Shown here: positions 1 to 39,686 of the stretch, one piece after another
How positions within the stretch are numbered: position 1 is the first letter of the stretch
How the letters are laid out: every line of letters starts with the position of its first letter
Assembly (NCBI GenBank): GCA_016188575.1
Contig: JACPHN010000239.1
Span: 1 to 39,686, forward strand
Source of the DNA: Candidatus Schekmanbacteria bacterium
GTDB lineage: Bacteria > CSSED10-310 > JACPHN01
Direction: 5' to 3'
DNA: 39,686 bases
The notes under the pieces: model-generated
What the model was told of the DNA's origin: nothing
The model's database searches: none
The model's input: the letters and a program-made list of their open reading frames with translations, nothing else
Translations under genes and position numbers: made by a program

Positions 1-272
1 AGCTGGCGAAAGCCCGCGCGGAGCTGGAGCGGCTGGCGGCGAGCCCGGAGCTGCGCCGGCAGTACGAGGGCCGCATCGACTGGCTCCGGGACTACATCAC
101 CGACATGGAGGGCTCGTTCCAGGACGGTCTGGAGAAAGGCCGGGATGAAGGCATCTGGAAGGGGCAGGAAGCCATCGTGCGGTTGATGTCTTCCCGTGGG
201 CTGACCGTCGAGCAGATCTGTGAGCTGACCGGCATGGCGGCCGCGGACGTGCGGCGGGCGCTCGGATCGTAA
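1..272 (+). CDS. Rpn-family recombination-promoting nuclease/putative transposase, C-terminal fragment
   Basis: The reading frame enters from the left edge (first full codon at 3) and stops at TAA 270-272, leaving about 89 C-terminal residues. The visible part is a charged helix containing LRRQYEGRIDWLRDYITDM, then a repeated GLEKGRDEGIWKGQE-type segment, and a final small helical motif (LMSSRGLTVEQICELTGM). This order is the usual tail of the Rpn/TIGR01784 family of PD-(D/E)XK nuclease-like putative transposases, whose catalytic core would lie upstream of the window. Rpn proteins are DNA endonucleases that promote recA-independent recombination. No catalytic residue is visible, so activity cannot be judged. 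Its position at the edge fits a repeated mobile gene at a contig break. Confidence 0.75.
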   Translation, partial: LAKARAELERLAASPELRRQYEGRIDWLRDYITDMEGSFQDGLEKGRDEGIWKGQEAIVRLMSSRGLTVEQICELTGMAAADVRRALGS

Positions 273-274
273 GC

Positions 275-294
275 CGGCGCGGCGCCGTGCGCCG
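275..294. terminator. GC-rich hairpin between convergent genes
   Basis: Perfect 6-bp stem (CGGCGC/GCGCCG) with an 8-nt loop, three bases after the Rpn stop codon and before the stop of the minus-strand pilin-like gene. There is no T-run, so it is at best a weak or factor-assisted bidirectional terminator. Confidence 0.3.
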
Positions 295-322
295 TCGGGG
301 CGGCGCGTCGTTACGGCCGTGC

Positions 323-813
323 TCACGGCACGGCGGGCGTATCGACCGCGGCCGGCTCGCCCCCGAGGTCGGCGCCGCGAACGACCCCGGATTGGTCGGC
401 GAAGAAGGAGCGGACCCCGGACACGCCGTACTGCAGCGGCACCGCCACGGCCACGTAGGACTTGCAGCCATCCGAGCCCGGTGCGAGCGCGAAGCGATAT
501 CCGTGCTGTTGTCCGGTGGCGAGCTGGTGCGAGATCAGGCCGACGCCGTTGATGCCGGCGTCGAGCTCGGCCAGGCTTGCGGCGTAGCAGTGGCGGTCGG
601 TGCCCTGCTGGTCGTCGAGCTGGCCGAGACGATCGATTTCATCGTGCCGACCGCCGCAGCGTCTTGTGCCGCGGTCCGCATGCCGGGCGCGCCGCCGATC
701 GAGCGGGCCACCAGCGGGGCTGCGATCACGGCGGCGCCGGCGAGGAGAGCCGCGCCGATCAGAAGGTAGCGGAGGATGGGTTTCTTCTTTGCGGGCTTCG
801 AGCTGATGGTCAC
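323..813 (-). pseudogene. Pilin-like membrane-anchored protein, frameshifted
   Basis: Translation begins at GTG 811-813, seven bases after a CAGGAGT ribosome site. The first frame gives a basic start (SSKPAKKKPILRY), one hydrophobic helix (LLIGAALLAGAAVIAAPLVA) and then GTMKSIVSA. From there the plausible protein continues in the next frame as QLDDQQGTDRHCYAASLAEL, then LATGQQHGYRFALAPG and AVAVPLQYGVSGVRSFFADQSG, ending at TGA 323-325. The junction lies at 617-627 and one extra C (GCC-CAG) would restore a single frame of about 164 residues. The C-terminal half looks like type IV pilin-like or pseudopilin proteins ('I-SAQ...Y..SLAEL' followed by GY.F...PG). The N-terminus lacks the G/FxxxE prepilin site, so it may be an anchored relative. 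A sequencing error is an alternative to a real mutation. Confidence 0.6.
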
Positions 814-1180
814 GAAATGACTCCTGGTAGCGAATGGTTGGTTTCGGGGGGATCGACGAGCGAACGCGGCCGTTCTTGATGCGGCGCAGGCCATTCTCAC
901 CCGAACGCTTGCGCAGAACGGGACGCCGAGGGCGAAGGCTGCGGCCAGGCCCAGGTCTACGATAACGCCATGGCCAGGCGCTTCCTTTGTAGTACCTACC
1001 CATGAAAGAGGGACGGAGGGGGGCGCTGTCGCACCGGCGGTGAATGGGCGGTGGCTTCACCGGCGCACGCCGCATTGCCAATCCGGAGCCGAGGTCATAA
1101 TGTGAAGCGGCGGAGCGCCGCCCCGGCACCGCCCAGGCGCGGCGGTAGCGGCCAACATCACCTTTTTCGGGCACAGTCAC
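814..1180. other. Divergent intergenic region
   Basis: 367 bases between the divergently transcribed pilin-like gene and the acyl-CoA reductase gene. Apart from a possible sigma70-type promoter (1075-1101) I see no gene, RNA or strong repeat here. Confidence 0.5.
1075..1101 (+). promoter_or_regulatory. Possible sigma70-type promoter for the acyl-CoA reductase gene
   Basis: TTGCCA (1075-1080) and CATAAT (1096-1101) each differ from consensus by one base, but the spacer is only 15 bases. Transcription would start near 1108, about 70 bases before the ATG at 1181. Confidence 0.3.
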
Positions 1181-3166
1181 ATGGCAGAGCAACTGAGCTA
1201 CCTCGTTACCGGCGCGACAGGACTGATCGGCAAGCAGCTCGTCGAGCGGCTTCTTCGGCGCGGCGCAAGGCTGTGCCTGTTGTTGAGAGCGTCGTCCCTG
1301 GGGCCGCGCGGCGACCTCATCACGATGTGGCGAGAGTCGGCGGCGCAGTCGGGCTCGTCGGTCGAGATCTGGCCCGGTGACGTGGCGACGCCGGGGCTCG
1401 GAACGGACGTACCGCCGTGTTCCCCAGACAAGCTCGACCACGTTTTTCATCTCGCCGCGCTCTACGATCTGGCCGCGCCCGCGTCGGAGCTCGAGCGAGT
1501 CAACGTCACGGGCACCGCCAACCTCATCGACTATCTGCGCGCCGGCAGCTTTCGCGGCGTTTTCCACCACGTCAGCTCGGTGGCGGTCGCCGGCAAACAT
1601 GAGGGGACTTTTCGCGAGGCGGATCTCGAGCTGGGCCAGGCGCAACCGACGGCCTACCATGCGTCCAAATACGCCGCCGAGAAGCTCGCCCGCGCGGCCG
1701 CCGGGACCGCGCTGCGATGCCGGATTTACCGCCCGAGCGCGGTAGTCGGACAGGCGTCGACAGGCGCGATGGACAGGGTAGACGGACCGTACTTCCTCTT
1801 CCGGGCGATTCGCAAGATGCGCGACACGCTCCCGCGCTGGTTTCCACTCGTAGCGCCGGCTCACGGGCCGATAAACATGGTCCCGGTGGACTACGTCGCC
1901 GCAGCGCTGGACTATCTGGCCCACAAGGAAGGGTTGGATGGTGAAACATTTCACCTCGTGGACCCAGCCCCGCCGCGCTTCCTCGATACGTTCAACCTGT
2001 TCGCCGATGCCGCGGGTGCGCCCCGGCTGCGCCGAACGCTCGATGCTTCCGCGCTTTCCTTCATCCCCGGTGGACCGGAGTGGTTGGGTCAGCTCGGCTC
2101 ACTGCGCTTTATCCGCGAGCAGATCTACGCCGACCTCGGCATTCCCACGTTTCTCCGCGATGCGGTGAATGACGGCGTGCGTTTCGACACCGCGCGCGTC
2201 GACGCCGCGCTGGCCGGCTCGGGCATTCGCTGTCCGGCGCAGCATGAGTACGCGCCCGCGCTCTGGGATTACTGGCTCCGCCATCTCGATCCGGATCGCA
2301 AACCCGACCTGCGCTGGCGGGCCGCCTTTGCCGGAAAGACAGTGGTGATCACAGGCGCGTCCAGTGGTGTCGGCGAGGCATTGGCACTTCGCTGCGCCGC
2401 CTCGGGCGCGCACGTGCTCCTGGTCGCGCGACGCCAGGCCGAGCTGCAGCGCGTGGCCGAGCTGATCCGGTCCACGGGTGGCCGGGCGAGCTGCTATCCC
2501 GCCGACCTCTCCAAGCTCGGCGCGTGCGACGACGTGGCGGCGCGCATCACCGCGGACCATGGCGCCGTCGACGTGCTCGTCAACAACGCTGCCCGGTCTA
2601 TCAGGCGGCCGCTGCGCGAGTCACTGGAGCGGTTCCACGATTTCGAGCGGCTCATGCAGCTCAACTACTTCGCGGCCGTGCGCCTCATCCGCGCCTTTTT
2701 ACCCGGCATGCGGCGGCGGAGATCCGGCCACGTCGTCAACGTCCTCACCGCGGGGGTCGCGTTACCCACGCCGTTCTTCGGGGCGTACGGAGCGACCAAG
2801 GCCGCGCTCAGCCATCTGACCGACACGCTGGCCGCGGAGTTTCTTGCCGAGAACATTCATTTTGGCAGCGTCTACCTTCCGTTCGTGCGCACGCCCATGA
2901 TGGATGCTACCGGCGTCTATGAGAAAACGCGCGCGATGACCCCGGAAACCGCGGCCGAGTGGATCATGGAGTGCGTGGCCGGGCGCAAGCGCCACGTCAT
3001 GAGCTTTGACACGCGGCGGCGGTGGGCGCTCAACGGGCTCGCGCCGATGACGCTGACGCGCATCCTCAACGTGCTTTTTCAGATCTACGATGACGAAAAC
3101 CCAAATGCGGCGTTCGCGCTAGATCGCATGCTGCTGCAGAGGTTTGTGAAGGGTCGCCTCATGTGA
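1181..3166 (+). CDS. Two-domain fatty acyl-CoA reductase (alcohol-forming), SDR-SDR fusion
   Basis: 661 residues, the same length as Marinobacter Maqu_2507, which reduces fatty acyl-CoA (and fatty aldehyde) to fatty alcohol with NADPH. Domain 1 (about 1-375) is an extended SDR of the acyl reductase type: nucleotide motif GATGLIG (residues 11-17), DHVFHLAA, and active-site Y159-x3-K163. Family-specific blocks include VDGPYFLFRAIRKMR and INMVPVDYVA. Domain 2 (about 384-650) is a classical SDR: TGASSGVG (391-398), VLVNNAARSIRRPL and Y536-x3-K540. Both catalytic centres look intact. The ATG at 1181 is placed directly before the Rossmann strand. The protein should be cytoplasmic or peripherally membrane bound. 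A role in wax ester or ether lipid precursor supply is likely but inferred; no wax synthase gene is in the window. Confidence 0.85.
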   Translation: MAEQLSYLVTGATGLIGKQLVERLLRRGARLCLLLRASSLGPRGDLITMWRESAAQSGSSVEIWPGDVATPGLGTDVPPCSPDKLDHVFHLAALYDLAAPASELERVNVTGTANLIDYLRAGSFRGVFHHVSSVAVAGKHEGTFREADLELGQAQPTAYHASKYAAEKLARAAAGTALRCRIYRPSAVVGQASTGAMDRVDGPYFLFRAIRKMRDTLPRWFPLVAPAHGPINMVPVDYVAAALDYLAHKEGLDGETFHLVDPAPPRFLDTFNLFADAAGAPRLRRTLDASALSFIPGGPEWLGQLGSLRFIREQIYADLGIPTFLRDAVNDGVRFDTARVDAALAGSGIRCPAQHEYAPALWDYWLRHLDPDRKPDLRWRAAFAGKTVVITGASSGVGEALALRCAASGAHVLLVARRQAELQRVAELIRSTGGRASCYPADLSKLGACDDVAARITADHGAVDVLVNNAARSIRRPLRESLERFHDFERLMQLNYFAAVRLIRAFLPGMRRRRSGHVVNVLTAGVALPTPFFGAYGATKAALSHLTDTLAAEFLAENIHFGSVYLPFVRTPMMDATGVYEKTRAMTPETAAEWIMECVAGRKRHVMSFDTRRRWALNGLAPMTLTRILNVLFQIYDDENPNAAFALDRMLLQRFVKGRLM

Positions 3167-3209
3167 TCGGGCTGAACCGAGGTGGAGGAGCCAGAGATGA
3201 CCAAGGTCA

Positions 3210-3830
3210 GTGCGCTGCGCATCGTTCGCATGTTCTGTCTGCTATCTTGCTGGCTGCAACCAGGAGCGGCGAGCGCCGGCACCCGAAGAGCTCAAGATCG
3301 GATTGCGGTTCGACGCCTTGCTATCGCTGGTCTCTGCGGAGCTTTCGCGCGGTGGACGCCGCGTGCTCGTGGAGGAGAGTGACGCTCAAGCCTCCGGCAG
3401 CCGCTCGATACTGCACGTCGGTGAGCCGGAAGGGAGCAAGGCAACCGTCCTGACCTCGGTAGCCCATCCCGCATCGCCGCTGGCCGCCGTCTTCGGGCCC
3501 GACGGCCAGCAGGTCTATTATGTCCTGGGCGGCGACACGGGGTTCTCGATTGTTCGGCAGACTCCTGGCTCGCCCGCTCCCCAAACCGCCGTGGAGCTTG
3601 CGGCCGGGCTCGGTGGTCCCTGCCGGATTCCGCCGCAGCGCCTGTCCTGGAGCCGCGGAGGAGATCTCGTTCTGCGCGGCTCCGCGGCCTGTGGAACGCG
3701 CCTCGTGGCGCTCGACTTGTCAAGACGCGAGGTCGTGTGCGCGACCCGTATTTTCGCGCACACCTGCGCCGCCGACGAGCGCGAAAATGGCGCGAGCGAG
3801 CAATGTACCAGTGAGCTTGTGCTGCCGTAA
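3210..3830 (+). CDS. Putative lipoprotein of unknown function
   Basis: 206 residues from GTG 3210. A short hydrophobic stretch ends in a lipobox-like LAGC about 16 residues in, followed by a charged linker and a body with beta-propeller-like phrases (AAVFGPDGQQVYYVLGGD, LSWSRGGDLVLRG, ALDLSRREVV), suggesting a WD40/TolB-like surface fold. It has several cysteines near the C-terminus. The start is uncertain: a much better ribosome site (GGAGGAG) precedes ATG 3197 in another frame, which encodes a good signal sequence (MTKVSALRIVRMFCLLSCWL) but soon runs out of sense. Removing one base near 3245-3250 would join that signal sequence to the LAGC frame, so the gene may be frameshifted. No specific family recognised. 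Confidence 0.5.
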   Translation: MRCASFACSVCYLAGCNQERRAPAPEELKIGLRFDALLSLVSAELSRGGRRVLVEESDAQASGSRSILHVGEPEGSKATVLTSVAHPASPLAAVFGPDGQQVYYVLGGDTGFSIVRQTPGSPAPQTAVELAAGLGGPCRIPPQRLSWSRGGDLVLRGSAACGTRLVALDLSRREVVCATRIFAHTCAADERENGASEQCTSELVLP

Positions 3831-3936
3831 GATGCGGCCGACTGCAGCGCGCCAACCCGCGGTTCATGGTACAGTATCGGCGAGCGCGCCTGCGCATCGC
3901 TCCGGTCATCTCCACATTCCTTTCTCCGAGGTCGCC

Positions 3937-4602
3937 ATGGCACATTGGGAACACCGCCCCGAACCGAAGTGGAAAGATTTCAAGTTCAACCAGCCGTACG
4001 CGAAAGGTCTGCAGCGACTCAAGGAGGAGGTGCTGGCAAAGACGGATTTTGACCCGGCGACGCTTTGGCAGTGGGGCACGATGCAGGCGATGGCGCTCAT
4101 CGGCGTGCTCAAGGAGTGCGAACGGCGGTTTGGCGAGGAGGGTCAGCAGGCGGTGTACGAGGTCTTGCGGAAAACGGGGCTCGACATCGGCCGGCAGATC
4201 CTGCAGGGGGCAAGCTGGCCTGAGGACGTGACCCCCGCCGAGATGATCTCGTTCTATGCAACCGTCATCAATCGGATCGTTTACGCGTCGCTGGAAGCCC
4301 CAAGCATCGACGGCCCCGACCAGGCGAGCTTCGACATCCTGTGGTGCCCACACCAGGACCACTATGGCGCCTTCGACTGCCGGGTCCAGCGCTACTTCGT
4401 ACAGGGCATGATCGAAGCCGCACAGGAGCTCGCCGAGAGCTTTGGTTTCCAGGTGCGCTTCGACACGACAATCCCGGCTGGCGCGCCGACTTGCCACTTC
4501 ACGATGTGGAAAGCGGATCGCGGCAAGGACACCGCGTGGGAGACGTACACGAAGTTGCTTGACGCGAAAGCGCTGGAGCGGGCGCGGTCCGGCACCGAGT
4601 GA
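3937..4602 (+). CDS. L-2-amino-thiazoline-4-carboxylic acid hydrolase-like protein
   Basis: 221 residues, all-helical and soluble. The ATG at 3937 follows CGAGG at eight bases. The pattern EEGQQAVYEVLRKTGLDIG, a central DILWCPHQDHYGAFDCRVQRY and a C-terminal APTCHFTMWK resembles the ATC hydrolase-like family (PF14196), named for the enzyme that opens 2-amino-thiazoline-4-carboxylate on the way to L-cysteine. Many members are uncharacterised, so the substrate is not assured. The stop codon overlaps the GTG of the gamma-glutamyltransferase gene (4599-4602), so the two are translationally coupled. This supports a role in sulfur amino acid or glutathione-derived cysteine use, followed downstream by sulfate uptake genes. 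Confidence 0.55.
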   Translation: MAHWEHRPEPKWKDFKFNQPYAKGLQRLKEEVLAKTDFDPATLWQWGTMQAMALIGVLKECERRFGEEGQQAVYEVLRKTGLDIGRQILQGASWPEDVTPAEMISFYATVINRIVYASLEAPSIDGPDQASFDILWCPHQDHYGAFDCRVQRYFVQGMIEAAQELAESFGFQVRFDTTIPAGAPTCHFTMWKADRGKDTAWETYTKLLDAKALERARSGTE

Positions 4603-6434
4603 GCTCGGGCGCGCGGTCCTTCCGGCGCCGCGGCTCCATCAGCGCGGTACTTGCGTGCCTGCTCCTGGGCGCCTGCCGGGGCCTCCCCCCCGCTGGCGAG
4701 CGTCCTGCCGCCCCCGCTGGCGCGGCGATACAGGCGCACCCCGCGGCGAAGGAGGACATCGCTCCCGAAGCGTCCTCGGGGCTCCGGCACCTGGAGTCGG
4801 TGCGCGCGCGCCACTTCATGGTCGCCGCCGCGAACCCCTACGCCGCGGCCGCCGGATACGAGATTCTCCTCGCCGGCGGGAGCGCCACCGACGCGGCGAT
4901 CGCCATGTCGCTCACGCTTGCTCTGGTTGAACCGCAGTCCTCCGGGATCGGAGGCGGGGCGTTCCTGTTGTGCTTCGATGCCGGCGCGAATGCCGTGATC
5001 GCATACGACGGCCGTGAAACAGCCCCATCCGCGGCCACTCCCGACATGTTTCTCGGTCCGGATGGAGGTGCGATGGAGTTCCTGGACGCCGTCATCGGAG
5101 GCCTTTCGGTGGGCGTCCCCGGGTTGCTGAGGATGCTGGAGCTCGCGCATCGCGAACACGGCAAGCTGCCGTGGGACCGCCTGTTCGCGCCCGCGATACA
5201 GCTTGCCGAGCGGGGGTTTGTCGTCTCGCCTCGCCTTCATGCGCTCCTCGCCATGGATCCGTTTCTCAGACAAAGCGCGGCGCCTCGCCAGCAGTACTAC
5301 CTCACGACCGGCGAGCCGCTGCCGGTCGGAACAATCCTGACCAACCGGCCGCTGGCCGAGGTGCTGCGCGCGGTGGCGAGCGGCGGCGCCGACGCCTTCT
5401 ACACCGGAGCCATTGCCCGAGACATCGCCGCGGCGGTCCAGAGCGCGGCGCCCCGCCCGGGGCGCCTGGCACTGGCTGACCTGCAAGGGTATCAGGCCAG
5501 GAAGCGCTCTCCGGTTTGCTCAACCTACCGGCGCTACCGAGTGTGCGGGATGCCACCACCGACCTCGGGCGGCATCACCACGCTGCAGATTCTAGGGATG
5601 CTCGACACATTCGACCTCCCCGCCCTCCCTGCGGAAGGGCCGGAGGCCACCCATCTGTACCTCGAGGCAAGCCGGCTCGCTTTTGCGGACCGCGATTCCT
5701 ATCTCGCCGATCCTGACTTCGTAACAGTCCCGACAGCCGCGCTGCTTGATCCCGCCTACCTGAAGCAGCGCGCGCGGCTCATTCTCCCAGACCACCCACC
5801 GGGGACCGCACTTCCAGGCAGACCGGCCGGCGCGGAGCACCGCGGTACGGATCGCTCCCCCGAGCTCCCCTCAACCACGCATCTGGCTGCCGTCGACGCG
5901 GACGGGAACGCCGTCACCATGACTGCGAGCATCGAGAATCTGTTTGGCTCGCGCATCATGGTTCATGGCTTCCTGCTCAACAACGAGCTGACCGATTTTT
6001 CGTTTGTCCCCGAGGAGGATGGCCACAGCATCGCAAACCGCGTCGAACCCGGGAAACGCCCGCGCTCCTCGATGAACCCTGTGCTCGTGTTCGCACAGGA
6101 CACGGGCGAGCTCAAGCTGGCGATCGGTTCCGCCGGAGGAAGCCGCATCATCGGTTTCGTCACGCGCGTGCTCCTTCTCGTGCTCGATGGGGAGATGGAC
6201 ATTCAACAAGCGATCGATCGCCCTCACGTGCTCAATCGGAATGGCCCGACTGAAGTCGAAAACGTTGCGGGCGCCCAGGCCATTGCCGAAAGCCTCCGGG
6301 CCAGGGGGCACGAGGTCATTCTGGGCGAGCTCAATAGCGGGACGCAGGCCATCGTGGTACAGCGCGACGACCGCGGACGCCACTACGTGGGTGGCGCCGA
6401 TCCGCGTCGCGAAGGCCGGATTCTGGGGGAATAG
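4599..6434 (+). CDS. ggt: Gamma-glutamyltransferase (glutathione hydrolase), lipoprotein form
   Basis: 611 residues starting at a GTG that overlaps the preceding stop. A basic start and hydrophobic run end in a lipobox (L23-G-A-C26), so the enzyme should be lipid-anchored outside the cytoplasm. Family landmarks are intact: the gamma-glutamyl-binding DGRETAP (Arg139), the autoprocessing PSTTHLAAVD with predicted nucleophile Thr426, GNAVTMTASIENLFGSRI, LLNNELTDFS, and GSAGGSR (510-516). The precursor should self-cleave before Thr426 into large and small subunits and remove the gamma-glutamyl group from glutathione, releasing cysteinylglycine. Coupling to the ATC-hydrolase-like gene and proximity to sulfate transport point to scavenging of sulfur compounds. 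Typical GGTs are about 550-600 residues, so the length is normal. Confidence 0.92.
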   Translation: MSSGARSFRRRGSISAVLACLLLGACRGLPPAGERPAAPAGAAIQAHPAAKEDIAPEASSGLRHLESVRARHFMVAAANPYAAAAGYEILLAGGSATDAAIAMSLTLALVEPQSSGIGGGAFLLCFDAGANAVIAYDGRETAPSAATPDMFLGPDGGAMEFLDAVIGGLSVGVPGLLRMLELAHREHGKLPWDRLFAPAIQLAERGFVVSPRLHALLAMDPFLRQSAAPRQQYYLTTGEPLPVGTILTNRPLAEVLRAVASGGADAFYTGAIARDIAAAVQSAAPRPGRLALADLQGYQARKRSPVCSTYRRYRVCGMPPPTSGGITTLQILGMLDTFDLPALPAEGPEATHLYLEASRLAFADRDSYLADPDFVTVPTAALLDPAYLKQRARLILPDHPPGTALPGRPAGAEHRGTDRSPELPSTTHLAAVDADGNAVTMTASIENLFGSRIMVHGFLLNNELTDFSFVPEEDGHSIANRVEPGKRPRSSMNPVLVFAQDTGELKLAIGSAGGSRIIGFVTRVLLLVLDGEMDIQQAIDRPHVLNRNGPTEVENVAGAQAIAESLRARGHEVILGELNSGTQAIVVQRDDRGRHYVGGADPRREGRILGE

Positions 6435-6466
6435 CGCCCCGCCCTGCCGCCCTGGACGGGAGCGCG

Positions 6467-6487
6467 CGGTGACGTCGCGTGTCACCG
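6467..6487. promoter_or_regulatory. Perfect dyad upstream of the sulfate transporter operon
   Basis: CGGTGAC and GTCACCG form a perfect 7-bp inverted repeat separated by seven bases, 33 bases after the ggt stop. It could be an operator for a dimeric regulator of the downstream cys genes (roughly one turn of helix between half-sites) or a terminator hairpin for ggt. There is no T-run, which slightly favours an operator. Confidence 0.4.
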
Positions 6488-6618
6488 GTTCCTCACTGAC
6501 AGCGTAACCGAGGCCGCCTTATTTGTCTTCTGAACGCCTGCCTGAAGGAACGGCGTGGCCGCGCGCCACCTTCATGGCACCGCATGAAGCAGCGGTAGCA
6601 AAGCTCATCGGAAAAGCC

Positions 6619-8436
6619 ATGTCTATACAGTTGCACCAGCTCTCGAAGTGCCTCGACGGGCGCACGATCATCGACGACGTGACGTTGGGCATCGCGACCG
6701 GAGAGCTCTTTGTCCTGCTGGGACCCAGTGGCAGCGGCAAGAGCACGCTATTGCGGATGATCGCCGGGCTGAGCGAGGTTGACGCAGGATCCGTGGCGCT
6801 TCACGGCCGGGATGTGACGCACATTTCCCCAAAGGATCGAAACATCGGCTTCGTCTTTCAGCATTACGCGCTGTTTCGCAACCTGAGCGTTGCGGACAAC
6901 GTCGAGTTCGCGCTGCGCGTGCGCCGCGTACCGAAGCCTGAGCGCGTCCGCCGCCGCGAGGGGCTCCTGGCGCTCGTCGGCTTGGCGGGCTTTGACCATC
7001 GTTACCCCCATCAGCTCTCCGGCGGCCAGCAGCAACGCGTCGCGCTGGCACGGGCGTTGGCCAGCGATCCGTTGGTGCTGCTGCTCGACGAGCCGTTTGG
7101 CGCCCTGGATGCAAAGATTCGCCACGAGCTGCGCCAGTCCCTGCGCCGCATTCAACGCGAGCTGAAGCTAACCACGGTGTTCGTGACACACGACCAGGAG
7201 GAGGCCTTCGAGCTCGCCGATCGGATCGGCGTGCTCGAGCGCGGGCGCCTGCTCGAGGTGGGGGACCCGCAGGAGCTGTACTTGCACCCGCGGTCGCCGT
7301 TTGTTTCGACTTTTTTGGGTGTCGGCAACCTGCTCGTGGCGGAATCGCTGGCGCGATCGGTGCGACTGGGGCCGGTCGAGCTCCCGGTGAGCAGCGAGCT
7401 AGTGGCGGGTCGAGCGCCGCGGCGGGTTCAGGTGCTGGTCCGCCCCGAAGACATCGAGCTGGCTACCGCAGAGCCGGACGTGGTACCGGCGCGGGCGTTG
7501 GGCCGGGGAGTGGTCGAGGAGCGCGCTTTTGTCGGGGCCTGGGAGCGGCTGCGGCTGCGGCTTCCGCTCCCGCAGCACGTGCGCGCGGTCGAACCGCGGC
7601 CGGTCTTCGGTGACGCCTGTTTCACGGTCGAGGCGCTGCGGCCCCAGCATGAAGCGCATCGCTTCCCGCTGGCGGTCGGGGACACCGCGTGGGCGGTGGT
7701 CCGCCGCGCCCACGTGCTGGCTCCGGCGACTCTGCGCCTCCTGGTGGAGAGCGGCCCCACAGCGGTGGCCAGCGCCGCCCGGGATTTCGGAGAGCGCCTG
7801 GCGACGCGCCTCGGGGCCTACCATGCGCTGCTCGGTGAGCGCGAGACGCGAACCAATGCGAGGGAAGCGTCACCTGAGAGCTCGCCGCTCGGGGCCGTGA
7901 CGGAAGGCGGCGCCGAGGGGTTCGACATCGCGGTCCTGGGGTTGGAACCGATGCGCCTCGGACAAACCGTGGACGGCCTGGCGCTCATCCGTCACCACCT
8001 CCTCCTCGTTTCTCAACCTGCGCCCCTCCCTTCGCGCCTGCTGATCTGCGTCGCGTGCGGCGAGCCGGGCAAGGCGGACGTGCGCTTTGCCGAGCGGCTC
8101 GCATGGCAGTTGGGAGCGCGCGCGACGGTCCTGACCGTGCTCCCCGAGGGGCGCGGCGGAGAACCGACGCCGGCCTACGTCGAGCAGTATCTGAACTTGT
8201 GCTACCACGCGCTGGCGAGCCGGGGCGTTGTTGCGCAAACCCAAGTCCGGCGCGGCGCCGTGCTGGCGGAGATTCGCGCCGAGCTCGCCGAGGGCGGTCA
8301 CGACCTGCTCGTGGTGGGCGCGCCGGTGCCAAGCGCAGGGGGCCGGCAAAAAACGTTTGTGGGATTGTTGGAGCAACTGCTTCAGCAGCCGCCCGCCTGT
8401 CCAATCCTCATCGTGCGGAATCAGGCGGGAAATTGA
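6619..8436 (+). CDS. cysA: Sulfate/thiosulfate ABC transporter ATPase fused to a universal-stress-protein domain
   Basis: 605 residues from ATG 6619; the frame is open to a TTG at 6523, but the extra N-terminus is not CysA-like. The first 240 residues are a canonical import ATPase: Walker [10 protein letters not shown] (35-43), signature LSGGQQQ, Walker [13 protein letters not shown] and switch [12 protein letters not shown]-type regulatory region follows to about residue 370. CysA normally ends there, near 350-365. Here another 230 residues follow, and from about 470 to the end they form a universal stress protein (UspA-like) fold ([38 protein letters not shown]). The stretch between 370 and 470 may be a degenerate first Usp copy. 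The fused domain probably senses nucleotide or stress and modulates import, but that is inference. The gene heads the cys operon. Confidence 0.88.
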
Positions 8437-8450
8437 AAGTGAGGAATGGC

Positions 8451-9557
8451 ATGCGACCCAATTTTTCACGGCTCACAGTCATCCCGCTTCTGCTCGCCGC
8501 GGCGCTTGCTGGTGCTTGCAGCGAGCAGCCGGGCGAGCGGACGAAATCCGCCGAAGGCGTTGCCCTTCTGAACGTCTCGTACGATCCCACCCGAGAGCTC
8601 TACGAAGAGTACAATGCCGCCTTTGCCGCGCACTGGCAAGAAACGACCGGCCAGCGCGTAACCGTAAGAATGTCACACGGTGGCTCCGGAAAGCAGGCGC
8701 GCGCGGTCATCGATGGGCTTGCTGCCGACATCGTCACCCTGGCGCTTGCCTACGATATCGATGCCATCCACGAAAGAGCAAATCTCTTGCCCGCAAGCTG
8801 GCAGACGCGACTCCCCGGGAACAGTTGTCCCTACACGTCGACCATTGTGTTTCTGGTACGTGCGGGTAATCCGCACGGAGTCCGCGACTGGGGAGATCTG
8901 ATCAAGCCGGGGATTCAGGTAATCACGCCTAACCCCAAGACCTCGGGGGGCGCGCGCTGGAGCTATCTGGCCGCCTGGGGGTGGGCGCTGGCGCGGGAGC
9001 TGGGGACCGCAGAGGCGCTGCAGAACCCGTCGGCGGCGCCCGGATTCGCGGCCGCCCAACAGGAGGCGCGCCGCTTCGTCTCCGCGCTCTATGGCCACGT
9101 GCCGGTGCTCGACTCAGGCGCCCGGGGGGCAACGAACACGTTCGTCCAGAACGGCATCGGCGATGTCTTGCTGGCCTGGGAGAATGAGGCGCTACTGGTC
9201 ATCGAGAAGCTCGGAGCCGGGAAGTTCGAGATCGTCATGCCGTCCATCAGCATTCTGGCCGAGCCTCCGGTGGCGGTCATCGATCACAACGTCGATCGCA
9301 AGGGCACGCGGAAGCTCGCCGAAGAGTATCTTGCCTATCTTTTCAGCGCGCGCGGCCAGGAGCTGGTAGCCCGACACTACTTCCGTCCGCGGTCGGCGGA
9401 GCTGGCGAGCGTTGCCGCGCGGCGCTTTCCGCCGGTGACCACGTTCACCGTCGCGGCCGTTTTTGGCGGCTGGACGCAGGCGCAGGCCGCGCACTTCGAC
9501 GACGGGGCGGTGTTCGACCAGATCTATGCGACGAGCAAAGCAGCAGGCGGCTCATGA
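8451..9557 (+). CDS. sbp: Sulfate-binding protein of ABC transporter, predicted lipoprotein
   Basis: 368 residues. ATG 8451 follows GAGGA at five bases and lies 14 bases after the cysA stop. A signal sequence ends in AGAC (Cys23), so the binding protein appears lipid-anchored, unlike the free periplasmic enterobacterial protein. The mature part closely follows E. coli Sbp: [76 protein letters not shown] and [15 protein letters not shown]. These are the loops that bind the sulfate dianion. It delivers sulfate (possibly thiosulfate) to CysTW. The stop overlaps the cysT ATG (ATGA at 9554-9557). Confidence 0.93.
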
Positions 9558-10390
9558 GGAGGATCAAGCAATACAGCATTCTCCCCGGATTCGGGTTGAC
9601 GCTCGGTATCACGCTGGTCTACACAAGCACACTGGTGCTGCTGCCGCTGGCTGGGCTTTTCGCCAAGTCCGCGGAGCTCGGTTGGCGCGACCTCTGGCAG
9701 CATCTGGCGGCACCGCGAGCGCTTGCGGCGTACGGCCTGTCGCTCGGCGCGTCGTTCGCGGCGGCGCTCATCGACGCCTTTTTTGGATTGGTTGTCGCCT
9801 GGGTGCTGGTGCGCTACCGGTTTTTCGGCCGGCGCCTGCTCGACGCGCTGGTTGACCTCCCTTTCGCCCTGCCCACAGCCGTGAGCGGAATCGCGTTGAC
9901 GACGCTCTTCTCGGAGCACGGCTGGCTGGGCATGTGGCTGGCTCCGCTGGGGGTGCGCGTGGCCTTTACGCGACTCGGTATCGTCGTTGCGCTGATGTTC
10001 ATCGGCATTCCGTTCGTGGTGCGCACCCTGCAACCCGCGCTGCTAGAGCTCCCCGTAGCGCTGGAAGAGGCCGCGGCCACGCTCGGAGCTGGCCGGTGGC
10101 AGATTTTTCGGCGGGTGATCTTGCCGACGCTATGGCCGTCGCTGCTGACCGGTTTTGCCATGGCGTTTGCGCGCGCCCTTGGCGAGTATGGCTCGGTCGT
10201 GTTCATCGCCGGCAACATGCCGATGCGCACCGAAATCGTACCGCTGCTGATCATGATCGAGCTCGAGCAGTACGACTATGCTGGCGCGACAGTGCTCGGA
10301 GCGACCATGCTCCTGCTTTCGTTTGCGTTGCTGTTGGCGATCAACCGGCTGCAGCGCTGGGGAGGGCGGCGCGCGGGCGCCGCGACTTAG
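9554..10390 (+). CDS. cysT: Sulfate ABC transporter permease CysT
   Basis: 278 residues, an inner-membrane subunit with about six hydrophobic helices. The ATPase-contacting EAA loop is visible ([21 protein letters not shown]), as is the CysT-like [19 protein letters not shown]. The ATG overlaps the sbp stop in an ATGA arrangement, and cysW starts one base after its TAG, so expression is coupled. It forms the heterodimeric sulfate channel with CysW. Confidence 0.92.
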
Positions 10391-10391
10391 C

Positions 10392-11267
10392 ATGGATGCC
10401 GCCTGGCGAAGCGACCGACATCGAGAGCCTGCGCCCTGTGCGCTTGACGGCCTGCGCGAGCCCCGCTGGGCGCGATGCCTGCTGATAGCGACGGCCGTCG
10501 GCTTTCTTGGCATTCTACTCCTGGCGCCACTCGCGGTGGTGTTCGCCGGGGCCTTGTCCCAGGGTGTGCGCGCATACCTGGCGGCAATCAGTCATCCCGA
10601 CACGCGCGCGGCACTGCGTCTGACGCTGCTTGCTGCCGCTTTCGCCGTAACGCTAAGCTCGATCTTTGGCGTGGCCGCTGCGTGGGCACTCGGGAAGTTC
10701 GAGTTCCGCGGCAAAAGCATCCTCACAACGGTCATTGACCTGCCATTCGCGGTCTCCCCGGTGATCGCCGGCCTCATCTTCGTGCTGCTCTTCGGCCTGC
10801 AAGGCTGGGCGGGTCCGTGGCTCGCCGCCCACGACCTGGAAGTCATCTTTGCGGTGCCCGGAATCGTCCTCGCAACGCTCTTCATCACCTTTCCGTTCGT
10901 AGCGCGCGAGCTCGCTCAGGTGATGCAGGCGCAGGGGACGGGTGAGGAAGAGGCGGCGCGCCTGCTGGGAGCCAGCGGCTGGCAGATCTTCTGGCGCGTG
11001 ACGCTGCCCAACGTGCGCTGGGGTCTGCTTTATGGCATTATCCTGTGTAATGCGCGGGCGATGGGAGAGTTTGGAGCGGTCTCGGTCGTCTCGGGCCACA
11101 TCCGCGGGCTCACCAACACGCTGCCCCTGCACGTCGAAATTCTCTACAATGAGTATCAGTTTGCGGCCGCGTTTGCCGTGGCGTCGTTGTTGACGCTGCT
11201 GGCCCTCGTGACCCTGGTGCTGAAGGCGCTCCTGGAGCGCCGCACCGGGAAGATGGAAGGATGGTGA
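10392..11267 (+). CDS. cysW: Sulfate ABC transporter permease CysW
   Basis: 291 residues from ATG 10392, one base after the cysT stop. It has about six membrane helices, the conserved [20 protein letters not shown] and an EAA loop ([22 protein letters not shown]), plus [20 protein letters not shown] typical of CysW. The first 30 residues are polar and longer than in enterobacterial CysW. It partners CysT in sulfate import. The histidine kinase gene begins seven bases downstream, suggesting the sensor is in the same transcript. Confidence 0.92.
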
Positions 11268-11274
11268 ATCGCGT

Positions 11275-13275
11275 GTGGCCGCGTTGCCAGGCGAGGGGTC
11301 GGTGCGACGTCTGCCGCTAAGTCTGCTGCTGGCCGCGATCGTTGCAGGGCTGGTCCTGTCCGTGCTCGCGTGCATCGTGCCAGCGGGTCTGGGCATTCTG
11401 GAGGAGCTCGCGGTGGAGAACGCGAGGACGCGGGTCGAGCTGGCGGCAACCTCGGCGGCGGAAGGCGCGACGGAGTACGCTACGGAGGCGGAAACCGGCG
11501 CGCGGCTGCTGGCCGAACGGCCGACGCTGCTCGGGCTGGTCGCGGCCGGCGAGAGCGCACCGCTCGGCGCTTTCCTTGAGCGCTTCCGGCTCACCGCCGG
11601 GCTTGCCGGCTGCGCGATTGTTCGCGGCGGCGTCGCGGTGGCCGCGACACCAGGGCCGATCCCGTGGAGCGAGCTCGGGCAGGTCGAGGGCCGCCAGTAC
11701 CGCACGCTCGGTGCACGGGCGGCCGCGGTGGTTGCCGTGGCCGCGCTCGATCTCGAGCTCGAGCCGCAGGCCCGGGCAGTGGTCGTGCGCTGGCTGGACG
11801 ATCAGCTCACGGCCCGTTTGAGCGCGCGGCTCGGTTTGCCCGTCCGTCTGGAGCTGGGCTTGGCGGCGGCGGAGACGAGCGGGCCGCCCGACGCCTTTGT
11901 TGCCCGGCGCACGCTGGGAGGGTCGCCCGAGGCCCCGGTACGTGTGGTCGTTGCACTCTCGCGATCTGAAGTGTCGGCAACGCTGCGGCCGCTGCGCCGC
12001 ACGTTCTTTGTCATTGCGTTAGGCACTGCCGCGGTCGCCGCCGCGCTTGGAGTCTATGCGGGTCACAGCATCGCGCTGCCGCTGCGCGCACTGGGCGAAG
12101 CTGCGGAGCGGATCGGCGCGGGAGATCTCGTCACGCCGATCAGGCCGGGGCGAGGCGCCGAGGTCGGCGCCCTCGCGGGCCGGATGGAGGACATGCGCCA
12201 GCGCCTGCGCTCGCTCACCGCCGAGCTGCGCCGGCGAGAAGAAGAGGCCCAGGCGCTCCTGGGGAACATGGTCGAAGGCGTATTCGCGGTGGATGCGGAG
12301 CGGCGCATTCAATACCTGAATGCCCAGGGGGCGGCGCTGCTGGGCGTGGAGGCAGCGGCGGCGCGGGGTCGGAGTTGCGGGGACGTCTTGCGCGCGCTGA
12401 ACGCGAGCGGAGCTCGACCCTGCGAAGACGAGTGCCCCATCGTCCATGCGCGCTCCCGCGGGAGCTCACGAGCCGTCGAGCACCTGCACCTGGCACAAGG
12501 GGAAAGAACGGTAGTGATCACGAGCGCACCCCCGTCCGGCTCCACACAGGTCCAGATCATTCGGGATGAAACTGACATCGAGGCGGCACGGCGGGCGCGC
12601 GACGCCGTGCTCGCGAGCGTCTCTCACGAGCTGAAGACGCCGCTGACGGCGCAACTGGCTTCCATTGAGTTGCTGCGCGACGGGCTGCGCAGCATGCCGA
12701 CGGCGAGTGCCGAGCAACTTGTGGGAGCCATGGAGCGCAGTACGCTGCGCCTGGTGCGGCTGGTCGACAATCTCCTTGAAAGCGTCCGCATCGAAACCGG
12801 GAAAACGGCATTGCGGCGGGTGCCGGTGGATCTCGAGGTGGTGGTAGAGGAAGCGGCGGCCATGACCCGGCCGCTACTGGACCAGCGCGGGCAGACGTTG
12901 AGCGTCGAGCTGCCTGAGCCGCCGCTGGAGATCGCCGGCGACCCGGGGCAGCTCGTACAGGTGCTGGTCAACGTCCTCGCCAACGCGAACAAGTTTGGGC
13001 CAGACGGTTCGACGATTCGCGTGGGCGGTGAAAGGAGCGGCGGCTGGCTTTCGGTGTGGGTCGACGACATGGGGCCCGGCGTGCCGGCATCGCAATCGAG
13101 CTCCATCTTCGGTCAGTTTCAGCGCCTCGGCGGTGCCAAGGCGGCCGGCATGGGCCTGGGCCTGTGGATCGCCAAATCACTGGTGGAGCGGCACGGCGGA
13201 CACCTTGGCGTGTCTGCGTCGCCGCAGGGCGGCGCCCGCTTCACGCTCACGTTCCCGCGGGGAGGAGCTGCGTGA
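11275..13275 (+). CDS. Membrane sensor histidine kinase with extracytoplasmic, HAMP and PAS domains
   Basis: 666 residues from GTG 11275. Order: transmembrane helix 1 (about 14-38), an extracytoplasmic sensor of about 200 residues, transmembrane helix 2 (FFVIALGTAAVAAALGVYAG, about 243-263), HAMP, PAS (about 325-430), HisKA with phospho-acceptor His451 in ASVSHELKTPLT, and a HATPase with N box NVLANANKFG, DDMGPGVP and GMGLGLWIAKSLVERHGG. The PAS carries three cysteines (Cys368, Cys383, Cys387; the last two in PCEDECP), a pattern that could bind a metal or sense redox. The gene lies seven bases after cysW and overlaps the response regulator by four, so a role in sensing sulfate, its status or transporter activity is likely but not proved by sequence. 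Confidence 0.9.
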   Translation: MAALPGEGSVRRLPLSLLLAAIVAGLVLSVLACIVPAGLGILEELAVENARTRVELAATSAAEGATEYATEAETGARLLAERPTLLGLVAAGESAPLGAFLERFRLTAGLAGCAIVRGGVAVAATPGPIPWSELGQVEGRQYRTLGARAAAVVAVAALDLELEPQARAVVVRWLDDQLTARLSARLGLPVRLELGLAAAETSGPPDAFVARRTLGGSPEAPVRVVVALSRSEVSATLRPLRRTFFVIALGTAAVAAALGVYAGHSIALPLRALGEAAERIGAGDLVTPIRPGRGAEVGALAGRMEDMRQRLRSLTAELRRREEEAQALLGNMVEGVFAVDAERRIQYLNAQGAALLGVEAAAARGRSCGDVLRALNASGARPCEDECPIVHARSRGSSRAVEHLHLAQGERTVVITSAPPSGSTQVQIIRDETDIEAARRARDAVLASVSHELKTPLTAQLASIELLRDGLRSMPTASAEQLVGAMERSTLRLVRLVDNLLESVRIETGKTALRRVPVDLEVVVEEAAAMTRPLLDQRGQTLSVELPEPPLEIAGDPGQLVQVLVNVLANANKFGPDGSTIRVGGERSGGWLSVWVDDMGPGVPASQSSSIFGQFQRLGGAKAAGMGLGLWIAKSLVERHGGHLGVSASPQGGARFTLTFPRGGAA

Positions 13276-14000
13276 AGGTGCTCGTCGTTGACGATGACCC
13301 GGAGCTGTTGCCGCTGGTCGCTTTTGCGCTGCGGCGCGAAGGCTATTTCGTGCTCGAGGCCGCGACCGGCGAGGCGGCGCTGGCGACGGTGACGAGCGAA
13401 CGGCCGGATCTCGTGGTGCTCGACGTCAATCTGCCGGGAATCGATGGCTTCGAGGTGTGCCGGCGCATCCGCCGTGGCGGCGACAGTACGCCCGTGCTGA
13501 TGCTTACGGTTCGCGGCGATGAGCTGGATGAAGTGACCGGGCTAGACGCAGGAGCGGACGACTATCTCACGAAACCATTCAGCCCGCGCACGCTGCTGGC
13601 GAGGGTGAGGGCGCTATTGCGTAGGGCCGGGCATGAGCGCGCCCGGCGGGTCACGGCGGGTGCTGTGGAGCTCGATGCGGAGCTGCACGTGCTCCACATC
13701 ACAGGCAAATCTCCGGTGCGTCTCACGCCGCTGGAGTTCCGGCTCCTGCAGCTCTTGGTGATGCAGGGGGGCCGCGCGGTGCGCAGCGAGCGCATTCTTC
13801 TACACGTGTGGGGAACGCACGGGGCTGCGGACCGCCAGCTTCTCAAGCAACTGGTTCACCGCCTGCGACAGAAGATCGAGGAGGATCCTTCGACACCGCA
13901 GCGGCTGCTCGCTGTTCCCGGTCTGGGGTATCGGTGGGAGAGCGCTCCTTCTGAAAAAACGGAGCGCCCTCCTGGGGAGGATAGCCCGGCGCCGGAATAA
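13272..14000 (+). CDS. OmpR/PhoB-family response regulator
   Basis: 242 residues starting at GTG 13272, which overlaps the kinase stop (GTGA), so the pair is translationally coupled. Receiver domain: acidic pocket VVDDDPE, phospho-acceptor Asp51 in VVLDVNLPG, switch Thr in MLTVRG and Lys in DYLTKPFSP. The C-terminal winged-helix DNA-binding domain is clear (LTPLEFRLLQLL, VRSERILLHVWG, LLKQLVHRLRQKIE, VPGLGYRW). It is the cognate partner of the preceding kinase. The dyad at 6467-6487 upstream of cysA is one candidate target. The last 20 residues are a polar tail overlapping the terminator. Confidence 0.93.
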   Translation: MKVLVVDDDPELLPLVAFALRREGYFVLEAATGEAALATVTSERPDLVVLDVNLPGIDGFEVCRRIRRGGDSTPVLMLTVRGDELDEVTGLDAGADDYLTKPFSPRTLLARVRALLRRAGHERARRVTAGAVELDAELHVLHITGKSPVRLTPLEFRLLQLLVMQGGRAVRSERILLHVWGTHGAADRQLLKQLVHRLRQKIEEDPSTPQRLLAVPGLGYRWESAPSEKTERPPGEDSPAPE

Positions 14001-14014
14001 CGCCGGAGCCGGGC
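13984..14014. terminator. Intrinsic-type hairpin between convergent genes
   Basis: GCCCGGC pairs with GCCGGGC, and after one mismatch CCGG pairs with CCGG, around a short A-rich loop. It spans the response regulator stop and is followed by AATTTTCT. Its position between converging genes fits a terminator for the cys/two-component operon, perhaps used from both sides. Confidence 0.55.
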
Positions 14015-14059
14015 GTCGAGAATTTTCTCCGAGGGCCGGAGAAGCGGAGCGCGACGCTG

Positions 14060-14398
14060 TTAGAAGCGCCGGCCGCGTCCGCCGCCGCCGCCGCCACCAC
14101 CACCGCCGCCGCCGCCTCCGAAGCCGCCGCCGCCGCGACCGTCGCGCGCCGCCATCGGCTTGGCTTCGTTAACGGTCATGGCACGACCTTCACAGTCGGC
14201 GCCGTTGAAACGGCTGATCGCCTCTTTGGCCTCGGCGTCGCTTGACATCTCGACGAAGCCGAACCCCTTGCTCCGGCCGGAGTCGCGATCCACGATGATC
14301 TTCGCGGACTCGACCTTCCCGCACTTGGAGAAGGTGTCGAAGAGGATTTGGTCAGTAGCGGAATAGGGAAGATTGCCGACGTAAAGCTTGTTGCCCAT
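14060..14398 (-). CDS. RNA-binding protein with one RRM and a polyglycine tail
   Basis: 112 residues. ATG 14396-14398 follows GGAGG at five bases. A single RRM covers residues 1-82 with RNP2 (LYVGNL) and RNP1 (KGFGFVEM) intact. The tail is almost pure glycine ending in RGRRF. Such small RRM-glycine-rich proteins occur in cyanobacteria and several deltaproteobacterial lineages and often respond to cold, acting as RNA chaperones. An own promoter with a perfect TATAAT and a leader of about 80 bases precedes it. The glycine run is encoded by a triplet repeat that could vary in length. Confidence 0.92.
   Translation of the reverse strand: MGNKLYVGNLPYSATDQILFDTFSKCGKVESAKIIVDRDSGRSKGFGFVEMSSDAEAKEAISRFNGADCEGRAMTVNEAKPMAARDGRGGGGFGGGGGGGGGGGGGGRGRRF
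14079..14136. repeat. CCG/CCA triplet repeat encoding polyglycine
   Basis: A nearly uninterrupted run of CCG and CCA triplets (GGN glycine codons on the minus strand) within the tail of the RRM gene. Slippage here would change the tail length in steps of one glycine without breaking the frame. Confidence 0.8.
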
Positions 14399-14483
14399 AG
14401 GGCCTCCAAAAAGCTGCGACCACTCAAGACCCTAAGAGCACCATTGCTCGTAAGCTCCGTAGACGCGAAAAAACCTAAGACGG

Positions 14484-14512
14484 ATTATAACGAGCGCGTA
14501 CGAGCATTGCCA
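14484..14512 (-). promoter_or_regulatory. Sigma70-type promoter of the RRM gene
   Basis: On the minus strand a perfect TATAAT (14489-14484) lies 17 bases after TGGCAA (14512-14507), a weak -35. Transcription would start near 14477, giving a leader of about 79 bases that holds a small GAGCA/TGCTC hairpin (14436-14449). A long leader is common for cold-regulated RNA-binding proteins. Confidence 0.5.
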
Positions 14513-14606
14513 GGGGGTCAAGCCTCCCCGGGTCAACCCGCCTGTTCGACGCGAGGCTGCCATCGCCCTCCTCGGTCCCTCCCCTCACCCGCGGGAGAAT
14601 GGCTTG

Positions 14607-14625
14607 GGCGCGAGGAAAACGCGCC
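14607..14625 (-). terminator. Hairpin after the membrane protein gene
   Basis: GGCGCG and CGCGCC form a perfect 6-bp stem around a 7-nt loop, seven bases past the stop of the minus-strand gene ending at 14632. No T-run follows, so termination is only suggested. Confidence 0.3.
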
Positions 14626-14631
14626 GCGCCG

Positions 14632-16170
14632 TCAGGCGAGCTGGCCGCGGCCGGCCGCGTCAGGCGCTGCGCGACACCGGTGCGCCGCCAGCCTCGCCTC
14701 CACGCATTCCAGCAGCAGCATGGGCGCCATGGCTTCGAACCAGCGCAACCAGCCGAAGCCAAGCCACGCGGCGATCACTACGACGTGACCCGCGAGCACG
14801 CCGTACCCAAAGCCAGTTGGCCACTGCCGCGCGCCGGCCAGACGGCGAAGGCAGCTCACCGCGGACCATGCACAGCCAAGAAGAAGCACCACCGACGCCG
14901 TGACCGCCACTCCCACCTGAAGGCCCCCGTCGCCGCCACCGGCGAGGTGGGTGCTTGTCGGCGCCAGCGGGTCCGCTATCGCGGCCACCCACGGGGTGAC
15001 CGTGCGGCCCCACAGGATGAGGATCTCGGGGAGAAGCACAGCACCGAAAAAGTAGGTCTTGTGGCCGGATGTGTCATGGGCAGGCAGCCCAAACAGCTCG
15101 ATCTGCCGCAGAATTCGCCGATGAGTCCGGGAATCGCCGTTGACACGGCTCGCGGCCAGCCCGAAGCCGGTCGCCGCCGCGCCAATACCGCCGATGATCG
15201 GGCCCGTATCGCTATCCATCCCACCGGCCGCGTAGCCCACCGGCCACTCGCGAAACCCCGCAACGAGCCCGTAGTCACTCCACCACTCTCGGCGAAACCG
15301 ATCATAGAGGCGGCGCGATAGCTCCGGTGCGAAATCGGGGGCAAAGGCCAGCATCCACGAAAGCGCACAACCGCGCGGCACCTCCACCTGCAGGCCGGCG
15401 CCGGTAATCTGGGCGGGCGGCATGCCGGTGCGGGCATCCAGACTCGCGGTGGTCCATCGCTGCCACGCCTCGACGGCAGGCGGCAAGCCCCCACCGATCA
15501 GGCGTTCGTAATGGGCGAGCGACGCCAGCGCGCAAATACTGTCCACCGGCCATACCAGGCCCGGATAGCTTTCGAGCGCGGGAACCGGTGCGTCTACGAA
15601 GGCGTGCGCCAACTCGCTTGAGGCAGTGCGGAAACGCTCACGTATTGTCGCCGCCTCGCCTCCCGCGAGCAGGTACCCCGCGCGCAGCAGGTTGAGCTGG
15701 CCGGCGAAAATGATCCCGCCCTCGGGTGTGAGGGTGGCGTTTTCGGCAAACGGTGGAGCTCCCCGCAGCCCCTCGATCCGCGCGATGAGACGCGCGAGCT
15801 TCGGGGCGGCCTGTAGCTCGCGGCGCTCGGCTTCGTTACCCATCAGGTGCAGATTGACGATGGCGTACCCATAGAACGAATACGTGAACAGCTCGCCTTC
15901 GGGAAAGAGCTGGTTCATGGCGCGGGCCGCGTCCGCCGTCAAGCGGGGCTCGAGGCCATGAAGCTGGCGGAGCGCTGCAACCATGCCTGCGGCGGGCGAT
16001 GGTCCCAAGGCGGCGGGATCGGCGACCGCCATCACCCAGGGGACGCAAAACCACGCGGCCAGGAGGAAGAGAACGGCGCGGACGAGCAAGCCGCCAGGGG
16101 AGCAGGGCGCCGGCGGCATGCGGGACGATGGCTCAGCGGACGAGGATAGCGGCGGAGAGGGCCAGCTCAT
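14632..16170 (-). CDS. Membrane-anchored helical-barrel protein, possibly linalool dehydratase/isomerase-like
   Basis: 512 residues, with one hydrophobic helix near the start (LLVRAVLFLLAAWFCVPWVM, about 28-47) and two near the end (about 415-475). The middle is alpha-helical and not membrane-like. Phrases such as GIIFAGQLNLLRAGYLLAGG, GLVWPVDSICALASLAHYERL, GCALSWMLAF and DTGPIIGGIGAAATGFGLAAS run in the order of the (alpha/alpha)6-barrel of linalool dehydratase/isomerase (PF18566), in which a similar 'GHLNL' segment occurs. This is a distant resemblance recalled by eye, so the enzyme activity is unknown. ATG 16170 has no ribosome site and sits three bases after the predicted transcription start; ATG 16119 (residue 18), nearer the signal helix, is a realistic alternative. 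Confidence 0.6.
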   Translation of the reverse strand: MSWPSPPLSSSAEPSSRMPPAPCSPGGLLVRAVLFLLAAWFCVPWVMAVADPAALGPSPAAGMVAALRQLHGLEPRLTADAARAMNQLFPEGELFTYSFYGYAIVNLHLMGNEAERRELQAAPKLARLIARIEGLRGAPPFAENATLTPEGGIIFAGQLNLLRAGYLLAGGEAATIRERFRTASSELAHAFVDAPVPALESYPGLVWPVDSICALASLAHYERLIGGGLPPAVEAWQRWTTASLDARTGMPPAQITGAGLQVEVPRGCALSWMLAFAPDFAPELSRRLYDRFRREWWSDYGLVAGFREWPVGYAAGGMDSDTGPIIGGIGAAATGFGLAASRVNGDSRTHRRILRQIELFGLPAHDTSGHKTYFFGAVLLPEILILWGRTVTPWVAAIADPLAPTSTHLAGGGDGGLQVGVAVTASVVLLLGCAWSAVSCLRRLAGARQWPTGFGYGVLAGHVVVIAAWLGFGWLRWFEAMAPMLLLECVEARLAAHRCRAAPDAAGRGQLA

Positions 16171-16179
16171 GATGGAGTG

Positions 16180-16208
16180 ATGCTACGCGGAGCGGGCGGT
16201 GCTGTCAA
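16180..16208 (-). promoter_or_regulatory. Sigma70-type promoter upstream of the membrane protein gene
   Basis: Minus-strand TTGACA (perfect, 16208-16203), a 17-base spacer and TAGCAT (16185-16180). The predicted start near 16173 would make the message almost leaderless for ATG 16170, or give about a 54-base leader for ATG 16119. Confidence 0.5.
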
Positions 16209-16246
16209 CGCGAGATGCCGGCGTGCGGGGCGATGGGGATACGGCG

Positions 16247-16276
16247 AGGCGGCAGCCCGGAGGCGGGCCGCCGCCT
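16247..16276 (-). terminator. Long nested hairpin after the lipoprotein gene
   Basis: A 13-step stem: AGGCGGC/GCCGCCT outside, a G-T step, then GCCCG/CGGGC around a 4-nt loop. It lies 12 bases beyond the stop of the minus-strand lipoprotein gene. It lacks a T-run but is very stable and probably ends or protects that transcript. Confidence 0.5.
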
Positions 16277-16288
16277 GCGGTACCGCGG

Positions 16289-17272
16289 TCAGAACAGGGA
16301 GCAGTCGTTGCCTTCGACCATGGTGAGCATGGTAAGGCTGCTCGTCGTGCTCGACAGCGAGCACACCTCGTGATCAGCCTCAACCTGCTCGTTCAGCATG
16401 TCGGCGAAGGCATCACCGAGGTGATCGCCGACGGCGCCCAGAGAATCTGACATCGCGTCCTCGACGCCGTCGCGAATGCCGTTTTCAACTGCGGTGGCCT
16501 CGCTGGAGCTCATGCTGAGCTTGTCCCAGTCGATGCTGACCCGGGCATCGCCGACGGAGAACGCGTGGGTGGTGCTGCCGGTGACCTGGTGCCTCGCATT
16601 CCTGGTGAGGCTGACGTAGAAGTCGAGGTCCATGCTGCTCACGTAGATGTTGTGGCTGCCCTCGAGCTCGTTGCGAGCCTTGGTCGTGAACGCGGACAGA
16701 ATCCACTCGCTCAGGCCCGAGGGGCAATCGACGTCGATGTTACTGAAGACGGCGTGGCCGATCTTTTGCTCTCCGTTGAAATCGAAGTCCATGTGCATCT
16801 TGCCGGAGCTGGAGCTGGACTGCCAATCAGCCTGCAGGTCGTACAGGTCGAGGCCGTCAAAGTAGACCTTCTGCGTATAGCTGATCTCGCAATTTTGGAC
16901 CGGCCAAGGGAATCCGTCCACAGTCTCAGTAGAGTTGGCGATTTGCGAAGGGAGGCTGGACCCGAAGTCCATGGCGCCGCTGAAGGCCATGCCGATATAC
17001 AGGAGCTGGGCGTCGGTGGAGCTGACGTCGGCGTATTCGCAGGCGTCCGTAATGTCCAGCTCGCTCATTCCCGGCTCGATGGCCAGGGGATCGTAGCAGT
17101 TGGCAAAGAGGTCTTCGATGGCCTGAGGCAGGGAGTTATCGAAGACGTAGTAGCCGATGACGTCGGGCGCGACCGATTCGTTTTCATAGAAGTTGTCGCA
17201 ACCGATGGAGGGGGCAACAGCGATGATGGCGAGGAGGCACAGGGCGGCGGGTTTGGCGATGCGGGTTGACAT
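16289..17272 (-). CDS. Lipoprotein of unknown function under a sigma54-type promoter
   Basis: 327 residues. The ATG at 17272 follows AGGATCT in an A-rich leader. The signal sequence ends in PSIGC, a good lipobox (Cys25). The mature protein is acidic, rich in Ser, Asp and Asn, contains at least six cysteines (NCYDP, DACEYADV, QNCEIS, VDCPSG, EVCSL, DCSLF), and looks like a beta-rich outer-surface domain followed by a helical stretch (about 265-300). I do not recognise a family. A close match to the sigma54 consensus lies 45 bases upstream of the start codon's predicted leader, and a sigma54 activator gene is divergent next door, so regulated production is likely. Confidence 0.75.
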   Translation of the reverse strand: MSTRIAKPAALCLLAIIAVAPSIGCDNFYENESVAPDVIGYYVFDNSLPQAIEDLFANCYDPLAIEPGMSELDITDACEYADVSSTDAQLLYIGMAFSGAMDFGSSLPSQIANSTETVDGFPWPVQNCEISYTQKVYFDGLDLYDLQADWQSSSSSGKMHMDFDFNGEQKIGHAVFSNIDVDCPSGLSEWILSAFTTKARNELEGSHNIYVSSMDLDFYVSLTRNARHQVTGSTTHAFSVGDARVSIDWDKLSMSSSEATAVENGIRDGVEDAMSDSLGAVGDHLGDAFADMLNEQVEADHEVCSLSSTTSSLTMLTMVEGNDCSLF

Positions 17273-17617
17273 GTGGAGATCCTTTTTTTGGTGGTGAGCG
17301 GTTGCTCAGTGGTGTTTCCAGTTGATAAGCAAGAGTCGTGCCGCCAGGCGCACGCCGCGGGGAGTCTCTGGAAAGAGCGTGAGTGAGCGGTTTTCTCGGG
17401 GACTGTGGGCGCGGCGGGGAGCGGATGGAAGGGGCGTCGGCAACAAGATCCACCACTATGGCTCAAAACGCCACGACGAAACCGCTTGCCCCCCGGCGCC
17501 CGCGCCGCGCGGCGTCTTGGGGGCGCGGCGGTGGATTCAGGCGAGCCGATGCGCTAGTGCGCTCGTCGACGCTGCGCGATAAGATGACTCACGTTACTAC
17601 CACCTCGGGCCTCCGGC
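17273..17617. other. Divergent regulatory region between lipoprotein and sigma54 activator genes
   Basis: 345 bases holding a sigma54-type promoter facing the lipoprotein gene (17328-17342). The rest is GC-rich; a short dyad GCGC-TAGT-GCGC at 17551-17562, about 220 bases upstream of that promoter, could be part of an activator site. No gene with coding character is seen. Confidence 0.5.
17328..17342 (-). promoter_or_regulatory. Sigma54 (-24/-12) promoter of the lipoprotein gene
   Basis: Minus strand GGCACG-ACTC-TTGCT with the invariant GG and GC separated by exactly ten bases; 11 of 13 positions of TTGGCACG-N4-TTGCW match. The predicted start is near 17317, leaving a 45-base leader that contains the ribosome site. 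Confidence 0.65.
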
Positions 17618-20600
17618 ATGATCGAGGCAAATAGTCTTCTGCGCGCATATCTCCAGGGAATCCGCCGGGTGACGGGTGCGAGCGGGGTCTCACTGTTCGT
17701 TCCGCAGTCATCGGGTTCCCCACTCGCCCCGGTTCTTCTCCATGATGGCGAACGCGCACCGCTCCCAGAGCTCACCGATCTGGCGGCGGCAACGGCGTTT
17801 CAAGGGCGCGTCGGCGAACGCAATCGTGATCCGGGGGCGGCAGTTTTGCCACTGGCTGAGCTGCGATGCCGAGGCGTGACGTGCTCCGCCCTTGCAAGCG
17901 CGCTGCCCGGCGGTCTGCTGGTCCCTACGCTGCTGGGCGCCGCCGACCTTGGCCCCCCTCTCGACGCTCCGGATCGACGGCGCAGCAGCCCCGCGGCCGA
18001 CGAGGCTGGCCCCGGCGCTGCTGCCGCGGTCAGCGCGTGGTTCGGTCTGCGGGACGTGCTCCCGGAGGACTCCGAGGCGGCGGACGTGACGCGGTCCGGC
18101 AACAGCGACGCGACGCCCCAATGGGAGTGGCTTTTTGGCTTTGGCGCAGCGATGGCCCGCTACGCCGCGCTGGTATCCGCCGTGCTCGTGGATCCCGCGA
18201 GCGGGCTGGTCAGTCGCGAGCAATTCGAGCAGTTCCTGGCCGATGAAATGGCCAGGGCACAGGCCTCCCGCCGCGCCTTGTCGCTGCTGCTTGTGGGTCT
18301 TGACGCACCGGAATCCGGCGGCGAGCGCATGACCGTGCTCGCTCGCGAGATCTCGGCCGCCGTGCGCCGACTCCTGCGCCGCGCGGATGTCGTCGCCAGG
18401 TATAGCGAGGCGAGCCTCGCGGTGCTCCTTGCGGCGACCGCTCCTCAAGAGGCGAGCGCGGTCGCCGACAAGATCCTGCGCCACCTCGCGGAGCAGGGAA
18501 GCGATCTCGGCTGCAGTTGCGGTGTCAGCGGGTTCGACGCCGGCCGTGTTTCCGCTCCATTGAGCCCGCGCGAGCTCATCGACCGCTCGGCGCTGGCGCT
18601 CGCAAGCGCCAGACGCCTTGGTGGCAAACGGGTCATCTTGTTTCGGGACGAGCTCGCGGCGACCGGAATGGTCGAGGACCCGCGGGATCTGGCCGGCATC
18701 TTCTCCGGCAACATGGCGCGGGACTACCGGGAAATGGCGCTTCTGTGGAAGATGCTGTCGAGCATCGCGGCGAGCACCGAGGTGGAGGAGCTGGCCGCGC
18801 TCGCTGTCGAGACGCTGGCTACCGATTTCCGCTTCGCGCGTGTGGTCCTGCTCGGAGTTGCCGCTGATGGCAAGCTCCAGGTGCTTGCGGGGCGCGCCGG
18901 CGCCGCGGCGATCGCCCCCGCGGAGGAGCTCGGGAAATGCGCGGCGCTGGTGCGCGAAGAGCGGCAGCTTGTCGAGCAGGCGTGCAAGGACCGACGAATC
19001 ACCGGGCAAGCCGAAAGCGAGGCGGGGACACCGGCGGCGGCAGCCGCTACGGGAGGGGCGCGGAGAGGGCTGGCATTTCCGCTCGTCACCCGGCAGCAAT
19101 GCCTGGGGTGCCTCTTTTTGGAATGGCGGCCGGATCTCGATGCCACCGACGTGCGGTGCCAGCAGGCGATAGCGGAGCAGCTTGCGGTGGCGCTCGACCG
19201 GGCGCTCCTGTTCGCGGCGGATCGGCGGCGGCGAGACGCGAGCGAACAGCGGCTGCGCGCCGAGGTCAAAGGGCTGAGCGAGGCGCTCGACCGCGTCGCC
19301 GTGGTGCACGCGTCGCCGCGCATGGCGCAGGTGCTCGCGACGCTGCGCCGCGTCGCCCCGACCGACGCGACGGTGCTCGTGACCGGCGAGAGCGGCACCG
19401 GTAAGGAGGTGCTCGCGCGCCTTATCTACGAGCTCAACCCCCGCCGGACTCGGCCGCTGGTCGTCGTCGACTGTGCGGCAATCGCCCCGTCACTGATCGA
19501 CAGCGAGCTATTCGGACACGAGCGCGGCGCCTACACGGGAGCCAATCAGCGCAGTGCCGGCCGCCTGGCCGAGGCGGACGGCGGTACCCTGCTTCTGGAC
19601 GAGATCGGCGAGCTCCCGCTTGACGTGCAGGCGAAGCTCTTGCGATTCGTTCAGGAAAAGGAGGTGATCGGGGTCGGCTCGTCGCGACCGCGACGCGTCG
19701 ATGTCCGCCTGATCGCGGCGACCAACCGGGACCTCGCCGCCGAAGTCGCCGCCGGCCGCTTTCGCGGCGATCTCTACCACCGCCTCAACGTCATCCAGCT
19801 TGCGATTCCGCCGCTACGGGAACGCAAGGAGGACATCCTGCCGCTCGCCTGGTTTTTCCTCGATCGCTTTCGGCAACAGTACGGAAAGGCGGTCACCGGC
19901 TTCACGCCCGAGGCGCAGGCGTTCCTGCAGGAGCTCCCCTGGACGGGCAACGTGCGCGAGCTCCAAAACCGCATCATGCGCGCCGTGATTCTGGCGGAGT
20001 CAGAGCTGATCGGGCACGACGAATTCGGTTTCGAGCCGCGGCAAATCCCGCCTGCGGCGCCCGCGGCGCCGGCCCCGGCGGTGGCGGGCGGGCGTGTCGA
20101 AACCACCAGGGCGTCCGCGTTGGCGGCTCCAGCGACAGCGGTTGTGCGACCGGAGGAGCCCACGTCGGGCGCGGCAACCGCGGACGAGCTCCTGCGCGCC
20201 CTGCGCGAGGAGCTCGGCGGGCAAATCCAGCTCGCCATCAGCGGCGGCACCCGGCTCCGCTACCCCATCGGTCGGTGGCTCGACGAGGATCTCTTGATGG
20301 CGGCCAACACTGCCGCGGCCGGCGTGCTGCGGCGCGGCGCCGACTTGCTGGGCCTTCCGGAGAGCACCTTCCGGCGCCGGGTGCGCGCCGTGAAGTTTCG
20401 TAAGGACGCGGGGCTGCTGACGCGGCCGGAGTCCTGGGACCCGGTGCGCGATATCCTCGCAAAGCTCCTGGCCGTCGGCGGCACGGACGGGTTGCTGGAT
20501 CAAGTAGAGCAGATCCTCATGGGGGTCGTCGTGGAGGCGTGCCCGGAGGACACGAGCACGGCCGCGGCGCTCATGGGTGTCACCACGCCCACACTTCGCC

Positions 20601-20668
20601 GCCGCCTCGGAGAAAGTGACCTCGACGCCGGCACCGACGACGACGGGCCCGAGCTCGGGGAAAGCTGA
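17618..20668 (+). CDS. Sigma54-dependent transcriptional activator with degenerate GGDEF, GAF, AAA+ and Fis-type HTH
   Basis: 1016 residues, about twice a usual enhancer-binding protein. Order: an N-terminal GAF-like region (about 1-180); a GGDEF-like domain (about 190-345) whose signature is replaced by YSEAS (262-266), so it cannot be a cyclase but might bind nucleotide or signal; GAF (about 375-535); a sigma54-interaction AAA+ domain with Walker A GESGTGK (590-596), GAYTGA (637-642, the loop touching sigma54), Walker B TLLLDEIGELP and AATNRDL; a proline/alanine linker; and a Fis-type HTH (about 904-926, LLGLPESTFRRRV). A second HTH-like segment follows (about 979-1000, AALMGVTTPTLRRRL). 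It should hydrolyse ATP to open sigma54 promoters; nearby candidates lie at 17328-17342 and 23478-23494. Confidence 0.9.
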   Translation: MIEANSLLRAYLQGIRRVTGASGVSLFVPQSSGSPLAPVLLHDGERAPLPELTDLAAATAFQGRVGERNRDPGAAVLPLAELRCRGVTCSALASALPGGLLVPTLLGAADLGPPLDAPDRRRSSPAADEAGPGAAAAVSAWFGLRDVLPEDSEAADVTRSGNSDATPQWEWLFGFGAAMARYAALVSAVLVDPASGLVSREQFEQFLADEMARAQASRRALSLLLVGLDAPESGGERMTVLAREISAAVRRLLRRADVVARYSEASLAVLLAATAPQEASAVADKILRHLAEQGSDLGCSCGVSGFDAGRVSAPLSPRELIDRSALALASARRLGGKRVILFRDELAATGMVEDPRDLAGIFSGNMARDYREMALLWKMLSSIAASTEVEELAALAVETLATDFRFARVVLLGVAADGKLQVLAGRAGAAAIAPAEELGKCAALVREERQLVEQACKDRRITGQAESEAGTPAAAAATGGARRGLAFPLVTRQQCLGCLFLEWRPDLDATDVRCQQAIAEQLAVALDRALLFAADRRRRDASEQRLRAEVKGLSEALDRVAVVHASPRMAQVLATLRRVAPTDATVLVTGESGTGKEVLARLIYELNPRRTRPLVVVDCAAIAPSLIDSELFGHERGAYTGANQRSAGRLAEADGGTLLLDEIGELPLDVQAKLLRFVQEKEVIGVGSSRPRRVDVRLIAATNRDLAAEVAAGRFRGDLYHRLNVIQLAIPPLRERKEDILPLAWFFLDRFRQQYGKAVTGFTPEAQAFLQELPWTGNVRELQNRIMRAVILAESELIGHDEFGFEPRQIPPAAPAAPAPAVAGGRVETTRASALAAPATAVVRPEEPTSGAATADELLRALREELGGQIQLAISGGTRLRYPIGRWLDEDLLMAANTAAAGVLRRGADLLGLPESTFRRRVRAVKFRKDAGLLTRPESWDPVRDILAKLLAVGGTDGLLDQVEQILMGVVVEACPEDTSTAAALMGVTTPTLRRRLGESDLDAGTDDDGPELGES

Positions 20669-20671
20669 ACA

Positions 20672-20684
20672 GTCCGGCACGGAC
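20672..20684. terminator. Small hairpin between convergent genes
   Basis: GTCCG-GCA-CGGAC, a perfect 5-bp stem just after the activator gene stop and 40 bases before the end of valS. Weak, with no T-run. Confidence 0.2.
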
Positions 20685-20723
20685 ACGCTGCGCGTCACGC
20701 CGACGCTATTCCGGCGCCCGCCC

Positions 20724-23378
20724 TCAGTTGGCGAACGCCAGCTCCTCCGCCAAGAACACCCCATCCGCCAGCTCCGCCTCGACCCGCGTGGCGCAAGTGG
20801 CCGCGCGCGAGGACTCGAGAACGTCCTGCCGCACCGCCGTGAACCGCTCGAGAGTCGCCGCGTTGGCGGCCAACACCAGGCGTTGCAGCGGCCGCCCGAC
20901 CGCCGCCCCGGCCGCCGTCTTCTGCTTGTTGATCGCATACAGAGCGGCCACGGCAAGATCGAAGCTGCCTCCATCCGTGGGAGCATCAATCCCCGCGAAG
21001 TCGATCCGGCTCGGCCACGTCGCGACGTGGATGCTGCACGCTCCGGTTTCGGCGGCGAATGCCCACGACCAGACCTCCTCCGTGATGTAGGGGAGAACCG
21101 GGGCGAACAGGCGAAGCAACACGCTGAGCCCGAGCCGCAGTGCCGCGACCGCGGAACCCTGCCCGGCAGCTCCGCTCTCCCCCTCTCCGCGGGCACGGAT
21201 CTTCACGAGCTCGAGGAACGTGTCCGTGTAGTTGTGCCAAAAAAAGCTCTCGGTATCCGCCAGGGCGCTCGCGAACTCGTACGCTTCGAAGTCTTTCGAT
21301 ACGGCCTCGACCAGCGCCGCGAGCTTGTGGACGAAGGCGCGATCGAGCTCATGGGTGATCGGGAAGCGCCCCGCGCCCTGGGAGAGCGCGAACTTCCCGG
21401 CGTTGAACAGCTTGGTGACCAGCCGCCGCCCGATCTTGAGGACGGACTCGTCGAAGGCGGTATCGGTGCCGAGCCGCGCACTCGCCGCCCAGTAGCGCAC
21501 CCCGTCAGCGGAGTACTCGTCGAGCAGGTGCATGGGCGTGACCGTATTGCCCTTGCTCTTGCTCATCTTCTTGCGGTCCGGATCGAGGATCCAGCCGGAG
21601 ATGACGGCGCTATGCCAGGGCACGTTCCGCTCGTGCAACAGCGCCTTGGCGATCGTGTAAAAGGCCCAGGTACGGATAATCTCGTGGCTCTGCGGCCGAA
21701 TGTCCGCGGGGAAAAGCTTGCCGTGGCGCGCGGGGTTGCGGATCCAGTGGGAGCCGATCTGGGGAGAAAGGGAGCTCGTAAACCAGGTGTCGAAGACGTC
21801 GGCTTCGGCGGTGAAGCCTCCCGGCGCACCGCGTTGATCCGCGCCATAGCCGGGCGGCGCCGCGGTGGTCGGATCGACGGGCAGAGCATCTTGCGACGCC
21901 ACCAGAGGCCGGTCATGACAGGGTTTCCCCGCGCCGTCGAGCGGATACCAGACGGGGAACGGCACGCCAAAATAGCGTTGCCTGCTGATGCACCAGTCGA
22001 GCTGGAGGTTGTCGGTCCAGTTGCGGTAGCGTGCGCCCATGAACGCGGGGAACCAACCGATTTTTTCGCCCGCGGCAATCAGCTCGTCTTTTTTATCGAG
22101 CAGGCGCACGAACCATTGACGCGTGGTGACCAGCTCCAGCGGCGAGTCTCCTTTCTCGTAAAACTTGACGCTGTGGCGCAGCGGCCGGGGCGCGGCCGCG
22201 AGCGGTGCGGCGCCGCTCGAGTCGGCCGCGGCGGAGGGGTCCCGCAGCATCTCCACGATCGCCTTGCGCGCCTGCTTGACGGACAAACCCTGGAGCTGGC
22301 GATATGCGGCGTTGGCGGCGTCCGTGTTGCGCGACTCCCAGTTACCGGTGCCGAAGACGACCTCCTGCAGCCGGCCGTCGCGTCCGAGCACCTGGCGCAG
22401 CGGCAGCCCCTGCTCCCGCCACCACTGCACGTCAGTTTGGTCCCCGAAGGTGCAGACCATGAGGATTCCCGTTCCCTTGGTCGGGTCCGCCAGCGCGCTC
22501 GGAAAAATCACCACGGGCACCCGGAACAGGGGCGTCAGAGCGCGCCGTCCGAAGAGCTGCCGGTAGCGCTCGTCCTGCGGGTGAGCGGTGACGGCGACGC
22601 ACGCGGCCAGGAGCTCGGGGCGAGTGGTCGCGATGACGAAGCTCTCATCGGATCCGTCCACGCCAAAGCGAATGTCGTGGAACGCTCCCTCTTGCTCGCG
22701 GTCCTCGACCTCGGCCTGGGCGACGGCGGTCTGGTATCCGGTGTCCCACATGGTCGGGGCCTCGACGCAGTAGACGTGACCTTTGGCGAAGAGGTCGAGG
22801 AAGCTGAACTGAGCAAGGTAGCGGCAGTGATCGTCGATGGTAGCGTACTCTTGCCGCCAGTCGACGGAAAGCCCGACGCGCCGAAACAGCTCCATGAAGG
22901 CTTTCTCGTCCTCGCGCGTGACGCGGTGGCAGAGCTCGATGAAGGTTGGCCGCGAGACGACGCGGGGGGGCTGGCGGAGGTCCTTGCCGGTGGGGGGAGC
23001 AATGGCGGCGGCGTCGCTGGTGGGGACCTGGGGATCACAGCGGACGTTGAACAGGTTTTGGACGCGGCGCTCGGTGGGCAACCCGTTATCGTCCCAGCCC
23101 ATGGGGTAGAAGATGTTCTTGCCGCACATCCGCCGATGGCGCACGATGACGTCGGTGTGCGTGTAGCTGAACACATGGCCCACGTGCAGTGAACCCGACA
23201 CCGTCGGTGGCGGGGTGTCGACGACGAATGTTTCGGAGCGGGGGCGGGCGGCGTCATAACAGTAGATACCGAGCTCGTCCCAACGGCGATCCCAATAGGC
23301 CTCGGCGGTGGGGGAGTCGAAGTGTTTGGGGAGGCTGGTGGTGTCGAGCGCCGTGATGGGTGGTGCGGGGGTATTCAT
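20724..23378 (-). CDS. valS: Valyl-tRNA synthetase
   Basis: 884 residues. ATG 23376-23378 follows CAGGA at about seven bases. Class I signatures are intact: HVGH (HIGH) in SGSLHVGHVFSYTHTD and KMSKS in DRKKMSKSKGNTV. GWDDNGLPTERRVQN and the long editing (CP1) domain with TRPE (VIATTRPELLAACVAV) identify ValRS. It ends soon after the anticodon-binding domain without the C-terminal coiled coil of the E. coli enzyme; the 'DDNGLPTERRVQN' type is the one common in actinobacteria and scattered elsewhere. It charges tRNA-Val and removes mis-activated threonine. It has its own promoter in the divergent gap with the zinc protease gene. No T-box leader is seen. Confidence 0.96.
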   Translation of the reverse strand: MNTPAPPITALDTTSLPKHFDSPTAEAYWDRRWDELGIYCYDAARPRSETFVVDTPPPTVSGSLHVGHVFSYTHTDVIVRHRRMCGKNIFYPMGWDDNGLPTERRVQNLFNVRCDPQVPTSDAAAIAPPTGKDLRQPPRVVSRPTFIELCHRVTREDEKAFMELFRRVGLSVDWRQEYATIDDHCRYLAQFSFLDLFAKGHVYCVEAPTMWDTGYQTAVAQAEVEDREQEGAFHDIRFGVDGSDESFVIATTRPELLAACVAVTAHPQDERYRQLFGRRALTPLFRVPVVIFPSALADPTKGTGILMVCTFGDQTDVQWWREQGLPLRQVLGRDGRLQEVVFGTGNWESRNTDAANAAYRQLQGLSVKQARKAIVEMLRDPSAAADSSGAAPLAAAPRPLRHSVKFYEKGDSPLELVTTRQWFVRLLDKKDELIAAGEKIGWFPAFMGARYRNWTDNLQLDWCISRQRYFGVPFPVWYPLDGAGKPCHDRPLVASQDALPVDPTTAAPPGYGADQRGAPGGFTAEADVFDTWFTSSLSPQIGSHWIRNPARHGKLFPADIRPQSHEIIRTWAFYTIAKALLHERNVPWHSAVISGWILDPDRKKMSKSKGNTVTPMHLLDEYSADGVRYWAASARLGTDTAFDESVLKIGRRLVTKLFNAGKFALSQGAGRFPITHELDRAFVHKLAALVEAVSKDFEAYEFASALADTESFFWHNYTDTFLELVKIRARGEGESGAAGQGSAVAALRLGLSVLLRLFAPVLPYITEEVWSWAFAAETGACSIHVATWPSRIDFAGIDAPTDGGSFDLAVAALYAINKQKTAAGAAVGRPLQRLVLAANAATLERFTAVRQDVLESSRAATCATRVEAELADGVFLAEELAFAN

Positions 23379-23428
23379 GGCAAATCCTGATTGGTGGGTA
23401 TATGACCTCGCGGTCCTGTTTGCGGGGC

Positions 23429-23457
23429 AGTATAATCGCAGCGCGGGAGGGTTTCCA
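23429..23457 (-). promoter_or_regulatory. Sigma70-type promoter of valS
   Basis: Minus strand TATACT (23434-23429) is 17 bases from TGGAAA (23457-23452). Predicted start near 23422, a 44-base leader before valS. Confidence 0.5.
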
Positions 23458-23477
23458 CGTCGCGAGGAGCTTGGCAT

Positions 23478-23494
23478 TTGGCCCGGGAATTGCA
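23478..23494 (+). promoter_or_regulatory. Sigma54 (-24/-12) promoter of the secreted zinc protease gene
   Basis: TTGGCCCG-GGAA-TTGCA, with GG (23480-23481) and GC (23492-23493) exactly ten bases apart and 12 of 13 consensus positions matched. Predicted start near 23505, a 32-base leader that includes the GGAGGAC ribosome site before GTG 23537. Confidence 0.7.
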
Positions 23495-23536
23495 TTCTGT
23501 TCTTGGAGACAGGAAATCAACCGGGAGGACTCTGCC

Positions 23537-24616
23537 GTGAGCACGCACCGACATCTGAAGCGCGCGCTGGCGCTATACGCCATTGTGGCCGCGACGGTCT
23601 TGACGGCGCGGACTGGCGCCGCGGCGCAACCTGCCGGCACCGCCTCCCACGCGACCCACGACGCCATCGTCAACGATGCCATGTACCAGCTCGCCATCAC
23701 CTTCTATGGCGGCACCCTCCCCGACTTCGCGCGCCACGACCTCCCCTCCATCGCCTCCGGCCCCTCCCCCGACCTGGCCCATTGGATGTTCCCCTTTGCA
23801 CCCGCCGGTCACTCCGATCCGCGCGCCCTCGCCCGCTCTCTCCTGCAGGAAACTACCTTCCTGCGCAGCAGCGCCCCCGATCCCTGGCGCACATTCTTTG
23901 CCAACCTCTTGGCGAATGCCGTCGCCGACGCGATCATCTCCTCGCCTTTCCGCACCGACATCATCGCCGCCATGGTCCGCCAGGACGATCGCTGCTTTGC
24001 CGTTGTCGATGCCTTTGGCGAACAGACCCATCAGCTCTTCCCCTTCGCGGCCGAAGCCCCCCATGCCGGCGTCGCCGACGAATGCCACCTCGAAGTCGCC
24101 ACGACTCTGCCACTGTCCTACCTTGCTACCGATGCCGGAGAGTACGGCGACGCGCTGGTTCCCATGTTCCTGATTCCTGGCTATCTGCGCTACGTCATTC
24201 AACACGAGCTCGGCCATACGATCGCGTACTGGCTGGAAACGACGCGCGTCGATGGCGCAGAGCGCCTCGGCCAGCTCATCGCGGCGCGCTACGCCGAGGC
24301 GACGCGCAACGGGCTGCACACGAGCTGTTACGGGTCGCGTAGCCCCGGCGAGTACTGGGCAGACGCCACCGCTCTGTATCTGTCCCCCCTCGCCGCTGCG
24401 TCCCTCGGCGAAGGGGACGGCAATGAAGCCGTGACGGGCGCCCCGTGCGCCAGCGGTCTGAGCCCCGAAGCTGCGGCGATGGCCGGCAGCAAGGGCGTCG
24501 GCTCCGTACCTGGTGCGCACCTCATCCTGCTCATGCAGCCCGAGCTCTACAACCTTCTCGAAAGTGTCTACGGCTCGCCGCCCGCCTATGCCCCGGCGCG
24601 CCGCGAGTCTCGTTGA
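23537..24616 (+). CDS. Secreted zinc metalloprotease-like protein (HELGH)
   Basis: 359 residues from GTG 23537, seven bases after GGAGGAC. A signal peptide (basic start, hydrophobic AIVAATVLTA, cleavage near GAAAQPA) directs export. The body has a gluzincin-like zinc site: His223-Glu-Leu-Gly-His227, with Glu272 in GEYWADATALYL as a good third ligand 45 residues on. The start of the mature protein (NDAMYQLAITFYGG) and a DDRCFAVVDAFGEQTHQLFPF segment are typical of a family of proteobacterial putative DUF4344-like metallopeptidases, though I am unsure of the exact name. A sigma54-type promoter precedes it. The substrate is unknown. It is separate from the M48 gene 87 bases downstream. Confidence 0.75.
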   Translation: MSTHRHLKRALALYAIVAATVLTARTGAAAQPAGTASHATHDAIVNDAMYQLAITFYGGTLPDFARHDLPSIASGPSPDLAHWMFPFAPAGHSDPRALARSLLQETTFLRSSAPDPWRTFFANLLANAVADAIISSPFRTDIIAAMVRQDDRCFAVVDAFGEQTHQLFPFAAEAPHAGVADECHLEVATTLPLSYLATDAGEYGDALVPMFLIPGYLRYVIQHELGHTIAYWLETTRVDGAERLGQLIAARYAEATRNGLHTSCYGSRSPGEYWADATALYLSPLAAASLGEGDGNEAVTGAPCASGLSPEAAAMAGSKGVGSVPGAHLILLMQPELYNLLESVYGSPPAYAPARRESR

Positions 24617-24703
24617 TTTCCGCGTCCTGTGCCGGTACTGTAGTCTGCCGTCGCCTTTGGGCGGGGTTTCGGACCGGCTGACGAAAGGACGAGGAGGTCT
24701 TTT

Positions 24704-25882
24704 GTGATCGAGTTTGTCGAGAGAAAATGTTCGGCCTGTCAAACCCTCAACCGGCTTACCGCCGAGCAGCTCTTGCAAAGCGCTCGGCCTCCGCGCTGCG
24801 GCCGCTGCAAGGAGGGGCTATTCCGCGCGTTCGAGAAGCCGCTCTACAAGATCGACCCGAACCACTACATTCACCCGCTCGATCGCAAGCTTCTTGACGC
24901 AATCCACCGCGTTCCGGGCGTGCGCTCCGTGCTGCGGCGGGCGATGGCGGAGAGCGTGGAGAAAGCCTGGCGGCTTTTTCATCACGCCAATTTCGTGCTC
25001 GTTACCAACCGCCAGGTGGCCTCGCTCCGGCGCCAGTATGAAGCGGCCGGCGCCATGCTGGGGGTCGACAGCCTGCCCACGCTCTACGTCTACCAGGATC
25101 CCGTGCCGCAGGCGTACACGTACGGGGTCGAGCAGCCCATCATCGCCGTCAGCTCGGGTCTTCTCGAGCTGATGGACGAGCGCGAGCAGTTCGCGATCCT
25201 GGCTCACGAGCTCGGGCACTGGCAGTGCAATCACGTCCTGTACAAGACCGCCGCCCGTCTGCTCGGGCAAATCACCGGGATCGCGGCGGGCATGACTTTG
25301 GGGCTCGGAGCGCTCGCCCTGATCCCCATTCGCCTGGCGCTGTTGCGCTGGGACCGCGCCAGCGAGCTGACCGCAGACCGCGCGGCGCTGCTCGCCACCC
25401 GCGAGCCGGAAGTCGTGCTGCGGGCGCTCATGAAAATCGCCGGCGGCAGCAACAAGATCTACCGCGAAATGGATTTTCACGCTTTTCTCTCCCAGGCCGA
25501 GGAGTTTGGGCAGATGCGGGAGGGGGACGTCCTGGCGAAGTTTATCGTCGGGTGGGACGTCCTGTTTCGCAGCCACCCCTATCCGATCTGGCGGGCGCAG
25601 GAGATCGTGCAGTGGGTCCTCGAGGGCGACTACCTCAATATCTTGGACGGAGAGTATCCGACCACGAGCCCGGTGCTCGCGGAACGCTGCACGGAGTGCG
25701 GGCGGCCGACCGTGGTAACGGAGCCGATCTGCCGCGCCTGCCTCGCGAAGGAGGAGGAACGCACCGGCGAAGACGCCGCCGGCACCAGTGACAAGGCGAG
25801 TGACGAGCCGCCTGGCTCCGCAAGTGAGCGCGTATCCCGAGCGCTTGACGACGCCTGGCAGTGGATCCGCGGACAGTTCTAG
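24704..25882 (+). CDS. M48-family metalloprotease with N- and C-terminal zinc ribbons
   Basis: 392 residues; GTG 24704 follows GAGGAGG. An N-terminal zinc ribbon (C9-x2-C12, C32-x2-C35) precedes an Oma1/HtpX-type M48 peptidase domain with His168-Glu-Leu-Gly-His172 and Glu221-x3-Asp225 (SELTADRAAL). Two weak hydrophobic segments lie between the two zinc motifs (about 185-215), as in membrane M48 enzymes. A second ribbon (CTECGRPTV...CRAC) sits at about 329-349, followed by an acidic tail. No signal peptide, so it acts in the cytoplasm or at the inner face of the membrane. The ribbons suggest partner or nucleic acid binding. The kinase gene follows 12 bases later, probably in the same operon. 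Confidence 0.88.
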   Translation: MIEFVERKCSACQTLNRLTAEQLLQSARPPRCGRCKEGLFRAFEKPLYKIDPNHYIHPLDRKLLDAIHRVPGVRSVLRRAMAESVEKAWRLFHHANFVLVTNRQVASLRRQYEAAGAMLGVDSLPTLYVYQDPVPQAYTYGVEQPIIAVSSGLLELMDEREQFAILAHELGHWQCNHVLYKTAARLLGQITGIAAGMTLGLGALALIPIRLALLRWDRASELTADRAALLATREPEVVLRALMKIAGGSNKIYREMDFHAFLSQAEEFGQMREGDVLAKFIVGWDVLFRSHPYPIWRAQEIVQWVLEGDYLNILDGEYPTTSPVLAERCTECGRPTVVTEPICRACLAKEEERTGEDAAGTSDKASDEPPGSASERVSRALDDAWQWIRGQF

Positions 25883-25894
25883 GGAGAGTCTTCC

Positions 25895-28800
25895 ATGGCT
25901 GGCGCCGCGTACGATCGAGAGCTGGACGCGATTGCGGATCAGCGGTCGCCCGTGCCGGGTCTTCCCTACCACCATGCGCATCGCCGCGCCGCTCTCCCGG
26001 TCGCAATCGATGGGTACCGGGTGCTGCGCGAGCTTGGCCGGGGCGGCACCTGCGTGGTGTATCTGGTCAAGGATGATGCGGGCAATCCATTCGCGTTGAA
26101 GATCCCGTACCCGGCGGTGAGGAAGCCTCGCATCATTGGCCGGCTCCTCGAACGTGAGGTGCGGCTCCAGCAGGCGCTGGATCATCCGGGCATCGCGAAA
26201 ATCGTGCGCGTGGGCGCGGTTGGTGAGCTCCCGTACCTGCTGCTCGAATACGCGGATGGTGGCGACCTGACGGAGCTGTGGGGCCATTGCAAGGCGATGC
26301 GCACGACGGGGGAACGGATCATCGAGGCGCTGAAGCTGCTCGAGCAGGTGGCGGGCGCGATCGGATACGCCCACGAGCACGGCGTCCTCCACCGCGACAT
26401 CAAGGCGCGAAACATCCTGGTAGTGGGCGGCGAGCTCAAGGTGAGCGACTTCGGCCTGGCGGTGGCGATGGCCGGCGACGAGGTGCTGCACTCGCGCACG
26501 GCGACGCGGGACAGGATGGGCACGCTCGGGTACATGGCGCCGGAGCTGGAGATCAGCGCCAAGAACGCGACGGTGGCGTCGGACGTTTACGCGCTGGGAG
26601 CGATGGCGTGTTGGATGGTGACGGACGAGGTGCCGTGGGCGGACGACCCGGACCGGCCGTATCGCCCGCTGCTGAGCACGCTGCTGGGTAAACACGCGGA
26701 GTCGCGCGTGCACGCGGTGGTCGAGGAGACATTTCTGGGGTGGATCGCGGAGCAACCCCAACGTCGCCCGGCCAGCGTGGCGGTGATGCGGGAGCAGATC
26801 GCCAAAATGCTGCGCTTGGGGACAGCGGGGGTGCTGCAGAGCAGCACGGCGTCGGCGTCGATGCTGGCGGAAACCGTCGCGACGCAGGGACCACCGATCG
26901 CCACGGCCGAGTCCCGGCGCCGGATCCAGGTGAGGACAGACCCGCGGGTGATCCTGGTGCCGGAGCTTGTCGTGCATCGCGGTCGGATCGGGCCGGTGGC
27001 GGTGGAATCGTTCATTGGGCAGGGCGGTTTCGGGCAGGTCTTTATGGGGCGGCTCGATGGCGAACTGGTGGCGGTCAAGCTTGTGCCCGCGACCGACGAC
27101 CGCGCCGCGGCGCGCTTCCGGGACGAGATGCGCGTCCTGTCGAGCTTTACGCACTCCAACATCGTCCGTATGCTCGACGTCGTCCACGACCCCGACCTCG
27201 GCGCCGTCGGGCTCGTCATGGAGTACGTCCCCGATAGCCTCTCCGCGTGGCTCGCGGACCCGGAGCGGAGCGCGCAACTGAAAGGCCAGGTCGCGACGCG
27301 GCTCTTGCGCGATGTGCTCGCGGCGCTGGTCTATCTCGAAACCTCCGGCGTGCTGCACCTGGACCTCAAGCCGGCAAACATCCTGATCGCGCAGCGGGAC
27401 GGCATACTGGTGCCGAAGATCGCGGACTTCGGCCTGGCGCGCCAAGCCGCGGCGGCCGGTGGGGGCATCGGTGGCACGCTCGCCTGGGCCGCGCCCGAGA
27501 TGCTCGCGCGCCTGGTGCCTGCCTGCCGCGAACGCCATCCGGACTTCGCCGCCATGATGCCGTCGTCGCGCAGCGATTATTACGCCTTCGGGCTCATCGC
27601 CCTGCATATCTATGCCGGGCGGGTGCCGTTCGAGGAGGGCGACCTCGAGGCTCGGTTCACCTGGATGCCGGACATCGAGGACGCGATCGGCGCGCCACGA
27701 GACGTGCAGCCGGTATTGTTCCGGTGCCTGAACCCGAACCCCGAGCGGCGGCCGGCGTCGGCGATCGAGATCCTCGCGACCTGGGACGAGGCACTGGGAG
27801 ACGACAGCACGGACTGGCCGGCGATCATCGCGAGCCACCTGCGGGCGCCGGCGCTGACGAGCGCGGCGCGCGAGGTTGCGAACGCGGTGGTCGAAGCGCT
27901 GCGAGAGGGCCCGGGCGCGCGGGTGTTCCTGCGCGGGCCTGCGGAGAGCGGACGATCGCGGTTGCTCGGGGCGATCGCGAGTCTTGCGGCGATCGAAGGC
28001 GTTGCCGGAGGCCTGCGCGTGCTGGAGGGCGACGCGGTGTGCGACGATGCCGGTGGTGCGATCGTAGCCGCTGGCGAGGCGCCTCCGGCTGGTTGGCAGG
28101 TACTCGGCATCCCCGCGCTCGATGCGGCCGCCGCGCGCGACCTGCTCGGGGCGGTGTTTGGCGAGGTCGTGGATGTGGACGACCTGGCGGCGAAGCTGGT
28201 GCGGGCGGCCGATGGCAAGACGGGACTTGCGGTGCGCCTCTTACGGGCGACGGTGTCCACGGGTATCGCCAGGCGCACCGAAACGCTGGCCTGGTACCTT
28301 GATTGGGTGGAAATGGACCGGGCGGCGCTCGCGGACGGGGAGATCATCGCGCGGCGCGAGACCTTGGTAGCGGGACTTCCCGCGGACGCGCGTCGTCTGC
28401 TCGGAGCGCTGGCGCTGGCCGCGGGTCCGGTGGACCGCGAGGGGCTTGCCCAAGCGCTGGGTCTGGATCATCCGGACTGGTGCTTGCCTGCCGTGCTGCT
28501 CGCGGACACGACAGCCGAGCTCGGCGAAGCGTTCCTGGGCGCGTCGCTGCGCGCGCGGCCGCCAGAGGGGCTCGACCGGGCCGCCATCGCACCGCTCGTC
28601 GAAGCGCGCGACCCCGAGCGTGCCTTCGAGCTCTACGCCGCCGCTGGCTCCGCCCACGCGCGACGCGAGGCCGCCGGTCTCGGCGTCTGGCTTCTCACCG
28701 ACAGCCACGAGCGCGAGATGCCCGCGTATCGCGTCATCGAGATCGCCGATCGCTGCGAGCAGGACGGCCTGTGGCTCGGTGCCGCGGATCGATTCGTCGG

Positions 28801-30208
28801 CCAGCACGCCCGCGCCTGGACGTACTTCGAGTTTCGGGACAGCAATGCTCCGGGGCTGCACGATGCCCTCGACAAGCTCGAGGCCATCGCCCGCGAGCTG
28901 GGCGATCCGGTTGCCGCGGCACGCGCCCAGCTCGTCCGCTGGGCCGCGATTCCCGTGCCGGCGCCGCGCGACATCAGCGCAGTGGACGCGGTCGTGGACG
29001 TGCTCATCCAGGCGGGCGATGAGTATCTGCGCTTCGAGGGCGAGTTTGGGCGCGTCTTCGCGCTGTGGCATTACACGCTCATGCCCGACGCGTGGCGGCG
29101 GTTCATGGCCGCGTTGGAGACGTTCGACCTGGCGCGCGTGCCGCTGCGGCTCTTCGTCTGCGCGCTCAACTATCTCTCTGCATTCGCCACGACCACCGAA
29201 CAAATCGAAGGCTTGCGGCCTTTCTGTATCCGTGCTCACGATTCAGTTCCTCTCAATGCAACCAGGGCACGTAAAGCACTGGCGATGAGCAAGGCCGCAT
29301 TAGATGCAGCAGATGGCTGTTATGATAACGCGCACGTAGGACTCGCAGCGGTGTGTAAATGTATCAAGCGCGATGTAGAACCATATACATGGAACAACGC
29401 ATACAAATACGCACTTAGTTATGCACCACTGGTTGGTGACATGACCTGTGCTAAACGATTTTCACGTATTTTGCATCATTTTACTAAAGACGATAATAAA
29501 CGGCAGTCAGTTATTGTTATAATTGCAGCGGAGATTCTGCGACTTGAGGGATCTTATACAATAGCAGTGCAATTATTGAAGAATGTGTTGAATGCCAGTC
29601 CCATAATTACAGATTACGTCGCCGTTATGAAAATCGTTATCGCTTGCGATATAGGCAATGAAATCGAGCTCGATGTTCGACAACTAGATCACGCCGCAAC
29701 GCAAATTCGCAGTCTGGCCTGGTTCACCTGGGCGCGCATCCTGCTGCGCCAGCGCCGCCTCGAAGAAGCCCAACATGCGGCGGAGATGGCGCTGGCGGTG
29801 CCCGTGGAAGCCACCGAGGACCTGCGTTTCAACGCGCTGACAGTCGCGGCTCGCGCCGCGGTTGCGTTCTGGCGACGCGATCGCACTCCCGAGATCCGCA
29901 TGAAAGCGTTGAGCTGGATCGCCGAGATCCCGGACGCGGGTCGCTGGTATTCGGTGCGGCGCGTCTTGCTGGCGCACCTGGAGGACGACCCGGCGCGCGC
30001 CGGGACCTGGTTGCGGGAAGCGCTCGTCTTTGGGCTGGAATCCGGCATGCTGCCTTTTGCCCTCGAGGCCGCGGTGGCGCTCGCAGAGCGTTTTCCTGGC
30101 GCCGGGTACGACGAATGTTGCCAACGTCTCGTGAACGCCATCGCCGCCGACCTCGCGCCCGAGCACAAAGCCATTTTCCTTGCCTCCTGGAGGACGATAT
30201 GCGCCTGA
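25895..30208 (+). CDS. Giant tandem serine/threonine kinase with ATPase-like and helical-repeat regions
   Basis: 1437 residues from ATG 25895 (GGGAGAG upstream). Kinase 1 (about 38-310) is complete: glycine loop LGRGGTCVVY, Lys69, HRDIKARN with Asp168, Asp185-Phe-Gly and MAPE. Kinase 2 (about 365-630) has GQGGFGQVF, Lys395, DFG at Asp511 and APE, but His488-Leu-Asp490 in place of HRD, so it lacks the RD arginine. Then comes a P-loop-like GPAESGRS (681-688, Arg replacing Lys) in a shortened STAND/AAA-like ATPase without a clear Walker B. The rest (about 860-1437) is helical repeat, TPR-like. This resembles PknK-type regulators with a second kinase added. Bases 29215-29700 are markedly AT-rich inside the repeats. 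It overlaps the next gene by ten bases. Confidence 0.9.
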   Translation: MAGAAYDRELDAIADQRSPVPGLPYHHAHRRAALPVAIDGYRVLRELGRGGTCVVYLVKDDAGNPFALKIPYPAVRKPRIIGRLLEREVRLQQALDHPGIAKIVRVGAVGELPYLLLEYADGGDLTELWGHCKAMRTTGERIIEALKLLEQVAGAIGYAHEHGVLHRDIKARNILVVGGELKVSDFGLAVAMAGDEVLHSRTATRDRMGTLGYMAPELEISAKNATVASDVYALGAMACWMVTDEVPWADDPDRPYRPLLSTLLGKHAESRVHAVVEETFLGWIAEQPQRRPASVAVMREQIAKMLRLGTAGVLQSSTASASMLAETVATQGPPIATAESRRRIQVRTDPRVILVPELVVHRGRIGPVAVESFIGQGGFGQVFMGRLDGELVAVKLVPATDDRAAARFRDEMRVLSSFTHSNIVRMLDVVHDPDLGAVGLVMEYVPDSLSAWLADPERSAQLKGQVATRLLRDVLAALVYLETSGVLHLDLKPANILIAQRDGILVPKIADFGLARQAAAAGGGIGGTLAWAAPEMLARLVPACRERHPDFAAMMPSSRSDYYAFGLIALHIYAGRVPFEEGDLEARFTWMPDIEDAIGAPRDVQPVLFRCLNPNPERRPASAIEILATWDEALGDDSTDWPAIIASHLRAPALTSAAREVANAVVEALREGPGARVFLRGPAESGRSRLLGAIASLAAIEGVAGGLRVLEGDAVCDDAGGAIVAAGEAPPAGWQVLGIPALDAAAARDLLGAVFGEVVDVDDLAAKLVRAADGKTGLAVRLLRATVSTGIARRTETLAWYLDWVEMDRAALADGEIIARRETLVAGLPADARRLLGALALAAGPVDREGLAQALGLDHPDWCLPAVLLADTTAELGEAFLGASLRARPPEGLDRAAIAPLVEARDPERAFELYAAAGSAHARREAAGLGVWLLTDSHEREMPAYRVIEIADRCEQDGLWLGAADRFVGQHARAWTYFEFRDSNAPGLHDALDKLEAIARELGDPVAAARAQLVRWAAIPVPAPRDISAVDAVVDVLIQAGDEYLRFEGEFGRVFALWHYTLMPDAWRRFMAALETFDLARVPLRLFVCALNYLSAFATTTEQIEGLRPFCIRAHDSVPLNATRARKALAMSKAALDAADGCYDNAHVGLAAVCKCIKRDVEPYTWNNAYKYALSYAPLVGDMTCAKRFSRILHHFTKDDNKRQSVIVIIAAEILRLEGSYTIAVQLLKNVLNASPIITDYVAVMKIVIACDIGNEIELDVRQLDHAATQIRSLAWFTWARILLRQRRLEEAQHAAEMALAVPVEATEDLRFNALTVAARAAVAFWRRDRTPEIRMKALSWIAEIPDAGRWYSVRRVLLAHLEDDPARAGTWLREALVFGLESGMLPFALEAAVALAERFPGAGYDECCQRLVNAIAADLAPEHKAIFLASWRTICA
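29215..29700. other. AT-rich block A inside the tandem kinase gene
   Basis: GC falls to about 30-42% per 60 bases (for example 18 of 60 at 29461-29520) while flanks exceed 60%. The frame stays open and encodes helical repeat residues about 1108-1268. Codons end mostly in A or T, unlike the rest of the gene. Confidence 0.85.
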
Positions 30209-31605
30209 GTCGCGCTTGCCTCATGTTCGGCCTGGTCTTCTGCCTGCCAGTGGTGTCTTGGGCGGTGGGCGCGGTCACTGCCGAGGTGGATCAAACACTC
30301 GGGCTCGCTGCGTTGCGCCAGCAGACCGGGCTCACAGGAGCTGGCGTTACCATCGGAATAATAGGTGAAGGCATCTATGACTGGCGAAACTACATTGAAT
30401 CTGGCGATTTGCCTGCTGATATTAGATTTCTTGATTGGCAAGAAGGAAATGGCCTTAATCTAGGTCATGTACAAGTGATTCATGATATTGCACCAAACGC
30501 CGAATTACTTTTCGGTGTATATGGTGGCGGTCCGTCAGATACGATAACGCAAGATATGGTTTCCCAGGGAGCAAATATTATATTGGTGATGAATCATGTA
30601 GAACCTTACACAAATCTTTACGAAGACACATGGCGGAGTTATACAAGAGAGGTTGGCAAAACATCTCTAATCATATCGCCGGCGGGCGATTATGGTAACG
30701 CACATTACCGTGGCACGTTTACAGATAGTGGCAACGGTGAGCACGATTTCGGTAACGGCAATACCGTCGTTGAAATACAAACTCCGCCTGGATGTAGCAC
30801 ACGTATGTTCCTTGGCTGGAGCGAAACGTTTACCACGCCTATCTATTCTGACTACCGTATGAGATTATACACGTCAGATCACCAGCTTTGGAGTGAAGTC
30901 ACATCAGGAAGTTATCCTCTTGCCTCTGTTTGGGATACGGAACATACAGAAACGATAATCTGGTATGTTTCCGTGTGGAAGGCGGCAAACGCGCCCGTTC
31001 TACCGTTCGATGTAAGGGCCAAGTGCGATTTCCCAGGGCCGGTGGGCGGTCTTTCAACAACGATTGATCCAGCGTATCGGATCGACAAAGGCTCGATTGT
31101 CGACTTCGGTGCGCTACCCGAGGTGCTGACGGTGGGCGCGTTGGATCAGACGACCGAGGTGGCACCAGGCCGGTACGCGGTGCGTCCCTACTCCGGGCGC
31201 GGTCCCGCCGAAATCACCATCCCGAGCACCGAGGTGCGGCCCAAACCCGACATCATGGCGCCGGATTGCCAGAGCGTGTACGGCAACAACGGTATAGAAA
31301 CGGGCACATTTGTTGATTGCGGTTCATCGATCAGCGCCGCGGTGGTGGCAGGAATCGCGGCGCTCGTCCAGGAGAAGCAAGGTTTTGTGCACACGGTGGA
31401 CATCAAGGCGCTGCTGACGGGCACCGCTGCCGATCTCGAGGCCCCCGGCTTCGACGGCGTGAGCGGCTACGGGCAAATCGATCCCGCTGCTGCACTGGTG
31501 CTGCCCCGGGTGCCGGTCAGCGCCGCCTGGACGGTGCTCGCGATGCTACTTGGTGTCTCGGCTTCGATTCGCGCTAACGTCTCCACCGTTGCCATTCGGA
31601 GTTAA
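30199..31605 (+). CDS. Exported subtilase-like protein, probably catalytically inactive
   Basis: 468 residues. ATG 30199 follows GGAGG and overlaps the end of the kinase gene, so the two are coupled. A signal peptide (MRLSRACLMFGLVFCLPVVSW) leads a subtilisin (S8) fold: GAGVTIGIIGEGI corresponds to the 'GVTVAVIDTGI' strand but has Gly56 where the catalytic Asp should be; VIHDIAPNAELLFG matches the region after the catalytic His, but the His itself seems absent; GSSISAAVVAGIAALV keeps the Ser (377) yet lacks the usual Pro-His. It is therefore likely a pseudo-protease used for binding. The C-terminus has a VPVSAAW-hydrophobic-Arg end like IPTL/VP-type sorting anchors. Bases 30350-30960 are AT-rich. 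The 3' end overlaps the converging gene by 32 bases. Confidence 0.75.
   Translation: MRLSRACLMFGLVFCLPVVSWAVGAVTAEVDQTLGLAALRQQTGLTGAGVTIGIIGEGIYDWRNYIESGDLPADIRFLDWQEGNGLNLGHVQVIHDIAPNAELLFGVYGGGPSDTITQDMVSQGANIILVMNHVEPYTNLYEDTWRSYTREVGKTSLIISPAGDYGNAHYRGTFTDSGNGEHDFGNGNTVVEIQTPPGCSTRMFLGWSETFTTPIYSDYRMRLYTSDHQLWSEVTSGSYPLASVWDTEHTETIIWYVSVWKAANAPVLPFDVRAKCDFPGPVGGLSTTIDPAYRIDKGSIVDFGALPEVLTVGALDQTTEVAPGRYAVRPYSGRGPAEITIPSTEVRPKPDIMAPDCQSVYGNNGIETGTFVDCGSSISAAVVAGIAALVQEKQGFVHTVDIKALLTGTAADLEAPGFDGVSGYGQIDPAAALVLPRVPVSAAWTVLAMLLGVSASIRANVSTVAIRS
30350..30960. other. AT-rich block B inside the subtilase-like gene
   Basis: About 35-40% GC per line (21 of 60 at 30421-30480, 22 of 60 at 30541-30600), starting some 50 codons after the signal peptide and fading near 30960, with GC-rich sequence on both sides and no break in frame. 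Confidence 0.85.
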
Positions 31606-32623
31606 TGGAACCGGTTTCGCCCGGATTTTCAGCGCGCTCAAGGAATTTTGAGTTTGGATGGAGAGCGTCAACACCCCATATCTGTGGTTCATCGTCATAA
31701 CCATCTCTATAATGGCGAATTGTTTTTATTAGAATGCCGTCAATGTTGTATATCTTTTCGTCTGTGTACGGTATATTAAGTGATGCGCATGTTTTGATGC
31801 TCCATCCGCCAACACTTTCACCATCTGTTGCCCACCAGGTAGCAATGATAACATCCTTCACAGACATTGGGTTCGTGTCTTCCTCGTTGTAAACGTGATA
31901 GTTTGCAACTTTTTGTGGTCCGATGATTTTTGGTGTATCATAAGGCTGCGCCGTATATGGTTTTCCATCAAGTTTGAAAGCAACCGTGCTCCCTGCATAG
32001 CCTAGAAAGTTCTCAAAGCCCATAGGATTCAATATCCACGTCTTACTATTATTTGGATCGGCATATACGCCATCCGCAAACGGAATGCCGTATCGCGGTG
32101 TCAGATCGGTCCATCTATATCCAGAAATACCCTTGATCTCGCTGGCATAGACCGTGACGGACCAGGCATTGGCTTTCCGCACCCCGGCGTTGAGCTGCCC
32201 GCTCCAGGTGTTCTTCCAGTTCAAGTTGACATCGCACGAGTGATCCGCGGCGGCCCAACCGGCGAGGATCAGGTACGGTTTGGTGGCGGAGTATTGTGCA
32301 CCGGCGATGTTGCGGTAGCCTGCTGAGTCCGTGGTATAGGTGCCGAGCCAGGCGCTGGGGCTGTACACGAGAACAGCACATCCGCTGCACGGATACCAGG
32401 CGTTGTTATACCAGCGCAGGACGCGCACCTGGAAGACGGTGGGCGCGCTGGCAAGGTCGGTGGCGGCCTCGTCGCCCGAGCGCATGGTGGCCGTGCCAGA
32501 ACCGGCTCTGGCACCGCGCAGGAACACGTTGTCCTTGATCGGTGGGGGGCCGGCAAAGGCCGTTGCCGCAACGAGCGATAGCCAAACAGCAGCTCCGAGC
32601 GCAACAGCGCCACGTGTTCTCAT
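31574..32623 (-). CDS. Secreted protein of unknown function
   Basis: 349 residues. ATG 32623 overlaps the stop of the upstream TPR-like gene (ATGA), so they form an operon. The signal peptide (VALGAAVWLSLVAATAFAG) is clear. Residues about 60-120 look like a small beta-sandwich (VFQVRVLRWYNNAWYPCSGC, TDSAGYRNIAG), as in carboxypeptidase-regulatory or Ig-like folds. The remainder has no motif I recognise; it is aromatic and Asn-rich (WILNPMGFENFLGY, IIATWWATDGESVGGW). Cysteines occur as CSGC, SCD and TC. The 3' half of the gene (31620-32140) is AT-rich. Its stop lies inside the converging subtilase-like gene. Confidence 0.7.
   Translation of the reverse strand: MRTRGAVALGAAVWLSLVAATAFAGPPPIKDNVFLRGARAGSGTATMRSGDEAATDLASAPTVFQVRVLRWYNNAWYPCSGCAVLVYSPSAWLGTYTTDSAGYRNIAGAQYSATKPYLILAGWAAADHSCDVNLNWKNTWSGQLNAGVRKANAWSVTVYASEIKGISGYRWTDLTPRYGIPFADGVYADPNNSKTWILNPMGFENFLGYAGSTVAFKLDGKPYTAQPYDTPKIIGPQKVANYHVYNEEDTNPMSVKDVIIATWWATDGESVGGWSIKTCASLNIPYTDEKIYNIDGILIKTIRHYRDGYDDEPQIWGVDALHPNSKFLERAENPGETGSINSEWQRWRR
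31620..32140. other. AT-rich block C inside the secreted-protein gene
   Basis: About 37% GC at 31741-31800 and similar in neighbouring lines, covering the last half of the minus-strand gene, whereas its first half (32160-32620) is GC-rich. The frame remains open throughout. Confidence 0.8.
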
Positions 32624-33411
32624 GAAGGTCTCCTCGTGTCCACAGTGGATTGAGCGAGCAATTGGCTCGCAAGACGGGGATCGCTCCCCGCGAAAAACAG
32701 CGCCGCGTTGATGGCGATGCGCGGATCGTCTGGTGCGGCGTTGATGTGCGTGTGCCAGAGGCGCTCGGCCTGCTCATAGACGAGCGGGTCGTCGCCATAG
32801 ACGAGATTACCCCAGGTGGAGCCGGCAAAGGGCAGCTCGGGGTGGTGCTCGGTGAGCCAGAGCAGGTGCTCGTTGCGGTGGTCCCAGTCGCCGGGGCCGC
32901 CGGGATGCGCGGCGTAGTATCCGAGCAAGCGGACGCGGGCGTGCGGGTTGTCCGGAGCGGCGGTGAGGCGCTGCTCGATGGCGTGCACTTCATCGGCGCC
33001 GAGCGTGGCGCCTTCCTGCGCCAAGGCGTCGAGCATGCCGCGGGTCTCCGCCTGGAGCTGCTCGGCCTGGCGTTTGGTATCTTCGAACAGTTCCCACTCG
33101 GTCTGCGAGAAGGGACTTGGGGATGGCGAAGGTTGGGTACTTGCGGGCGTGGCCACAGGACGGTCTTTGCTGCGGGTGGCTGGATATGCTGTTGCCACGG
33201 ATGTAGCCGAAGCCGGGGCGCGGCTGTCGACGCCAGTATTCAGGTGGCGTGCGGGGCGCTCGGGGAGCTCCGCGGATACCTGGGCTGACTGGAGGCGCTG
33301 AGGCAGGGCATGCGGATCTGCCTGGAGCCTGCGCGGGGCTATCCAGAGGATGGCTCCGAGGATGGTGGCGATGGCGGTGAGACTGATGAAGGCAAGGCGC
33401 AGGTACGGCAT
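32620..33411 (-). CDS. Membrane-anchored helical-repeat protein
   Basis: 263 residues from ATG 33411, preceded by GGAAG; an in-frame TTG at 33429 is a weaker choice. One hydrophobic helix near the start (LAFISLTAIATILGAILWIA) anchors it. A Pro/Ser/Thr-rich linker (about 35-95) leads to a coiled helix (EDTKRQAEQLQAETRGMLD) and then TPR/Sel1-like repeats containing TAAPDNPHARVRLLGYYAAH and NAAPDDPRIAINAALFFA. These appear in extracytoplasmic assembly or scaffold proteins. The stop overlaps the ATG of the secreted protein gene, so the pair probably act together. A sigma54-like sequence immediately upstream would place the transcript start only three bases before the ATG. Confidence 0.7.
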   Translation of the reverse strand: MPYLRLAFISLTAIATILGAILWIAPRRLQADPHALPQRLQSAQVSAELPERPARHLNTGVDSRAPASATSVATAYPATRSKDRPVATPASTQPSPSPSPFSQTEWELFEDTKRQAEQLQAETRGMLDALAQEGATLGADEVHAIEQRLTAAPDNPHARVRLLGYYAAHPGGPGDWDHRNEHLLWLTEHHPELPFAGSTWGNLVYGDDPLVYEQAERLWHTHINAAPDDPRIAINAALFFAGSDPRLASQLLAQSTVDTRRPS

Positions 33412-33424
33412 GTTCTTCCAAATG

Positions 33425-33441
33425 AGCAATAATCATGCCAA
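33425..33441 (-). promoter_or_regulatory. Sigma54-like -24/-12 sequence before the TPR-like gene
   Basis: Minus strand TTGGCATG-ATTA-TTGCT, with GG and GC ten bases apart and 12 of 13 consensus positions. Its predicted start (about 33414) is almost at ATG 33411, so either the message is leaderless or this match is not used. Confidence 0.4.
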
Positions 33442-33689
33442 TGCTATCATTTCAATCCTTTGCTCTATTACGCGGCTACAGGCCAAGCATAGCAACCGCC
33501 ATGCGAGACGTCAATGTCACACCTGTACCTCCATGTCCACCATGTTGACCAACCACGCCACGCCAGCGTTCCGGGCAAGGCCCGGCGGAGCAGATAGTGA
33601 GGGCGGGAGCCGTTGCCCTCGCCTGCGAACCGCTGTATGAAGGGGCCGACGAACGGGTTCGCTGTCGTGTTAGCGTTGGAGGATCGATC

Positions 33690-35036
33690 ATGGCTTCTCG
33701 GGACCGGAGGTTCGCGCGAAACATCGGGACGCGGCGGCATGTTGCCGCCTTCGCGGTCTGGTCTGCGCTCGCTTTTCTGCTCTGGATGGCTCATCCAGCA
33801 AGCGCGGCAGACACCAACTGGTCCGGCGTTCAAGCGCTGAGCTCCGACTATACCGTCAACGCCGGAGATCGCCTCATTATCGCTCCGGGCACGCGCATCC
33901 AGGTCGCGGCCAGGGCCGAGTGCCCGACCGGGACCGCCGACAACGAAACCCTCCCGGACTGCTGGGAGATTATTGTACGCGGCGAATTGCTCGCCGACGA
34001 TCCGACGGGAGGCGCCATCGTCTTCTCCTCCAATGGCACGCCAAGCGACTGGGGCGGCATCGCCATTCGCGATGGCGGCAAGGCGACGTTGCGCGGCGTC
34101 ACCATTCGTGACGCCAAGGTCGGCGTGCTGGCGGACGACGCCCACGGCACTGCCGAATCTCCGAACGTCAACATTGCGTTCTCGAGCTTCGACAACAATC
34201 AATACCACGCCATCTGGGCCTCCGGCGAATCCCACTCGGCGATCGCCAACAATCTGCTCCGCGACCATCCGGCGCAGCTAGACGGTTCCGTAATCAAGAT
34301 CTATACGAGCGGCGACGCGTCTACGGTGGTCAAGAACAATCTCATATTCGACAATCAAGAGGCGGGCATCACCGTCCAGGATTGCTCGCCGAGCATCGTG
34401 AACAACACCTTCATCGGCGGCGAGTATGGCCTCTTCTTGAAGGGGAGCACGGCGCTTCCCGATGTGCGCAACAACATCTTCTCCGAGTACACCTTTTTCG
34501 GCATTGGATGTGACGCCGGCTTTCTGGGGAATCCGGACCCGATTGTCGAGTTCAACAACGTCCATTCCACGGCCGCGACGTCCAAGCCGATAGGTTTTGG
34601 CGACGATTACTGGCAGCCTTGCGGCCTCGATTGTCCGACTACGGAATCAAACCCCTCCGCCTGTGGTGCCTTCACGGGTGGCGCCAACATCAGCACAGGC
34701 GGCGCCGGGCTGTTCGTAGACGCGGCGCAGCACGACTATATGTTGCCTGTTGGTAGCCCTAGCGTGGACGCGGGCGACCCCAATTTGCAGTACACCGATG
34801 CGTCCTGGGTGGTCGGAAATGGTAATGAAAACCGTAACGACCAGGGCGCATACGGTGGGCCGGGCGCGAGCCCGCGGGCGGGTGCCGCAGTGCCGCTGCT
34901 TTCCGCCGCCGCCGCTGCCTTGTCGCTCGGCGCTATCGGCAGGCGGCTGCGAACGCGGCGAATGAGCGCGCGGAGCCCGGGCGCCGGCAGCACAGGCCGC
35001 TGGCGTGCACTGTTTTCGTTTCGGCAAACGGCTTGA
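33690..35036 (+). CDS. Secreted right-handed beta-helix protein with C-terminal membrane tail
   Basis: 448 residues; ATG 33690 is six bases after TTGGAGG. A basic start and hydrophobic run (AFAVWSALAFLLWMAHPASA) form a signal peptide. Repeated 'xNNxF/Ixx' coils (FDNNQYHAIW, IANNLLRDH, VKNNLIFDNQEAGITV, IVNNTFIGGEYGLFL, VRNNIFSEY) show a parallel beta-helix of the pectate-lyase/NosD type. GSPSVDAGDP near 360 is a common motif in choice-of-anchor beta-helix surface proteins. The C-terminus has a hydrophobic stretch followed by GRRLRTRR, a sorting or anchoring tail. No catalytic residues can be assigned; a polysaccharide-binding or lyase role is possible. It is followed 17 bases later by the GAF-GGDEF gene. 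Confidence 0.85.
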   Translation: MASRDRRFARNIGTRRHVAAFAVWSALAFLLWMAHPASAADTNWSGVQALSSDYTVNAGDRLIIAPGTRIQVAARAECPTGTADNETLPDCWEIIVRGELLADDPTGGAIVFSSNGTPSDWGGIAIRDGGKATLRGVTIRDAKVGVLADDAHGTAESPNVNIAFSSFDNNQYHAIWASGESHSAIANNLLRDHPAQLDGSVIKIYTSGDASTVVKNNLIFDNQEAGITVQDCSPSIVNNTFIGGEYGLFLKGSTALPDVRNNIFSEYTFFGIGCDAGFLGNPDPIVEFNNVHSTAATSKPIGFGDDYWQPCGLDCPTTESNPSACGAFTGGANISTGGAGLFVDAAQHDYMLPVGSPSVDAGDPNLQYTDASWVVGNGNENRNDQGAYGGPGASPRAGAAVPLLSAAAAALSLGAIGRRLRTRRMSARSPGAGSTGRWRALFSFRQTA

Positions 35037-35052
35037 CAACGGTGAAAGGGCG

Positions 35053-36231
35053 ATGAGTGGCATCGACAAAGACAAGGAACGGCCGAAAGTAACGCCGCCC
35101 GCAGGGCAGGACTTCCCAACGGACCCCGACCTCAAGGTCGACAATCTGCTCTCCGAAATCGAAGGCGAGTTCGCGGAGTTCGAGCGCGCCCTGAGCGAAA
35201 CCAGCCCTGGCGTCGAGGAAATGCGCCCCGACGAGCGTTTCCGGCATCTCGAGATTCTGCTGGAGACCAGCCGCATACTGGGATCGTCCCTCGAGCTCGG
35301 CAAGTTACTGGCCCTGATGCTCGATCGCGTGCTCGAAGTGACGCGCGGCGAGCGGGCCTTCGTGTTTCTCACGGACGAAACGGGAAACCTCCGTCAGAAC
35401 GTCGGGCGCAGCGCCGCGGGTGACCGCATTCGCGAGGGCGAGGCGCAGGTCAGCATGAGCATCGTTTCGCGCGTCCTGAAATCGGGCAAGCCGTTTTGGG
35501 CGACGGACGTCCTGGGCGAAGACGAGCTGAGCGTCACCACGTCGATCGCCGCGCTCAGTCTGCGGACCATCATTTGCGTCCCGCTGCTCATTCGCGAGGC
35601 CGTTACGGGCGTGCTTTACGTCGACAGCCAGGCGTTGAGCAGCGGCTTGTCCAAGCGCGACTTTCTGCTGATCGAGGCCCTTGCGTCGCTCGCGGCGCTG
35701 GCGATCGAGAACGCCAAGCTCTACTCCACCGTGATCCACGATGCCGTCACCGGGGCCTTCAACTACGGGTACATCCAGGTGCGTATTGGCGAGGAAATCG
35801 AGCGGTGCCGCCGGAGCCGGACAACCTTTGCCGCGATTCTGCTGCAGCTCACCAACCTGCGCGGGATCAACCGCGAGCATGGTTCCACGGTGGGAAGCGC
35901 CGTGCTCAAGGAGCTGCATCGCCTCCTGGCCGCGGAGCTCCGGCAGGTCGATATTCTCGGCCGGCACGGCCCCGACGAGTTCGCCATCATTCTCGTGGAT
36001 ACCCCCGCGAGCGAAGGCGCAATCGTCGCGCGACGCCTCAAGAAGCGCGTGGAAAAGCACTCCTTTGCGGCGCTGCCACAGCCTACGCCGCTGCGCACTC
36101 ACGTCGGGGTGGTGATCTACCCGGGCACGGGGCTGAGCGGAACCGATAGCGTCCTCGTGGCCCTGCAGGAAGCGCTGCGCCGGAGCCGCGACGAGCCGGA
36201 CATCGACGGCATCGGCGCCTATTCCTCGTGA
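35053..36231 (+). CDS. GAF-GGDEF protein with altered active-site signature
   Basis: 392 residues from ATG 35053 (AAAGGG upstream). An acidic leader is followed by a GAF domain (about 75-220: ASLRTIICVPLLIREAVTGVLYVDS typifies it) and a GGDEF domain (about 228-385: HDAVTGAFNYGYIQ at its start). The signature reads Gly306-Pro-Asp-Glu-Phe310 in place of GGDEF, so the second glycine is lost. The metal-binding Asp/Glu is kept but activity may be reduced or absent, giving a cyclic-di-GMP synthase or a GTP-sensing regulator. No membrane helix. It heads a tight run of four genes ending with endonuclease V. Confidence 0.88.
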   Translation: MSGIDKDKERPKVTPPAGQDFPTDPDLKVDNLLSEIEGEFAEFERALSETSPGVEEMRPDERFRHLEILLETSRILGSSLELGKLLALMLDRVLEVTRGERAFVFLTDETGNLRQNVGRSAAGDRIREGEAQVSMSIVSRVLKSGKPFWATDVLGEDELSVTTSIAALSLRTIICVPLLIREAVTGVLYVDSQALSSGLSKRDFLLIEALASLAALAIENAKLYSTVIHDAVTGAFNYGYIQVRIGEEIERCRRSRTTFAAILLQLTNLRGINREHGSTVGSAVLKELHRLLAAELRQVDILGRHGPDEFAIILVDTPASEGAIVARRLKKRVEKHSFAALPQPTPLRTHVGVVIYPGTGLSGTDSVLVALQEALRRSRDEPDIDGIGAYSS

Positions 36232-36241
36232 GCCAGGTGCC

Positions 36242-36406
36242 ATGAAAGTCTCCGCGCTGCCGGCGATCCTCGGCCTGTGCCCCATTTGTAAGCGTCGCAG
36301 AAAACTGGCGCACGTCGTATTCGTGCCGGCCGCGGAAGAATCGCCGAACGGCACGATGTGGGTTTGCTCGCTGGACTGCGTGAATCTGTACTTCGAGCTC
36401 ATCTAG
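36242..36406 (+). CDS. Small zinc-finger-like protein
   Basis: 54 residues, starting ten bases after the GGDEF stop with AGGT upstream. It has CPIC near residue 13 and C-x3-C (CSLDC) near residue 44, a four-cysteine treble-clef-like zinc site reminiscent in layout of YacG and other small C4 proteins, but it is not YacG. Its TAG shares its G with the GTG start of the next gene (36406), a strong sign that it is a real, coupled gene. Function unknown. Confidence 0.65.
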   Translation: MKVSALPAILGLCPICKRRRKLAHVVFVPAAEESPNGTMWVCSLDCVNLYFELI

Positions 36407-38337
36407 TGGCGCGACGCGTCTGGGGATTCGCGCTGCTGGCGACTGTGGCGCCGGCATGTACGGTGTATGCGTGCATGACGCAAGGGAGCTGCTGGGCGCG
36501 CATCGAGCAAGCGGCAACCGCCAAGGTGCACCGCGTCTCCTGGGACATTGGTCCCGGCGACGGGCCGGGAGTGATGGGGCAGGGCCGGCTGCGTGAACAG
36601 ATCGGCGTGTACCCTGTGGCACTGGACCCGAAGGAGGTCTTGGAGGCGCCGGCGCTCGCCGTGGACGGTGGCGCGTTTTCCGATCCGGGGTCGAGCCCGC
36701 TTTTCGTGATCCCGGCCCGCGCCCTGCGCCGGCTGTGCATCGCGGGCGGACCGGGGCGGACGATCGGCTTCGCGCTAATGTGGAACATGGGCGACGCGCC
36801 GCAAGAGGTCGACGTTCGTTTCGCCGCCGGTGGGTCCGGCGGTTGCGCGGTCCGGGACGAGAAGGTGGCCGCGATTCCCGCGGCGACGCCTGACCATGTC
36901 ACGCTCGCCCCCGGTATCCCCACGATCGTCGACCTCCCCGAATCGCGATTCGGCGCCGGAGTACCGGAGCCCCCTGCGTTCGCGCTGGACATCGCCAATC
37001 ATGGCGCGGAGCCCCTCAATCTCGCGTTGGTCCGCGACCGCTCGGCTCTCGGCCTGACGCTGGCGGCGACTGGCAGCTCCGCCCTGGCGCTCCCCGTGCT
37101 GGCTGGCTCGATCCACAACGGAGAAGCGACCTCTGCGACGGTCATCGCGCTGGCAGACGCGCTGCGCGCGCTCGGGGAGCACGAGCTTGCTCTCGGCGTG
37201 CTGAGGCGATTCACCGCGGCGGGGATGGCGATCGCCAAAGATGGATACGGGATGGGGCTCAGCGCCGAGCTGGCCGCTCGAGTCGGTCAGTGCGAGTCCG
37301 CGTGGAACGAGCTTCTCCACTCGACGCGATCCGGCGCGGAGCGCGCCCGCCGGCGCTGGCGTAGCGCTCATCTCGAAACGGCGCGGTGCCTGCACGGTGC
37401 AGGACAGGCTGAAGAAGCACTGCTATTCTTGACGCGCTGGTCGCCGCTCAACTCCGTGGAGAAATCGCTGGGCGCTCCGGATGCCGCTGCCCTGTGCCTC
37501 AAGGCGGAGCTCCTCGAGGAAGCGCGCGAGATTGCCGGCGCAAACCGCGCATATGCGCGCTGCTTGCGCGCCATTCCGGGGCTCCAGCGCGCGGCAGAGG
37601 GGCGCGAGCGAACCCGCGCCGCGGGCAAGCGCGGTGGGGCCGGCGCCCCACAACCCGGGCAGAATGCGCACCGCACCTCTGCGGCCGAGCCCCTTGCCAC
37701 CTTCGGTACGGCTCTGGAGCTGCGTGCGCTGACGACCGCGCGCCCGGACGGTCGGTGCAGAGTGGTCACCGCGACCTGGACAAACCGCGCGGCCATTCCC
37801 TTCGAGCTGCTCGTCGAGCTCCGCAACCGCGAGCGACGGCGACTGCTGGTCACTCCCGTCGGGAAACCGTATCTCACGCCTTCGTGGCGGCGCGACGAGA
37901 TCATCGCTCAGCCCATTCGCTACGCTTGCGATGGCGACTGGAGCGTGGGCGATCCGGCCTTCGTTTCGGTCCTGCACCCCGCGGCAGCCGGGCGAAGCGC
38001 GGTGGGCCAGGCGCAGGATCGGGCTGCACTGCTCGAGTTGCTGAAATGGAACGTACTGGCACTCGCTCCGCCGCCAATCCGCGTGGTTGCGGCGGGCCAG
38101 GCAGCACTGCAGGACACGGCGAGCCGCCCGGCGGCGGGCGCGGATGCCGATGCCAATCCGCTGGAGCCGCACGTGGTGACGGCGGTTCGCTCGCAAGGTT
38201 TCGCGGCGGCTCGCGATCCGGCGTTTTGGGCGGGGCTTGCCGCGCTTCAGGACGAGTCGGGCATCGTTGACGCTTCATCGACACGTCTCAAGATCCAGGA
38301 CAACATGGTCGTGCTCGGCACGCCGGCAGCGCCATGA
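36406..38337 (+). CDS. Exported protein of unknown function with helical-repeat core
   Basis: 643 residues from GTG 36406, overlapping the stop of the zinc-finger gene. The start has a basic residue pair and a hydrophobic run (GFALLATVAPACTVYAC) that could be a signal peptide or a lipobox-like PAC. The first 230 residues look beta-rich (RTIGFALMWNMGDAPQEVDVRF). A TPR-like helical region follows (about 245-410; RALGEHELALGVLRRF, GQAEEALLFL), then a second beta-rich domain (about 430-560) and a C-terminal helical tail. No family recognised. The stop overlaps the endonuclease V ATG, so the two are co-translated although one is exported and the other acts on DNA. Confidence 0.7.
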   Translation: MARRVWGFALLATVAPACTVYACMTQGSCWARIEQAATAKVHRVSWDIGPGDGPGVMGQGRLREQIGVYPVALDPKEVLEAPALAVDGGAFSDPGSSPLFVIPARALRRLCIAGGPGRTIGFALMWNMGDAPQEVDVRFAAGGSGGCAVRDEKVAAIPAATPDHVTLAPGIPTIVDLPESRFGAGVPEPPAFALDIANHGAEPLNLALVRDRSALGLTLAATGSSALALPVLAGSIHNGEATSATVIALADALRALGEHELALGVLRRFTAAGMAIAKDGYGMGLSAELAARVGQCESAWNELLHSTRSGAERARRRWRSAHLETARCLHGAGQAEEALLFLTRWSPLNSVEKSLGAPDAAALCLKAELLEEAREIAGANRAYARCLRAIPGLQRAAEGRERTRAAGKRGGAGAPQPGQNAHRTSAAEPLATFGTALELRALTTARPDGRCRVVTATWTNRAAIPFELLVELRNRERRRLLVTPVGKPYLTPSWRRDEIIAQPIRYACDGDWSVGDPAFVSVLHPAAAGRSAVGQAQDRAALLELLKWNVLALAPPPIRVVAAGQAALQDTASRPAAGADADANPLEPHVVTAVRSQGFAAARDPAFWAGLAALQDESGIVDASSTRLKIQDNMVVLGTPAAP

Positions 38338-39026
38338 AAATCCGCGAGCTGCATGCCTGGCCCCGCATGTCGACGTCTGAGGCAAAGCAGCTCCAGCTTC
38401 GCCTTCGCGAGTTGCTCGTATGGGACGGCGGACCGGCCTCTTGCGCCCTGGTCGCCGGTGGTGACGGGACTTACCGAGTAGGCCAACCGACGGGCCGTGC
38501 CAGCGCCGTCATCTGGTCTACCGAAGAGCTGACGGTCGTTGAACGCTCCTTCGCCGAACGCGAGCTGACGATGCCGTACATCCCGGGCCTGTTTTCATTC
38601 CGTGAAGCCCCGGTGCTGTTGGAGGCGTTTCGCGGCCTGCGGCACACGCCGGACGTGGTCCTGTTGGATGGTCATGGCCTGGCGCACCCGCGGCGATTTG
38701 GCCTGGCGTGTCACGTCGGATTGTTTCTCGACCTGCCGACGATTGGCTGTGCCAAGTCGCTTCTCGTGGGCAAGCACGGGGACCTGGCAAGCGATGAGGG
38801 AGCAACTGCGCCGATCGTTCACGAGGGCGAGGTCGTCGGCGCGGCGGTGCGCACCAGACGAGGTTGCCGCCCCGTCTACGTGTCGCAGGGGTACCGCATC
38901 TCGCTGGCGCGTGCTATCGAAATCGTGCTGCTCTGCGCCCGTGGCCGGCGCCTGCCCGAGCCCGCCAGGCTGGCTCACCTGGCACTGCAGGGCGAGCGTA
39001 CCTGGTCACGTCCTCCTGCTTGCTGA
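38334..39026 (+). CDS. nfi: Endonuclease V (deoxyinosine 3' endonuclease)
   Basis: 230 residues; the ATG overlaps the preceding stop (ATGA 38334-38337). Endonuclease V landmarks in order: PYIPGLFSFREAP, with the Glu equivalent to E. coli Glu89; LLDGHGLAHPRRFGLACHVG, with the Asp equivalent to Asp110; LPTIGCAKSLL; and VYVSQGYRISLARAIEIV near the end. The N-terminal strand that usually reads 'GvDvsy' (catalytic Asp35) appears as AGGDGTY, so the Asp is kept, and a His in RLAHLAL may equal His214. The enzyme nicks DNA one base 3' of deoxyinosine, starting repair of deaminated adenine. Its place at the end of a signalling/exported-protein operon is unusual. Confidence 0.93.
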   Translation: MKIRELHAWPRMSTSEAKQLQLRLRELLVWDGGPASCALVAGGDGTYRVGQPTGRASAVIWSTEELTVVERSFAERELTMPYIPGLFSFREAPVLLEAFRGLRHTPDVVLLDGHGLAHPRRFGLACHVGLFLDLPTIGCAKSLLVGKHGDLASDEGATAPIVHEGEVVGAAVRTRRGCRPVYVSQGYRISLARAIEIVLLCARGRRLPEPARLAHLALQGERTWSRPPAC

Positions 39027-39084
39027 GGGTGGCGAACGGTTCCGTAACTCGAAACCGCCCTCGGCTTTGCAACGCTTCGATCGC

Positions 39085-39684
39085 ATGTTGATGCGTCTCT
39101 ACGCCATTTCGCCTCGCCTGAGCGGCCGCGCCGAAACCACCGTCGCCACCTACGGCTCGGCCCTGCGCGTCTTCGGCGCCTTCTACCGCGAGTCGCTCGG
39201 GAAGCCCGGGCCCTATCCATCGCGCCTCGCCGAAACCGACGTCTTCGCCTTCGTCGATCACCTGCGGCGGGACCGGCTGCTGAGCGCCGCCTCGCTCAAC
39301 CGGTTCGTCTCCGCGCTTCGCGCCTTCGCCCGCTTCCTGCTCGAGCGCCATTGGCATCGGCGGGACCTCGGGCGCGAGCTGCTCCCGTTTCGCACTGCGC
39401 GCCCGGCGGCTCCCGTGCGCCTCAGCCCTGAGGAGCTTCGCCACCTGGTCACAAGCGTCGCCGTCGACGGCAGAATCGGCCGCTGCGACCTCGCCACCGG
39501 GAAAGGCAGTGCGGCGCAGCACTACCTGCGTGCGTTATACCTCAAAGGCATGGCCCATCTCGGTCACGCTTCAACGCTGGCGAAAAACGACCGGGGTGTG
39601 CCGGCGAAAAGTAGGCCAGACGGGGCGTGGCAGTTGGGTGGGTATGGCCGGGAGCAAGTAGGCCTGTGGTGGCTTGATCCGTGA
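39085..39684 (+). pseudogene. Tyrosine recombinase (XerC/D-like), truncated by an apparent insertion element
   Basis: From ATG 39085 (or 39091) the protein shows a normal core-binding (SAM-like) domain: TTVATYGSALRVFGAFYRES, TDVFAFVDHLRRD, SAASLNRFVSALRAFARFLL and VRLSPEELRHLV. Resemblance to a Xer-type recombinase continues to about GRCDLA (near 39495), where GRRDLAL.. and the first catalytic Arg should follow. Instead the frame runs into unrelated sequence to TGA 39682-39684. The catalytic Arg-His-x-x-Arg-Tyr residues are absent, so it cannot be active. The downstream sequence has features of an IS21-like end. A divergent or rearranged recombinase is the alternative. Confidence 0.6.
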
Positions 39685-39686
39685 AC
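39500..39686. mobile_element. Probable left end of an IS21-like insertion sequence, running off the window
   Basis: After the break in the recombinase, the sequence holds three spaced copies of a GGCGAAAA/AAGTAGGCC-type motif and no gene, then reaches a possible GTG start (39681) at the window edge. IS21 elements carry such multiple terminal repeats ahead of istA. The exact outer end cannot be placed; it should lie around 39490-39575. No transposase is visible here. Confidence 0.45.
39578..39665 (+). repeat. Three related direct repeats in the insertion-element end
   Basis: Copies at 39578-39594 (TGGCGAAAAACGACCGG), 39601-39618 (CCGGCGAAAAGTAGGCCA) and 39648-39665 (CCGGGAGCAAGTAGGCCT). Copies 2 and 3 agree at 14 of 18 positions. 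They fit transposase-binding repeats of an IS21-type end. Confidence 0.55.

What the first reader, a model, noticed from the sequence alone, without database searches (positions are those of the whole stretch)
29215..29700. AT-rich, in-frame block in the helical-repeat part of a tandem kinase
A 480-base segment of about 37% GC sits inside a 4.3-kb gene that is otherwise about 68% GC, with sharp edges and no loss of frame. Codon endings switch to A/T. This looks like domain replacement from a low-GC source, or a hypervariable segment under different selection. Being in the repeat region, it could change partner specificity.
Basis: seen in the sequence. Interest (0 to 1): 0.75.

Follow-up and report, generated by a model that had tools for sequence, protein, structure and literature searches.

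The report
Mosaic AT-rich tracts in kinase cassette
A GC-rich bacterium carries at least eight related copies of a sensor-kinase gene cluster, and in the copy studied here three neighbouring genes each contain one sharply bounded AT-rich, highly variable stretch, most likely patches of divergent low-GC sequence swapped in by recombination between shared GC-rich flanks.

Summary
In the kinase gene (25895-30208), GC3 falls from about 0.87 to 0.37 over 29166-29691, in frame and with sharp edges. It is not alone: the next gene (a subtilase-like pseudoprotease) and the convergent gene after it each have one such tract, at 30347-30970 and 31594-32139. The genome (9.2 Mb) holds at least seven further cassettes of this family plus fragments.

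Aligning them shows that the block is homologous helical-repeat sequence, not a foreign domain, and more variable than its flanks in every closely related pair. Synonymous divergence to the nearest intact cassette (C153) jumps to saturation inside each tract and returns outside it. dN/dS in the kinase block equals that of its flanks. Residues invariant among paralogues still use A/T-ending codons inside the tracts, so relaxed protein constraint is not the cause. Site patterns change topology at both block edges (p = 2e-11). The kinase-1 module was also exchanged, with a crossover near 27230.

Best reading: a recombinational mosaic. Low-GC divergent alleles of variable segments are embedded in a GC-rich backbone shared among paralogous cassettes. 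The origin of the low GC (import or local process) is unresolved; no donor was found.

The parts
25895..30208 (+). Tandem Ser/Thr kinase with P-loop-like stretch and C-terminal helical repeats (1437 aa)
   Evidence: Pfam Pkinase E=4e-76, two stretches; motifs HRDIKARN-166, SDFG-184, HLDLKPAN-488, ADFG-510
25895..27230 (+). Kinase-1 module, 88.8% identical in DNA to cassette C217; exchange junction near 27230
   Evidence: nucleotide identity to C217 falls .87 to .36 at 27245 while identity to C153 rises from about .44 to .77-.94
27935..27961 (+). P-loop-like motif GPAESGRSR (degenerate, R for K) at the start of a possible STAND/AAA-type domain
   Evidence: read from sequence; no Pfam hit for the domain in this protein
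29166..29691 (+). AT-rich variable tract 1, in the helical-repeat part of the kinase (about residues 1091-1266)
   Evidence: HMM segment; GC4 .35; pS to C153 .74 vs .45 in flanks
30199..31605 (+). Secreted subtilase-like protein, probably a pseudoprotease
   Evidence: Pfam Peptidase_S8 E=5.9e-10; AF2 model pLDDT 83.7, best fold match CspB 4i0w E=3e-17; catalytic Asp, Glu and oxyanion Asn replaced relative to relatives
30347..30970 (+). AT-rich variable tract 2, in the subtilase-like gene
   Evidence: HMM segment; GC3 .37 vs .77; pS to C153 mostly .63-1.08 vs .33-.50 in most of the C-terminal part
31574..32623 (-). Gene 3: secreted protein of unknown family, convergent with the subtilase-like gene
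   Evidence: paralogues in C153, C207, C217 and C85 at the same place; no Pfam hit
31594..32139 (-). AT-rich variable tract 3, in the C-terminal half of gene 3
   Evidence: HMM segment; GC3 .40 vs .81; pS to C153 .78 vs .52
32620..33429 (-). Gene 4: conserved protein of the cassette with an N-terminal hydrophobic stretch, without an AT tract
   Evidence: paralogues in C153, C217 and C207; GC3 .57-.95 throughout

Best explanation
The block is one of three low-GC, highly divergent tracts in a recombinational mosaic. The organism has a family of paralogous four-gene cassettes: a kinase with helical repeats, a pseudo-subtilase, and convergent genes 4 and 3. Homologous recombination among cassettes keeps the conserved GC-rich parts similar and has moved whole modules (shown: kinase 1; topology changes at both block edges). 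The three tracts carry divergent alleles of naturally variable parts of the three proteins and were not homogenised with the nearest intact cassette (shown). Their low GC most likely marks descent from a low-GC source cassette, whose conserved parts were later overwritten by, or joined to, resident GC-rich copies (inferred). Functionally, the kinase is probably a signalling sensor whose helical repeats bind a ligand or partner, and the variable tracts of the three proteins set the specificity of each cassette (inferred, untested).
For: Synonymous divergence C98-C153 steps from about .35-.5 to .6-.9 at the tract edges and back, in all three genes. Triad site patterns: upstream 77/46/63, block 151/53/45, downstream 55/81/38; chi-square p=2e-11. 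Module exchange at 27230. Residues invariant in three paralogues have GC3 .33-.45 inside the tracts and .80-.87 outside in C98 (p = 1.4e-7, 5.5e-9, 4.8e-7), so composition follows the DNA tract, not protein conservation. GC4 is nearly equal in the three tracts (.35.35.38), as expected from one source. AT state is patchy among cassettes: C207 has an AT-rich gene 3 tract (.47) but a GC-rich protease segment (.74). Convergent intergenic DNA is 67% GC, so the genome's weakly constrained DNA does not sit at low GC.
Against: No donor or orthologue was found in 385 other genomes (only 7 of the same phylum), plasmids or phages, so import is unproven. Several cassettes share AT-rich states at the same positions, which would need repeated exchange or old shared ancestry. 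The segment is also variable where it is GC-rich (C224-C253, identity .43 vs .65 and .55), so part of the divergence is intrinsic to the region. Saturated dS cannot separate an older origin from a faster local mutation rate. The chi-square treats linked sites as independent. C252 is a damaged copy.
Confidence: 0.55

Rival explanations
1. GC-biased conversion model. Recombination among paralogues and strains keeps the shared parts GC-rich; the hypervariable tracts are too different to recombine, lose this bias and drift to an AT-rich mutational equilibrium.
For: GC3 rises with identity to the closest paralogue (rho .52, n=388) and falls with pS (rho -.66); the most similar windows have GC3 .87 against a genome mean of .79 and single-copy kinase domains at .81. 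C252 is unhomogenised downstream of the block and is also lower there (GC3 .64).
Against: Windows without a close paralogue (identity .2-.4) still average GC3 .69, and the C207 and C85 protease segments are divergent but GC-rich (.74.81). Intergenic DNA is 67% GC. The equilibrium GC4 estimate from singletons is .65 with a very wide interval (0-.82).
Confidence: 0.22
2. Local hypermutation with an AT bias, targeted to the sensor segments.
For: dN and dS are raised together in the block with unchanged dN/dS; three adjacent genes are affected; edges are sharp.
Against: The only reverse-transcriptase match is one partial hit in a 163-aa frame on another contig, so no complete diversity-generating retroelement was seen. 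dN/dS of about .22 means most changes are old and filtered, not fresh random mutations. Topology changes at the edges need recombination anyway.
Confidence: 0.1
3. Ordinary relaxed or diversifying selection on a fast-evolving domain, with codon usage drifting as a by-product.
For: The region is more variable than its flanks in every closely related pair; for C224-C253 the block dN/dS is somewhat higher (.43 vs .24 and .34).
Against: dN/dS is unchanged in the C98/C153/C252 triad; residues invariant among paralogues are equally AT-rich in codon endings; C224 and C253 are variable there but keep GC3 .72-.79.
Confidence: 0.08
4. Assembly or binning artefact (chimeric contig).
For: The genome is a fragmented assembly (275 contigs, 3.7% contamination), and several cassettes break at shared repeats.
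Against: Frames stay open, the protein alignment runs through, C252 shows the same tract with the same edges, and three genes show the same pattern.
Confidence: 0.05

Closest known systems
Rhs and polymorphic-toxin genes (GC-rich core, variable AT-rich extension; PMC7259588, PMC3482391)
   Same: A conserved GC-rich backbone joined to an AT-rich variable part within one frame; multiple copies per genome; recombination between copies
   Different: Here the variable tracts are mostly internal, stay homologous, are not toxin domains, and occur in three neighbouring genes at once
STAND/NLR-type sensors with variable C-terminal TPR sensors (PMC10907252, PMC7159879)
   Same: N-terminal signalling domain, P-loop-like region, C-terminal variable helical repeats; several paralogous systems per genome
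   Different: The P-loop is degenerate here and no STAND Pfam domain was detected; kinase domains instead of nuclease or protease effectors; partner genes look secreted
DGR-diversified sensors of multicellular bacteria (PMC10907252)
   Same: Putative sensors with a localised variable segment
   Different: No complete reverse transcriptase found and no second DNA copy of the block that could serve as template; the tract is 500-600 bases with low dN/dS, not a short repeat with adenine-directed changes
Csp subtilases and pseudoproteases (CspB 4i0w, CspC)
   Same: CspB is the best fold match of the protease-like model; subtilisin fold with an extra beta-rich region; loss of catalytic residues as in CspC
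   Different: 14% identity; no link to spore germination

Membership tests
Mosaic gene family with recombining hypervariable segments | Paralogues with conserved flanks and a variable segment | tested here: met
   Kinase flanks .79-.80 upstream and .63-.72 downstream, block .33-.57 in the C98/C153/C252 triad
Mosaic gene family with recombining hypervariable segments | Phylogenetic signal changes at segment edges | tested here: met
   Chi-square p=2e-11; module swap at 27230
Mosaic gene family with recombining hypervariable segments | Segment varies between strains of the species | not testable with these tools
   No sister strain is held; no orthologue in 385 other genomes
Diversity-generating retroelement target | Reverse transcriptase, template repeat and adenine-directed variation | tested here: not met
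   One partial RVT_1 match on another contig only; dN/dS about .22; no second DNA copy of the block except C252 at 67%. The assembly is incomplete, so absence is not absolute
STAND/NLR-like sensor | NTPase domain between effector and sensor | tested here: inconclusive
   P-loop-like GPAESGRSR at residue 681, intact form GGRGAGKT in C224; no Pfam AAA/STAND hit in the window protein
Active subtilase (S8) | Intact catalytic Asp, His/Glu, Asn, Ser | tested here: not met
   Asp, Glu and Asn positions replaced; Ser present in C98 but replaced in C217, C85, C224 and C110
Ser/Thr protein kinase (Pkinase) | VAIK-like Lys, HxD, DFG | tested here: met
   Both domains carry the motifs; activity not tested

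The most novel reading that the evidence does not exclude
A coordinated, multi-gene recognition system in which matching variable segments of a cytoplasmic sensor kinase and two secreted partners are exchanged between paralogous loci, giving the cell a set of distinct recognition specificities, with base composition serving as a fossil record of exchange and conversion tracts.
Probability: 0.25. Interest if true: 0.75.

Novelty: new variant of a known kind. Interest (0 to 1): 0.5.

Why it matters
Variable segments in bacterial genes are usually known from one gene at a time. Here three adjacent genes alternate between shared GC-rich parts and divergent AT-rich parts, in a family repeated at least eight times in one genome. 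This gives a natural comparison for asking whether base composition follows recombination history rather than selection on the protein, and it points to a possible unstudied recognition system built from a sensor kinase and a pseudoprotease.

Tried and rejected
Foreign unrelated domain: rejected, the block aligns across paralogues. Silent donor copies of the block elsewhere: none apart from the C252 copy (67% DNA identity) and paralogue genes. Diversity-generating retroelement: only a partial reverse-transcriptase hit. Repeats, tandem arrays or special signals at the edges: only short, chance-like matches; promoter-like matches in the AT-rich DNA are somewhat more than expected (6 vs 2.1) but were not pursued. 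Orthologues in relatives: none. Plasmid or phage source: none. Another gene with an internal AT island (C40) is not a multi-copy family. The kinase C-terminal model from a single sequence is poor (pLDDT 51) and shows only that the region is helical; paralogue sequences from the fetch from genomes were not handed to that tool because its rule does not list them.

Full report
Observation. The AT-rich block is real and in frame. The HMM limits are 29166-29691. GC3 is 0.37 in the block and 0.85 just upstream. Such runs are rare in this genome: 0.96% of 40-codon windows have GC3 below 0.5, and 4 of 421 sampled genes have a run of 120 or more such codons.

Surroundings. The gene encodes two kinase domains with intact motifs, a degenerate P-loop-like stretch and a helical C-terminal part (low confidence). 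The ATG of a subtilase-like secreted protein at 30199 overlaps its last ten bases. Convergent to that lie gene 4 and gene 3. The genome (9.2 Mb, 275 contigs) holds paralogues of the subtilase-like gene in C153, C207, C217, C85, C224, C110 and C253, and a fragment in C252. Gene 3 is found in C153, C207, C217 and C85, and gene 4 in C153, C217 and C207. Related kinases lie beside them. Several contigs end inside the shared 5' half of the kinase, so the copy number is a lower limit.

Mosaic structure. DNA comparison shows that C98 (the window) is 88.8% identical to C217 over the first 1331 bases of the kinase and then loses similarity, while it is 79-81% identical to C153 and C252 from about base 1114-1201 onward, in C153 as far as the AT block. 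The switch lies near 27230. The first halves of C153, C224, C207, C253 and C110 are 85-92% identical to each other. In the triad C98, C153 and C252 the upstream flanks are equally similar (0.79-0.80), but the block is 0.57 for C98-C252 and 0.33-0.35 for the other two pairs. Informative sites change pattern at both edges of the block.

Divergence and selection. For C98-C153 the synonymous difference is 0.45 upstream, 0.74 in the block and 0.45 downstream. dN/dS is 0.20, 0.23 and 0.26. The block is therefore older or faster at both kinds of site, without a detectable change in selection in this triad; in the GC-rich pair C224-C253 it is somewhat higher (0.43 against 0.24 and 0.34). The same steps in divergence occur in the subtilase-like gene and gene 3. 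In those two genes synonymous sites are saturated inside the tracts, so dN/dS cannot be given there.

Composition follows the DNA tract. Among residues that are the same in C98, C153 and C207, C98 uses G/C-ending codons at 0.45, 0.35 and 0.33 inside the three tracts and 0.87, 0.80 and 0.84 outside. This argues strongly against relaxed constraint on the protein as the cause. Low GC is not general in unconstrained DNA here: convergent intergenic gaps are 67% GC (gene calling was simple, so some gaps may hold short genes).

Origin of the low GC. Two models remain. Import: low-GC alleles entered and were joined to GC-rich resident flanks. Conversion bias: shared parts are kept GC-rich by recombination, and tracts that cannot recombine drift. 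The correlation of GC3 with similarity to the closest paralogue, and the high GC3 of shared parts compared with single-copy kinases, fit the second. The GC-rich state of equally divergent segments in C207 and C85, the near-equal GC4 of the three tracts and the intergenic GC fit the first better. No donor was found. That mutation in bacteria is generally AT-biased and that GC-biased conversion has been proposed is taken from PMC9339322.

Partner proteins. The subtilase-like protein models well (pLDDT 83.7) and matches subtilisin folds, best CspB. Compared with relatives in other phyla, its catalytic Asp, Glu and oxyanion Asn are replaced, and the Ser is lost in several paralogues, so it is probably a binding protein. 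Its AT tract covers the N-terminal half of the fold and part of a beta-rich insertion (residues 50-257). Signal peptides were judged by eye.

Function. The closest functional analogies are sensors with variable helical repeats and a signalling N-terminus, as described for STAND proteins and DGR targets in multicellular bacteria (PMC10907252, PMC7159879). Membership is not claimed. That the variable tracts set specificity is inference.

Verdict. A real, rare and informative pattern: a recombinational mosaic with three AT-rich variable tracts in a repeated cassette. Selection, foreign domain, retroelement and artefact readings are disfavoured; the source of the low GC remains open.

Noticed in passing
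L026 (C252) 1600-3890: A damaged cassette copy: the kinase lacks about 90 residues (730-820) with a frame change near 1760, and similarity to the subtilase-like gene stops at 3752. Its AT tract has the same edges as in the window.
   Followed up: partly
L042 11542-13806 (C40): A 755-aa protein without Pfam hit has an internal AT-rich island (12308-13339); its N-terminal 100 residues, outside the island, are shared with C177.
   Followed up: partly
L035, L043, L046, L053, L064: Other genes with long AT-rich runs, some in exopolysaccharide-type genes (sugar transferase, MBOAT, AlgX-like).
   Followed up: no
L076 3017-7138 (C259): A kinase-AAA_16-TPR protein with an AT-rich island (4783-5107) between its NTPase and TPR parts, a possible second family with the same design.
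   Followed up: no
window 33597-35036: Secreted beta-helix protein with a C-terminal hydrophobic stretch followed by arginines that resembles a surface-sorting signal; the subtilase-like paralogues end in a similar way.
   Followed up: no
whole genome G000: About 150 matches to the kinase query, so a very large Ser/Thr kinase repertoire.
   Followed up: no
G000:C164:42327-42521 (L191): Single partial reverse-transcriptase match.
   Followed up: no

Follow-up and report, generated by a model that had tools for sequence, protein, structure and literature searches.

AT-rich blocks probably mark variable segments of a recombining four-gene kinase module in a Candidatus Schekmanbacteria genome

The window, meaning the whole stretch of 39,686 nucleotides analysed here, is contig C98 of a 9.2-Mb genome that is 94% complete and spread over many contigs (275). 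It contains a module of four genes, in the order dual Ser/Thr kinase, subtilase-like protein with a degenerate triad, convergent secreted protein and membrane-anchored partner. The kinase (1437 aa; 25895..30208, forward strand) has two Pkinase domains, matched in two stretches (E 4e-76), which assign it to the bacterial Ser/Thr protein kinases, and a long C-terminal region that weakly resembles TPRs (TPR_2, E 0.011); its hydropathy profile revealed no convincing membrane segment. Defence-system models match the kinase domains, as they do generic kinases, and a defence-system subtilase model gave a weak match at the module. The second gene (30199..31605, forward strand) encodes a secreted subtilase-like protein with an N-terminal hydrophobic segment, and its score of 39.2 bits against a cut-off of 21.8 places it within Peptidase_S8. 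The catalytic Asp of the DTG/DN motif is absent, with GEG, GPG, GLG or similar in its place in all seven of the aligned copies, and the Ser of the triad has apparently also been lost from the copies on contigs C217, C85 and C110. Pseudo-subtilases such as the germinant receptor CspC likewise combine a subtilase fold with an incomplete catalytic triad, which in CspC is used for sensing, but the NCBIfam match to that family is weak, lying far below the family cut-off, and the gene context differs.

The two remaining genes are encoded on the reverse strand. The convergent secreted protein (349 aa; 31574..32623) begins with a signal-peptide-like N-terminus and has neither a Pfam family nor a convincing sequence match in the PDB. 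Its N-terminal half resembles a transthyretin/CnaB-like beta-sandwich with a probability of 0.85-0.91 and an E-value of 0.03-0.07, the model being of low confidence (pLDDT 56). The gene upstream of it (32620..33429) encodes the partner protein of 269 aa, for which hydropathy predicts an N-terminal membrane anchor. There is a 10-bp overlap between the kinase stop and the start of the subtilase-like gene, the partner and secreted genes overlap by 4 bp, and the stop of the secreted gene overlaps the convergent subtilase-like gene by 32 bp; judged from these coordinates, the two head-to-tail overlaps and the convergent one suggest that the module genes form two coupled operons. Elsewhere in the window, positions 33597-35036 encode a secreted right-handed beta-helix protein, whose VPLL-type hydrophobic, arginine-rich C-terminus resembles a sorting signal, and the C-terminus of the subtilase-like protein is comparably hydrophobic.

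A sequence-only reading of the window had singled out an AT-rich block at 31620-32140, and this block is real. GC content there is 0.440, compared to 0.646 in the remainder of the secreted gene (32141-32623) and 0.661 in the window, and likelihood segmentation by GC over the range 28500-33500 delimits the block at 31625-32139 (reverse strand; GC 0.433), corresponding to the C-terminal half of the secreted protein. Seven segments were kept in this analysis; an eight-segment model was better by 1 BIC unit, the extra cut setting apart the last 90 bp. Two further low-GC segments lie on the forward strand, at 29165-29689 in the solenoid-like C-terminal region of the kinase (GC 0.444) and at 30345-30969 inside the subtilase-like gene (GC 0.438). 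The idea of a mosaic composition in three consecutive genes holds insofar as each of them contains an AT-rich block. The more specific pattern of a GC-rich N-terminal half and an AT-rich C-terminal half applies to the secreted gene only, while in the kinase and subtilase-like genes the block lies within the gene, between GC-rich flanks. Between the three blocks lie two 655-bp segments with a GC content of 0.672 and 0.635; the identical length of these spacers and the similar block sizes (525, 625 and 515 bp) are probably a coincidence. At third codon positions, GC drops to 0.3-0.45 inside the blocks versus about 0.8-0.9 outside, and the blocks display GC1, GC2 and GC3 values of about 0.5, 0.4 and 0.35, respectively.

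Scoring as a dip any 300 bp with a GC content below 0.50, we found that dips cover about 70% of the region 29162-32227 and that the rest of the window, outside the module, has none. The background was 1.09 Mb taken from elsewhere in this genome, a non-random sample picked by contig number and convenience, from which contig C100 (L038; 2954 bp, GC read as 0, apparently N) was left out. Dips numbered 0.27 per 10 kb in this sample, in which their coverage stayed below one half in every 3066-bp stretch. Relative to this background, the density in the modules was about 8-fold higher (Poisson p 2e-8).

The module is not confined to the window. Relatives of the subtilase-like protein are encoded on contigs C153, C207, C217, C85, C224, C110 and C253; a further relative, on C252, is end-truncated. 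The secreted protein has clear relatives on C153, C207, C217 and C85, giving a family of five members, while C110, C224 and C253 carry an open reading frame at the equivalent convergent position whose product is weakly related in profile comparison. Homologues of the partner protein are found on C153, C207 and C217, and every copy is preceded by a kinase reading frame, although some of these kinases are not close relatives. The module thus occurs, whole or in part, on at least eight contigs besides C98, so that the sequence-only reading, which would have been undermined had the genome held no related sequences elsewhere, stands on this point. Overall, the genome carries at least eight or nine diverged module copies, a number that may be an underestimate because several contigs end inside the conserved kinase region, with 120-bp ends common to other contigs. 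The DNA of the kinase 5' region is mostly 84-93% identical among C153, C207, C110, C224, C253 and C252, and 89% identical between C98 and C217; past this 5' part, the similarity of the kinase copies falls abruptly, at a common position. The kinase frames at about 9611-10179 of C110 (L039) and about 1486-1840 of C252 (L052) are apparently frameshifted, reflecting either decay or assembly error. In addition, contig C52 (L161) contains, at about 764-2703, an internally deleted and frame-broken remnant of the kinase family, into which runs a frame judged by eye to be PIN-like. A scan of the contigs of other genomes for the module recovered three distant subtilases only, and the neighbours scanned beside one of these (L091) did not include a kinase.

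Comparison of the copies indicates that the C98 module is itself a mosaic, with C217-type ends surrounding a 5.9-kb interior of C153/C252 type. The left outer segment (25888..27215, forward strand) is 89% identical to the C217 copy. Identity between C98 and C217 remains at about 0.8-0.98 up to about position 27215, with a single 60-nt window at 0.67, and then falls to about 0.5. For C153, the corresponding values are about 0.45 to the left of this position and 0.65-0.93 to its right. The left crossover zone (27155..27215, forward strand) lies inside the second kinase domain, where the C217 and C153 types are both at least 90% identical, and here identity to C217 passes from 0.95 to 0.48 and identity to C153 from 0.90 to 0.68 and higher values. 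The interior (27215..33150) contains all three AT-rich blocks. It gives way to a C217-like right outer segment (33146..33528, reverse strand; 79.5%) at a crossover within the partner gene, near 33150, where, moving inward, identity to C217 declines from 0.86 to 0.43 and identity to C153 rises from 0.4-0.6 to 0.64-0.94. Phylogenetic trees of the kinase group C98 with C217 over residues 30-435 (support 100/100), rejecting C98 with C153 (AU test p 0.0002), and group C98 with C153 over residues 450-1080 (support 100/100), rejecting C98 with C217 (AU test p 1e-5). These trees and tests cover the left switch, and the right switch is read from the identity profile. The nearest paralogue therefore differs by segment of C98, as in a mosaic of paralogues made by recombination, in which either the interior or the ends may be the overwritten part. 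These results support the proposal that a locus-level process underlies the composition of the three genes, given that they belong to one multi-copy module of which the window carries a recombinant between two types.

We also compared the blocks themselves between copies. For the pair C98 and C153, the identity of the encoded proteins is 0.36 in the kinase block versus 0.78 outside, 0.50 versus 0.78 in the subtilase-like protein and 0.50 versus 0.71 in the secreted protein, supporting a putative diversification of the blocks. Diversifying selection, also raised in the sequence-only reading, would be compatible with this fall in identity. Four-fold silent sites of the same pair match at 12 of 57 positions in the subtilase-like block (chance 0.25) and at 68 of 113 outside (chance 0.36; Fisher 1.6e-6), and at 15 of 41 positions in the kinase block (chance 0.27) and 249 of 391 outside (chance 0.41; p 0.001). 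The secreted gene displayed a trend in the same direction (13/39 in the block, 36/68 outside; p 0.07). In the kinases of C98 and C252, by contrast, silent matches did not drop significantly in the block (31/56, versus 131/211 outside) even though both versions are AT-rich there, indicating that being AT-rich is not enough to raise silent divergence. Since this block is normal against C252 and near chance against C153, the C153 version is the more distantly related one. Taken with the modest counts involved, this pattern would favour exchange or long separation of block versions over simple local acceleration. Just upstream of the block, the kinase tree does not reject a grouping of C98 with C252 (p 0.19), so that the indication for an exchange of the kinase block comes from how deeply the versions have diverged rather than from tree topology. 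Cassette exchange, as put forward in the sequence-only reading, is accordingly supported for the module interior and is probable for the kinase block, where it draws on the 56 silent sites compared between C98 and C252.

The position of the AT-rich sequence varies between copies. The C-terminal half of the secreted gene is AT-rich also in C153, in C207 and partly in C217. In the subtilase-like gene, C98, C153 and C110 share the AT-rich block, whereas the C207 copy is equally diverged there yet GC-rich, and C217 has its AT-rich patch further downstream in this gene, at residues 241-360. Being AT-rich in some copies and GC-rich or shifted in others, the low GC content is tied to variable regions rather than demanded by the protein, and the C207 copy indicates that divergence alone does not make a segment AT-rich.

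We consider it probable, at roughly 0.65, that the AT-rich block encodes the variable half of the secreted protein in a multi-copy, recombining four-gene module, and that the odd base composition marks the variable segments of this gene family. The copies can be seen to combine conserved segments related at silent sites, foremost the kinase 5' end, with strongly diverged ones. The three AT-rich blocks would likely be the segments of deepest and partly exchanged ancestry, in which homologous recombination no longer homogenises the copies, and they may stay low in GC, in a genome otherwise at 66%, either for want of recombination-associated GC gain or by importing AT-rich alleles. Across 240 windows of 60 codons from all copies, which are not independent, GC3 was higher the more closely a window was related at silent sites to the nearest paralogue (rho 0.48), with a mean of 0.67 at nil relatedness and 0.86 at high relatedness. 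The kinase accounts for this correlation; the subtilase-like gene shows it weakly, and it is absent from the secreted gene (rho -0.10, n 24). GC content is linked with recombination in bacteria (PMC4450053), and the GC3 trend observed here fits this link, repair bias itself aside. By our judgement, as opposed to calculation, escape from GC-raising recombination is the leading candidate for the cause of the low GC, at slightly less than even odds; its main competitor, import from AT-rich donors, is clearly less probable, and other causes take up the remaining weight.

In its full form, the import alternative holds that each AT-rich block was acquired horizontally from AT-rich donors by domain replacement and is drifting slowly toward host composition, which we regard as unlikely, at about one chance in four. 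The codon-position GC values of the blocks are compatible with such an origin, as values of this kind are typical of ordinary genes in a low-GC genome; the change-points of the blocks are fairly sharp, as import would give, and AT-rich patches lie at differing places between copies, as in the subtilase-like gene of C217. However, every block can be aligned as a homologue to the same domain of GC-rich copies, the same sub-regions are repeatedly AT-rich across diverged copies, and the secreted protein had no homologue in the 60 other genomes searched, the nearest of which belong to the same phylum only. Equally doubtful is divergence in place, through fast, relaxed or diversifying protein evolution together with AT-biased mutation at silent sites and no exchange of blocks. 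It would account for the fall in protein identity in the same segments, and AT-biased mutation is established as general in bacteria (discussed in PMC4450053). Against it, the kinase block lacks a significant silent excess between C98 and C252 while being near chance against C153, distances grow unequally between pairs of copies, and C207 has diverged without becoming AT-rich.

Two other explanations are far less probable than these. A chimeric contig from a metagenome-type assembly is made conceivable by the 275 contigs and by the copies that stop at the conserved kinase region with shared 120-bp ends, but the joins in C98 fall in copy-specific segments and within open frames, both flanks are present on the 39.7-kb contig, and other contigs have AT-rich blocks at homologous places. 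Slightly weaker still is gene conversion from silent cassettes in the style of antigenic variation, which the sequence-only reading had raised: variable blocks flanked by conserved sequence and the decayed kinase copy on C52 would suit it, but DNA and protein searches of the 94%-complete genome with the secreted-gene and subtilase-like blocks returned complete modules only, bar one insignificant match, the C52 remnant lacks the blocks, and the repeats expected at the block edges amounted to short, chance-like ones with no long repeats. A diversity-generating retroelement was also considered and rejected, as the search gave one partial RVT_1 match (65/205 positions), on another contig, and no near-identical second copy.

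A recombining module with variable segments shares features with several known systems. As in the concerted evolution of prokaryotic paralogues by gene conversion (PMC6053082), there are tracts related at silent sites, sharp edges and recombinant copies; here, however, similarity is maintained in only part of each module, other parts having diverged to saturation, with a base composition that sets them apart from the conserved ones. Higher GC accompanies evidence of recombination as in GC-biased gene conversion in bacteria (Lassalle et al. 2015, PMC4450053), although that process has been described as a statistical trend at gene level across strains, whereas the signal described here lies within single genes. 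Diversifying paralogous conflict systems of multicellular bacteria (PMC7159879) similarly occur as several paralogous systems per genome with a shared core and differing partner domains, and have kinases and TPR-like parts in common with the module; no MoxR, vWA or tubulin core was found in the module.

From domain content and the co-located variable blocks, we infer that the kinase may respond to a signal at the envelope or surface in which the two exported proteins, subtilase-like and secreted, take part, and that the variable blocks could set the specificity of each module copy. More speculatively, and with considerable doubt, the copies might form a repertoire of recognition modules, each joining a homogenised kinase end to a swappable interior with co-adapted kinase, pseudo-subtilase and secreted-ligand blocks, such that new specificities would arise by whole-interior exchange and low GC would be the footprint of the segments left unhomogenised. 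If this is correct, GC mosaics within genes could reveal variable, recognition-type segments from single genomes and without strain comparison, and a little-sampled phylum would own a combinatorial system of kinases and pseudo-subtilases. In addition, the effect of recombination on bacterial GC, and whether it is to raise it, could be examined inside single genes of the module, given that alike and unlike segments adjoin in many copies.

AT-rich sequence was also observed at an additional site in the genome. On contig C5 (L056), a 1.4-kb AT-rich stretch at 12479-13864 (minimum GC 0.38) fills an open reading frame of 505 aa without a Pfam match, and a second AT-rich stretch lies close to it, in a sugar-transferase gene.
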